64,000 nt of DNA from Platerodrilus igneus (lineage: Eukaryota; Arthropoda; Insecta; Coleoptera; Lycidae): positions 30,001-94,000 of the forward strand of contig JARFIW010001257.1 of the NCBI GenBank assembly GCA_036346225.1, read 5' to 3'. The translations under genes were made by a program, and so were the position numbers. Shown here in pieces: positions 1 through 64,000 of the stretch; positions within the stretch are counted from its first letter, which is position 1; every line of letters starts with the position of its first letter. The notes beneath the pieces are model-generated. The model did no database searches, was not told the DNA's origin, and worked only from the letters and a program-made list of their open reading frames with translations.

Positions 1-2
1 TA

Positions 3-972
3 GTTGGGGAAGCTGAAGAAAATTGTCTATTAGCTTCAAGAAGTTACGCTCAGAAATTTCCTAATCGAATGCATCCTAATATAGCTGCGTTTGAAAGATT
101 ATTGCAACACTTTAGAAGTACTGGTAATGTTGAATCTGAAAAAACTCAACAATTAAAGCATGTTACTAATAGTGAAGGAAATCAATTATAGGATTTGGAA
201 TCTGTAGTAGAAAATCCTAATACTAGTTTGCGTAAAATCAGTCAAACAACCGGACTGAGTAAAACTAGTGTTTCAAGAATACTAAAAGCCAACAAATTTC
301 ATCATATAAAATTCAGCTTCACCGAGAGCTTAAGGATGGGATTTTTCAAAGCAGAATTGATTTTGGATTATAGGTAATGGATCAAATCGAAGAAGCTGAT
401 AATTTTTTGAATTTTGTTTTGTTCAGTGATGAAGCAACATTCCATAACAATGGTTTTGTTAGCATGCACAATTTGCATTACGATGATAATGAAAATCCTC
501 ATTAAGTGTTTATTACAAATCGACAAAACAGATGGTCCTTGAATGTATGGGGAGGAATTGTAGGAAACCATGTAATTGGTCCTTACTTCTTTAATGGGAT
601 TTTAACTGGAGAAAAATTTTTATGTTTTATAAGGTTCTCATTACCAGAGTTACTTGAGAATGTTCTCGAGAGCGTCAGGCTACATATGTGGTTTCAGTTG
701 GATGGGGCCCTCATGCACTTTAAAGCCACTGTGCGTATTTTTTGCATCAAAATTTTCCACTAAGGTGGATTGGAAGAGGCGGACCGCAACAATGGCCAGC
801 AAGATCTCCGGATTTAACTTGTTTTGATTTTTTTCTGTGGGGCTATATTAAAGACATAGTTTATTCAGCTGCTTTCACAACATTAGACAACATGAAAGCT
901 AGGATTAGAAATGCTTTTTCAACAATCCCTTCCCAAATGTTACGCGAAGTTCAAAGATCCTTTATTCAATGA
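3..972 (+). pseudogene. mariner/Tc1-like (IS630 superfamily) transposase, broken
   Basis: This is a decayed cut-and-paste transposase. Reading frame 3 from the window edge gives an N-terminal helix-turn-helix region of the kind found in insect DUF4817-type transposases, interrupted by a stop at about 189. A second helix-turn-helix segment follows (195-377). After a frame change comes a DDE-type core with FSDEATFHNNG (first Asp), the strand VWGGIVGNHVIGPYFF, QLDGALMH (second Asp) and, after another frameshift near 765, RWIGRGGP and SPDLTCFDFFLWG (third Asp). At least two stops and two frame changes separate these pieces, so no active protein can be made. The N-terminus is cut by the window edge. 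A related but different copy lies at 37205-38032 on the other strand. Confidence 0.85.
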
Positions 973-1197
973 ATGCAATTATGTATTGAAAACGACGGTA
1001 AACACTTTGAACACTACTTATAAATTATTTAATGTGTTGTTTTTTTGGTAACTTTTCATTATTTTAATTATTATAACCTTTATATTTTATAAAATATTTA
1101 ATTATTCGCTTATAACTCAGAAACGGTTGAATATGAATATAGGGTAACCTAATATTGTTTAATGGAGAATTTAATTCTGCATTTTACTACTTTAAAA

Positions 1198-1282
1198 TAT
1201 ACAGGGTGTTCCATTGAAATAACCGACTTAATTGCGTTAAAGGTTCAATAAACGGAAAACGATGCAATGTGCACCCTGTATA
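1198..1282. repeat. short inverted-repeat element (MITE-like)
   Basis: An 85-bp segment begins tatacagggtg and ends caccctgtata, a perfect 11-bp inverted repeat. This is the end sequence often seen on mariner-type insect elements. It may be the 3' end of the adjacent transposase element or an independent miniature element. Confidence 0.5.
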
Positions 1283-1507
1283 TTATTTTAATAACTAGTA
1301 TTATGTTTCCATTAACTACAAGTTTATACTATTCCCCTACAAAAGTTAAATGTTCAGCATCATTTAAATCATGGTGTTACAAAAATTTTTAATGAATCAT
1401 GCGATTTTGAAAAAGTTGAATATCTCAACAACGATGAGATTTAGGTATAGGTAATACTGATAAAAGTTACCCTACTTTGTTACGAGCAATCAAAATTTGT
1501 AATAAAA

Positions 1508-1571
1508 TACTGGGTGTTCTATTTAAAAAAACAACTTTGGTAAATAACTTTTTTATTGGGCACCCTGTTTA
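1508..1571. repeat. second short inverted-repeat segment
   Basis: A 64-bp segment runs from a tactgggtgttct end to a gggcaccctgttta end. The termini resemble those at 1198-1282, with mismatches. It carries no coding potential. Confidence 0.35.
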
Positions 1572-1693
1572 ATACTAATTAATTTTACGTTGTAGCTATT
1601 TTGCATATACATAAGATTTATTTGAAAGGTTTTTTGCTAAACGTTGCCATTAAGCAGTAATCGATCGTTTCGTATGCGTTGGGACATCCGGTA

Positions 1694-2390
1694 TATATAC
1701 AGGGTTATCCAAAAGTCCCGCAACCCTAAAATATTTTTTCTGGACCGCATTTTCTGGAAAAACTTTTCATACAAACTATTTAGGATTGTCTTCCAGCTAT
1801 TTGGTTGTGGCCTTAAAGTTGATTTTGACAGTGATCTTGAAGGTCAAATTGTTGTCACGTTCACTTTTTCGAATAGACACACCTATTTTTTATTGTGGAT
1901 TCGGAAAGAGCACAAAATTTTATAAATGACCTTGACTTGGCCATGACTTTGAGATGACCTTGAAGACAATTGAGGTCAATTAAGAAAAGTATTTCCAATA
2001 TTTTAGGTTTTCTGGAGAATTTTTTTACAAATGCTCAAGATTGTACTCCACCTAACTGTTTGTGACCTTGAAGTTGACCTTTACAGTGGCCTTGAAGTTC
2101 AAATCGTTTTTAGGTCAATTTTTCAAATAGAACTCCGTATCTTTTATTGCGAATTCGGAAAGAGCACAGAATTTTATAAATGACCTGAACGTAGGCCTTG
2201 GACTTGAGATGACCTTGAAGACAATTAAGTCAATTAAAAAAAGTATTTCCAATATTTTAGGTTATCTAGAGAATTCTTTTACAAATGCTCAAGAGTGTGC
2301 TCCACCTATCTGTTGATGACCTTGAAGTTGACCTTGACCATGACGTTGAAGTTCAAATCGATTTTTAGGTCAATTTTTCAAATCATCATC
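1694..2390. repeat. tandem repeat of about 254 bp, three partial to full units
   Basis: The marker tcggaaagagcaca occurs at 1901 and again at 2155, a period of 254 bp. The same order of blocks (gaccttgaagttgacctt, then aggtcaatttttcaaat) recurs, with a diverged first unit starting near 1725. The array begins just after a tatacagggttatcc motif of the type seen at transposon ends. It breaks off inside the third unit at about 2390, where a catcatcat tail of another repeat starts. No gene was seen here. Confidence 0.7.
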
Positions 2391-2436
2391 ATTTTGTTAT
2401 CGACCTTACTTAAGGTCGGTTTGACGCAGTTCTAAC

Positions 2437-3538
2437 TTCTCGGTGTAACCAAATTCCAAATTTCATTTCAATTATACTTCTTTCACAGTAATCTACGTTA
2501 CTTAATGTCCCGACACGAGTTGATAAAAAATTACAGGTGATACCTCAATAAAATAAGTAATCTCGGCACACTAACCGCGTTTTAATTTAAGAGTCTACCA
2601 CTATGCAATACAATTTAAATGCTTTTATAATACTTACAACTCGTGTTAACTTTCATACGTGCTTTTGGGACGATCGAAATAATAAGGGCTTTAATAATAT
2701 TCTCCTAAACTATTTATATCATTAGAATGCCACCTCCTGGCCACGTTTATTCGAAAAATCTCCTGCTCACAACAACACATTCCCACAATTTTGCACTCAA
2801 CCCCATTTTCAAATCCGCGAATTTCAGTACCTCGTTATACTATTTTAAGAAAATAACGCTACACTATCCTCGTGTTTATATCAAGTCAAACTAAACATAT
2901 CGACCAATCGTAGACCTAATGACGTTTCTCAAATCCCTCCTATACTATCTTGGTCCCATGCTTATACGTTTTCTACGTCTCTTTCTAACCTGGTTTGAGT
3001 GGTAGAAAATCAATATTCCTGTTTGTGCGCTGTCTACCACACGTGGACTTTCTCATTAGCAGTTCATGCTAAAACATCCGACCGTTTGGACAATCCTTAG
3101 AATAATTTGTTTGTTATCTACAAATTAAATAGAACTTGACATTTAGAAAATACGCAGGTGTTCAATCGTAACGTTTTAAATAACACTTCCACGATTTAGA
3201 GTTCGGCGTATTTCTACCCCACTGATATATTTGTCAGATAGTAACGCGTTTCATCTTGGTATCATTGGGTTTTTACACGTTTTTATGCATATTATACATC
3301 AATAATCGTTCAATTACATTCAAATTAATTAATAAATTAATGGCATTGGCTTCTACCATTTAATTTCTTTGCAAACCTACTTAAATTTCATTAATTATTT
3401 ATAAAATTTCGTTAATACCTGATACTTAAAAATGAATTAACTAATATATCTTTCGCACGTAATTTCTGGTTGTTCCTTTATACAGGGTGTTTTGAAATGC
3501 TTTGTTTATATTTATTTTTGATCTTTTAAAACCACTAT
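2437..3538. repeat. 1.1-kb direct repeat, copy 1
   Basis: Nearly the same sequence occurs at 7546-8648, starting at cttctcggtgtaacc and ending at cttttaaaaccactata, with only scattered differences. The two copies bracket the gypsy gag-protease segment in the same orientation and could be its LTRs. No TG...CA ends with matching target duplication could be found, and a primer-binding-like site lies about 900 bp further in (6640s). They may therefore be copies of another repeat. No coding sequence was seen in this repeat. Confidence 0.75.
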
Positions 3539-3599
3539 ATAATCCCCCTATTTCAATTCTAAGAAAAACTATCTCCGGTTTTTCTGCATTTAAATACCT

Positions 3600-4160
3600 A
3601 CATTCTAATTTAATTTCATCTGCTACTTCTATACACCTATCTACTCACCTAACACTACCTATACCTATTTATCCAACCTATCACTACTTATCTACCTATT
3701 TCTATCTATTTCTACATCTATCTCTACTTATTTCTATCTACCTACACCTATCTTTATTTCTAATTACCTATTCACACCTATCACTATCTTTTACCTAACT
3801 ATTTTTATCTATTATTAACTCTTCACAAAATTTCATTGTATTTTCTCCTTTTATTTCCCCTTTTAGTTCTTTATTGATTCTTTACATACATCATTTTGTA
3901 CTTTTCTCTTTATTTTTAGTCTTCATAACTTTTAACCTCACCTATTATCACTATCTATTCTTGTCCTAACTCAACCTACCTAATTCTATACCTATATCTA
4001 ACTATCTCCCATATTTATCCTATACCTAATCTTCTATATACACCTATTCGTATTTATCCTATTTCTACTTCTATTATTCTATTTACCTATTTCTATCTCT
4101 AACTATTCAACTTCTCTACTAAAATTCATCTATCTCTATCTTTTTGTCATTACACTTCAT
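3600..4160. repeat. cryptic CTAT/CTAC pyrimidine-rich simple sequence
   Basis: About 560 bp is dominated by variants of ctatctacctatt and related C/T/A motifs on the + strand. Long apparent reading frames here are by-products of the strand bias. It lies directly downstream (minus strand) of the truncated gypsy pol and replaces the place where reverse transcriptase would be expected. Confidence 0.6.
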
Positions 4161-4164
4161 CTTG

Positions 4165-5292
4165 TTATTTAAACCTAACTCTCTTCTTGACCCTCCAAGT
4201 CTTTCTTCTAACTATCCTAATACTCTTCATCCCTATTTCTCCTCCTTCTAGTTTTATACTTATCATCCTTGTTATTTCACATAAAATAAACTTATCCTTA
4301 TTATCCTGACTCTTAAATATTTCTTCTTCATTCCCTATACTTGTCTGTTTCTCATTTATTATACTTTCTTTTTCCGTGGACAAACCAAACGATACTACTT
4401 CAACATCTTTATCTTTCCCCTTTATACAAAACTTTTCATCTCTTCTAGACCCTTCATGTACAATATTCATTTTATAAAAATCATTTAAATTCAAATTCAA
4501 ATTATCAAAATTATCTTTGCCTCTTAACTCACTTATGCCTATATTTACCTCTTGTGTGTCACATAACGCTATTTTTACTTCTAACTTTCTTATTTCTGAT
4601 TCGTTATCCACTATTAATGCTGCGCCTGACTCTACCTCTACTTATTCAGCCTTTTCTTTCACTATCCATTGTACCTCATCTAACTTTTTCTCACTATATT
4701 TCCCTGAGTCGATCTCTCTCACCTCTTCATCATCTCCATCTATACTATTTATACATAACCCCATGTCATCTTCTGTGACATCATAACTTGCCTTCCAGGG
4801 CAATATCCTATCCCTAATCCTAACTATTTTTCTTTCCATATCTATTATAACCCCTAACTTCATCATGCAATCGACCCCTAATATCCCTTTAAACTTTAAC
4901 CCAGGTACAATTATAAATTCTTGTTCACAGCTTACTGAACCTAACTCTACTTTCAATATAACTACGCTATTCACAACAGCAAATCGTTTTTTATTCGGCG
5001 CAACCAGGTGACTTCTTTTTGTTGGCATTATCCTATCACACACTTTATTTTTAATTTCATTGACGAATTCCTCCAATACCAAACTCGTCTCAGCTCCTGA
5101 ATCTAATAAAGCTCATAAATTTTTCTCAAAAATTTTAATTTCAATTATGGGCAAACAAAATTTTTCTACTATTTCTGGCTCAATTTCTTCTTCAATTTTT
5201 AAAAATTCCTTCGGATGTTCATACTTGTACACAGTGATGTCTAGTGGTTTGTCCGTCTTTAAAAATCCTGTCCAGGTCTGTTTTCCCTACTC
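4165..5292 (-). pseudogene. gypsy-type pol remnant: aspartic protease only
   Basis: This frame begins inside the end of gag, one nucleotide back, consistent with a -1 gag-pol frameshift over a T-run just before the gag stop. It encodes a retropepsin with the active-site motif ALLDSGAETSLV (about 5070-5112) and a downstream ILGVDCMMKLGV segment typical of the protease fold. An in-frame TGA (5113-5115) sits directly before the protease. A TAA near 4640 separates it from a further 148-codon stretch in the same frame. No reverse transcriptase, RNase H or integrase follows: the sequence runs into simple repeats at about 4160. It is a truncated Ty3/gypsy pol. Confidence 0.75.
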
Positions 5293-6503
5293 GGTCCTGG
5301 TCTAGCCGTCACCTCAGCGTATGTCCTAGGCGTTTCCACTCGTTGCGTGTTTGTATTATCAGTCCCCCGTATGTCCGGTGAACTGTTTTGTCTGGTAGGT
5401 CCCGGTCTCGGTGCAGGTCCCCTTCCTAAACTGTTACTTCTAACATATTGCCGTCGCTGTTCCCAATTCTGTCGCTGGTATCCATAACTATTCCCCCGTC
5501 TAGCGTAGTTGTCCCGTCTATTGTCGAACCTAACCGTGTTGATCTGTCTTTCCCTATGTTCCCGAGGTCGTCCACTACTTACGTCATCGTACCTCTGCAG
5601 GTATTCCAAAAACATTTCTCTGTCCACTATGTTCTGTAGTGCAACGTGTTGTCTTACCTCTACCTCGAAGTGTCGCGATAAATATTTAATAATTTGTCGG
5701 CCCGTCAGTGGTGGGTTTAGTTGCTTTGCTATGCTATACTTTCGTATAGCATAGTGGTCACTCCAATAGTGCTTTAAAAATCTGTCTTCAAAGTCCGTGT
5801 AGGTGTCAATTTCCTGTCCTATTAAATTATACCAAGCTTCAGCATGGTCTTTTAGTAAAGCTTTTACAATATTTAATTTTGCCTGTTCGTCGTATACGTT
5901 ATTTATTAACTTTCTAACATTATTAATAAATATTTGCGGGTTTACTCTACTATCCCCATAGAATTTCATTTGCTGCTCTAATGACACATTACTTGTTACG
6001 AACCTTGGACCATCCCCCATTAAAGTCGCTACATTCTGTTTAATCCTGGTCACTTCTCTCTCTACCCGACCTAACTGATCCTTACACGAGTCCGTTACCT
6101 CAGTCATTTTCGCATTAATCTCATCTTCACAGAAAATCCTTACATCAGTCCTTAATTGTCCCATTTCCAGATTCAAACCTCTAATATCGCGCTCATTTTT
6201 ATCAACCCTATTTTCAACTTCCCCCATCTTTACCATCAAGCTATTTTTAAATTCAGAAAATTCCTTCGTCGAATTATCAATTTTCAGACTAATCTGCTCA
6301 AACATTTTATTCGATTCGTCTCTACTTAATTTCATTTCCTCTAACATTCTCATCATCAATTCATTCCCAGTTTCTCCTGATTCCGTCCTCGACTGATCCC
6401 TACTACCTCCAGCTTCCTCCATTTTCAAGTTTTTGTCGCACAAGGCACTATCGTCACTTCCAATTTCCACTCCTCGACTTCTTAACCACTCCTTTCTCTG
6501 CAT
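5259..6503 (-). CDS. gypsy-type retrotransposon Gag
   Basis: This is an intact 414-residue Gag-like open reading frame. The N-terminal half (about residues 40-190) is strongly charged with heptad spacing (LEEMKLSRDESNKMFEQIS and following), suggesting a coiled coil. Residues of about 205-320 resemble the retrotransposon gag/capsid domain (QMKFYGDSRVNPQIFINN, AWYNLIGQEI, FLKHYWSD). The C-terminus is rich in Arg, Asn, Gln and Pro and would bind nucleic acid, but no CCHC zinc knuckle is present. Its 3' end overlaps the protease frame by about 30 nt. That it is uninterrupted while pol is broken suggests either youth or separate selection. Family assignment to Ty3/gypsy rests on the adjacent protease and overall layout. 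Confidence 0.75.
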   Translation of the reverse strand: MQRKEWLRSRGVEIGSDDSALCDKNLKMEEAGGSRDQSRTESGETGNELMMRMLEEMKLSRDESNKMFEQISLKIDNSTKEFSEFKNSLMVKMGEVENRVDKNERDIRGLNLEMGQLRTDVRIFCEDEINAKMTEVTDSCKDQLGRVEREVTRIKQNVATLMGDGPRFVTSNVSLEQQMKFYGDSRVNPQIFINNVRKLINNVYDEQAKLNIVKALLKDHAEAWYNLIGQEIDTYTDFEDRFLKHYWSDHYAIRKYSIAKQLNPPLTGRQIIKYLSRHFEVEVRQHVALQNIVDREMFLEYLQRYDDVSSGRPREHRERQINTVRFDNRRDNYARRGNSYGYQRQNWEQRRQYVRSNSLGRGPAPRPGPTRQNSSPDIRGTDNTNTQRVETPRTYAEVTARPGPSRENRPGQDF

Positions 6504-7545
6504 ACGCTCAAATCACTCTCACACACACTAAAATACTCTTAAATTTAACAAAAACAGAAACTCTCTTTCTCAGATCGCCAGTTTCCTGGAGTAAAATCAC
6601 TAACATTCTACTTGGAACTCGAGCCTCGCTTTTGGGTCGCCAAAAATTGCCGTGGAACTTTGGTAAAATCTTCACCAACAAAAATATTTTCGAAAATTTA
6701 AAAAAAAAAGTTCAAAACTCGAAAATTCAAAATTAAATAATACACAAAAAAATATTTTTTTCCCGTTTTCCTCTCTTCCTCGGTTGACTGGCCTTCTTCA
6801 ACTGCTTCCGGCTAGCTCATTTGGACCTCCTTTTGGATATCTATATTCAAACTCATATTCTATCATTCACGCACACTCCCAATAAAACCACAAAATACAA
6901 CCAACATACAATCTTTTATTTATTCCTATTTACAAATGCAATTCAATATTGTCCATATCTTATTGTTCACGTTACACTTCAGTAGATCTTATTTTGTAAT
7001 GTCCTGTATTTAATTTTAAAATCATCAAACACATAAAATGTACTCGGAGTAAATGGACCTTGAAAAATACATTCTCTAAAATTCCTTCTTTATAATTTAT
7101 TTATTTATTTTAATAATCTAAGTAAACTGTGGGGTATGGTGAGCTCATAATAACCCAACTAATTCTGCATAATGTATGCCCTTCTACTTTGCATACTCTT
7201 AAAATAAAAAAAACAAAGCCATGTACTCTTCACAGAAATTTCACGTTCTGATGGAACGTTTTAAAAGCTTTATAGACACCTTCAAATTTCTAGTTGAATA
7301 CCGTAATTAAGTTATTTACACATATTCTGTTCAATACGTAAATAATTCACACTACCTTGAAAAGCACTCTCATACGCCACCCCAATATTTACAGTTTATA
7401 GGAATCACAATTTTAAATTGTTACCTGGAAATTTCTAGATCTCTGTTCTTGTTGATGATGCCATGTATTTTTCTATCTGGTCGGCAGGTCGTTTCTCGGC
7501 TATTACTAGACGAACTCCATCTAAGTTGATCCGCCAACGCCGCCT
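6504..7545 (-). other. gypsy element leader and possible LTR remnant
   Basis: On the minus strand the sequence TTTTTGGCGACCC at about 6640-6650 lies 140 bp upstream of the gag start. It resembles the junction of an LTR end with a tRNA primer-binding site. If so, the true 5' LTR lies at higher coordinates from about 6651, but no matching second copy was found in the window. The remaining sequence is AT-rich with no supported gene. A 37-codon open stretch at about 7440-7550 (minus; contains DGVRLVIAEKRPADQ) was not recognised. Confidence 0.35.
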
Positions 7546-8641
7546 TCTCGGTGTAACCAAATTCCAAATTTCATTTCAATTATACTTCTTTCACAGTAAT
7601 CTACGTTACTTAATGTCCCGACACGAGTTGATAAAAAATTATAGGTGATACCTCAATAAAATAAGTAATCTCGGCACACTAACCGCGTTTTAATTTAAGA
7701 GACTACCACTATGCAATACAATTTAAATGCTTTTATAATACTTACAACTCGTGTTAACTTTCACACGTGCTTTTGGGACGATCGAAATAATAAGGGCTTT
7801 AATAATATTCTCCTAAACTACTTATATCTTTAGAATGCCACCTCCTGGCCACGTTTATTCGAAAAATCTCCTGCTCACAACAACACATTCCCACAATTTT
7901 GCACTCAACCCCATTTTCAAATCTGCGAATTTCAGTACCTCGTTATAATATTTTAAGAAAAATACGCTACACTATCTTCGTGTTTATATCAAGTCAAACT
8001 AAACATATCGACCAATCGTAGACCTAATGACGTTTCTCAAATCCCTCCTATACTATCTTGGTCTCATGCTTATACGTTTTCTACGTCTCTTTCTAACCTG
8101 GTTTGAGTGGTAGAAAATCAATATTCCTGTTTGTGCGCTGTCTACCACACGTGGACTTTCTCATTAGCAGTTCATGCTAAAACATCCGACCGTTTGGACA
8201 ATCCTTAGAATAATTTGTTTGTTATCTACAAATTAAATAGAACTTGACATTTAGAAAATACGCAGGTGTTCAATCGTAACGTTTTAAATAACACTTCCAC
8301 GATTTAGAGTTCGGCGTATTTCTACCCCACCGATATATTTGTCAGATAGTAACGCGTTTCATCTTGGTATCATTGGGTTTTTACACGTTTTTATGCATAT
8401 TATACATCAATAATCGTTCAATTACATTCAAATTAATTAATTAATTAATGGCATTGGCTTCTACCATTTAATTTCTTTGCAAACCTACTTAAATTTCATT
8501 AATTATTTATAAAATTTCGTTAATACCTGATACTTAAAAATGAATTAACTAATATAACTTTCGCACGTAATTTCTGGTTGTTCCTTTATACAGGGTGTTT
8601 TGAAATTGCTTTGTTTATATTTATTTTTGATCTTTTAAAAC

Positions 8642-8648
<7 letters not shown>
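7546..8648. repeat. 1.1-kb direct repeat, copy 2
   Basis: This is the second copy of the repeat at 2437-3538, in the same orientation, and is followed immediately by an AT microsatellite. Only single-base and small indel differences were seen, so the duplication is fairly recent. No gene was seen in it. Confidence 0.75.

Positions 8649-8679
<31 letters not shown>
8649..8679. repeat. (AT)n microsatellite
   Basis: About 15 AT units lie between the 1.1-kb direct repeat and the start of the 153-bp inverted repeat at 8680. Confidence 0.95.
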
Positions 8680-8680
<1 letters not shown>

Positions 8681-8832
8681 CTGTGATAAGGGGTTGTTTA
8701 AGGGTGTACTTTATGTAAAGGTCGTTTAGGAATTAGAAATTACAATAGGAAGCAGAAAACTGCATTTATTTAGTAAAGAATTGAGAAATGGAGATAGTTT
8801 GTAAATAGTAAGCAGTCAACATCCTGTATATA
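8680..8832 (+). repeat. left arm of a long-range inverted repeat (mate 21221-21373)
   Basis: This arm begins gctgtgataaggggttgttt at the edge of an AT microsatellite and ends tcctgtatata. Its reverse complement is found at 21221-21373, also abutting an AT microsatellite. Weaker similarity continues inward for roughly 150 bp more. A diverged tandem copy of the inner end (agtaaatatttaacaccctgtagata) follows at about 8888-8915. Confidence 0.75.
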
Positions 8833-10575
8833 AAGTGTAGGTAGTTTTAAGCGACGCAAGAAACAAGGAAGACATTCATTAAGTAAATAGTAAATATTTA
8901 ACACCCTGTAGATAGAGTTTTAGTTAGTTTAGGCAATGCAAATAATGATATTTTTCAGTGGAAGCACGCGTATTTTATAAGTAAACATAATAAAGTGTAA
9001 TTAAACACGCATTCAAAAGAGTTCCAAACAATTAAGTTAATACGGAGATAAGAAATAGAGCTTCGAGAAGCATAGTGTAAAAGCGTACAAGTAGTTAATA
9101 ATTGTGATAAAGAAAGGTGATTAAAAATTGCGTAAATAACAGGCAGATATGAAAATTAAAAGTCGAATTGCATCAGTTGTTTATGTACAACATGGAAAAG
9201 CGATTAGATTCGTCAAAACACCGCATATTTGATAACGAGGCACCTGCGAGCAGGCCACAATTATTTGAAAGCAGAGAAAATAACATCAGAAACTACTTTA
9301 AATGCAAAGATTTGATTGGTTAAAATTAGCGACGAGCTTGTAGGCCATACCCACTGACTGAGTAGGGGATCAATGATATATTAACATGGACAGTGATAAC
9401 GAACTCAGTTTTCAACTCAACAAAGGCCGAGGTGCGCCACTCTGAAACAAAGTGTGATACGTAATAATAATTTAAAGTGAAAAATAGTATAAGTGCGACT
9501 AAGATGAAAATTATGATTGCCGATTAAACGTAAGTAGATTTTGGGGAATTTATTTTAAGTTAAAACAATAATAATAGGGCTCCGAGTCCGGGGAGTATAA
9601 ACTACAAATTCCAAGTTCGGGGAGAAGAATAATAATACAATTTCTAAGTCTGGCGAAATTGATGAGAATAAATTCTGAGAAGAAGTAATAAATCGAAATG
9701 AGACGACAATAATTTGGGGTACATAAGTCTAAGTTTAATAATGGTAGTCCAGAGGGTGATAACAATAATTTAAATGCAGTTCAAGCGTGTGGATAGACAA
9801 TATTTCGAATGGGCATGTAATAATTCTGAATTGGGGAAAATATTTTTTATTCAAATGGATGGTAGAATGCATGGAAAATATTAGCTGATAATGGATGCGT
9901 CAATTACGAGAAGGAAATAGCGAAGAAAATAGACCAGGTTAGATTTTTAGTTATAAGATATTATTTTTCAATTTTTTTATTTGAATATTGAATTTGCTTA
10001 ATATAAATGAATGTGACGAAGTCAACAAAACAGAGGACTTGCATACGTATAAAGTGCGTTATATGATAAGAGGTTTTGAACGTTCGACACTTCTTTTTAT
10101 AAAAAAAAAAACAATAGGTTTTTTGGTGACTTTAGATTTGATTAAAAAGTATATGATTTTTGATAAATGAGATTTACAACATTAATTAATTGAAAAGTGT
10201 ATTTTAAATAATTTACAAAAACTGTACATAATATTTGTTTTATTATATAAAATTGAATTAACTTCATTTTATAATTCAAAATAAATGCTAGTCGAGGTCA
10301 TAAGATAAAGTTAATGGGAGTGATTTGAAAATCGAAACAATAAAGGAGGAGCTATAAGTTGAATACGTCATTGATAACGAGTAAGGCGGTAACATATCAA
10401 GTTTTGTTATTGGTCGACAAGGTCAGTTCAAGATAAAATCCAGTTAAGTTCCTGGAGGGAGTTCATAGCAATATTTATATGACAGCCCAACGTCCGAGAT
10501 TAATAAATCCAGTTAATACATAGCAATATTTATATGTCGACCAAATGATGGGGCGCAAATAATTTAGGGAGCATA
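8833..10575. other. gene-poor repeat-derived segment
   Basis: No gene could be supported. A 60-codon open stretch at 9988-10170 (+) was not recognised. Near the right end the motif catagcaatatttatatg recurs at about 10469, 10519 and 10573 (spacing about 50 bp), the last copy running straight into an AT microsatellite (10574-10610). This may be the end of a non-autonomous element whose other end is the inverted repeat at 8680. Confidence 0.4.
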
Positions 10576-10576
10576 G

Positions 10577-10615
<39 letters not shown>

Positions 10616-10668
10616 TAAAAATATTGTGGGTTTTAGGTCGTTTGGATTATTTAAGAAAACTCTTTTTT

Positions 10669-12325
10669 ATAAACCTAAGCTTTCGGATTTATTTTAATCC
10701 TTTTTCAAAGATACTACAATTACAAGATTGACAAATAAACATTAAATCATATTTTATACTCACTAAAGCGAGGTTATAATAAATTGGCAATTAACATAGA
10801 AAGTTATTTTCGTTATAAATCTTCTAAAATGTATATAACAACATCAAAATACAACAAGAGGTAAAATTATTATGTATATAAAATATTGATAATAAATAAT
10901 AGTCAAAAGTTTGATGGAAATTGTTATTAAAAGGCAACCTTAAAAAATGTTTATTATAATTATTTTGTGTACGTACCTGCGTGTAACACTGCGAGTGTAT
11001 GTATGAGTCTGTATGTGTGTGTATGCACGCACGTGTGTATGTGGGTGTGTTTGTGTGTGTGTGTGTGTGTGTGTTTTTAAAAATATTAAGAGAAATTCAT
11101 GTTATAGATCCATTGACAAATTTGTTGTTGTATGGTTGTCAATTTAAGTCATTAACATCTGGTTTTTGTTTATAGTATTTTATTGATGGTAGATGTGGCA
11201 CATTTCTAGAAACTCTCTTTTTGATTTTTTGTCTTCTATTTGTAATATAATTAGATTGTTAAAATCTATTTTGTTTTTTAGTATTTACGTGTACACATAG
11301 AGCACAAGCATTTGGTTTTATACGTATATCGCTCTTATGTTGGGTTATTCGCTGTTTAAAAGTTTGTTTGCTTTGTCCTACGTAACATTCATTACAATCT
11401 AAACAATTGATCTTATATATGATGTTTCTTTTATTTAAAATAGGAGTTTTTCTTGAATTTTAGAGAAAAGGCAATTTAAGGTTAAAGTATTTTTAGAAGT
11501 TATTTTTATGTTGAGTTTTGGTGAAAGGTGTTCAATGTATTGAAGAGATTTAAATGTAACTGTACTATCTATTTGTTTATTATTATTATTTGTGTTGTTA
11601 TGTGTATTATTGTCCATAATTTCTGCATTGTGGTTATATAAAAGACGTTTTATTAATTTTGGAGGATAGTTTTTTTATTAACATATTAAAAAGTTTGTTT
11701 ACATTTTTTTGATAAAATGTATGGTGATTTATTGTTTTAATTCTGTTTTATAGTGTTAAAATAAAATTTATTTTTATTTTGTAAGAGTGATATGAGAGGT
11801 AATTTAAGTACCTACCAGAGTTGGTTGGTTTTTGATACCAATCTAATAAAATAACATTATTTGTATTTCTAATAACTAACGTATCTAAAAATGGTACTGC
11901 GTTTTTATTCTCTACTTCTACGGTAAACTGAATTTTTTCGTGATAACTGTTAAGAGTATTAAGTGTTTCCGTAACTTTATTTGCTGGTACAGATGTAATT
12001 ATGTCATCAACAAATTTCTTTATGAAGGGTAGTTCAAAAGGAAGTTTCTTAATTACTTCATCTAAAAGACTATTCATTACAATTTGTGCAATTATTAGAC
12101 CTAAATTGGATCCCATAGGGCAACCAAAAGTTTGAATATAATATTCATTTTTGAAGCTGAAATAACTTATCAAATATGAATTCTATTATATCTAAAGATA
12201 ATTGTTTTGGAATATTACATGTGTTTTCTATATTATTCCAAATGATGTTGTCTAGTACTAATTGTTTTGGAATATTAGTAAATAGTGAAACTACATCTAA
12301 GCTTATTAATACATAATTGTCGTGG
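10669..12325 (-). pseudogene. Penelope-like element: reverse transcriptase plus GIY-YIG endonuclease, 5' truncated
   Basis: Read on the minus strand from about 12325. The first piece carries SLDVVSLFTNIP, reverse-transcriptase motif A of Penelope-like elements. After a frameshift near 12175 follow MGSNLGLIIAQIVMNSLLDE, KFVDDIITSVP (catalytic DD), VPFLDTLV and WYQKPTNSGRYLNYLS, all characteristic of this family. Further downstream (11435 to about 11290) comes YKINCLDCNECYVGQ with KQRITQHKSDIR, the GIY-YIG endonuclease module that these elements use for target cleavage. It is broken by frameshifts, lacks the N-terminal part, and abuts the 5' region of the LINE at about 12325. The 3' region holds a (GT)n tract (11030-11075) and, near 10672-10710, a hammerhead-like remnant. 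Confidence 0.85.
10943..11040. repeat. inner inverted repeat, left copy (mate about 19193-19297)
   Basis: The roughly 95-bp stretch aaaatgtttattataatta... tacctgcgtgtaacactgcg... recurs as its reverse complement at 19193-19297 with a few changes, including the GT/AC-rich tail. It lies in the 3' non-coding part of the Penelope-like element. Confidence 0.7.
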
Positions 12326-12644
12326 TGCTTGACGGACGTGTTTTAACGGTGCTCCGAGATTTTAGTATAGTATAGTTGCTAAATTGAATGTTCTTTGCGT
12401 TAATTTTGTTCTAAAAGTGTTTTGAAAGTAATTTGACATTAGGTGCTGCCAGTAAGTAGTTCAGTTTGCTTTAATTTAACACATTTTAAAACAACAAAGC
12501 GTATAGACATTTAGAATAGAATTTATTTGCGATACGACTTTAACGTCGTATGGCGTTTATAAATGTATCATCCTATCTTTGTTTTCCTCACTATCCTTTC
12601 ATATTGTTGGCTTTATTAAATAATGTTAACAAAGCATTAGGATA

Positions 12645-15077
12645 ATGCAATCTACGGAATTATCAACAAATGGTGTTTCTGATAACAGGAACACTGCAAA
12701 TGAAGACTCTAATGTTGAACAAACAGGTTCATTTAATACCAGCTTAAAAATTAATCAGTCACAAGATAAAAGTACATGTTTATTTTCTGATGTGGCCAAA
12801 TCTACTCCGTTTCCGAAGAAGGATCAAGTAGGGATGGACACGAACCGAACAGGTTCGAGGTTCGGTTCGAGGTTCGGTTCGATTTTTCGAACCGAACCGG
12901 ACATTTTATTTTCGAACCGAACCGGCAAATTTTTCGAACCGAACCGAACCTAGCTCAAGGTTCGGTCCGGTTCGGTTCGAAAGGTTCGATTTTTTTAATA
13001 AAAATTTAGTTTAAAAACTTAATTTTCACTAAAAACATGTCAATCTTAATTTCTCCCAAACGCACATTTTAAAAATCTTTAGTAGCAAGCATATAAGAAT
13101 TAGAACGATTTTTTAATGTACATGGTCATTGAGTTTTAAGGCAATAGGTAAATAATCTAATAGGTATTAGTGATACATATCTAATAAATTTTGTCATCGA
13201 GCTACGTTTGTAGATCAAAAAATTCTAGATTAGTTCGATTTGTTTAATGCTCCTTATTTCAAATTGTTGTTTGTTTATAACTAGTATTAGATATTGGAGA
13301 AACTCGAAATGATTTTGAAAATTTGGTTTTAAAAACAAGTTTATTTTATTTAATGAACAGAAGTCGTGTTGAAAACCATCTTAAACATATACCAGCCCAG
13401 GTCACGGTCTAGAGACTACAGAAGTTTTCAGAATAAACGAAACAATTTAATTTTTAATGAAATATGTATTACTAATCCAACATTTTGAATTTTTTACTTT
13501 TATATGAAAACCAGCTCTCTATTAATATTAAAAAATGTGACCTTGTAGCAAAAACTAATCTCCTTTTCTTTTGTACATAATCGCTCAACAAATGGTGTTA
13601 CAAAACGCATGGTACGATAATATTTACGGTTTATTTATTGTGGCCATTACCAACGTCCTTAGAAGCAGCCGATACCCCAAAAGAATGACCCCAAACTTTC
13701 TATCACGACCAAGGGTTGAAGTTTATAACTCATAGGGGCATAAACTTTTCAATCAATGCCGACATAAAATAACACACTATAATGCAAATAATAAGCAAAT
13801 ATAATGCCCGTGCCATAGATACTGTTATATTTTATTATGAAAAACGTAAACACTGTTTGAGGTAGATTTGCGATTCTTTCCGAGAACCATCTGATATTGT
13901 CTTTTAAAAAAAAAAATAATAAAGATAAACTGACAAACAGCTTTTTGTTTGTACTGTATAAGAAATCAGTAACACCATATTTATTGTCTTGATACTTTTT
14001 TTATACTAACTAAAACTACAATAAAAGTAATCGCAAAGATCGTGTGATATCGTTCTTTCACGGTAAAATGACATTAGTAAAATTCATCAATTATTAACAC
14101 ATGCTAAATTTTAGAGGTGGTTTTCACTATTAACCTAATTGTAATTACGCTTTGTTAAAGAGAGTACGTATGAAAAATCAAACCTGGACAAATAGTATTA
14201 ATATGATTTATGCTACTAAAATCTAAAACATATTAATGTTGGGTTTATTTGAAAATAGCAGCTACTAAATATAAAAACTACATTAAACGTTTAAATGGTT
14301 GTAGTTGAACGTACTAGTTGTTTAAAATATTAAAATATCGAACCGGCATATATTTTTTCGCACCGAACCTCGAACCGAAACGGACTAAAAAGTTTTCGAA
14401 CCGAACCGAACCTAGGGCAAGGTTCGGTTCGGTTCGGTTCGAATCCATCACTAGGATCAAGGAATTTTATTTTCTGCGATTGAAGGTATTCCCGTAAAAT
14501 CATATGTAATTGCTATTGCGAAATTGGTTTCACCTAGAAATGTGACTTCTGCATTACGAATGTCAAATGGCCGTATTTGTATTTATTTGAATAAAAGGAT
14601 ACCGTTTCATTATTTATAAACACTCATAGCGGAATTACAATCAGAGATATATTCGTACCCGGACGAAATTTAATATATCCTTCGAAGAGGATAGTGTTAT
14701 CAAATGTATCCCCGTGCATACCACATCATGTAGTAGAAGTAGCATTAAAACAGCACAACTTTAAATTATTGTCGCCGTTATCGTTTATCGGTGCCGGAAT
14801 CGGGCTTGCAGAACTACTGCACGTCATGAGCTTCAAACGCCAGGTAATTATTGTAGACAAGGAAGATGAAACCCTATCAGAATCTTCGCTGATTAAATAT
14901 GAGAACGAAGAGTACAGAATTTGTATATCTGATGAGAAGGTTAGGTGTTTTGTGTGCAAGGAGATGGGACATACCTCGTCTAGATGCACAAACAATAACA
15001 TTCATACAATCCCCGACATCAACATTATACAAGAAAATATTACAACGAAAAGTTCTTGTCTTCTCTTATCAAAATAA
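12645..15077 (+). pseudogene. LINE ORF1 (zinc-knuckle protein), split by hAT insertion
   Basis: ORF1 starts at ATG 12645 (MQSTELSTNG) and runs into the hAT element at 12829. It resumes at 14454 (ILFSAIEGIPVKSY), meets a stop near 14620, and continues in another frame at 14694-15077. The C-terminal part holds VRCFVCKEMGHTSSRC, a CX2CX4HX4C zinc knuckle that would bind the element's RNA. ORF1 ends 13 bp before the ORF2 start. The order ORF1 with zinc knuckle, then ORF2 with EEP endonuclease and RT, fits Tx1/L1-type LINEs. Confidence 0.7.
12829..14453. mobile_element. non-autonomous hAT element inside LINE ORF1
   Basis: A 1625-bp element is flanked by a perfect 8-bp target duplication, ggatcaag, at 12821-12828 and 14454-14461. 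The ends TAGGGATGGACACGAACCG and (reverse complement of the right end) TAGTGATGGATTCGAACCG are imperfect terminal inverted repeats of hAT type. Subterminal arrays of cgaaccgaac / gttcggttcg run at 12840-12990 and 14335-14445. Nothing coding was recognised in between, so it would need a transposase in trans. It interrupts ORF1 of the LINE and is therefore younger. Confidence 0.9.
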
Positions 15078-15089
15078 ATTCATAATTTC

Positions 15090-18000
15090 ATGGCTTTGCA
15101 AACTCTCAATCTTCTCACATTAAATGTAAAAAGTATACGAAGTAGCTTCAAATGCTTACAATTAGAACAATTCCTTGCACAAGTCACGCTAGATATTGTA
15201 TTGTTGCAAGAGACTAACACAGTATTAGTGCCACCAATAATTACAAAAATTGTAAATACAATACCTTTTCTAATGCAAGAGATACAGCATTCACGGGCAC
15301 TGCAATTCTTGTTAAAGAATCTAAACATATACAGATTGTGAATAATGAAATTTTATATGCATCGTATCTGCAACTACTGTCAGTTTTAATAGATAACGAT
15401 ACCTGGCACATTATTGTTGTATATTGTTCCCATGATGAACAAAAAACAGAAAGTTTGGGAGCATTAGAAGCGTTTCTTACCCCACCTCACCAATCAAATC
15501 AGGTACAACGAGAAATCCAAAATAATATTAGACGGCGACTTCAATTGTACATTACAACCCATGCTAAACCGCTTTAATGCACATGAGCTCGACCAGCTAA
15601 TGGAAAATGGTTGGGAAAGATTATCAACAGTTTTAATCTAGTGGACTCTTGGAGACTTTTTCACAGAGAGAAAGGCGGATACACTTTTGTAACAGCGAGT
15701 TCGGCGGCTAGATTGGATCGTATATACTGTATGGCAAATATGATCAGCACACTAACTAACACGAATATACATCATTCCTTTTTCGGCCATTTAGCATTAT
15801 CAATAAATATAAAAGTTAGCAGTATGCAAAGCTGTAGTTTACCACCCTATTGGAGCTTAGACAACGCATTGTTAAGTGATCAAACATATGTAGAGTGCAT
15901 GAAAGTTTTCCTAAACGAAGAAATTAATCATAATACATCACTACAGATTGATCTCTTATCATGGTGGGACGCTTTCAAAATCAAAATAAAACATCAATTC
16001 AATACGTTAAACAGCGAAAGCAAAACTTAAAAGCAGAATATAGAATGTTAAATGATAAATTGCGGGTTGCTACAGAAACCAACCAGGAACTCTTAATTGG
16101 TACACTGAGTGATCTAATAAAGGATACGCGTAGCAGCTACAAAATAAATGCATTTGAAGCTCATGCCTTGGAAAAATACAAAGGACGCTATGCAGCTGAT
16201 AGGCCCACATTACACCGTGACATGCGCAGAAGATTTGTTCCATTCACTCAAATTAAGATTGAGGGTAATGCAGCGAAAAATAATTTGGAGTTATGTGGTT
16301 TAATGAGAACCCATTTTCAATCTTTATATAACCAATCTGACCTACACACTGATAACAGCTCAATACTTTATTCATCAATACTGGCGATAAGTAATGCGGA
16401 CCAAGAGTATTTGGAATCTGCCTTTACCTCTGATGAATTTACAATCATTGTTAAATCCCTAAATAAAGATAAAGCTTCAGGACTAGACAGTTTGACGGCG
16501 GAGTACTACCTGTTCTTTTAGGATTTCCTGAAGCATATATATCATAAAGTTTTTAGCGAAGCTTTATTGCGTATGACTCTCCCTTACTCAACAACGAAAA
16601 CGGCCATAAGCTTGTTACCCAAAAGTAAAGAGAAACTCACCTCTATCAACAGCTGGAGGTCCATTTCACTTTTAAACATGGATTATAAGATACTGGCAAA
16701 GAGCATAGCAAGGAGACTGCAGAATGTAATTGGGGATCTGATTAATGCTGACCAAAGTTTCTCAACACCAGGTAGAAGAATTTTCGACTTTATCCACCTA
16801 CACAGGGACGTGATCACGTACGCCTCACAAGAAAATATTGCATTAGCAGTTATAAATTTGGATCAGCAAGGAGCATATGTTCGCGTCAACCGAGACTATT
16901 TGTATAATGTTCTACAGAAATTTGGGTTTGGCCATATTTTTATTGGCTATGTACAAACCTTATACAAAAGCCCGACATTTCACGTCAGAATCGGTTCCTT
17001 ACTTTTAGGTGCAGTAACACACTACACAGGAGTACGGCAGGGCTGTTCACTGTCTGGTCAATTATTCACAATTTCCTAGGAACCTTTCCTTAATCTTTGC
17101 AGTAACCACCTATCCGGTTTTCCTCTACCTATGTCTCATATGATACAGCTACAACCAACAAAATTAGTGGTATGTGCATATCCCGATGATGTGTCTATTT
17201 TTATTTCAAAAAACAGTGATTTTGATCATTTACAGGCCGTTTACAAAATGTATAAGAGCCGATCAGGGTCGGTGTTAAACACATCTAAAACAATGGGCTC
17301 TGGTATGGCGCATGGCGAGGGAGAACAGACACTCCACTAGGGTTCTCCTGGTCATCAGGGAATATAAAGATACTGGGTATACACCTGTCAGGAAATATTC
17401 AAGACGATACAGTATTGGCATTACAAGCTCTATGTGCTAAAGTAGACAAAGCTATTGAAATGTGGAAATTGCGTGCATCCAATACTTCACTGATCGGAAG
17501 AAAAATAATTGCTAGAAACCTTACAAAATAAATTAAGGGATTTCATGTGGACTGGTAAACATTGGATAAAATCTGAAAAACTATATCTACCGAAAGTATA
17601 CGGTGGCATTGGTTTGGTATACCTTAATGCCAAGCAAGACTGCTTTTGCTTTTTTCTGGGCTAACGTTTAATCAATAGTTCCAGAGAGCTTAAGTGGGCA
17701 ACTAACATGAAACACGTTATCAAGAAAAATAATTTATATGGATTAACATGGTAGCTTCTGACTTGTACCAATCTTAATAAGCACTCAGCATATTTTGAAG
17801 AGAACATTTTTGTAAAATCGTTGGTTAATGCGTTTAGCAAAATATCGTCGTATTCGGATTTTCCTAAATTTAAAGAAGACCTTTATTCAGTACCAACAAC
17901 CAGCTGTAGGTTGATTACAAGCGATACTGTGCCGCCACTGTTTAGCAGGAGATGGGTAGAATATGGGTTTAGAACTATTGCCGATTTCAGGGAAGGAGAT

Positions 18001-18816
18001 GAATGGATAACACATCCAAAAATGAAAGAACGACTGTACAAAACTCCATGCTCAACAAGAAACGACCTTCTACAACACTACAAAAGGATCCGATTATTTT
18101 TTAATAAACAAACAAAGTGCATCGATATAGGCTCAATGTCGGTATAAACCAAACATCATTGGAAGCGACAAAAGACAACCACAGTAGGCTACAACGGAGT
18201 TTGGTGCTTCTGTTACTAAAGTGCAAGAAACTCTTGAAAAATAGTTGGACAGATGATAAGGTATTTTGGAGTTCCTTCTTCAAACCCCCCCACACTCGGA
18301 CACGAATCAATAATCTCTTGGAGGTTTGTAAAGAATAGATTGTCCGATGCAAGGTTCCTAAACCGCATAGGCGTAAAAGATACGTCAGTCTGTCAATGGT
18401 GTAAAAGTGAAGGAAATGCCTGGCATATAATGATTACTTGCCAAAAAGCAAAACAACTGTGGCCATTTGTAACTAACATCGTACAAACTTTGATGAAAAG
18501 GAAAGGACTCCTGATCCAAGAGCAATGTTATGGCATCAGCAGCAATACAGCAAAGAGTGAGATAGGAAATTACATCATTAACCTAGCTAAAGCTTGCATT
18601 TATTGGACAACGATTGATGCGATAAAAAATGTTAATTTTAACATACCATTGACCCAATATTACAAACAACGTTTAAAATCTAGGATAATTAAAGAGTTTG
18701 TGTGGCACCACACCAGACATTCAATGGACAAGTTTTGCAACATATGGTACATTGAAAAAACGATATGCTGGGTGGAGATTGATCAATTACTGTTTAGTGG
18801 CAATTTAATGCAGTAA
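15090..18816 (+). pseudogene. LINE ORF2: endonuclease plus reverse transcriptase, frameshifted
   Basis: Endonuclease region: LNLLTLNVKSIR, LLQET (catalytic Glu), DGDFNC (about 15530), SAARLDRIYC and SFFGHLALS, an EEP-type apurinic endonuclease. Reverse transcriptase: SWRSISLLNMDYKILAKS, LINADQSFSTPGRR, AVINLDQQGAYVRV (motif A), GVRQGCSLSGQLF (motif B) and CAYPDDVSIF (motif C, Pro where Ala is usual). Downstream: WTGKHWIKSEKLYLP, GGIGL, and CQWCKSEGNAWHIMITCQ, a Cys/His-rich C-terminal segment. Frame changes occur near 15245, 15500, 16015, 16525, 17080, 17340, 17530, 17660 and 18150. An unrelated shadow frame overlaps 18101-18352. Confidence 0.85.
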
Positions 18817-19192
18817 CTTACTGAAATCTGCGCAGATTACAGAAGCGAACATTGGGACATGGATTCATATATTTAATAATTAAGTTGAAAACGTTTTGAT
18901 TTTTAATTTTATTCTATATCATTTTTTTTTATTGTTACATTTATTTCATTTTATTTTGTTAGTTTTTGTCTGTCATTTTATTATTTTTTGTGTTATTTCT
19001 GTAGCGCTACACTTGCCATTTTTAACTACCTTTTTTTCTTGTAACTACTGCATTTTATAGGTAGCGCTACCTTTATGGTGTTATAAGAATTGTAGGTTTT
19101 ATTGATATTATATATTAATATCTATATTTTATACATTTGAACCATATATTATGTAAAAACCTAGTTTTAATAAATAATAATATTAATAATAA
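18817..19192 (+). other. LINE 3' untranslated region
   Basis: T-rich sequence with two copies of a gtagcgctac palindrome (about 19002 and 19060) and a terminal AAT-rich tract. No open reading frame is supported. Confidence 0.5.
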
Positions 19193-19297
19193 TAATACAC
19201 ACATGTGCACACACAAATACACACACACAGACTCATACATATACTCACAGTGTTACACGCAGGTACATACACAGAATAGTTATAATAAACATTTTTT
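19193..19297. repeat. inner inverted repeat, right copy
   Basis: This is the reverse-complement match of 10943-11040, starting in an AC-rich tract directly after the LINE tail. Confidence 0.7.
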
Positions 19298-21220
19298 AAT
19301 GAAATAAAACAGCAATATTACAAAGCATTTATACAGCATGAAATATTTTCTCTCATACAAAAGCATTTACAACATTGTTTCTTTTAAACAAAATAATTTC
19401 TAAGAAGGACTTGTTATAAAAAAATTGTTTCTTATCTTATTTTAAACTTACACAACTAAATTTCCTTTGTTATGGATGATTTACCTGGTTTTATTTATTG
19501 CCACGCAGATAATCTATTAAGAGATCAGAGTATTTCGAACTCTGATCACAAATTTTCTTGGTAAAAATTATTTACAAAAAAATATTATATGATTAACACT
19601 TATTATTCAACCTTAAATTAGATACAATTATTCCAATATCCGTTAAAATTAAATCTAAAAGTAATACTTGCAGAATCCACAAAAACGCTCCTTATAATAA
19701 AATATCTTTTTGTTTTAAATTGATGTCAAATCAGCTTACAAGATTTTCCATATTTAAAATCTTCATTTCAAACAGCAGTTACCAAAGTTCGTTCTTTTGG
19801 TTAAATCTTCTTTTTAATAAAATTTTTTAAATAGTGTTATATTGAAGAATTTTTCTTCTTGATTATAATTATTAAATTAAGGTATGCTTACTGCATACTT
19901 CAAATAACATTTTCGCAAAGCAACAGTTCAAAATAACATTTCACGATTGCGTTTAAGAATCGAATTAATCGAATGAAGGAATCCTCGTTTTTAATAAACG
20001 CTTCCTTATATAATCAAATTATCTATATCCAAAAGTTACTAGAATAGTATGGAACATTATGATGCAAGGTTTCTCAGAATGTTGTAGAATTAGCGCGATT
20101 TTATTCTAAATAGTAAACGTCTATCTTACATAATTATCTTATGTAAGTTTTAACATACTCAATGTCCTTGTTGACTCTTCACAAATTAGTGAGAAAATTA
20201 ATATATTCAATGTTAAAATTTAGATTAGAAAAGAGTCCTTAAAACTAGGTAGGTCTAACCTGTGATCTTCTGATAAGTTGTTTTGTGTTGTGGATTAACA
20301 TCACTTTATTATCTTCAATCGAAACCCAATACTCTGCTTTGTACTCTTTGTGTTTGAACCAATAATTCAGTACGGTTACCCCTTGTTTCCAAGAATCACC
20401 GCGTGCTTTATTCAATATTTCTCTGGATACGCCCTTAAATACCACTTTAATATTATGAATTTCTGAACACCAGACTTAGTATCTTGGATTATAATTGTTT
20501 TAGACGCAGACCAGAATTAGAATTGTTTTTGATGCGGATTAGAAGCCCTATATCATTATAAATATTTAATTTAAATTAATTACCCAATTTCTACTCAGGT
20601 TTTCTAAAAAAAACGGGAAAAACTCTTCATATATTCTTAACGCAATTGTTGCACGGCACTATTTCCCTATAACATAAATTTTATTTTTCTGACGCATAAC
20701 TTTCTGATTAAAAGTGTTGTGAATTCAACGTGCTTCAAGTGGATACTAACCGTGCCTTATCACCGGTGGGTGTTATATAGCTTTTTCCCACTACATTTGA
20801 ATTGGTTTTCCAAGCAGTCTTACAGATTGTTGCGACCAAGCACGTTTGTTTTTAATATTTCAAGCTGATTTCTGATGAATCTATTTCGGATTTTCATATC
20901 ATGCTGTTTATGTGTAGATAATGCTTTTGGATAATTATACAAAATAAATGATGAACACGATCGCTGTTTTCGTTTATGTATTTAAATTGATCTTTGAAAG
21001 TGTGTTTTCTTATCAAAGCGCATATTGTTTCTTTTTTATCACAAGCGTAATTACATGAGGATTTATTAGGTTTTATCTTATCTTCTGCGTATTTATTTTG
21101 TAAACTTGTTAAACACTTCTCAACGTAGTTTAATTACATGTACGATTATTCCTCTGCTGAATACGCGTTCTATTATTGAAAGATATGCTTACTGGCATTG
21201 GTTAAAGTTAATTACGGTCT
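19298..21220. other. gene-poor segment between the LINE and the right inverted repeat
   Basis: AT-rich sequence. A 66-codon minus-strand open stretch at 20245-20445 (ends QLIRRSQVRPT) was not recognised; it might be a retroelement relic. Nothing else is supported here. Confidence 0.3.
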
Positions 21221-21372
21221 ATATACAGGGTGTTAAATGCTTACTATTTACATAATATACGAATTACTTTTTTTTCTGCTAAATAAATGCAGTTTTCTGA
21301 TTCCCATTACTATTTACAGTTACTACACGACCCTTACTACTCAATACACCCCTAAACAACCCCTTATCACAG

Positions 21373-21373
<1 letters not shown>
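21221..21373 (-). repeat. right arm of the long-range inverted repeat (mate 8680-8832)
   Basis: Starts atatacagggtgttaa and ends ccccttatcacagc, the reverse complement of the left arm. It is followed directly by (AT)n and (GTA)n microsatellites (21374-21431). Confidence 0.75.
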
Positions 21374-21416
<43 letters not shown>

Positions 21417-21431
21417 GTAGTAGTAGTAGTA
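21374..21431. repeat. compound (AT)n-(GTA)n microsatellite
   Basis: About 19 AT units are followed by about six GTA units, at the outer edge of the inverted repeat. Confidence 0.95.
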
Positions 21432-21611
21432 TAGAGATTGCATCACTTGTGTTAGTAAAAAAATTGCAAAAGAAAAATGTTACATAATTCTGACTAAGAA
21501 GGATTTATAGAGTTTCTGTCTGACAAATTTTATTTAAAATTTTATATTGAATATTATCAAAATTTGTAATGTTTAAATATTGTCATAACTATTTAGTAAA
21601 TTCTTTTACAG

Positions 21612-21839
21612 GGCGTAGTACCTTTAAATTACATAAACGCTACATTGCAGCAGAAGGCTTATATGCTGTATGCTAATACAGCACAGCTGTTAGAACAGTA
21701 TATTGCAAAACATAGAAGCATGAAGAAGAGTTCTATTCCATATTTGTTTACACCTTTTCACAGTTTGCCTGAAGCAGACACATTTCAAATATTAACTAAC
21801 AGTTCATTATTAATAATACAATCGCAATACAAGGAATCG
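21612..21839 (+). CDS. PIGN: PIG-N (GPI ethanolamine phosphate transferase 1), internal exon A
   Basis: PIG-N adds phosphoethanolamine to the first mannose of GPI-anchor precursors in the endoplasmic reticulum membrane. This exon encodes 76 residues beginning GVVPLNYINATLQQKAY and containing SSIPYLFTPFHSLPEA and LLEQYI. The order and spacing match the stretch between the luminal catalytic domain and the C-terminal membrane domain of animal PIG-N. A pyrimidine tract and ag precede it (ttcttttacag, ending 21611) and gtaagt follows at 21840. Both splice junctions are phase 0. The next exon continues the same protein after a 36.4-kb intron. A reading frame that runs past the donor to 21860 is intronic. 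Identification is by remembered family pattern. Confidence 0.85.
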
Positions 21840-22448
21840 GTAAGTTTTTTTTTTATTTGATGTGGCAATATACTAGAAGTATAAGGTTATTTTAAAGTGA
21901 GGTCTCAGTTTAAGATAGCTGTAACTTTTTACAAATAAAAAATTTTGCTCAAAATAAATGCTACTCTTTTTGGAGCTTGGAAGTTTTTTATTACATTAGT
22001 TACTATAATAACTGTCAAAAAAGTTTTCAAATGGTTTTGATTTGTGAGGCAATATTGTCCTTAGTGAATGCTATTATGAATGCAATTAGACAATACTCAA
22101 ATGTCTTGCGGAGGTTTTGAACACACATGGTTTGAGAAATGGAGCTTTGTAAAATCATTTTGTATATTGGCGAAAAGAGATCACCGGTGCTTTAGCTAAT
22201 AAAAAGCGATCAGTAGATCCAGATTAGTAGAAAAGATTGTGAGCATAGCTATAATTTTCAAGTTTAAGAGATTTCTATCAATTTTTCTTTTGGGAAAATG
22301 TGTGTGCTTCATACGTAACTCCAGTCTTTACTGTAAACGGTAGATAGCAATAGTACGAGTGTATTTAAAGATGTTCAAAAGAACGCCACTACATTTAAAA
22401 AGAAAGGGAAATGTAGAACCCAAAAGAAATTGATACCAATACTAAAAA

Positions 22449-23584
22449 TTAAGTACAACAATGAGATACCTGAAAGAAATTATGTTTAAAAACAAGACAC
22501 ACCAGGCAGCAATTTGTGCCTCCATTGTAGTTCAAAATCAAATCCATAACTTCATTCCGATCCAAACGAAAAGTCAACATTTCTTTAATAAATATCTTAA
22601 TTAACAATGTTACAAAAGCAATAAATCCCCAAGGGTCAAACAATCTAGCAGCAGTAGATAACAAATTCCGTTTAGTACAAGCTTTAAATTCAATATTAAT
22701 GCTAAATTTAAAAACATAATAGTGGGGATGCCACTGTAGACCTAGCACCTTAAGGCCATCGTTGTCAAAATTCACTATTTTAGAACAACGATTTGTATGG
22801 GGAATTATATGCAGTAATTCCTCCGAGTTACTAGCCCACTTTGTCGAATGAAATTGCCCAAGTTTAAAAATATCACTTAGTTGCCAATATAACGTTCTAG
22901 CTTTTTCCAAACTAGCAGAAGACGATAACAAATCATCTATGTAGAAATATTGTTGAATTATTGTACACGCCAGCGGATATTTGTCTCCTTCATCTATCGC
23001 TAGCTGTTGCAACGTTCTCAATGCTAAAAATGGAGTACATTTCAAACCAAAAACGACAGTATTTAAACAATACACATTAACTGGATCGTTTCTTGAAAAA
23101 CGCCATAGAACTTGCTGATATTTTTTTTGCAAAGGGTCTACTTGAATTCTCAAGTACATCTGACGAATGTCAGCAGTAAATGCTATAGAGAATAATCGAA
23201 AATTCAAAAATATGTCAACGACATTACTTTGTAATTTTGGGCCTGTATATTACAAATCATTAAGAGAAACTTGGGTTGAAGTTTTTCCACTTCCATCAAA
23301 AACACATCGTAACAGTGTTGTAGAATATCCTTAAACACGGCATGATGAGGTAGGAAATAATTTGGAAGCGATATTTCCGGATTTGAAACCAATGACATAT
23401 ATCCTTCATTTAAATAATCTTTAATAACCTTTGAATATTGAACCTCAAATAGCGACGATCTATCAAATTTTCTTTCTAAAGAATAAAAACGGTTAAGTGC
23501 CGCCGAATAAGAATCTCCTAATTTCGAAGAGCTGTACTTAAATGGCAGCGTTACCATATAACGACCACTTAAGTCTCGGTGCAC
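22449..23584 (-). pseudogene. BEL/Pao reverse transcriptase, truncated
   Basis: Two frames joined near 23205 cover the N-terminal RT connection (FEVQYSKVIKDYLNEGYM, YFLPHHAVFK) and the RT core. The core has FTADIRQMYLRIQV (motif A), NTVVFGLKCTPFLALRTLQQ (motif B) and FYIDDLLSS (motif C, YIDD). It ends with NLLSTAARLFDPWGF, typical of BEL/Pao RT-RNase H linkers. RNase H and integrase are absent: the frame ends at 22449 and no further pol sequence is seen. It lies antisense to PIGN inside its large intron. Confidence 0.88.
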
Positions 23585-24200
23585 CGTCGATGCATAAATT
23601 TTGTCACATTCCCAATCATCAGGATGTCAAAACTTTGTTTCGGAAAGTCTTCGATTTCCCAAAATTTTCTAACTAAGGAATCCAATGTAGGTTCGACAAC
23701 AGAATGAAATATCTGAAACTTTCTTGCTTGCGGACAAACTGTTGGTGCAGATCCCATAACTACATATCCTAGCTTAGTTTCAATAGCAATAGGCGAATGT
23801 AAAGACCCAGATACCTTTCGAGAATCTAACAAAGTTGGAAACAATTCTGCTCCAATTATTCCGTCAATAGTACCCGGCATATCAAACTTATCGTCAGCTA
23901 AAGGTAAATCACTTAAATATTCATATAAATCGCGGCGAACCTTGCAATCTGGTACTCTATCTGTAATTTCATCAACCAACAAAACCTTTATTTTATATTA
24001 TATGTCTGAATTAAATCGAGACGAAGTTGCTGTTGTAATAACACCCTTTATTACTACCAATGCCTTTAACGATTGAGCTACAAGGATCAATATCCAATTG
24101 AAGCGACTTAGCGCAATTTAAGGTAAGAAAATTGGCTTGGCTGCCCGAATCGAGTAAAAGTCTAACCTTAGATTGCTTGCCATTTTTACCAAAAATATTT
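23569..24200 (-). pseudogene. BEL/Pao aspartic protease and downstream domain
   Basis: The motif LLLDSGSQANFL (about 24130-24160) is the retropepsin active site of BEL/Pao elements. After a frameshift at about 24000, residues LPLADDKFDMPGTIDGIIGA and PIAIETKLGYVVMG follow, the segment that normally completes the protease fold. The frame overlaps the start of the RT portion at 23569-23584 in a different frame. Confidence 0.75.
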
Positions 24201-24459
24201 ATCTTAACAGTCGACTAAATAACATTGCAATTGTCTGTGACATTATTCAAAATTGATCAAAACGATGCTGTGTTTGGGTTTCCCTGCATAGACTTTGCCA
24301 TTGGTACATCGTATGATGTCCCATGAACAGTGCAGACCACCTTAGAATGCTCCTCTTTTACCTCAACGACACGATAATTTTTTTGGGGATTAATTTTGTC
24401 CCCCGTATAATAAGATTGAGGTTTACCAAAAGGTAAGAGGGAATTATGTTTACATTTGC

Positions 24460-25586
24460 AAAAATCACAAGAAACATGACTTTTGCATACAACTACCCTG
24501 TGTTGTCCAAAACAACAAATACATATATTTTATTTTTAACAACCTTGAATCTTTCCAGCGATTTAGCCAAAATGTACTACACTGGAATATATTATGATGT
24601 AACTGACAAATAGCGCATTTACTACCACTTATTTTATCTTTAACAAAAAAAAGACTTGCTTTTACTATAATTTGATGCTGTTCCCGCTTTATTCTGAGCC
24701 GAGGTCATAGCAATAATCTGAGCTTGTTCCTTTATAAATTCTATTACTTCCTTAAAAGTCAAGACAGTTGATTTGCTCCGATTATTTTCAAGAAGATTCC
24801 TAGTCTGCACATCTAACTTAGACCATATTAAGTAAGCATAAGTAAAATCTAACAAATCACCAACATTCAATTTTTGTAACGCTCTAAATGCTGAATCGCA
24901 CCTTTCTAAAATATTGTTTAATCCATTTAACAAAGCAGTTACTGCAGGTTTCAACTCTAAAATTTGTCCTAAATAACTGGATGCTAAAGCTCACGAATTA
25001 TGATATCTTTCGATAAGAGACTGCCAAAGAATTTTATAATATGCTCCTGTCGGAGGTAATTCTGGCACATATTTAAAGCTTTGCCTGAAAGTTGCCTTAA
25101 CAAATAATTCATTTTATCGAGATCACTTAACTGCTCATTGTCATGTACAAGGCTTTTAAAGCATTAGTAAAAAACAGGAAATTCACGAATATTTCCGGAA
25201 AAATCTGGCAACGACAACTTTGGAAGCCGAGGAACACTTGCATGTGAATCACGATCTAAAGCCTGAGCTCTACCTGAAGCTTGCTTCACACAGACATCTT
25301 CAGCTGCAACCAAATTGTTACAATATAAATCGTTGTGCTTCAATACCTTAATAGTTAGGGTTAAATTCATCATCCAATAATAATTCAATATCATTTATCT
25401 TATTTACTTTTTTTCAAATTCTACCTTAGTTTCATCTAGTGTTCAATCTAATAACAAAATTTTTCACAATGTTTGCGGCATTAAAATTTTTGATGTCGTT
25501 ATAAACGTTGAATCCTGAAAATACATTTCTTTTCTGGAATTCGAAGCTTTTAAACGATTTTTTAGTTGCGCTTTACTTTCAGCCAT
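24460..25586 (-). pseudogene. BEL/Pao Gag, broken
   Basis: Probable start ATG at 25586 (MAESKAQLKNRLKASN). Broken frames then give LPKLSLPDFSGNIREFPVFY (25160-25230), a hallmark of BEL/Pao Gag, and ALLNGLNNILERCDSAFRAL with LIWSKLDVQTRNLLENN (24640-24954). Zinc-knuckle-like clusters CAICQLHHNIFQC and CFGQHRVVVC follow (24480-24620). At least four stops or frameshifts are present. Confidence 0.8.
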
Positions 25587-25921
25587 TCTGAAAGCGGTAT
25601 TCGTCCCATTAATACTAAAACGTTAACCAGAATTTTTAAGCTACTTTTGATAGCAGTTTTAAGTTATAATTATTCGAATAATGAATACTACATACACGGT
25701 ATTCCCAATGTGTACATTATAAATAACATTTGCCAACCAAACCAACGAAATATGACTTTAAACAGTGATTCCTGTTATGAGTATAGACAAATTAAATTAA
25801 TTATCGCACATGTACAAACGCATCTGAATGTTATCGGACCGATTATTATATTTGAAATAAACTTGTTTTAAACAATTAATTCTTATATGAATTTAATGCA
25901 ACTAACAAAAGCGAAATTAAT

Positions 25922-26242
25922 GTAAAGAACCTTTGGTGCTATTGGCTCAATCTACAAATTAATAAACCAGAAATCCGGTTCTAAGGTATACCAAATATGT
26001 TATTTCTATTCGCTGAACTCTGGTTTATATTTAAATATCAAATCATCAAAATATTAATTCAACCAATAAGGGACTGTATTTCCATAATGAATAAATAATA
26101 ATAATTATTAATATAACTTACCGAATTCCGACTTGGAAGCAAAATCGGCCTCCTGGGCTGACCTTTGGACAAGTAAGTTAGGGTTGGAGGATAAGGATCT
26201 AAGATGAATCGTTACCTGCCATCAAACACCAAAGTTCTTTAC
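25922..26242. repeat. 321-bp segment with short inverted ends
   Basis: gtaaagaacctttggtg at 25922-25938 and caccaaagttctttac at 26227-26242 are reverse complements apart from a single base. The interior is non-coding. It may be a miniature element or part of the BEL leader/LTR; no second LTR copy was found. Confidence 0.35.
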
Positions 26243-26425
26243 GTATATACAATTAAAATTTTTAACAACTTAAACACGACACTTATACAGTGCAAAACAT
26301 TTGAGATCGAAAACTTAAGCAAAACTGACTTCTAATTGAACAACACCGATAACGACCTCCAATCCAAAATCGTTATCGGCACAAATTAAACAAGACACAT
26401 GATACGGCCAAATGATTGTGTTACC

Positions 26426-26427
<2 letters not shown>

Positions 26428-26468
<41 letters not shown>
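26428..26468. repeat. (AT)n microsatellite left of the retrozyme
   Basis: About 20 AT units directly abut the HHR-bearing repeat. Confidence 0.95.
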
Positions 26469-26471
<3 letters not shown>

Positions 26472-26557
26472 CGAATAGTTAGTTTAATGAGTCTAAAATT
26501 AATGAAAAATAAAAAAAAGAATTAATGGCAAGTGACTCAAACCCAGCCACGAGGGCA

Positions 26558-26602
26558 TCCTGTCGACGCGTTTCGCCCTAATTGGGGCTCATCAGGACAG
26601 GA
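26558..26602 (-). ncRNA. hammerhead ribozyme, copy 1
   Basis: Minus strand, 5' to 3': helix I strand TCCTGTC, core CTGATGA, helix II GCCC/GGGC closed by loop CAATTA, core GAAA, a minimal helix III (ACGCGT), cleavage triplet GTC, then GACAGGA completing helix I. All conserved core nucleotides are present. Predicted cleavage is between 26565 and 26564. The very short helix III is typical of hammerheads in Penelope-like elements and animal retrozymes, which often work as dimers. Confidence 0.85.
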
Positions 26603-26863
26603 GTAGCAAAGTTGTAACATTTAATACAGACACGTTATGGGAAGTACAGCATCACCTAGCTCACAATTTGTGTCTTCGTATCGTTTCACCTAATATCGCA
26701 GGTTTTAACAACAGTCGGCACGGAGGAGATCTGGTTCAACTGCCTTTTTCCATAGTCAAAGATATAATTTAATCGAAAAGTTAGTTTAATGAGTCTTAAA
26801 TTAATGAAAAATTAAAAAAAAAAAGAATTAATGGCAAGTGACTCAAATCCAGCCACGAGGGCA

Positions 26864-26908
26864 TCCTGTCGACGCGTTTCGTCCTAATTGGGGCTCATCA
26901 GGACAGGA
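26864..26908 (-). ncRNA. hammerhead ribozyme, copy 2
   Basis: Same layout as copy 1, 306 bp away. The core CTGATGA, GAAA and GTC are intact, but helix II has one changed base (GGAC instead of GGGC), leaving one mismatch in a 4-bp stem. Predicted cleavage is between 26871 and 26870. Confidence 0.82.

Positions 26909-26910
<2 letters not shown>

Positions 26911-26958
<48 letters not shown>
26911..26958. repeat. (AT)n microsatellite right of the retrozyme
   Basis: About 24 AT units begin at the last base of the second hammerhead repeat. Confidence 0.95.
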
Positions 26959-26961
<3 letters not shown>

Positions 26962-27097
26962 GTATATAAATGGTGTTAACATTATTCTAAAAAGGGTACA
27001 GTTCATCATAGAGGTCTAGCTCTGATAATATTAGTGAACTCGCAATGTACCTATTGACTATCACTATCTTACTCTCCTGTTAACAGAATATTAGGTA

Positions 27098-27350
27098 AGT
27101 AGTGGAATACACCGATTCTGATGTAGCGCCGCCGCCGCTAATCGTTTTTTAATGGGTTTTCTCATTAAAAACTTATTAGCACTAATTGTTTTTAATGGGT
27201 TTTCTTATTAAAACCCATTAGCACTAATTGTATTTTAATGGGAAAACTTATTAACGATGTCATCATATTTTCTAACGTTACATCTGTCATTACCGCACCC
27301 GCAAACTAACCTAGGTTAGACAACGCACAATACACATATAACTTAGATAG
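27098..27350 (+). repeat. outer Polinton left terminal inverted repeat
   Basis: Matches the reverse complement of 56606-57238 from the tip through actaacctaggttagacaac to about acttagatag. It contains only about three units of the taatgggtttt minisatellite, against about a dozen on the right. Confidence 0.85.
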
Positions 27351-28256
27351 GACAACCTGCGATGCACGGACAGCGCCTCTCAGCACCTAAATGTTTGCAA
27401 CTCATTGCACACTCACTGCATCACAAGCGCCATCCTAATCTCTTTTACACTGGGTGATTCGTTAATTGGACCTGAACCCTAATTTCCCGGGCAATCTAAC
27501 TCCGTTTGAATTTTTAAACTCGGACTATCCCTAACAAAGTTACACCCTCTTAAAGCCTCGTACCTTTAAATTTTTTGTTTATTTAATTTTTGAAGGGAAA
27601 CTTAATAAAATACTTTAAACTTTTACTAAGGGTATATCATGCTAAATTTCTAAATGAATCACCGAGGAGAATGCATTTCATTGTTATTAAATTAACGATT
27701 TATTAATGCAAACCACATAAGCTTATCAACGTTGTCGACTGTCCTCGCTATAATTACTAATACGAGGTCAGTTTTGTAAATTGTTTGGAAGTGAAATTTC
27801 GTTTTCCCTAATACTAGTAATGTTTAATTGTATTTACCGAAATTAAAAATTGCCGTCGGCATTACTGCTCATTTTGAAAAACAAATTCCGTACAACTTTC
27901 CAAGATACTATTAACCGCATAATCGCTCCCGGCAGCAAATATCGTTTACGTTTCCAATATATATTCAAAAGGAGCACGTTGTATGCTTATAGTGTTTTTC
28001 GTTGTTTGTGGGGTAAGTACTTGCGTTTGTGACTTGTAATTTTTAGCCGTTTTCAACCAAACTTACGAAGTAAGTTAGGGTAATATAATCGCTACGTCGT
28101 CGTCGTCGCCGCCGTCGTCCGTTGCCATATTCCCATAATGATACAATAAATGATATATATATGTACCCTTGTTTAGTTCTTTACGCTGATTACAAATATG
28201 CTATACACTTTTCGATATCTCATTTAGTTTTCGAGATAATCGAATTTATTTGAGAA
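27351..28256. other. Polinton left subterminal region without recognised gene
   Basis: No gene is supported. A short (GTC)n-like stretch lies at about 28093-28122. The region ends at a small open frame that begins at 28257. Confidence 0.4.
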
Positions 28257-28553
28257 ATGTCAACAGTACAAACTAATATAAACTTTAATAGATATCCAAA
28301 TGATTCTTATTATCATTTCGGCTTCAGTATCACATCATATAATTTTTGTGCAAAAGAAGATCAATTAGTTCGCGAGCCTTTAGCTGTAGTTGATTGCGCT
28401 GGAAATGGCAGGGATGTGATACATGGAGATCACTATGAAGCAATCATTCCTAATTCGGCTGAAGATATTCCAACCGTACATCAAACTGACTTATTCGGAG
28501 GAATCACAATACCCGGGACTAATCACAGAATATATGTTAACAATTTTAATTAA
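28257..28553 (+). CDS. unknown 98-codon protein in the outer Polinton
   Basis: An intact small frame starting at ATG 28257 (MSTVQTNINFNRYPNDSYYH) and ending TAA 28551-28553. The composition is that of a normal globular protein, with VVDCAGNGRDVIHGDHYEAI and a C-terminal GGITIPGTNHRIYVNNF. No signal peptide or membrane segment is evident. The family is not recognised. It may be the C-terminal piece of a longer Polinton gene or a cargo gene. Confidence 0.4.
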   Translation: MSTVQTNINFNRYPNDSYYHFGFSITSYNFCAKEDQLVREPLAVVDCAGNGRDVIHGDHYEAIIPNSAEDIPTVHQTDLFGGITIPGTNHRIYVNNFN

Positions 28554-28877
28554 TTATTCTCTATTTTTCTGTTTGTTTGAGTGGTGCTGGGAGCTTATAT
28601 CATTAAGTAGTCCGACTCAAACTTGATTAAAACAATAAAATTTATTAAATTATATTTATAATAATAAAATTTTGTTTAACATTTAAGTACTAGTTATTTA
28701 ATTTAAAATATATAATTTCCTTTTATAAAATTTCCATAAGTTTGGTTGTAAGGCGTACATGCGTCTTAGATTTTTATTCTAATAAGGGTAAGTTTTTCAA
28801 CTACTATATTTTTAGCCGCATTTTCTACCTGCTTGTTTATTACCAATGTTTATGTTTTTGTAGAATTTTATATAATA

Positions 28878-29475
28878 AAACCATCATCATCATCATCATT
28901 GGGTCTTCAGTCCTGAAACTGGTTAGACGCGTACCATCATTGTTTCCTATTCTGAACTAACCTACAGATTTCCCGAAATTTGCACAGTCTGCATCTATCA
29001 CTATCTGATCCTGGTCTACATCCCCTCTTTTTTCCTATCTCTGCTTGTCATATATCCCATACTATTCCCCAAAAATGCCTTAGAACGTATTCTGCCCTTC
29101 TATTTCTCATATTTTTTCCCAAAGATATCCTTGTTCCCTTACTGTTTCTATAACCTATTTGTTATTACCTTTGTCTGTCCATCCTCAAACATCTGAAGCA
29201 CGGCATTTCAAAAGCCGCTACTGTTCTTCTGTCTGCTTTTCAGACTGTTTGTATTTCGTAGGCATACTGTCTGTGCTGTGCTCCACACATATGCTTTCAA
29301 CAACATTTTGTTCTATATTTGTTGTCTTTCATCATAGGCGCTGTTCTTTCTTGTTAGATGCCGTTCGGTCACCTTCTATTGTTTTACAATTATATACCCT
29401 ATTTCTCCGACATTCCGTGGTTGCGAAGGGGTAAGCAGCCTGTGGCTGCCAAGTTCCCCAGCACGAATATTTACT
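28878..29475 (-). repeat. LINE 3' fragment (copy 1)
   Basis: Almost identical to 62500-63097. On the minus strand it runs from ggaacttggcagccacagg to a terminal (GAT)n tail (catcatcatcat on +). The region next to the tail would encode the end of an RT-type protein like the one at 63753-63962. It is inserted in the outer Polinton. Confidence 0.65.
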
Positions 29476-29528
29476 GATAAAACCAAGTAGTCAAAAATTT
29501 ATTAAATTTAAATATGTTACAATGCATT

Positions 29529-29992
29529 CTAAATAATTAAAACATTTTGTTTGGCGCATGCTAAATGGTTATCCATATGCATAAGACAATGACCAAATCC
29601 TCCATGATCCATCCTTAACATTTTCAAATTCGGAATGTTAAATTCTTCAATATTTTTAATATAGTTGTACTGTAAATATCTGGATACGATATTTCGTTGT
29701 TGTAAGTCCTTCACGTGCATGGTGGCACTTCATGGGATTATCTTTTCTAAATATGAAGTTAAATGCAATGACGACAGCCCACTGGTTGACTGGTTTTCCC
29801 AACTAAGTCCATGCGGATTTTTCAGGAGTCATGTGTTACGTTTTTTGAAATTTTCGTTCAAGTGGGTGGACTCCAAAGGCAGAACCAATATTTCATGCCA
29901 CAATTTATTATTTTTCACATACAAAATAGCTATTTCCTTTATAAAGAACAGCTGCTTTTGAATTGGAAACCTTGAATATCCAGGATGTAAGC
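29529..29992 (-). pseudogene. IDIQGF-type Polinton protein, outer element copy
   Basis: Start ATG at 29992 gives MAYILDIQGFQF, then frameshifts lead through FFIKEIAILYVKNNKLWHEI, NPHGLSWEN and a final part containing FGHCLMHMDNHLACAKQNV. The same landmarks (DIQGF, KEIA, GLSW, a Cys/His cluster ending CAKQN) occur in the two copies in the inner Polinton TIRs (38539-39014, 52172-52672). Homology is therefore clear even though the function is unknown. This copy is broken. It ends about 75 bp downstream of the integrase stop in the same orientation. Confidence 0.65.
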
Positions 29993-30064
29993 CATGGTGC
30001 TGCGTTCTTGTCGATGGTTGATTCTCAAATAACCAAACTTGCGGTAACTCTATCAATATATACT

Positions 30065-30882
30065 AAAGCAAGTCTGTTTTCTTAATCCAACTTTTACCAC
30101 CCCCCAACCACGACACTAATAGTTCACGTCCATGCTTCCGTTTCCGCAAAACTTTTTCCGCTAGGTACGTGTCGGGTGCCACTGAGCTGAATCTCATCAC
30201 CGTAAAAAGCACCTAGGATTGGCCGACCTTCCAAATCTTCTAGTAGATACGTGATTGGATTGGTTTGTTGTACTTTAATAATTTTGAAAAGTTCTGTACT
30301 CCAGTTTGGATGAAATCCTCGGTCAAATACTGCTTTAAACTTAGATATACATACAATCTTGCCAACCCTGTACAACTTCTTGTGGCTTTTAGAAGCACTG
30401 TCAGCGGTGTAAAGTTTTATTCTTTCTGGGCGTTCTTCCACTTCCATAGGCGCCATGTTAATAGCTCAATGTGGTGTATTATTGTATTCTTCCATAACCT
30501 TAGGCAAAATATCCAACCATCTATGACTGCCTTGCAAGTAAAATCTCCCGTACAACTTGTTTTTGATTGTTCTGATCAGTCGTTCAGCCATACTAGCTTT
30601 GATTGCGGAATACGTAGAATAATGGTTTATCATATATTTTTGCATAAGATTTTTAAACCAGCGGTTGTAGTACTCTTTCCCAAAATCCGTTTGTAGATTG
30701 ATTTTTGGGTTAATTTCTCCTTGTAATATTTTTTCCAGTATTCTTTTCATTGCTTTTATGACTTCTGGTCTAGTCTTGGTTTTTAAAGGCCCAGCTAAAG
30801 CGTATTTTGTGAAACAGTCCACTGCCATTAAAATGTACCTATAACCTTTGTTTATTCGAGCGTAAGGTTGCATTTCGCACAA
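30065..30882 (-). pseudogene. outer Polinton integrase with C-terminal chromodomain
   Basis: A retroviral-type integrase, which joins the element's ends to the target. The catalytic triad is visible as MAVDCFTKYALAGPLK (Asp), LQTDFGKEYYN (Asp) and MAERLIRTIK (Glu). The following half (30124-30456) has LYRVGKIVCISK and GFHPNWSTELFKI, then a +1 shift into TYLAEKVLRKRKHGRELL and WLGGGKSWI, a chromodomain-like tail. A stop/frame change at about 30460 separates the two halves, so this copy is broken. It differs clearly in sequence from the integrase at 51130-52050. Confidence 0.85.
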
Positions 30883-30980
30883 GTCCGACTGGATAAATCA
30901 CGTTTTACATGTTTCAGAGTTGGTGATGACACAGAAATTTTTTTCTTGCAGGCTTAAATAAGTCCTTAACGATGATTTCT

Positions 30981-31535
30981 TTACTCATTTTTTCTTAACA
31001 CTGATGTTAAACTAATAGAGCTATCATTATCTAGTTGCACTTTTGTCATAAACTGAAGCTTTGGTTTGTAGTATTTGTTTTTTATAGCTTCTGGTGCTGC
31101 CTCGTACATCGATGATAATGCGAGATCGAGCTCCTTTTCGTTTGTGTCAGAAGCCGTAGCCAAATTCATAAAAAACTGAACAAATGCTTTTACATTGGAT
31201 ACAATTTTATCACATTTTTCGTCTATATATTGCCTGGTTGCTGCGTCCGATTTTTCAATCGGAGGACTACGCTATATGATACGGTGGTTTCTTGCGCTGT
31301 ATACTACAGCTTTATACTGAACATTGTCCATACTTCTTAGACAGTATGAAAAGGTTTGATTCACGAAATTAACAGCAAACTTTTTAGAAACACAATCACT
31401 AGCGTCTTTAGGCTCCATTACATCAACTAGCCTTCTTTTATAGAAACTAATTGTTTCTTCTTTAGGTTTAAATGTTATTGTGCTTCCTTGAGTAACCAGA
31501 TCAAAGTCAGATTTGGAATCGGCTGCATTCATTAG
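30981..31535 (-). pseudogene. unknown Polinton protein, two in-register pieces
   Basis: Two minus-strand pieces (31272-31532 and 30981-31169) appear to be one gene: the spacer carries SPPIEKSDAATRQYIDEK in a linking frame. Landmarks are NAADSKSDFDLV, TITFKPKEE and YKPKLQFMTKVQLD. The phrase DAATRQYIDEK resembles a junction seen in trimeric fibre proteins, but that is weak. The family is not recognised. Upstream coding is lost in the homopolymer block that starts at about 31610. Confidence 0.4.
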
Positions 31536-31609
31536 CGTTCTTTGCTACATATCGTATCCATCACCATTCGACGTTAGCAGAAATCCTTGACCTGGAGGTC
31601 CACGTCGAA

Positions 31610-33251
31610 ATTAAATTTTCCCCAAAAAAAAAAAAAATTAAAAAAAAAACCCAATTTAAGGTTTTAAAAAAAAAAATTTTTTTTTTTGGAAAGGTAAAAT
31701 TTGGGCCCCAAATTTTTAAAAATTTTTTTAAAAAAAAAATTTTTTAAACCCGGGGGGGGGAAAAAAAAAAAAATTTTTTAAAGAAAAAAAAAAAAAAAAG
31801 GGAAAAAAAAAAACAAAAAATAAATTAAAAAATTTTTTTTTTTTTAAAAAAAAAAAAAGGGGGGAAAAAAAAATTTTTTTTTAAAAAAAAAAACCTTTTA
31901 AAACCCTTTAAAATTAAATTTTCCCTTTAAATTGGAAAAACAAAAATTAAACCCTTTTTTTTTTAAAAAAAATAAAAAGGGGGAAAAAAACGTTTTTTTT
32001 TTTTCCCAAAAAAAAAAATTTTTTAAACCAAAAAACCCCTTTTCCCTTTTTTTTAAAAGGTTTAAAAAAAAAAAAAAAAAAAAGGGCCAAAAAAAATTTT
32101 TTAAAAAAATTTTGGGGTTTAAAAAAAAGGGGAAAAACCCCTTTTAAAAAAACCTTTTAAAAAAAAAATTTTGAACCCTTTTTTAAAAACAAAAAATTTT
32201 AAAAAACCCCACAATTTTTTTGGGGGCCCCTTTAAAAAAAATTTTTTTAAAAAAAAAAGGGAAAATTTTAAAAAGAAAAATTTTAAAATTTTTTTTCCCC
32301 AAAACCAAAAAAATTTTTAAAAAAAAGGGGAAAAATTTAAAAGGGCCCCCCAAAAAAAAAAAATTTTTTTAAAAAAGGGAAAAAAAAAACCCCCCAAAAA
32401 TTTAAAAGGGGGTTTTTCCCCTTAAATTTTTAAAAAAAAAAAAATTTGGGTTTTTTAAAAAAAAAAACCCCCCCCCCAAAAAAAACCCTTTAAAAAAAAA
32501 AAAACCCCAAAACCCGGGAAAAATTTTTGGGCCAAAGGTTTTTTTTAAAATTTTTTTAAAAAACCCAAAAAGGGAAAAAAAAAAAATTTAAAGGGGGGCC
32601 CGGCGGGGTTTTTTTTTTTAAAATTTTTTGGTTTTTAATTTTTTAAACCTTTTTTTTTTCCCAAAAAATTTTTTTTTTAAAAAAAAAAAAGGGGCCCCCC
32701 CAAAAAACCCTTTAAATTTTTAAAATTTTTAAAATTTTTCCCCCCAAGGAACCAAAAAAAAAATTTTTTTTCCCGAAAATTTTTTTAAATTTAAAAAAAT
32801 TTTTTTTTCCCCAAAAAAAAACCCCCCAAAAAAAAAAAAGGGTTTTTTTAAAAAAAAATTTTCCCCCCCTTTTTTTGGGAAATTTTAAAATTTTTTAAAA
32901 TTTTTAAAGGGAAAAAAAAAAAGGCCCAAATTTTAAAGGGTTTTTTTTTTAAAAAAAAAAAAAAGGGGGGCCCAAAAAAAATTTTTTTTTTAAAAAAAAA
33001 ACCCCTTTTAAAAAAGGGCCATTTTTTTTTTAAACCCTTTTTTTCCTTTTTTTAAAAAAAAATTTTTGGGGAAAAAAAATTTTTAAAAAATTTAAAAAAA
33101 TTTTAAGGGGTTTTTTTTTTTTCCCCCCGGGTTTTTAAAAAATTTTAAAAAATGGGGGTTTTTTTCCGGATTTCCAAAAAAAAAATTTTTTCCCCCCAAA
33201 AGGGAAAAAAGGAAGGGTTTTTGGGGGGAAAATTTTTTCCGTTTAAAAAAA

Positions 33252-33282
<31 letters not shown>

Positions 33283-36200
33283 CTTTTAAAAAAAAAATTT
33301 AAAAAACCAAAAAAAAAAATTTTTTGGGTTTTTGGGGGGCCCCCGGGAAAAATTTTTTTAATTCCCAAAAAAATTTAAAATTTTTGGGAAAAATTTTTTT
33401 CCCCAAAAACCCCCCCCGGGTTTTTTTTTTGGAAAATTTGGGGCCAAAAAAAAAAAAAAAAAAAAAATTTTTGGGGAATTTTTTGGGCCCCAAAAAACTT
33501 TTTTTAAAAAAAGAAAAATTTTTGAAGAAAAAAAAAAAGGGGGGGGTTTTTTAAAAAAAAAAGGGGGGAAAATTTTCCAAATTTAAAAAGGGCCTTTTTC
33601 AAAACCCAAAAATGGGTTTTTTAAAAGGAAATTTCCCCCTTTTTAAGGAAAAAAGGGGGGGAAAAATTTTAAAAATTTTAAATTTTTGGGGGAAAAAGGA
33701 AAAAAAAAAAAAGGGGCCCAAAAAAAAATCCGGGAAAAAAAAAAAACCAAAAAAAAAAATTTTTTTTTTTTTTTTAAAAAAATTTTTTTGGTTTTTTTAA
33801 AAATTTTTTGGGGGGGAAAGGGTTTTTTGGGTTCCTTTTCCAATTTTTTTTTTTTGGGAAAATTTTTTTTTAAAATTTTTTTTTTTTAAAAAAATTTTTT
33901 AAAAAAAAATTTTAAAAAAAAAAAAATTTTAAAAATCAAATTCCAAACCCAAATAACCCCCAAAAAAATTAAACCCTTGAAGGGAAAATAAAAAAAAAAA
34001 ATTTTTTAAAAAAAAACCTTTTTTTAAAAAAAAAATTTTTTTTAAAAAAAAACCCCCTTTTAAAAATTTCCCAAAAAGGAAAAAAAAAATTTTTTTTAAA
34101 ATTTTTAAAAAAATTTTTTTATTTTTTTTTGGGGGGGGAAAAATTAAAAAAAATTTTAAAAAAACCCAAAAATTTTAAAAAAAATTTTAAATTTTTTTAA
34201 AATTTTTTTTTAAAAAAAATTTTAAAAAAAAATTTTAAAAAAAAACCCCCTTTTAAAAAAATTTTTTTTTTGGGGGGTTAAAAATTTTTTTTTTAATTTA
34301 AAAAAATTTTTTTTCCCTTTTAAATTTTTTTTTTTTTTGGGAAAAATTTTTTTTTTAAAAAAAATTTTTTTAAAAAAAATTTTTTTTTTTTTTTAAAAAT
34401 TTTTTTTTAAAAATTTTTTTTTTTTTTTTTTTAAAATTTTTTAAATTTTTTTTTTTTTTTTTTTTGGGGGTTTTTTTTCCCTTTTTTTTTTTTAATTTTA
34501 AAAACCCCTTTTTTAAAAAAAAAAATTTTTGGTTTTTTTTTAAAAATTTAAAAATTTTTTTTCCCTTTTTTTTTTGGGGAAAAAATTTTTTTTAAAAAAA
34601 ATTTTTTTTTTTTTAAAAAAAAAACCCCCCCAAAAAAAATTTTTTTCCCAAATTTTTTCCCCCAAAAACCAAAAAAAAAAAATTTTAATAAATTTTAAAA
34701 AAATTTTTAAAAAAAAAATTTTTTTTTTTTCCCCATTAAAAAATTTAAAAATTTTTTTTTAAAAAAAATTTTTTTCTAAAAAGGGAAAAAAAGGGTTTTA
34801 AAAAATTTTTCCTTAACTTTTTTAAATTTTTACCAAATTTTTTTTTTGGGGAATTTTTTGGTTTTTTTATTGGGGAAAAACTTTAAGGTTTTTTTTTTCC
34901 CCCCTTTTTTTTTTTTTAAAAAAATTTTTTTTTAAAAAATTTTTTTTAAAAATTTTTTAAATTTAAAAATTAAAAAAAATTTCCTTTTCCTTTTAAAAAA
35001 ATTTTAAAAAAACCCTTTTTTTTAAAAAAAAAATTTTTTTTTTAAAAAATTTTTTTTTTTTTTAAAAAAAAAAGTTTAAAATTTTTTTTTTTTTTTTAAA
35101 ATTTTTGGGATTTTTAAAAAATTTTTTCCTTTTTTTTTTTTTAAAATTTTTTTTTTAAAAATTTTTTTTTTAAAATTTTTTTTTTTAAAAATTTTTTAAA
35201 AAAAATTTTTTTTATTAATAAATTTTAAAAATTAAATTTTTAAAAAAAAAAAAAAAATTTAAATTTTTTTTTTTTTAAAAAAAAAAAAATTTTTTTAAAA
35301 AAATTTTTTTTTTAAAAAAAATTTTTTTCCCAAAATTTTAAAAAAAACCCCCCTTTTTTTTTTTTTTTTTTTAAAAAAAAACTTTCCTTTAAAAAAAATT
35401 TTTTTTTTTTTTGGGGGAAAAAAAAAAAAAATTTTAAATTAAAAATTTAAAAAAAAAAATTTTTTTAAAAGGGGTTTTTTTAAAAAAAAGGTTTTTTTGG
35501 GGGGCCCCTTTTTAAAAAATTTTTTAAAAAAAAAATTTTTTTTTTTGGTTTTAAAAAATTTCAAAAAAATTTTTTTTTTTTAAAATTTCCCCTTTTTTTT
35601 TTTTAAAACCCAAAAAATTTTTTTTAAAAATTTTGAAAAACTTTTTTTTTTATTTTTTTCCAAAAACCAAATTAGGTTTTTTAAAAAGGGGAAAAAAAAT
35701 TTAAAATTTTTTTTTTTTTTTAAATTTTCCCCAAAATTTTAAAAGGGTTTTTAAAAAAAAGGGAAAACCCCTTTAATTTAAAAAAGGGAAAAAAAGGTTT
35801 TTAAAAAAAAAATTTTTTTTTTAAAAAAAAAAAAAAAAAATTTTTAAAAACCCAAACCTTTTTAAAAAAAATTTTTTAAAAATTTTTTTAAAAAAAAAAA
35901 AAAAATTTAAAAATTTTTTTTTTTTTTTCCCAAAAAAAATTTGGGGTTTTAATTTTAAGGGTTTTTAAAAATTTTTTAAAAATTTTTTTTTTTCCCCTTT
36001 TTTTTGAATAAATTTTTAAAAAATAAAAAAAAAAATTTTTTTTTTTTAAAAAAAAATTTTTTAAAAATTTTTTTTTTAACCCAAAGGGTTTTTTCCCTTT
36101 TTTCCCGAATTTTTTTTAAAATTTTAAATTTTTTCCCAAAAAAATTTTAAAAAAAAATTTTGTTTTTAAAAAAAAATTTTTTTTTTTTTTTAAAAATTTT

Positions 36201-37204
36201 CCTTTTTTTTTCCCCAATTTTTAAAAATTTTAAAAAATAAAATTTTTTTTGAAAAATTTTTTTTTTTTTTTTAAAAAAAATTTTTCCAATTCCACCCCAA
36301 AAAAAACCCCCAAAAAATTTAAAAAATTAATAAAAAAAATTTAAATTTTTAAATTTCCCTTTTTTTTTAAAAAAAAAAAAAATTTAAATTTAAAAATAAA
36401 AATTTTTTTTTTTAAAAAAAAAAATTTTTAAAAAATTTTTTAAATTTTTTTTTAATTTTAAAATTTTTAAGGGGGGTTTTAAATTAAAAACCCCTTTTTT
36501 TTTTAAATTTCCTTTTTTTTAAAAAAAAGGAAAAAGGGTTTTAAAAAAAAAAAAATTTTTTTTTTCCCCCCCCTTTTTTTCCCTTTTTTTTTAAAAAAAA
36601 CCCCCTTTTAAATTTAAAAAGGGAAAATTTTAAAAAAATTCCGGGTTTTTTTTTTTTTGGGGTTTTTAAAAAAGGGGAATTTTAAATTGGGCCTTTTAAA
36701 ACCCAAAACCCAAAAAATTTAAAAATTTTCCAAAAAAATTTTTCCCCTTTTTTTTTAAAAACTTGGGTTTTTTAAATTTTTTTTAAAAAAAAAAAAATTT
36801 TTTTTCCCAAAAATTTTTTTAAAAATTTTAATTTTTTAAAAAAACATTTAAATTTCAATTTTTTTTGGGGGGTTTTTTTCCCCGGTTTTTGGGGAATTTG
36901 TTAAAACATTTTTTTTTTCCCCCCCCTTTTTTGGGTTAAAAGGGGAAAAAAAAAAAATTTGAAAATTTAAAAAAAAAATTTTTAATTTTTTTAAAAACCT
37001 TTTAAAAATTTTTTTTTTTTAACCCGGTTTTTTAAAAAAACGGAAAAAATTTTTTTTAAAACCCAAAAAAAAAAATTTTTTTAAAAAAAAAAAAAAATTT
37101 TTTTTTTTAAAAAAAAATTTTTTTTTAAAAAAAATTTTAAAAAATTAAAAAAAAAAAAAGGGTTTTTTTTTTAAGAAAAAAAAAACCAAAAAATTTTTTG
37201 GCCC
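31610..37204. other. homopolymer-run block, probable sequencing or assembly artefact
   Basis: About 5.6 kb consists almost only of runs of A, T, G or C of length 2-15 with hardly any single bases. Ordinary sequence fades into it on both sides. All apparent Lys/Phe-rich reading frames here are spurious. It cuts the unknown gene at 31.5 kb and the transposase at 37.2 kb. Real genes of the outer Polinton may be hidden or lost here. Confidence 0.85.
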
Positions 37205-38032
37205 CGGAAAACCTCCATTCTGCATTTCCTCGTAGAAATACGGACCAATAATAAAATCAGCTGTAAAACCGCACCATACGGTGACTTTCTTGTCATGAAG
37301 ACCTTTTTGAACGATTTGTTGCGGATTTTCTGCAGACCAGATTCTACAGTTTTGAGTATTGACTCCACCATTCAGAGTAAAATGTGCCTCATCTGTCCAT
37401 AAAATACGGGATAACCATTCGGGTTCAATTTCCATCTGAGCCATTACTCGCAAAGAAAAATCGTACCTAGTAGCCAAATCTGCGTCCTTTAATTCAAACA
37501 GCATTTTCAGTTTATATGGATACATGTTTAGAATTTTGCGTAAAATTTTCCAAACCGTGGTATACGGCATTTGCAATCGCTTGGATATCGCATTTGCACT
37601 GCTGATTGCGAGTGAATTGCTTCTGGCTATGTCTTGATTTTCATGAAGAATCTCTGCAACTTGGACATCACTAATTATTGGTCTTCCTGATCTTGATAAG
37701 TCAGTTACAGACCCTGTTCTTTCAAATTTTTGTATCAAATTGCGGTACGCTTTCATATGACAGGGTCCCACTCTCAAACCCATTCTCGTGCGAAATCTTC
37801 GTAATCCAGCGGTGTAATTTCTGTCGGATTCATAATAGCACTGAACTAAACCAATTCTTGTTTGTAAATCCATGTTATTACACTTGAGTCGTTTGAACTC
37901 AACGTTTACTTGAGTTTTAATTTCAAAATAAAACTTCAAATTGAATAATTTCGTTTTGACACTAGTGTCAACAATTGTTATGACAACGCTTTTGTTTCTT
38001 TTAGATACGGTAAAATCCCATTCATTAAGCAA
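37205..38032 (-). pseudogene. mariner/Tc1-like transposase (second family), C-terminally truncated
   Basis: A long open frame with an N-terminal DUF4817-like region (LVQCYYESDRNYTAGLRRF, LIQKFERTGSV), a second helix-turn-helix with LQMPYTTVWKILRKIL, and the start of the DDE domain, RILWTDEAHFTLNG (first Asp) and VTVWCGFTADFIIGPYFYEE. The frame then enters the homopolymer block, so the second and third acidic residues are missing. The coding part that remains is unbroken, suggesting a young insertion. The likely real start is at MDLQTRIGLVQ (about 37872). Confidence 0.85.
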
Positions 38033-38118
38033 CTAGATTTCGTTTATTTTATGTTACTAACTTAATTTATTAAAAAGTTGTAATGATTTAAAATATATCC
38101 CTTACTTTATGATAACCT

Positions 38119-39060
38119 AGTACTTTTAATGTAAAATACTTGTGAGCATGTTTTGAAGTCAGACCGGCTTTATATTACTTTCAATGGAACATACATACTT
38201 CAAAACACACGTATGTTGAAAAATGTAAGTGCAGAGAAAATGTGTGTAAATGTTTTGAATTTGGTTTTCTAGCGAAGTTATAAAGTATGCCAGATGCAAA
38301 ATATCGCATTCAAGTCAATTGTGTTTAATTAAAGTGGATTCTGATTTATGTTTTTTATTTATGTTTAGAGGCTGCAAATACACATGGGCCGGTTTCAATT
38401 CAAAATGTGTTCACTCTTGTGATATGTTGAAAAGTGGGTTGGCAAAGTACGCAGATGGTGGTAATCTGCTATATAAGGAGATTGCTCCTAATATTAATTT
38501 AATTAGTCGAAGTTTACTGCATATATTTACATACAAAGATGTATATAATTGATATTCAGGGATTTAAATACAAGAAAACGAGTTTGTGTGCAAAGAAATT
38601 GCGGTTTTGGACTTGTTGTTAGGTGATGTTTGGCATCAAATTTTTAAACTGTCAATGCAGTCTAGTTGTTTGAGCCAAGATCATATAAAACATAACGACT
38701 GGGTGACAAGGAATATTCATGGTCTTTCTTGGGATGAATCTTAAACGGCTGGAATGGTGTTATCATATATAGCACTTTATTTGAAGCAAATTATCCGACC
38801 CGGTGAAGAAGTATTTGTGAAGGGTCTAGAAAAGAAGAAATTGATTGAAACCTATCTAAAGCAAAACGTTGTAACTGATATGCTTGCACTAGGTTGTCCT
38901 AAGTTATCGGAGTTAAAAATCAACAATCGTTTAAAATATAACATCCATTGTTGTAGACACAGCAATGATAATCTGCAATGCGCAAAACAAAATACCTTTT
39001 TATTAAAAGAATGACTTGATAATAATAAAAAACAATAGAAAGATTTCGTCTGTATTATTT
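38119..39060 (+). repeat. inner Polinton left terminal inverted repeat
   Basis: Matches the reverse complement of 52135-53075 nearly base for base, from tacttttaatgtaaaatac to tataattttacaatgttag. It includes one copy of the IDIQGF gene. Confidence 0.9.
38539..39014 (+). pseudogene. IDIQGF-type Polinton protein, left TIR copy
   Basis: Starts MYIIDIQGFKYK. One A missing from an A-run compared with the right copy shifts the frame, after which CKEIAVLDLLLGDVWHQIF, NIHGLSWDES, a TAA, and GMVLSYIALYLKQIIRP follow. The C-terminal Cys/His cluster is NIHCCRHSNDNLQCAKQN. The TAA after GLSWDES is shared with the right copy. A second, more decayed 3' half repeats at 39085-39290. Function unknown; the position inside the TIR makes the gene two-copy by construction. 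Confidence 0.6.
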
Positions 39061-39084
39061 ATTTTAATATAATTTTACAATGTT

Positions 39085-40960
39085 AGCCGAAGCAAATTAT
39101 CCGACCCGGTGAAGAAGTATGTGTGAAGGGTCTAGAAAAGAAGAAATGGATGGAAACCTATCTATCGCAAAATGTTATAGGCACGGCAATAATAGTCTGA
39201 AATGTGCAAAACAAAATACTTTGTTATTAAAAGAATGGTTTGATAATAATAAAAAAACAATAGAAAAGATTGTGTCTGTATTATTATTGTAGTCAGTAAG
39301 AAATCTTTAATGCTGATGTCTGCAGAAAAAAAAACAATTAAACTCAGACAGCACGAATGGGACTCTCAACCCTGAAAGCAATTATAATTGATCAACGCAA
39401 TAGCTCTTCACTGGTTTTACAACATTTAACAAATTGTACAGATATCTCGAAAAATTTGCTAAAGACAGATAGACAGACTGACTGCATCAATTTTCTCATT
39501 CTCGCTTTTAAAGAATAAACAAGTCGTAGTTATTATATCGCGAACTCAGTTTATCTGCAAGAAATATATAAACGAGAAAATTTATGAATTGCTCCAACTT
39601 AAAAAAAAACTAGAAATAAATCTTTTGAAATATATGCTAACGTTGCAATTGGTGGATCTGCTCACGGAGTAAACAATTTTTTTTCCAGCACTTTATTTGG
39701 ATTGACTATAAACTACTCAATAATTTTAACCTAACCACTATCATTATTCTTTCCTGACAAGGGCAATTTAAAAAAAAAGTTTTCATTTTTGATTTGTTCT
39801 ATAGAACACAACTACAACTTGACAATAAAGATTGAGCGATTATCACACACATATCTTGAGTATATATAAAGATATTAAACAACAAGAACAGTCTAGTTTA
39901 ATGCTTCTTCAGCATTTGCATTTCCATAGTTACATACTGAAGGCCACTCTGCAATTTTAGATCACATGCATTTCTAATTTCAATTACAAAAAAATATGAA
40001 AGCATCTATTTGAAATGCATTTCTAACTTTAATCGCAAAAAATGAGAGCATCTATTCGAAATATGCACTCAGATTAAAAGTCAAAAATTGTTTTACACCG
40101 TTCTGTAAACTGAGATTACGTAGTTATTAAATCGGGAGTAATGTTAAATGAAACACAATGTATTTTTCTTTATTGTAATTTATAAAATATATATATATAT
40201 ATATATATATAATGTTATGTACTCTAGAATAAACATACTATAATTCACTTAAGTTCCCAAATATAAAGAACAGTTCTAACTCACTCCAACTCTGAACGGT
40301 AAAAAATATTGCATTATCAGTTCTATGAGGGCTGTCTTCTTCATCTTTGATGCGCGGTCGTTTCTGATTGTTCTTCTTCTTCGTGTTCACTAAAAAAAAG
40401 ATTCAAATGAATATTAGATCAAGTAAATGCATTAAGAAAATTAAATCTATATATTAAGCTAACGAATACATACTCTGTATTGGTGCCATCAGGTCGTACG
40501 TTGCAATTGGTGGATCTGCTCACGGCGTCAACGATTTTTTTCTCCAGTACTTAATTTGGATTGACTATAAACTACTCAATAATTTTAACCCAATCACTAT
40601 CATTATTCTTTCCTGACAAGGACAATTTAAAAAAAAAGGTTTTCATTTTTGATTTGTTCTATAGAACACACACAACTACAACTTGGCAATAAAGATGGAA
40701 CGATTATTACACACACACACATATCTCGAGTATATAAGGATATTAAACAACAAGAACAGCAGAAAATTCAACCCATGTAAGCAAGAATTTAATTCTAAGG
40801 TATTGTCTAAATAGCAATTGTAGAAATATGAAATCTACAGAAAATTTAATAAAGCCAGTCATGTATAAATTTTTTGATGCTGACATCCACAGAAAAATAA
40901 AAAGCGAGAAATTCAATGCTAACATCAGCAGAATAATAAATAAATCCACTTAGTCAGCAT
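39085..40960. repeat. decayed duplicated sequence in the inner Polinton
   Basis: Besides the extra half copy of the IDIQGF gene (39085-39290), a block of about 250 bp starting cgttgcaattggtggatctgc and ending attaaacaacaagaacag occurs twice (about 39640-39892 and 40499-40760). An (AT)n tract lies at 40187-40212. No intact gene was seen. Confidence 0.6.
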
Positions 40961-41319
40961 TAATGGAAGGCCGGTCTGGCTTCGAAACGGTGCACGCATA
41001 TATACCATATTTTAAAATTAAAGTTGTCAATTGCAAAACAAAAAAAAATAAATTTTACCTAGAAATCATTTGAAATATTTACTTTTTTCAATACAACTGA
41101 AAGAACTTGACTTTTATACATTTTTTAATCGATATCATAGACTTTTTTTTTATACTGTTGGTAAAATCTACGTGAAGTATTTATATTAAATAATAAACTG
41201 ACCTGTTAGAAAAAATTAAAAATTTGCATCGTTTTCTGAAAAAAAATTGCATACTTTTTTCAGTACAACTGAAAGAACTTGACTTTTATACATTTTTTTA
41301 ATCGATATCAGACTGTACA

Positions 41320-41460
41320 TAAACAGTAATGTTTAATTAGATCAGTCAAACATGATGTGTTTACTATTAAACAAAACAAAATTGTTCTTAATCCAAGTGA
41401 CGATAAAAGAATACTTAGTACCTCAACCACTGATACTAACTATTGCCTATTTTTGTAGTA
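41320..41460 (+). pseudogene. polymerase B C-terminal fragment (copy 1)
   Basis: This resembles the better-preserved copy at 43576-43757 (KQNKIVLNPSDDKRIL region) with further damage. It is a small relic of a Polinton-type polymerase. Confidence 0.6.
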
Positions 41461-41616
41461 TTGATTACAAAAATTACATACGACAGCGAGTACTGTGTTA
41501 AAAATTGTTTCCGTTGCAGAAAGTAACATCAATACCCGTCAATATTACTGTATTAGTCGATTAAGGCATGAGTTAATTTTTTACTACGTTTCTTTTTATT
41601 CGCTTAGGGCAATGCA

Positions 41617-41912
41617 TTACATTTGATTTTCCAATGCTCCACCCGAAGGTACTACATTGGCCAGGAAGCGAGTTTTTTTACCTGGAAAATTTGGAATTTT
41701 GCCGAACCCTTGCTGTTCCAAGCAAGGTAGGGATGTTTAACGTGCGTGACAACACTCACACACGGGACCTCCATTTTACCTCTCATCCGAACGAGGGTGT
41801 ATTTTTGTGAAAAATGCTCGCCTAACATTTTTCAAGCGGACCGTGTCGGGATTCGAACCCAGGACCTTGGGCGTAGTAGTCACACACATACCACTACGCC
41901 ACGGAGCCGCCT
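41617..41912 (-). mobile_element. tRNA-derived SINE
   Basis: A 296-bp element is flanked by a 13-bp target duplication, ttagggcaatgca (41604-41616 and 41913-41925). Read on the minus strand it begins with a tRNA-like head: GGCGGCTCCGTGGCGTAGTG (A box, TGGCGTAGTGG) and, about 40 nt later, GGTTCGAATCC (B box), the internal RNA polymerase III promoter. It is inserted in the inner Polinton. Confidence 0.85.
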
Positions 41913-41939
41913 TTAGGGCAATGCAGAAAAAGTTTGAAT

Positions 41940-43040
41940 TGGCAACATTTTTTTTTATAATAAAATAAACCTTGATACAAAATCACATTCAGTTTTACTG
42001 AAAAGTAAATCGGAGGAGATTGCTAACTGTACGGTGTTATAATATTTTTATATATCTGTGTGAATAAACTCACAAAGCGCCAAATGAGCGGTTTGTCTAA
42101 CTGATTTTTTCACTTAAAGCGATTGACATTCATTTCAAACAAGTATTTATTAAGGTCATATAAAAGACCAAAAGTTTTTATCATAGAAATAACGTCGTGT
42201 AATTTAAATTTCATTATGTAGCATTTGTTGAATTTTAAAAAATTATTTTAAACCTCCATCATGAGTTAGTTTTACTACGTGCTATAATTAATCCTTCACC
42301 CGATGAAGAAATGAATTGCTTTAACAAAATTTTATGGAAAATGTCATGCGTTGCACATTGCATATTCTATTTACAGGACGACATGAAACAAGAAAACGCT
42401 TGGCAACATTTTTTATAATAAAATAAACCTTGATACAAAATCACATTCAGTTTTACTGAAAAGTAAATATTTCACATTGATATTTTTGTATAAATTAAAG
42501 TTATTTTTTCCCTAAATTTTTAGTTAAACAAAAAAACGCATGAGTTTGATGCAGATTTTTTCTGGGATACTCAAATCTTTAGGGATTTTTTAATTGAAGC
42601 AACATTTTGGAAAAATTGTATCATTATTAAAATTTACTGAGATTAAATCCATCTCTTCCAATAAATTAAAAATTGCACAACGTAATTATATTATGATAAA
42701 ACTGTAGAGTGTTTTCAGAGTTGCCTTCAGTATGTAAATATGGAAATGCTTACATAACGAATTGCTTTGGCGCGAGCAAGCATATTTTTTCCGTAAACGC
42801 AGCTAAATGAAAAATGATGTGGGATTGTTATTGGAAATTAAAATTCCATCTTCCAATAAATTAAAAATTGCACGACTTAATTATATTATGATAAAACTGC
42901 AGAATATTTTCAGAGTTGCCTTCAGTATGTAAATATGGAAATGCTTGCATAGCGAATTGCTTTGGCGCGAGCAAGCATATTTTTTCCGTAAACGCAGCTG
43001 AATGAAAAATGATGTGAGATTGTTGTTATTGGAAATTCAA
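41940..43040. repeat. duplicated relic sequence with a capsid-gene fragment
   Basis: The block ggcaacatttttt ... actgaaaagtaaat occurs at 41942-42010 and 42401-42468. A block of about 195 bp (aaattgcac ... aatgatgtg) is tandemly duplicated at about 42655-42830 and 42855-43020. At 42262-42357 (+) the frame HELVLLRAIINPSPDEE matches the middle of the major capsid gene at 44.8-44.9 kb, a decayed second copy. Confidence 0.6.
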
Positions 43041-43254
43041 ATTCAGTATTAATTTTTCTGCTGATGAACGTGCTTTGTTCAGGCAAGATTTCGAATTTGC
43101 TTTATTTTTCTGAAAAATTGCAAATGTCTAATTTTATAGCTATTTTGCTTACATCAGAACATATTTATGTATAAAGTAATTTAGCTAGTGACTGAAGTTA
43201 GTAGTGATATTTTAAAGTTAACAGTGAAGTGTTACACTCGAAGGTAAATATGAA

Positions 43255-43757
43255 CAATCATGATCTGCTTAAAGAGTGTGTTCAACGTTTGTTCCCGTTT
43301 CGGACTTTATAGCTATTCACATTTTGATTCAGTATTACGATACAATTCCAATTGCATTAATGTATTTTGATGTTAATAATTTATATGTGGCTGCAATGTC
43401 TGAATATCTTCCATATGGAGAATTAGAATTTTTTTAGATGACACCATGCTAGAGTTTGTAGGGCTTAGATCTAAAATGTACACTTACAGAGTTCAGGATA
43501 GGATAATAAAAAAAGTCAAAGGGATCTTCCTTAGCAAGTATTAAGCAAATTTCTTTTGATGATTATAAGCATGCTTTGTTTTATAAACAGACTGTACAGA
43601 AACAGCAATGTTTAATTAGATCAGTCATACATGATGTCTTTACTATGAAACAAAACAAAATTGTTCTTAATCCAAGTGATGATAAAAGAATTCTTAGTAC
43701 CTCAACCGCTGATACTAAACCTTGGGGGTATAACTATACACTCAGAAATGACTTGTA
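43255..43757 (+). pseudogene. polymerase B remnant of the inner Polinton
   Basis: Broken frames carry MYFDVNNLYVAAMSEYLPYG, which corresponds to polymerase motif A (compare YLDANNLYGWSMSQHLP in the outer gene). After a large internal deletion comes the C-terminus, with KQNKIVLNPSDDKRIL and KPWGYNYTLRND. Exonuclease and motif C are not found. It shows that this element once had its own protein-primed polymerase. Confidence 0.75.
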
Positions 43758-44098
43758 AAGCTTCAACCACTGGCTCAAATAAAGAATGCAATTTATTTTA
43801 TCTCGATTAACATATAATATTTTTTATTTATAAAAACTTCAGTGTTATGTTTATACCTGCACAAGTACGCCGTTTTTCGTTTTGGATGTATCTAAAAATA
43901 GGATACCTTTCAATCTACCCGAGTTGAACTATATTAGTATAAATGTATTGTAGAGAAAAAATAGTAGTAATAACCGTTCTGTTTAAAAAAAATCCAGTTT
44001 GTTAATAACATACCAGTTAGTTTATTTGAGAAATGTATAACAAAACTTTTATTTAAAATTGTCAATGTTTATGGCTGTTTACTAAATCACTTAATAAT

Positions 44099-45431
44099 TC
44101 AAACATGTAAAAGATATTGTAAAAACATGTAAAATATTAATAAATAAACTGTGATTGCTAAATGATTTATTGTTTTTTCATAATTTGTAAAGGTACAGTA
44201 ATAATAATAATAAAGTAATTTTAATATTCTTATGCTGTTTGAGAGTGGATTGTATTTGACTATCTTATCATGAAGTATAAGGCAATGACAATATGTATTT
44301 GGCAAAACGTTTCTGCTAGTTTCAAATTCTAATCTAATATCGACAGTACCAGATTTTAATGCTTCGTTTTGTCTAGAACAATCTATGACTACTAATGGTG
44401 CAATACTTCGTAAATCTTCAGGATTAAAAAGTGGTTCATTTTCCTTTTCGTAGTATGATTGCTGAAACTGAGCATACATCTCATATAACAACGCAGTCTG
44501 TTTATTCTCGAACTTCAAATTTAAGTTATCGTACGGGAAAATTTCTGAATTTAAATAGAGTTTCATGTTGGTTAAATAGCAATGATCAAAACGACTGTAG
44601 TTGCTCATGTATCTATTTTTTCGGTTGGTTTGGAAACCAACAATCACAAATCTTGGTTTTTCTAATTGTGTTGTTGTTTTAATGTTCCATGTATGACGTT
44701 TCGTTTCTTGTAGAAGTTGATATTCATGCAACTCCCATCCTCTAAACGGAATATGCAAATCCTGATTTTGTGCAACGCATTCTATTAAATTAATTCGTTG
44801 CGTATCATCAACGGCTACATGCGGCATTTTCCATAAAACTTTGTTTAAAACAACTTTTATTTCTTCATCGGGTGTAGGATTAATTATAGCATTAGTATCA
44901 TTCTAGAACGTAGTAAAACTAACTCATGACGGAGGTTTAAAATAATTTTTTTAAAATCTTTGCATAATCCGAGAACCATTGAAAGGTTTATTGCAATATT
45001 AAAATTCTCATCGGCATCAACTATTTGCGGATCATCCATAGGAAACCACCCAGAGTTTTGTAAATGTTTACTTTGATTGCTATTATATGAAACATATCCC
45101 TTCATTATAGACGTTAATCCAGGATTCCGAACACGATCTACAATGACACCACCAATCTCATATCTAATTTCATCAAAAAGCAGCAAAATCCCATTATTTA
45201 CAAACTTTGCTGTCTGAGACAGCGTTCCATCTGTTCTAATTAATTTGTCTTCTATGTACAGCATGGCTTCGATGGTAAGGTGTATACATCTTGTTGTTGT
45301 ATAGGGATTCGAATTTCATCATTATTGTTTAAAGATGTGTTAGCATAAGGTTGATGAGTATGTTTTTCAATATTAACAATTGCAATGTCGAAGTAAACTT
45401 TTTCACACACGTTCAGTATTTCACTATTCAT
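44099..45431 (-). pseudogene. Polinton major capsid protein (double jelly-roll), frameshifted
   Basis: This forms the icosahedral shell in the predicted virion form of Polintons. Start ATG 45431 (MNSEILNVCEKVYFDIAI), 8 bp after the penton stop. A frameshift near 45260 leads to MLYIEDKLIRTDGT, EIRYEIGGVIVDRVRN and GLTSIMKGYVSYN (first jelly roll). Another near 44885 leads to NPTPDEEIKVVLNK, then FVIVGFQTNRKNRYMSNYSR, EIFPYDNLNLKFEN and APLVVIDCSRQNEALKSG (second jelly roll). The end is uncertain: the last frame runs on into AT-rich sequence. Assignment rests on these motifs and the gene order with penton, protease and ATPase. Confidence 0.85.
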
Positions 45432-45439
45432 TCTACTTT

Positions 45440-46332
45440 TTAATTAAATAAATGCAGTCCTAACGATTGTAGAAACTGCCGGTTTTGTGTTGTTAGCGGT
45501 CTTGAAACAATCAATCGAGTGTCGATTGCTTTGAAATTACCAGCATTTATAGCAATTCTTGACATGTTGCGTGCATTATACTTAATACCCATGGCTATTG
45601 CAGATTTTTTTAAATGCAACCTTACAGTTAGCAGTTCTTCTCTGAAATTAACTAAATTTCCATCTTGATCTAACACTTTAACTATTATTTCATTTATTAT
45701 ACGTGACTTGATTGGTAGATATATAATCGTAGGTGGGCACTCGACAATTTTAAAACCTGCAGGTACTTGAGGAAAAAATTCGTGTATTACATGGGCTGGT
45801 TTACTATTTAAATAGGATCCACTTGCAATATTACAATCGATTAAAACTGCATTCACTTTACAAATGTTGATTGCGTAGTCTGCTTGATGCGTGACATATG
45901 CTAGCAATTTTTGCGGATTGAAACCAAGTAGAGAACCAATTGAATCCTTTTTGGTAAAATCCACATCTAGACTACATTTAATACTACATTTAAGTGTATT
46001 TTTGTCAGCTGTAATTTCTATATACACTGGCGTCTTTCTAGCACTTCGTGATTGTTCCATACGACCACGCCATCTTTTATCACCTAAAGCTTTTTGAGAT
46101 ATTTATTAATTTCTCTAATCTCATAAGCACCTTTAGGTATTTCTATGAATTCTCCGTTAGATTCATAATAAAATTTATTATTTATTCCTTTTTCTATGTT
46201 TGGAATTGTGTTATAAGACTCAAAATTTGTTAATCCTAATACGTACTCCGAATCATTATCCAAGTTAATAGGCGGATTAAAGTTGCTTGTTAAAACTGAA
46301 GTGTTTCCCGTTAGAGTAAAAGTGTACGACAT
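45440..46332 (-). pseudogene. Polinton penton / minor capsid protein, one frameshift
   Basis: Two consecutive frames, 46332-46084 (MSYTFTLTGNTSVLTSNFNP, GLTNFESYNTIPNIE) and 46060-45440 (LKCSIKCSLDVDFTKKDSIG, SLLGFNPQKLL, HVIHEFFPQVPAGFKIVE, VKVLDQDGNLVNFREELLTV), form the single jelly-roll minor capsid protein of Polintons. Only one frame change, near 46075, separates them. The gene starts 20 bp after the protease stop and is followed within 10 bp by the major capsid start, so the virion genes are compactly co-oriented. Confidence 0.85.
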
Positions 46333-46351
46333 GATAACTTCATACGCAGTT

Positions 46352-46717
46352 CTATGTACTACTTAGAAATTGTAAGCATAAATGACCGCAAAACACAGTA
46401 CCGTACGATTGTTCTTGGTTAATGTTATAAAGAATTTTACATTTACCCCCGCTATTCAAATAACTTATCAACTCTGTTGGCGGTTGCAGGTTTCCGTAGC
46501 TGTCATAGTAAATAGCGCTAATAACGTACTTTTTATAAGAGGTCCAATGCGTGCCTAAACCTTCTATTCCATCCAAATTAATTATACCGCATTTTTTTAA
46601 ATTAACTTTCTTGGGAAGATTGTTTCTCATGAACACTCCACGGAAATATGGTACTTTTAATTGCTTAACAAACTCTATTAATTCTACATTGCTTAGTGCT
46701 CGATTAGGTAAAATCAA
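46352..46717 (-). CDS. adenain-like cysteine protease of the inner Polinton
   Basis: A 121-residue intact frame of the Ulp1/adenain (C5) type that matures capsid proteins. Catalytic residues can be placed: His in GTHWTSY, Asp in YYDSYGNLQPP, Gln in NINQEQ, and Cys in TVFCGHLCLQF. The N-terminus, LPNRALSNVELIEFVKQL, and RGVFMRNNLPK are typical of the Polinton enzyme. The start overlaps the end of the upstream PLA2-like frame by 4 nt. It is one of the few unbroken genes in the nest. Confidence 0.88.
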   Translation of the reverse strand: MILPNRALSNVELIEFVKQLKVPYFRGVFMRNNLPKKVNLKKCGIINLDGIEGLGTHWTSYKKYVISAIYYDSYGNLQPPTELISYLNSGGKCKILYNINQEQSYGTVFCGHLCLQFLSST

Positions 46718-47549
46718 GTTGCGTTCCTTTGAGGTTTTGCAGGGGCTAAAAAAAGACCAAAACCTTTTTTATAAGGTTTGATGTACATGCCGTTTCCGAC
46801 TGCAATGTCCTCCATTGCCTTGTTATGACGTTGTTTTTTCGCTAGTTGTTTCTTAGCTATTTTAGTATCTGAAACTGCTTTTGCAACAGCAGCTGCACCT
46901 CCAGTAAGAGTACCAAGGGCGCTTAGGCCTGCAAAAATTGGTATTAGTGGTAGAAAACCTCCTGTTTTAGGAATTGATATAATACGAGCTGATTTAATAT
47001 GCTTCTTTTGTTTTGCTGTATTGGCGGTCTTAATTGCTATGTTGATTGCATCCATAATATTAGATCCTTTAGCCTTTTTTAAAGCTGTACGTGCTTGTTT
47101 GATAATACTTTTAATACCTAGCGAACTTCTTATTTTACGTTTCTTTATCAGTTTTCTTATTTTATTGATATTTTTTGTTCTCAGTGATGCACAGGCACCC
47201 ATACCAAGTTTTACTTTAGCTTTCATTGCGGTAGCTACTCCAAATGCTGCTACTTTTTCTCCTAAAGACGAGTCATCAGAATTTAGTCTTTCTGTAGCTA
47301 ACTGAGCTAACTTCGAATCTGCTTGATGGCGTTTAGATAGATCCTTTTCTTTGGAGTATGCAATATCGTGCTCCTTACAAGCCTCGTCTAACTTGTTTAT
47401 TCCTTTGTCTCCCCGGCTAACGGTTTGATTAGTTTTGTACCCGGACCGCAAAATTTGTAACCCGGAATATGCGCTTCAAATGGTAAATTGTTAATTACAG
47501 TATTTAACAGTCCGTTTCCAGTAGTTTTAGAATTATTATATGTAATCAT
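46714..47549 (-). pseudogene. PLA2-like minor virion protein of the inner Polinton
   Basis: Start ATG 47549. The first frame has PGYKFCGPGTKL, a calcium-binding-loop motif of parvovirus-type phospholipase A2. After a frameshift at about 47405 the second frame gives LDEACKEHDIAYSKEKD, with the catalytic His-Asp pair. A long basic region follows (KLIKKRKIRSSLG), then a hydrophobic segment (FLPLIPIFAGLSALGTLTGG) and a basic, aromatic C-terminus. In related adintovirus/Polinton genomes such a protein is thought to help the particle leave the endosome. It is broken here and opens the minus-strand virion module. Confidence 0.8.
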
Positions 47550-47661
47550 TAGCGGACAACTGTCCTCTCAAGCTGTGCAGTAAATAAATAAAATATTGTG
47601 AATTAATGATTCTTTATATATAATTCCACTTTTTTTACAATCGAATTTAGTACTTGCAAAC
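47550..47661. promoter_or_regulatory. divergent intergenic region between virion genes and ATPase
   Basis: A 112-bp spacer separates the divergent starts at 47549 (minus) and 47662 (plus). It is AT-rich with a TATA-like ctttatatataatt about 50 bp before the ATPase start. A bidirectional promoter is inferred from position only. Confidence 0.35.
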
Positions 47662-48351
47662 ATGCGTGTTGTGAAACAATCAACACCTTTAACCATAAAC
47701 AATAATGACATTGGCGTGCAATCCTTAGCTAAAAAGAAAAAACCTAGCGTTCTTCTGCCTTCATCTATTCGATGTCTAGTTGTTGGTCCATCAAATTGCG
47801 GTAAAAACAACGTTATGATTGGGTTGATAGAACATCCTAATGGTTTAAAGTTTGAAAACGTATATGTTTATTCTAAATCACTTTATCAACCAAAGTATCA
47901 ATACCTTGAAAGTCTACTGCGATCAATAAAAGGGATCAAATATTATACATTTTCCAGTTCTGATAATATTATATCACCATCTGATGCTCGAAATAATTCT
48001 ATATTTGTTTTTGATGATGTAGCTTGCGATAAACAAGGTATCATTAGGGAATACTTTAGTATGGGGTGTCATAAACAAGTAGATAATTTTTACTTTTGTC
48101 AAAGTTATCCTCGTATACCTAAGCACTTACTACGTGATAATGCTAATCTTTTAGTTTTATTTAAACAAGATGATTTAAACTTAAAACACATATATGACGA
48201 TCACGTCAATACTGACATGAAGTATGATAAATTCCGTGAAATATGTGCTGCTTGTTGGCAAGACAAATACGGTTTCTTAGTTGTAGACAAAGATAGTGAT
48301 CCAGGTCAAGGAAGGTACCGAATAAGTTTTTATCACTTCATACATATTTAA
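47662..48351 (+). CDS. FtsK/A32-type genome-packaging ATPase of the inner Polinton
   Basis: An intact 229-residue frame. Walker A appears as VVGPSNCGKNNVMIGLIEHP: the position after the conserved Lys is Asn, where Ser or Thr is expected, which would impair Mg-ATP binding. Walker B is SIFVFDDVAC. Further family features are YVYSKSLYQPKYQYLE, FCQSYPRIPKHLLRDNANLL and a C-terminal RYRISFYHFI. This enzyme pumps DNA into the capsid. It is transcribed away from the virion module, and the next gene follows 64 bp later on the same strand. Confidence 0.88.
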   Translation: MRVVKQSTPLTINNNDIGVQSLAKKKKPSVLLPSSIRCLVVGPSNCGKNNVMIGLIEHPNGLKFENVYVYSKSLYQPKYQYLESLLRSIKGIKYYTFSSSDNIISPSDARNNSIFVFDDVACDKQGIIREYFSMGCHKQVDNFYFCQSYPRIPKHLLRDNANLLVLFKQDDLNLKHIYDDHVNTDMKYDKFREICAACWQDKYGFLVVDKDSDPGQGRYRISFYHFIHI

Positions 48352-48415
48352 ACCTTGAGAGACGCAAGTATCGTTAGTATCGAAGAATTTTTTTTTACAA
48401 TAACCTTTTTACGCA

Positions 48416-49490
48416 ATGAACAAGGAGGCGATAAAACTTAAAAGAATTTTAATTAAGAAAAGAAACACTGTAAAAAACTAATTGCGCCGGTTAAAAGATA
48501 ATGAAGTCGTCCAAGTGGAATCAATCTTACCCATAACATCGCGATTAGAACCTATTGCTAATAAACTGGATGGGGAAAGTGTGGTAAAGAAAGAAAAATT
48601 TAAAGAAGAAGAAGAACTGCCTCATAGCAGTGTAAAAAAAATTAAACCTAAATTGCTAGAAAGGAACGTTGACTATATTGATTCGCCCGTTATTGCTCAG
48701 CATATACCGAATATAAAAAATGATGCCATAGAGGAAGATGATGATGATGATGTTGAGATTGAATACGAAGCAGAAGTTAATCGAAATGCACAAGAAGCCC
48801 AGGAATATATACAAAGCTTTGCCGATTCACCTGGTATGACACATTATCTCGAACAGCTACATCCGCTACCTCGAGAATATATTTACAATATTTTTAAAGA
48901 TGTTAAGAACGAATTTGATCATAAATATGGTATTAGGTTTAACCCTGATTCAAATGGTTTTATGATAGGCAATTCGAATTTCGTGTTGGATGATGAAAAT
49001 GTTCTAATAAATGATTTGAAATATAAAGGTACTCCTGGATTATACGAACTACTGTTTAACAAATATCCTGTCGGGTACAGATCGCAAGATCTAAAGTCGT
49101 ACCTTGATATTGTGAAAAGAACAAATGCTAATAGAAGATATTATTCTGAAACAGAACAAATTCAGGGTAATAATTCATATAAATACAAAATATAATATCT
49201 ACATTAAACATACTTCCCAAACACCCGTAGACCTAGAACATTACCCTATAGAAAGCGTCTTGGAGACGGTATGACAATGGAAGTATCAAATAACGCTATA
49301 GATTATTTATATTGGAATGATCCCAATGAACTTGTTGATAGATTACGGCTTTTAGTTTCATCTATCAGAACATGTCTTGGACACACAGGTCACGGCAACG
49401 AAATTAAATTCGTATACAAATTGAAGAATTGCGTGAGGCGAAAGTGATTATATGAATATGACAATTGACAAATTTGGAAGGCACTTAAAT
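48416..49490 (+). pseudogene. conserved Polinton hypothetical protein (GTPGLYELLF type)
   Basis: The original start is ATG 48416 (MNKEAIKLKRILIKKRNT). An in-frame TAA at 48479-48481 precedes the long frame 48482-49195, with an acidic stretch EEDDDDDVEIEYEAEV, then YKGTPGLYELLFNKYP and SYLDIVKRTNANRRYY. After a frame change near 49195 come DYLYWNDPNELVDRLRLL and GHGNEI, which match the expected end of the same protein. This protein is widespread next to the ATPase in Polintons. Function is not established. Two breaks make this copy non-functional. Confidence 0.75.
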
Positions 49491-49820
49491 AACCGTAAAA
49501 TAGATATATAGTGAACAGGAATATGAAAATCAAAATGAAGGTTCTTGAAACTCTTGATTGAAGTACAAGTTACATACTGCTACAATTACACGGTAGTAGC
49601 AACGTTTTACTCTAGTACATTCCTCGATGGTGATCAAGACATTCCTTATTTTCAACATTAAACATAAATTATGAATTTCCATTATGAGTTGAAGCAGTCA
49701 TTGAGAATATTAAAGTATACCCGCAAGACATTGAAATTTTATAAACAAATTGAAGATAAGACTTATAGTAATAGTTTACACGTGTACAATCAGCGATTAA
49801 TTTTGTATAAATTCAATATG

Positions 49821-50785
49821 GAAAACATTTTTAACATGTTTCTATTTATACAATTTAGAGGATGGTTATTAAAAGTGTGCAATTGCATTATTAAAGGCTT
49901 AAGTAGTCATTTTTATATTTATTTTGAAGGAAATCATTATGATTTAGGCTACCTCTTTGGTAGATTTTAACATTGTTCTGAGGTAACCTTATGGTGGGTT
50001 TACTTGTCAGATACCAATGTTGTTCTATGAAGGTTGTATATGGATCTGAGGCGACCCTATGGCGGGTTTACACTTGTCAGATACCAATACTGTTTAACGG
50101 AGATTGTAATGGTTGTGAGGTAACCTTATTGCGGGTATACACTTGTCAGATACCAATGCTGTTTTACAGGGTTGTTAATATGTTTCATCATCATCATCAT
50201 TGGATCTTCATCTCAAAACTGGTTGGACACTGACCTGCATTTTATTCTATTCTAAGTTAGCTTCCTTCTATTGTTTTCTAATTTTATGTTTTATTTCACC
50301 TTATAATTTAGGTGAAATAAAATAAAAAAAAATTAGAAAACAATAGAAGAAGCAACTTAGAATATAAATAAGTGCAGGTACGTGTCCAACCAGTTTTTGA
50401 GATGAAGATCCGATGATGATGATGATGAACATATTAACAACCGTAAAACAGCATTGGTATCTGACAAGTGTATACCCGCAATAAGGTTACCTCACAACCA
50501 TATACAATCCGTTAAACAGTATTGGTATCTGACAAGTGTAAACCCGCCATAGGGTCGCCTCAGATCCATATACAACCTTCATAGAACAACATTGGTATCT
50601 GACAAGTGTAAACCCACCATAAGGTTACCTCAGAACAATGTTAAAATCTACCAAAGAGGTAGCCAAATCATAATGATTTCCTTCAAAATAAATATATAAA
50701 ATGACTACTTAAGCCTTTAATAATAGCACTACTTTAATAACCATCCTCTAAATTGTATAAATAGAAACATGTTAAAAATGTTTTC
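49821..50785. repeat. 965-bp palindrome (foldback)
   Basis: The left arm 49821 to about 50285 and right arm about 50320-50785 are near-perfect reverse complements around 50303. Each arm carries several copies of an approximately 60-bp unit with cacttgtcagataccaat and a LINE-tail-like catcatcatcattgga. Small frames crossing this region are not supported as genes. Confidence 0.85.
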
Positions 50786-51129
50786 AATTCAAAGTGTCCA
50801 TGTAATTTTTATAAAAAATTAAAGCTGATTTACTTATTAAACTTAAAAATATTGGTCCCAGCGAACACAATTAAAGCAATTATTATTTAAACTTAAAATT
50901 TTTGCTTATAATCAAAGTACCAAATATTTCAAACATCAATATTCATAAATGTCAACTTAAGTTTTATTATTTAAAAGATCCAGGTTAGGAAAACGTTAAT
51001 AAAGATAATTTTAAAACTAAGGGTTTAGATCCAAAAGATTAAAAGAAATAAAATTTCAAAAACATAAGGAGTATTTAAAAGGTTTTAATTGATTTAAAAT
51101 CAGATTAAAAAATATTAAATCCAACAAAG

Positions 51130-51295
51130 TGAAAAGGATATAGTAAATGAACTTCATAAACCAGCAAGAATAAATTTCAAGAGACGCAAAGAGATAGTAA
51201 AAGGTTTAATGAACTGTGAAAGAGGATATAGTAAATGAACTTCATAAACCAGCAAGAATAAATTTCAAGAGACGCAAAGAGATAGTAAAAGGTTT
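51130..51295. repeat. 87-bp tandem duplication at the integrase start
   Basis: gatatagtaaatgaacttca ... gtaaaaggttta occurs at about 51137-51209 and again at 51224-51296. The second copy is in frame with the integrase. Confidence 0.8.
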
Positions 51296-52055
51296 AAATG
51301 ACCTTCTTCAGACCGATTTGATTGAAATGCTACCATATTCGCAAACAAACAAAGGATTTAAATACATTTTAGTAGTTATTGATTGTTTCTCCAAATACGT
51401 ATGGGCTGTACCACTTAAAAGTAAAACGGGTATTGATGTTACTGCTGCAATGAAAACAATTTTAAATAAATTTAAAAATCCACCAAGAAATTTGCAGTCT
51501 GACTTTGGTAAAGAATATTATAACAAAAACTTTCAATCCTTAATGCAGACATATGGTGTTTTTTCTACAAAGAAAGCATGCATTGTGGAACGTGTAATTA
51601 GAACTTTAAAGGGAAAAATGTGGCGCTTGTTTAACCTGAAAGGTTCTTACAATTGGATAAAAAATTTAAGCGATATTGTGAAACAATACAACAATACAGT
51701 TCATAATACTATCGGAGTCAAACCTGTAAAAGTTGATAAATCAAATGAAAAAACTATTCTTAAATCATCATTTACCCACATCAAACTTGCAACCAAAATA
51801 CCAAAATATTCAATTAAAGACAGTGTGAGGATTAGTAAACACAGGGAAGCATTTACGAAAGGTTACACGCTAAACTGGTCAAATTAAATTTTTAAGATTA
51901 AAAAGGTAAACGTAACCAATCCTACAGCATATATATTAGAAGATCAAGACGAGAAAGAAATCAAAGGTGCATTTTATGAAATGGAGTTGCAAAAGGTTAA
52001 ACATCCAGGAATTTACCTGGTAGAAAAAGTCTTAAGAAAGAGTGGAAATAATACA
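51216..52055 (+). pseudogene. inner Polinton integrase with chromodomain-like tail
   Basis: The catalytic core is well preserved: VVIDCFSKYVWAVPLKSK (Asp), NLQSDFGKEYYNKNF (Asp) and CIVERVIRTLKGKMW (Glu). The C-terminal KYSIKDSVRISK and FTKGYTLNW are cut by a stop at 51885-51887. The same protein continues in another frame with FKIKKVNVTNPTAYILE, IKGAFYEMELQKVKHPG and YLVEKVLRKSGN, the start of the chromodomain. The 5' end is disturbed by an 87-bp duplication. It would catalyse insertion of the element with a 6-bp target duplication. Confidence 0.85.
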
Positions 52056-52134
52056 GACAAAATCTTTCTATTGTTTTTTATTATTATAAGGCCATTCTTT
52101 TAATAAAAAGGAATTTTGTAAGGCTAACATTGTA

Positions 52135-53075
52135 AAATTATATTAAAATAAATAATACAGACAAAATTTTTCTATTGTTTTTTATTATTATCAAGCCATT
52201 CTTTTAACAAAATGGTATTTTGTTTTGCGCATTGCAGATTATTATTGCTGTGTCTACAACAATGGATATTATATTTTAAACGATTGTTGATTTTTAACTC
52301 CGATAGCTTAGGACAACCTAGTGCAAGCATATCAGTTACAACGTTTTGCATTAGATAGGTTTCAATCAATTTCTTCTTTTCTAGACCCTTCACAAATACT
52401 TCTTCATCGGGTCGGATAATTTGCTTCCAATAAAGCGCTATATATGATAACACCATTCCAGCCGTTTAAGATTCATCCCAAGAAAGACCATGAATATTCC
52501 TTGTCACCCAGTCGTTATGTTTTATATGATCTTGGCTCAAACAACTAGACTGCATTGACAGTTTAAAAATTTGATACCAAACATCACCTAACAACAAGTC
52601 CAAAACCGCAATTTCTTTGCACACAAACTCGTTTTTCTTGTATTTAAATCCCTGAATATCAATTATATACATGTTTGTATGTAAATATATGCAGTAAACT
52701 TCGACTAATTAAATTAATATTAGGAGCAATCTCCTAATAAAGCAGATTACCACCATCTGCGTACTTTGCCAACCCACTTTTCAACATATCACAAGAGTGA
52801 ACACATTTTGAATTGAAACCGGCCCATGTGTATTTGCAGCCTCTAAACATAAATAAAAAACATAAATCAGAATCCACTTTAATTAAACACAATTGACTTG
52901 AATGCGATATTTTGCATCTGGCATACTTTATAACTTCTCGCTAGAAAACCAAATTCAAAACAGCTACACACATTTTCTCTGCACTTACATTTTTCAACAT
53001 ACGTGTGTTTTGAAGTATGTATGTTCCATTGAAAGTAATATAAAGCCGGTCTGACTTCAAAACATGCTCACAAGT
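52135..53075 (-). repeat. inner Polinton right terminal inverted repeat
   Basis: Reverse complement of 38119-39060, including the second copy of the IDIQGF gene. Confidence 0.9.
52172..52672 (-). pseudogene. IDIQGF-type Polinton protein, right TIR copy
   Basis: The better of the two TIR copies: MYIIDIQGFKYKKNEFVCKE opens an unbroken 68-codon frame to GLSWDES, followed by TAA in frame, then GMVLSYIALYWKQIIRP, KKKLIETYLMQN, LGCPKLSELKINN and CCRHSNNNLQCAKQN. The shared TAA could be an old mutation copied between TIRs, or a real stop with a second small gene after it. No catalytic motif was recognised. The Cys/His cluster near the end could bind metal. Confidence 0.6.
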
Positions 53076-53455
53076 ATTTTACATTAAAAGTATATAAGGC
53101 CGATTCTAATTCAAAACGGTGCACGTGTAACTTCTCGCTAGAAAACCGAATTCAAAACAGCTACACACATTTTTCTCTGCACTTACATTTTTCAACATAC
53201 GTGTGTTTTGAAGTATGTTTCATTGAAAGTAATATAAAGCCGATCCTAATTCAAAACGTGCCCACAAGTATTTTACATTTGAAAGTATATAAGAATTCAT
53301 GTTTTCACAACTATTTTACATTTAAATGTTTTCACAACTATTTTACATTGAAAGTATATAAGGCCGATCCTAATTCAAAACGGTGCACGTGTATTTTACA
53401 TATGGAAATTACGTTTGAATACGTTTTGAATTAGGACCGGCCTTGCCCCACTACT
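53076..53455. repeat. subterminal repeat units at the inner Polinton right tip
   Basis: The motif aaggccgatcctaattcaaaa with acggtgcacgtg recurs at about 53095, 53240 and 53365, and once inverted at the very tip (53427-53446). A related copy stands alone at about 40968-41000. The arrangement may reflect replication slippage or binding sites for terminal protein or integrase. Confidence 0.65.
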
Positions 53456-56400
53456 AAGGCAGTAATCAACGTCAAAAATGACGACCTGGCATGCTTTGCA
53501 TGGGCGGTGATGACAGCGTTACACCTCATTGTCCAAAATTCTGAAAGAGTAAATAAGTACCGGCACTACAGTACAGCTCTAAACTTTCATGGAATTGAAT
53601 TTTCAGTTAAAATGTCCGACATACCAAGATTTGAGCAGATGAACGACGTCAGCATTAACGTTTTTGGAGTGGAAGGCAAATCGATTGTGGGACCTCTACT
53701 TTTTGCAAAGAACAAGAAACCTCACCATATCAACTTATTGTATATTCAAGATGATGGAAACAGTCACTATTGTTGTATAAAAAATCTTGGAAGATTGGTT
53801 GGTAGACAAATGTCGAATGAACAAAAACATAAATGGTTGTGTGATGGTTGCTTGGTTTGCTTCCGGACGGAAGAGGAACTTTGACGGCATTCGGAGCATG
53901 AGTGTAACCATGCAGTTACAAAAATTCGGAATGCATTCAAAAACATTGTGGAATTTAAAAAATGCATAAACAGATGCGAACACCATTTACGATTTATGCA
54001 GATTTGGAGTTGGTGCTTAAACCTATAAACTCTGTTGTTTTGGACACCTCAACTTCATTCACTAATAATGTGCAGGAGCATACCCCTTATAGCTTCGCAT
54101 ACTACGTTAAATGCAGTTATGATAACAGTTTATCGAAGTTTGAGATATTCAGAGGGTCTGATGCTGCAATGGTTTTTATGGAGAAATTGAAGGGGGAGGC
54201 TCGCCGGTTAGGATGTATATTGAAAACTAACGTTCCTATGGCGCCACTTGAACCGTTAGACGAGCTTCTTTTTTATATGGTAACAGACTGCGGAATTTAC
54301 AAAAAACCACTGGGAAAAGAAAGGGTACGAGACCACTGCCATCTGACGAGTAAATTCTGCTTCACGTCTCATAGCCATTGCAATTTGCATTATAAAGTAC
54401 CCAACTTCATCCCAGTGATTTTCCACAATTTTAGTTGGTACGATGCTCACTTCATAATTAAGGAGCTGGGATGCGATCAAAAAAGTGTTAGCGTCATACC
54501 AAATTATAAGGAGAGGTACATCTTTTTTACAAAAAATGTTAAACTGAATGGCGATGATCATATGGACGATGATGAGGAGGAGAATGATGCAGGCTCCATT
54601 CAACTCCGATTTATTGCATCGCTGCAGTTTATGGCATCATCCTTGGACAAACTGGCAAAAAATTTGGATTCTGATCAGTTTGTGGAACTGTTTAAGTATT
54701 TCCCCGAAAAAGAAAAATTCAAACTGGTTAAAGAAAAAGGCGCGTTCCCGTACGGATGCATCCGTGTTGAATGAGAGATTGTTGTCGCCTAAGCAAGCTT
54801 TTTACAACAAGCTGTCATCTACTGACATCTCCTTTGCAGAGTACGGGCACGTGCAGAAAGTGTGGAAAACTTTCCAGTTGGATACCCTCGGGGAATACAG
54901 CGATTTATACCTACAGACTGACGTCCTGTTGTTGGCCGACTTTTTCGAACATTTCCTAAACGTTTGCATGAAAACCTACAACCTCGACCCGTGCCAGTAT
55001 CTGACCGCCCCCAGCCTGAGTTGGGACGCAATGTTGAAGTATACCAATGTGAAATTAGAATTGTTAACCAACATTAGTATGCACAACTTCGTAAGGTGTG
55101 GCATAAGGGGAAGTCTTACGCAATGCAGCGGAAGGTACGCAAAGGCCAACAATAAATACATGGACGATTACGATGTCAGCGAACCATCATGCTACTTGAC
55201 GTACCTCGACGCTAACAATTTATATGGGTGGTCTATGAGCCAACATCTTCCCATTGGTGGATTTAGGTGGTTGATGAGCGAGCCCGAAATTGATCGTATC
55301 AAGCGGGAGATTCTCAATATGCCTGAGACTTGCGACTTGGGGTATATATTAGAAGTGGATCTCGAGTACCCTGACGAACTGCACAGTTCCCATAACGATT
55401 TACCCTTCTGTCCTGAAACGAAGACTCCTCCATATGCAGGTTCTAAGAACCCGAAACTGCTCGCCACGTTGGAAAATAAGAATAACTATGTGATCCACTA
55501 CAATAACCTCCAGCAGTGCTTAAAGAACGGTCTCCGGCTCACAGCGGTTCATCGGGTCATGGAATTTGAACAGTCTCCATGGTTGAAACTGTACATTGAC
55601 TTAAACACAGGACTACAAACACTAGCAAGAAGTGCGTTTGAAAAGGACTTTTTTAAGTTGATGAACAACACGATATTCGGCAAAACCATGAAGAATGTAG
55701 ACAAACGTGTCGATGTGAAATTTGTGACTAGGTGGGAAACGGAAGGCAAAAAATTGTACGCGAGTACTTTAATAGCTTGCCCGAACTGTAATAGTTCTAC
55801 TGTGCTTAACGAGAATTTGGTCATCATACAAATGGACCGGGTGAAAGTGACGTACAATAAACCTATATATGCAGGATATTCTATTTTAGATTTAAAATTT
55901 AATGTATGACTTCCATTACAATGTTATGCGGCACATGTATGATGATCAAATTCAACTCCTCTATACAGACATCGACTCGTTAGTTTATATTGTACAAACA
56001 GAAGACATATTTAGATATTAGTAATAACATAAACCATTTTGACACCAGTGATTATCCTCCAGACAATAAGCATAATATCCCCTTAGTTAATAAGAAGGTG
56101 GTGGGTAAGTTTAAGGACGAAATGAACGGTGATTTGGTTCTAGAGTTTGTCGGAACTAGAGCCAAATCGTATTGTATAATAAGTGAAAAAGACATTATTA
56201 GAAAAACTAAAGGCATTAACCGTAGTGTAGTGAAAAACATAACTGAATAGTTTTAAGGATATTGCTCAAAATAATATAGGTGCTCTCAGGCATACAATAC
56301 ATCTATTAGGAGCTCTAAACATTAGCTATACACAAAATTCATAAATAAGATTAGCTTATCCGGGGCTGAAGATAAACGTTTTATTATCCCCGGAACTGTC

Positions 56401-56459
56401 CATAAGTACGTCTGGGGGCATCGAAAAATAGACGATTCACCTAGTTTTAAGTTTTTATA
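53456..56459 (+). pseudogene. protein-primed DNA polymerase B of the outer Polinton, broken
   Basis: Coding begins directly after the inner Polinton tip (KAVINVKNDDLACFAWAV), so the N-terminus is cut off. The first frame (to 53884) has HINLLYIQDDGNSHYC and a zinc-binding LCDGCLVCF. Frame changes then lead to FTIYADLELVL (exonuclease Asp/Glu), NFSWYDAHFI, LQTDVLLLADFFEHFL, YLDANNLYGWSMSQHLP (motif A), LMNNTIFGKTMKN (motif B) and LLYTDIDSLVY (motif C). The C-terminus has VVGKFKDEMNGDLVLEFV, SGAEDKRFIIPG and WGHRKID. At least five frameshifts or stops are present, and about 60 residues before the C-terminus seem lost. It would copy the element from a protein primer. Confidence 0.9.
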
Positions 56460-56605
56460 GGTTAAGTTTTATGCATATAATAGCTTTAAGATTTTATAAT
56501 TTTTAAGCTCTTTTCCTTACTTACCCGCTTTCCGAATCCTTCCCCCTTCTATTGTGATGGACAGCGTGTACGTGTTACCTCCCCATGGTGTTTGCTGGAC
56601 GACTA

Positions 56606-57238
56606 TCTAAGTTATATGTGTATTGTGGGTTGTCTAACCTAGGTTAGATGGCGGTGGCGGTAATGACAGATGTAACGTAAGGAAAAATGATAACATCGTT
56701 AATGAGTTTTCCCATTATAAAACGATTAGTGTTAATGAGTTTTCCAATTAAAAGACGATTAATGTTAATGGGTTTTTAATGAGAAAACCCATTAAAAAAC
56801 TAGTGCTAATGGGTTTTTAATGAGAAAACACATTTAAAACGATTAGTGCTAATAGGTTTTTAATGAGAAAATTCATTTAAAAAACAATTAGTGCTAACGG
56901 GTTTTTAGTGAAAAAGCCCATTAAAAAACGATTAGTGCTAATGGGTTTTTAATGAGTAAACTCATTACAAAACGATTCGTTCTAATAGGTTTTTAATGAG
57001 AAAACCCGTTAAAAAACGATTAGTGCTAACGAGTTTTTAGTGAAAAAGCCCATTAAAAACGATTAGTGCTAATGGGTTTTTAATGAGTAAACCCATTACA
57101 AAACGATTCGTTCTAATAGGTTTTTAATGAGAAAACCCATTAAAAAACGATTAGTGCTAATGGGTTTTTAATGAGAAAACCCATTAAAAAACGATTAGCG
57201 GCAGCGGTACAGCACCAGAATCGGTGTATTCTACTACT
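56606..57238 (-). repeat. outer Polinton right terminal inverted repeat with hairpin minisatellite
   Basis: From about 56690 to 57200 it contains about a dozen imperfect units of a 42-44 bp motif (acgattagtgctaatgggtt + tttaatgagaaaacccatta). Each unit is self-complementary (aatgggtttt / aaaacccatt). The left TIR has about three units. Confidence 0.85.
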
Positions 57239-57244
57239 TAGGTA

Positions 57245-58166
57245 AGATTTAGTTTTGTTGACGAGCTTAATAAGTATTTTTAATTTAGATTCAAACTAGA
57301 TTTGTGTTAAAGGTTGATTGTTTGATGTTTGAACAATTCACAGCGTACATTTCTCAGCTAAGTGTTGTTCAGAAATTTTCAACTAAGATTATATGTAAAT
57401 AAATAAACACCTAATCACTATTTCTTCAGTATTCTTTCCTGTTAAACAGACTAATGCTCAGGATGTTTATTTGATACTAATACTTTTTATTTCAGCTCAG
57501 TAAAACGTTGTCTCTTAATTTATTTTGCTTATATGCCCCACTCCAATCTGCGACTGAAGTTTAGTGTTGCGACGAGTTGTACGTAACAATGTAGAACTAA
57601 AATAATCCGTATCAAAATTTACTAGCAAAATTTGTAATACACTTACTAATGATGTTTATACCAAAAAAGAATATATTTGAGCAATCTAAAATCCAATGTA
57701 CATCATTAGTATTTATTATGTCATGCAGAAGTACTGTTACCGCTATGAAAATATTAAAGTGTTGTGGCTACCAGCATCATTAGCGGGTAATCGATTTTAT
57801 CGATTTTTATTGCAATTATTTAGAGGAAAATGATTGGTTAGTTTGGAGTTCTCGATTTTCAATCTGTTATTATGTACAAGAAAGTAGAAATTACAAGTTA
57901 TTTACTAAAGGCGTATTATTATTATTATTACCATTTGCATTTAAAAACGTTCAATTTTAAATATTGCTATTGTACAATTAACACACCAGGCGGTATATAT
58001 TAGAGACAGTAATTTTAGATTGCTCAAACTATAGCTAATTCTTCTTGAACAACACAACAGTGGCAATATTTAAATTTTTCTTACAAACAAGTTTGTGCTT
58101 TTATTTTTGGAAATTTTAAATTGAGAACCTAGTTTAGAAATACCTGATATATTAAATTGGTTGTTC

Positions 58167-58205
<39 letters not shown>

Positions 58206-58276
58206 AATATATATAAATATATATAATAAAGATAATTTCGTTTTCATATTTTCAAATTCAATATTTTTTATTTTAG
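57245..58276 (+). other. PIGN intron, right flank of the Polinton
   Basis: AT-rich intronic sequence with an (AT)n tract at about 58170-58202. It ends at the acceptor ttttattttag before exon B. No gene is supported. Confidence 0.6.
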
Positions 58277-58541
58277 ATTAATATATGTTATTCTCTTATT
58301 AATCTATGTAAGAGTGGATTAAAATATTATGACTCATATTATAAAACAGTTCTATTAATGGTTGTAACAACTGGATATGTGGGATGGATAGTTCTAGTGA
58401 TTATTTCTATAACTGATTTAGGAACTAATACATATAACCACATATGTCAAAAGTACAGAAATTTACATATACCCTATATTGATCAATATGGACCATTAAC
58501 TTGTGGAATAATTTGCGTTCTAATAGCTAATATAATATTTG
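58277..58541 (+). CDS. PIGN: PIG-N internal exon B
   Basis: Begins INICYSLINLCKSGLKYYDS, directly continuing the sense of exon A (phase 0 junction), then a membrane segment LLMVVTTGYVGWIVLVIISI and a second hydrophobic stretch, LTCGIICVLIANIIF. These belong to the C-terminal multi-pass domain of PIG-N in the ER membrane. The exon ends at G58541 (phase 1) before gtaaca. A reading frame that appears to continue to 58573 simply reads into the 47-bp intron. Confidence 0.85.
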
Positions 58542-58588
58542 GTAACATACATTATTTATGTTTTAAGAATTAAATAATTATCTTTTAG

Positions 58589-58761
58589 TTCAAGAGTTAG
58601 ATTATGAATTTTATGCATATATTTTGTTTCCTGTCATTACTTGGTATACAGTATTACATAATTATAAAAAAGTTTTTATTATATATGGTATATTATGCAC
58701 CTATACCTTTCATCAATTATTACTACTTGTAATTTTTTATACAGTTGGTGTTGAATTATTG
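58589..58761 (+). CDS. PIGN: PIG-N internal exon C
   Basis: After acceptor atcttttag the split Val codon leads into QELDYEFYAYILFPVITWYT, then a hydrophobic run, LLLLVIFYTVGVELL. The match to the animal PIG-N segment after exon B is good in order and hydrophobicity. The exon ends in phase 0 at 58761 before gtttgt, and the following intron is 58 bp. Short introns on both sides are usual for insect genes and contrast with the 36.4-kb intron upstream. Confidence 0.75.
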
Positions 58762-58819
58762 GTTTGTATATTCCTGTTATTGTAATACAATATTTGTCAC
58801 TTAGTATGTTTATTTTTAG

Positions 58820-58989
58820 GTTTATACATTTTACGAACCAAGAACATTGCTTTATTTACATCTGCTATTGATAGTTCAATATGTTTGGATGCAAAATTAC
58901 ATTAATTGGTCTTGGATAGCAAAACTGATTTTATTCGGATTAGCTCCATACATAATTCAGATACAAAGTGATTTCAATAGGTTTCTGCA
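58820..58989 (+). CDS. PIGN: PIG-N internal exon D
   Basis: Acceptor tatttttag is followed by VYTFYEPRTLLYLHLLLIVQ, a further membrane segment, and WIAKLILFGLAPYIIQIQSD. The exon ends in phase 2 at 58989 with a strong donor gtaagt. Similarity to PIG-N is weaker here, so assignment rests mainly on splice-site and frame continuity with exon C. Later exons are not in the window, or were not recognised. Confidence 0.65.
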
Positions 58990-58994
58990 GTAAG

Positions 58995-59348
58995 TATTTA
59001 TACTTGTGTGTGTGTGTGTGTGTGTATGTGTGTGTGTGCGCACATGCGTGCATGTATGCGTGCATAAGTACATGCATGATTGGACACATAAATGCATGCA
59101 TGCATGTGCATGCATGCATTCATGGATGCACGTGTGTATATTGTATGTGCATACGTTTGTACGAGCACGAGTGGGCATGTATGCATGTGTGGGGTGTGTA
59201 TAGTGTCTGTGTGTGTGCGAGTGTATGCGTACGTGCATGCGTATTTTTCGTGCACGCGCGCGTGCTGGAGTACGTGCATGCGAGGGCGCAGGTGCGAGGC
59301 CGGCGTGTGGGAGTACACGTTTGTGCATGCGTGTGTATATGTGTGTGG
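58995..59348. repeat. TG / CATG minisatellite, left part
   Basis: Alternating purine-pyrimidine sequence rich in tgtgtg and gcatgcatg, continuing at 60718-61530. The array was split by the hAT element. Overlapping Cys/His/Met-rich frames in all phases are artefacts of the repeat. Confidence 0.9.
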
Positions 59349-59356
59349 GTACGTGC

Positions 59357-60709
59357 TAGGGCTGGCAAAATTAGAAAAAGTTGTATTTGATTAATCGAAT
59401 TTTGCAGTATTCGCAAACCGATTAAACCGATTAATCGATTTTCTATCTAATATTCGGTTAATCGAATATTCGATTAATCGGTTAATCGAATATTCGATTA
59501 ATCGATTATTCGATTAATCGGTTAACCGATTATTCGATTGTTAACAATTTTTTTAGTTAACTAATTGGCTAGTTCATTAATCGGTTAGTCAATCAATCGT
59601 ATGGTTGTCTAGATAATCTATTAATCGACTAAGCGTTTAATCGACTAATCAACTAATCAAACAAATTATTTCTAACCCAATAATCGTTTGTCTGATTAAA
59701 TCACTATCGTGCGGGGTAGTCAATTACAAAATCCATCAAGTCGTGTTTCATTTCATTTTCAAGTCTCCTCCATCTCATAGCAAGATCTTGTCCTGAAATT
59801 GTACTATGTGTGGTTGTATTTTTGTCTTCCCTCACGTTATAGCTTGCACACATAGGAAAAAGAAAACTTGGGCTCTATATAGGTAATACAAATAATACGG
59901 CTATAATTTAGTTAGGTATTATAAGTTCAAGTTAGAAACAAACTTACAAAATAATTTTAAAATTATGAACTTGCAGTTTAATAAGCAAGAACTAAATTAT
60001 AAACTATAATAGTGGACCCACTCAGGTAGTCAGAAATCGAACAGCTATTAATACAGGCGTTTCCTTACTATTTTATTGTACACTCACGTAGGTAGTTGAT
60101 TTTAATCTATTAGGTAATCAAACTGAATTATATATACATCACGGATCATGTTAGTCAATTAACACAATAAAAAATTATTCTTCCAATTGATTCAAGTCAG
60201 TTAATCAAATAACAGTGATTATAGGTGTTGGTGGATGTATTTCTAATTTATTTGACAAAAATATATCGTTTGTAATTTTGTGTACAGTTTTATTAGTTCT
60301 TGGAAGGTTTAGTTTAAAGTGGAATCGAGGATCTTCTTTTGTATTATAAAACGGACGTTGCTCCTTTTAGGATAAATCTTTTACAACATGTTTGTACTGT
60401 TATATTTTTAATTTTACTAGAGCTTTCGTTCTGTAAGGACTTGCCTCTTAATAGAAATAAAAGCAAACCATTTTTCTTTTAACTGTATTTTATTTACCCA
60501 TTATTTTTAATAGGTGTGTCCTATTGGTCGGAATATTCGATTATTCGAATATTCGATTATTGGAATATTCGATTATTTAAATATTCGATTAATCGATTAT
60601 TCGAATATTCGATTAATCGAATAATCGATTTGTTAATTTTTAAAAACCGCGATTTGCGATTAATCGATTAATCGAATAATCGATTAATCGAATTTTATTG
60701 CCAGCACTA
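59357..60709. mobile_element. non-autonomous hAT element 2
   Basis: A 1353-bp element with a perfect 8-bp target duplication, gtacgtgc (59349-59356 and 60710-60717). The ends are TAGGGCTGGCAA and, on the other side (reverse complement), TAGTGCTGGCAA, hAT-type terminal repeats. Both subterminal zones (59385-59545 and 60535-60695) are dense in cgattaatcg and gaatattcg palindromes. The interior is AT-rich and non-coding. It is inserted in the TG/CATG minisatellite within a PIGN intron. Confidence 0.9.
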
Positions 60710-60717
60710 GTACGTGC

Positions 60718-61530
60718 ATGCATACATGCACATAGGCATTGGCATGGGCATATATATGAATGCGTGCATATGTGTGGGGGGTGCGGGCGGGCGCGCGTGC
60801 GTGTATGTGTGTGTGTGCAAGTATGTGTGTGTGTGTGTGTGAGTACATGCTTGCATGCATGCACATGGGCATTGGCATGGACATGTATGTGGGGTGCACA
60901 TGTACATGCAGGTACAGGTGGTTGCTTGGGATCATGCATGTATATACGGTATGTGCATGGATGTATATGCGCTTCCCTATACGCATGTAAGTGTGTGTAT
61001 GTTTGCTTGTGCTGTGTGTGTGCATAAGGTGTGTGTGTGCGGTTTGTGTGTGCACCTATGCATGTCTTGCATGTGCATGTCCATGTGTGAATGCATATGA
61101 GTGCAAGTGTGCATGCATGCATGCAGGTGCATGGGCCAGCGGACACTTGAACGAGCAGGCGCACATGCGTGCATGCATAGTTGTATGTGCTTGCATTTGT
61201 GTATGTGTGTGCATGTGTGTGGGGAGGGGGTACATGCATGTATGCATGCATACACATGAACATGTGCATGCATGTGGATGCATGCTTGAATGCGGATGGA
61301 CGGGACTTGCAGATGTGGGGTGCGCGGGTGGCCATGTGCACAAGTGTGTATGTATGTGTTGTGTGTGTGTGTGCATATGTGTGTGTGTGGGGGGTACATG
61401 CATGCATGCATTCACATGGGCATTGGCATGAGGATGCATGTGAATGCATATATGGGTACATGCATGGGTGCATGCATGTATATGTGTGTGTTTGGCTGTG
61501 CATGTGTGTGTGTGTGTGTTTGTTGGGGCA
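60718..61530. repeat. TG / CATG minisatellite, right part
   Basis: Continuation of the array at 58995. Recurrent units include catgggcattggcatg and gtgtgtatgtgtgtgtgcat. Long apparent open frames on both strands are by-products. Confidence 0.9.
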
Positions 61531-62499
61531 TGCTTATGTATGTTTTTATTTTTTATTGAAACTTGTGAATACAAATATGTACAAAATTACAGTAAAGTTT
61601 TATCTTATTTATGATAGCACAATTGCATGTATATAAATTGCAAACCTTTTTCACTTTTGTATATGATAGGGTGGTAGGTCAAAATTGTGAAAATCACTAT
61701 ATTTTGCAAGAAAAATATTTATTGTAAGCACATTTTTGGCAAAGTTGTGGATCTCTTTCAGTAAGTTACTAGCATACTCTAATCTTCCATTGTTCTTCTT
61801 CAGGTACTACTAAAGATACTTAATTATTTTGTTGTATTCCAGTGGCTCTAGTTTGCGCTATTACCTAAATAACTTAATAGTAATTTCTTTTATGTTTAAT
61901 TTGAGCTGTTTCCGCTTGTGTATAGAGGTTAATCCTTGACTCTAGTATGGTCTTTATATTTTTGACGAAATTAGCATTGTTTAGGTGTTCAGAAACACAA
62001 TTCAATGCTGGCAGGAAGATGATCTGAGTTGAAAATGCCTATGCTGATTTTGCTGAGGTTGTTGATTATTTTTTCCAAGTAATAGAAGGAATCTAATCTT
62101 GTCACCTATTTTGAAGTTAGAGAAGTGTAACATTTATCAGTATGATTTAAAAGTATGCAAACATCATAAGGATGCATTGTTTAATATTTTTTGAAAGTGA
62201 TTAGTAATGTTGGGATGGGTTTCTTGTAACCTTTTTGATAGAAGCGACGTTGAAGGGTAAAATTGAAATCTGCATCTATTGTGGTTTTCGTTTGGTATTT
62301 TCACTAACGTCGGACATTAATTTGTAAGTAAATTTTTCTAAATTAAATTGTATTGTATTGTATTGTATATCTTTATTATTTAAATAGCATTTATACAAAT
62401 AACTATTAACTCCACAAGTAACTCTAGCGAGATTTGGACTATGAAGTCCATTCTTACACCTAACTAAAAATTACTTCAAAATTGACAGAAAAATAACTC
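61531..62499. other. intergenic or intronic sequence
   Basis: No gene is supported. A (ATTGT)n pentanucleotide repeat lies at about 62346-62370. This would be PIGN intron if the gene continues. Confidence 0.5.
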
Positions 62500-63097
62500 A
62501 TCATCATCATTGGGTCTTCAGTCCTGAAACTGGTTAGACGCGTACCATCATTGTTTCCTATTTTTAACTAACCTACAGATTTCCCCGAAATTTGCACAAT
62601 CTGCATCTATCACTATCTGATCTAGGTCTACATCCACCTCTTTTTTCCTATCTCTGTTTGTCATATATCCCATACTATTCCCCAAAAATGCCTTAGAACT
62701 TATTCTGCCCTTCTATTTCTCATATTTTTTTCCCAAAGATATCCTTGTTCCCTTACTGTTTCTATAACCTATTTGTTATTACCTTTGTCTGTCCATCCTC
62801 AAACATCTGAAGCACGGCATTTCAAAGGCCGCTACTTTTCTTCTGTTTGCTTTTCAGACTGCTCGTGTTTCGTAGGCATACTGTCTGTGCTGTGCTCCAC
62901 ACATACGCTTTCAACAACTTTTTGTTCTATGTTTGTTGTCTTTCATCATAGGCGCCGTTCTTTCTTGTTAGATGCAGTTCGGTCACCTTCTATTGTTTTA
63001 CAATTATATACCCTATTTCTCCGACATTCAGTGGTTGCGAAGGGGGGTAAGCAGCCTGTGGCTGCCAAGTTCTCCCAGCACTTGAACATTTACTGAT
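62500..63097 (-). repeat. LINE 3' fragment (copy 2)
   Basis: About 95% similar by eye to 28878-29475, in the same orientation, ending in the catcatcatcatt tail on the left. Confidence 0.65.
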
Positions 63098-63209
63098 TTA
63101 ATATTTTTTCCAATATATCTTTTCGCACAGTCAACATTAGTTGCAGATATTTCACAACAAACAACTAGTTGTTTATAATAATCATCAGATTTATCTGCGC
63201 TTATTTTTT

Positions 63210-63722
63210 CGTCATTGGGTTTTCCGTCTCAAAACTGGTTGAACATGTACCTGCACTTATTTCTTTTCTAAACTAACCTACATAGTTCCCTGAAATTCTC
63301 ACACACCAATACAGCTCGGTTCCCCTTATATTGTTTTCTAATATTATGCCCTATTTCACTGAGATTTATTGAAGGGGTTAAGCAACCTGTGGCTGCCAAG
63401 ATCCCCCAACACTTAGACATTTGCCGAAATAATAGTTTTCCAGTAAATGCTTTCAGGCAATTACCATTATTTGAGAATATTGCCCCTCCAATGCTTGTAG
63501 TTGCTTATAATAAATATCATCTTTCTTCTATTGTTTTCTAATATTTTGCCCTTTTTCACTGAGATTTATTGAAGAGGGTTAAGCAACCTGTGGCTGCCAA
63601 GATCCTCCAACACTTAGACATTTGCCGAAATAATAGTTTTCAGTAAATGCTTTCACGCAATTACTATTATTCGAGAATATTGCCGCTCCAATGCTTGTAG
63701 TTGCTTATAATAAATATCATGT
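63210..63722 (-). repeat. LINE 3' fragment with a 200-bp tandem duplication
   Basis: Starts with the tail-proximal tctcaaaactggttgaacat. The section from about 63323 to 63522 is repeated at 63523-63720 (ttgttttcta at 63331 and 63531; ends ataataaatatcat). No coding is supported. Confidence 0.6.
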
Positions 63723-63752
63723 TTAAGTGCAGTTACTTTCTGCGTCATTAAT

Positions 63753-63962
63753 TTATCCATCTTGGGACTGGTTAGATGCGTACCTCCATTGATTTCTCTT
63801 CTGAGCTAACCTACACATTTCCATGAAACTCCTACAGCCTACATCTTTTACTATCTGTGTGCAGTAGTCCAACCTAGGTCTACCTCTTCTTCTCTTTTTT
63901 CCTATCTCTGCTTCTAGTATATTCCGCACTATTCCCTCATGCCGTAGTATGTGGCCTATCAT
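63753..63962 (-). pseudogene. C-terminal end of a LINE reverse-transcriptase protein
   Basis: A minus-strand frame starting MIGHILRHEGIVRNILEAEI and containing KKRRRGRPRLDY, KDVGCRSFMEMCRLA and RNQWRYASNQSQDG. This is the common C-terminal end of an insect non-LTR retrotransposon polyprotein. It continues towards the window edge. The tail-proximal repeats at 28.9, 50.2, 62.5 and 63.2 kb are fragments of the same or a related family. Confidence 0.65.
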
Positions 63963-64000
63963 CCTATCTCTCCTATTTTTTACCGTTTTCTACATATTTC

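Follow-up and report, generated by a model that had tools for sequence, protein, structure and literature searches.

A hammerhead retrozyme family of Platerodrilus igneus with head-to-head arrays and putative links to Penelope-like retrotransposons

In this study, a window of 64,000 nucleotides (positions 30,001 to 94,000 of contig JARFIW010001257.1 of the lycid beetle Platerodrilus igneus) was analysed together with related loci of the same assembly. As judged from its sequence, an element on the minus strand of this window (26465..26911) is one copy of a well preserved animal-type (non-LTR) retrozyme family, i.e. a family of a known kind. The best explanation of the data, to which we assign a probability of roughly 0.7, is an animal retrozyme whose hammerhead-cut units would be copied by a Penelope-like enzyme from two internal start sites and joined head to head. 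Penelope-like elements have been named as the likely carrier of animal retrozymes, and the argument has so far drawn on the type I hammerheads common to both, their occurrence in tandem and their coexistence (PMC7229834). The family described here adds physical evidence, namely insertion ends of the Penelope type and loci that join both sequences. The question of the carrier can now be tested with one protein, one RNA and a single (AT)n target. The regular pairing of a short with a long end, described below, is a constraint on any mechanism.

The window element and its two hammerheads

Two type I hammerheads, spaced 306 nt apart and each retaining every core nucleotide, are located on the minus strand of the window, as the first-pass annotation had proposed from the sequence alone. 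Each of them matches CTGATGA-N14-GAAACGCGTC exactly (26565-26595 and 26871-26901). When up to three mismatches were allowed, the pattern had 2 matches in the window, while shuffled sequences (n = 100) gave a mean of 0.05 matches and none of the 100 reached two. The covariance-model search that had been suggested as a check recovered both sites. The Rfam model Hammerhead_1 (RF00163) matched copy B (26559..26601) with 33.5 bits (E = 1.6e-4) and copy A (26865..26907) with 29.2 bits (E = 4.3e-3), the E-values referring to the whole window; both scores are slightly below the curated cut-off of 34 bits, and at that cut-off the Rfam scan of the window reported no hammerhead. The type I model was the best match and the open ends are located in helix I, while the arrangement of type III was not found. 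Copy A is the 5' hammerhead of the transcript, with expected cleavage at 26871/26870, and copy B the 3' one, with expected cleavage at 26565/26564; the two expected sites delimit a 306-nt unit (26565..26870, minus strand) with a GC content of 38.9%.

The complete copy comprises about 1.5 units in a single arm, and its 3' end, which belongs to the long class defined below, runs into (TA)n. The direct repeats noticed in the first pass were found and measured at 145 nt (5' copy, 26767..26911) and 141 nt (3' copy, 26465..26605). Both are on the minus strand, differ by 5 mismatches and one 4-nt indel, and enclose a single-copy middle of 161 nt (26606..26766, minus strand), which elsewhere in the family is the remainder of the tandem unit. 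The AT-microsatellite flanks of the same annotation correspond to (TA)n on both sides, i.e. a (TA)21 array at the 3' end (26428..26469) and a (TA)24.5 array at the 5' end (26910..26958), and (AT)n is a family trait of the 3' end. Around the element there is an imperfect direct repeat of 18-21 bp (plus strand; left copy 26410..26430, right copy 26968..26985), a possible target-site duplication, whose score was reached by 17 of 20000 random 30-mer pairs and which was not distinct in a looser test (283/2000). In metazoan non-LTR retrozymes the target-site duplication, when present, is longer than 4 bp (PMC7229834).

The longest stop-free frame of the window copy, on the antisense strand, is 78 aa, and the unit contains no reverse transcriptase or GIY-YIG ORF. 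Folded as a circle, the unit gave z = -0.08, with 88 of 200 shuffles equally or more stable. A highly self-paired unit RNA was not used here as a defining trait, as the published statement is descriptive and its source lists mussel exceptions (in another respect). A tRNA B-box-like word, 2 mismatches from the consensus, was dropped.

Helix III of the hammerheads is minimal, consisting of a single pair and a palindromic tetraloop, and helix I has 7 pairs beside the core in each window copy, a complementarity that random flanks formed in 291 of 200000 trials. Helix I had been described as covarying; its sequence is the same in both window copies, and so it is complementary but not covarying. Covariation was also absent across 154 aligned family hammerheads, since the family is too uniform, its helices being nearly invariant. 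The full core noted for both copies is confirmed, and copy B is intact as a whole, but a reading of the locus as two fully intact ribozymes is not supported, as helix II of copy A has a C.A mismatch present in 1 of the 154 family members. Predicted pair probabilities are 0.03 (helix I) and 0.00 (helix II) for copy A and 0.71-0.75 and 0.65-0.66, respectively, for copy B, and copy A is predicted to misfold without forming a hammerhead. In a dimer held by the palindromic ACGCGU of helix III, the core of B could cut the site of A. A weak helix III of one pair with a palindromic tetraloop, which favours dimer action, is also described for the newt and axolotl hammerhead repeats of ~330-350 nt (PMC7229834, PMC6155905); the present family differs from these repeats in its sequence and insertion ends.

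As to the canonical contacts between loop 1 and loop 2 of metazoan retrozymes, an outer helix I of 5 bp closing a 7-nt bulge is possible in 129/154 family hammerheads, but 1967 of 20000 random flanks also form one. The hammerhead is only weakly more conserved than the rest of the unit (39 of 300 circular windows equal or exceed its conservation). In a prokaryote genome collection, which served as a control, a relaxed core pattern gave 6 exact matches, each with at most 2 helix I pairs beside the core; these were rejected as relatives, because helix I is missing and they look like chance. Viral contigs searched for the hammerhead or the unit contained no relatives, and two of them with a common type I core, which had no match at the Rfam cut-off, were set aside.

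A dispersed family with two classes of 3' ends

Further genomic copies, whose absence the first-pass annotation would have counted against a retrozyme, are abundant. The 2.71-Gb assembly holds at least 209 matches to the window element (a lower bound, from a search with 2007 first-look candidates of which 39 were scored), with tandem arrays among them, and the retrozyme reading withstood this search. The loci analysed were 37 stretches (L017-L053) among the matches listed and the window, i.e. 38 in total, and this sample covers the best-matching loci of a single family, all from one genome. At the fetched loci the arrays are head-to-tail runs of ~300-nt units, from ~1.3 to ~17 units per array. 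Of 164 hammerhead-like sites, the 154 with standard core length were aligned and the other 10 dropped; the core is intact in 143/154, and in 134/154 it is accompanied by at least 6 of 7 helix I pairs and all 4 helix II pairs.

One stretch (L017, C783:5000-12000) has the same flanks as the window element (26428-26958) and one retrozyme unit more, and is therefore probably the other allele or a duplicate of the window locus. It was counted as a separate stretch in the family counts.

The family displays the traits of metazoan non-LTR retrozymes, i.e. a type I hammerhead per unit, non-coding units within 170-400 nt, a GC content below 50% and dispersed head-to-tail arrays. The type I hammerhead and head-to-tail arrays are those described in coral, mussel and axolotl (Cervera and de la Pena 2020, PMC7229834), and non-coding units of 170-400 nt with less than 50% GC and without LTR or primer binding site are likewise common to these elements (PMC7229834). 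Unlike them, the present family has head-to-head short/long double arrays and candidate Penelope chimeras. The main text of PMC7229834, searched for inverted or head-to-head orientation or chimeras, makes no mention of these, and in the literature searched and the main texts we did not find the head-to-head short/long architecture, as read here from genomic sequence, described for retrozymes. The window copy alone, with two hammerheads, direct repeats and a non-coding middle, also resembles the plant LTR retrozymes (PMC4918200, PMC7229834, PMC7761336); the plant elements differ, however, in type III hammerheads, ~700-nt units, a primer binding site and 4-bp duplications (PMC7229834, PMC7761336).

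The positions at which arrays end were expressed in unit numbering, u1 being the first base 3' of the cleavage site. The 3' ends of blocks fall mostly into two zones, u40-68 (short, 28/71) and u78-112 (long, 30/71), which together hold 58 of 71 ends, with 13 elsewhere; these classes were defined after the data had been seen. Outer 3' ends adjoin (AT)n in 23 of 26 cases in the short class, in 26 of 28 in the long class and in 1 of 7 outside the two (49/54 classed ends and 50/61 in all); outer 5' ends, which are scattered, do so in 5 of 19. Fixed 3' zones, mostly beside (AT)n, combined with scattered 5' ends resemble the products of target-primed reverse transcription started at two internal sites. 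Beyond (AT)n, the flank is often like TTGCTATGATAACGCC (L021, L024, L026, L031, L033, L043, L048, L051 and L054). Such flanks occur at 3' ends of the retrozyme or of Penelope, and might mean that the target arrays lie in a common repeat or that the enzyme has a preferred site.

Forty-two insertions were delimited and two of them, running off the fetched ends, were dropped. The remaining 40 comprise 19 with two arms in minus-plus (head-to-head) order, 18 single arms (with 9 short, 8 long and 1 other 3' end) and 3 other patterns; under looser settings, 24 of 25 opposite-orientation junctions are minus-plus (head-to-head) and one is plus-minus. In 14 of the 19 two-arm insertions a short end is paired with a long one, in none are the two ends alike, and the other 5 involve unclassed ends (three long plus unclassed, two with both unclassed). 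Mixed ends in 14 of 14 cases have a probability of 6e-5 if ends are independent, a figure to be read with the post hoc setting of the classes. An overlap of 2-9 nt between the two arms is present in 11 of the 19 joints, and the 5' ends of paired arms are more than 10 nt apart in 18/19, which argues against hairpins formed by snap-back, the self-priming proposed for Penelope inversions (PMC3846280).

Of the 5' ends that could be used, only 6 of 69 are 5 nt or less away from the cleavage site (2.5 expected; p ~0.02-0.04). The excess is marginal, and this is not the densest spot. With so few 5' ends there, the cDNA would mostly pass through the cleavage site, and cut linear ends would not be a common template end. 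No general target-site duplication was seen in the 40 insertions: a score of at least 12 was reached in 5/40 vs 24/1560 mismatched pairs, and these five are the window, L017 and three cases of AT-rich or simple repeats. The imperfect 18-21 bp flanking repeat occurs at the window locus and L017 only.

Comparison of 155 full units gave a mean p-distance of 0.028 within the same block, 0.023 between blocks of one stretch and 0.055 between stretches, and 109.5 of 142 units (7.4 expected) had their nearest neighbour within their own stretch. This likeness within loci includes the opposite arms and thus indicates that both arms derive from like RNA. The homogeneity is as a multiply copied circle would give, and a linear multimer or later homogenisation would give much the same. 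Together, the many copies, the ~300-nt head-to-tail units, the type I hammerhead in nearly each of them and the homogeneity within loci bear out the assignment of the window element to the retrozymes.

Penelope-like partners and the possible route of transposition

Two loci look like retrozyme/Penelope chimeras, though they are only two and a later rearrangement is possible. At the first (L018/L054), nuclease-coding Penelope sequence of the same sense adjoins the retrozyme array on its upstream side, and the two have TTACA in common at the joint; the opposite arm is Penelope followed by (AT)n (3086-3133), and the retrozyme 3' end at u45 is without (AT)n. At the second (L022), one arm starts with a 3' part of Penelope beside (AT)n (1354-1387) and enters the retrozyme at u99, in the long-end zone, and the other arm ends at u57, adjoining (AT)n. 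In both cases, the short end comes from the retrozyme and the other end from Penelope. A third candidate (L055/L030) was set aside as a probable nested insertion.

Penelope copies near the retrozyme arrays, known here from partial copies at the fetched loci, are themselves inverted in this way. Where Penelope matches occur on both strands (L018, L032, L033 and L039), their order is minus-plus in all four loci. The inverted arms measure 956 bp in L056 (98.7%), 864 bp in L039 (97.8%) and 293 bp in L054 (91.5%), and L057 contains a palindrome of 1563 columns. In L056, the Penelope 3' end faces a retrozyme 3' end across a single (AT)n array (522-561), and in L039 Penelope sequence leads into (AT)n (6397-6436), after which comes a retrozyme 3' end. 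The ORF of L055 matched RVT_1 and GIY-YIG above the cut-offs, and that of L056 matched GIY-YIG above the cut-off. The window contains a Penelope-like reverse transcriptase fragment (11748..12182, minus strand; RVT_1 27.3 bits, cut-off 29.6), a separate degraded copy located 14 kb from the retrozyme, which over part of its length is 48-55% identical to the reverse transcriptase ORFs of L055 and L056.

It has been reported that Penelope copies occur inverted head to head, with or without a tail at one of the inverted ends (PMC3846280), and that a lizard Penelope protein starts at two internal sites next to each other and has a preference for AT-rich DNA (PMC11167929). The retrozyme family is like Penelope-like elements in its minimal hammerhead, internal starts, head-to-head inversions, tail at one end and AT-rich targets (PMC3846280, PMC11167929), and unlike them in that the unit is without protein, that ~300-nt units are repeated and that Penelope coding sequence is found in the chimeras only. 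The head-to-head inversion with a tail supports a likeness in how these elements work and are moved, not membership. The Penelope-like insertion ends and the loci joining retrozyme and Penelope thus provide a physical link to Penelope-like machinery and point to a Penelope-type retrotransposon as the putative source of the copying enzyme.

The family, its units, the fixed 3' ends, the inversion and the candidate chimeric loci were read from sequence, and from them we infer cleavage, a circle, the identity of the enzyme and the following order of steps. A transcript of the array would be cut by its own hammerheads into ~300-nt units, which would probably be ligated into circles. A Penelope-like protein (reverse transcriptase and GIY-YIG nuclease), encoded elsewhere, would open (AT)n on both strands, and reverse transcription would begin at either of two internal RNA positions, ~58 or ~109 nt past the cleavage site, and run through one to many units, either round the circle or on a multimer that has not been cut. 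Two cDNAs, usually one per start site, would then join 5' end to 5' end by short microhomology, giving a head-to-head double array bounded by (AT)n on each side. A single array such as that of the window would arise if only one strand was copied or one arm was very short. The bolder proposal that animal retrozymes are obligate Penelope passengers, with one RNP opening (AT)n on both strands and copying one circle from two start sites (one per strand), so as to leave rolling-circle arrays, head to head, with exactly one tail of each length, short and long, has in our view an even chance of being correct.

The same family and enzyme might also work with a linear uncut multimer, transcribed from a homogeneous genomic array, as the template, and the hammerheads would then be irrelevant to transposition. 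The source arrays are themselves homogeneous, and likeness within loci is therefore no proof of a circle; moreover, hammerhead mutants were without effect on insertion in an assay of the lizard Penelope (PMC11167929). We nevertheless regard this possibility as unlikely, since with 134/154 hammerheads intact the multimers should cut themselves, and circles are documented for other animal retrozymes (PMC7229834).

It is improbable that there is no independent retrozyme and that the arrays derive from a Penelope-like element, either as serial pseudo-LTRs or by internal deletion. Such an origin would agree with the minimal helix III, as in Penelope hammerheads, with the Penelope-type insertion and the chimeras, and with the known capture of foreign DNA between pseudo-LTRs (PMC3846280), but it does not account well for whole 300-nt units in long arrays. 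When the unit was searched against L054-L057, it matched the arrays and, in the Penelope copies, only a single fragment located upstream of the ORF of L055. In addition, a frame opened by the ATG within the hammerhead meets a stop four codons later in both window copies, whereas the ORF of the lizard element starts there (PMC11167929).

The chimeric partners seen are Penelope, which makes it very improbable that a LINE-type element is the mover and that the inversions arose by twin priming. Twin priming is expected to produce one true 3' end and a random internal site, whereas both outer ends are here defined start sites, one short and one long. The imperfect 18-21 bp direct repeat at the window locus would suit such a mover, and any non-LTR enzyme could serve animal retrozymes (PMC7229834). 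Finally, satellite DNA spread by recombination alone, with which the long arrays and the one additional unit of L017 between window-element flanks might agree, is hardly credible given dispersed loci at which 3' ends are fixed and adjoin (AT)n, 5' ends are scattered and arms are paired head to head.

Other features of the window

The first-pass annotation had placed the element inside a host intron. In the parts of the window examined no host exon was recognised, and no host gene or intron was found, while Pfam searches with 20 window ORFs returned mobile-element or virus-like families and one helix-turn-helix domain; the intron placement is therefore unsupported.

The region 44099-55909 encodes a double jelly-roll capsid-like protein (DJR-like_dom, 260 bits) and an integrase core (51213-51887), with long ORFs around them, and we take these coding remains to be a Polinton/Maverick-like element. 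The best named relative of the capsid-like protein, 69% identical, is from the longhorn beetle Exocentrus adspersus, and other beetles are among the next named. A tandem repeat of 68-69 bp is present at 49977-50164, and its reverse complement forms a second tandem repeat 270 bp further on (50437-50636); the hairpin of these inverted repeats gave weak matches to plant miRNA models.

Positions 31620-37140, about 5.5 kb, consist almost entirely of stretched homopolymer runs (AAAA/TTTT/CCCC/GGGG), unlike the remainder of the window, and look like a stretch of failed base-calling or polishing in the assembly. Near-identical translated sequence at 29084-29434 and 62626-63096 represents a dispersed repeat, and short tandem arrays of an AT-rich unit of ~43-44 bp, of the TTTTAATGGG type, are found at 27138-27242 and 56698-57198.
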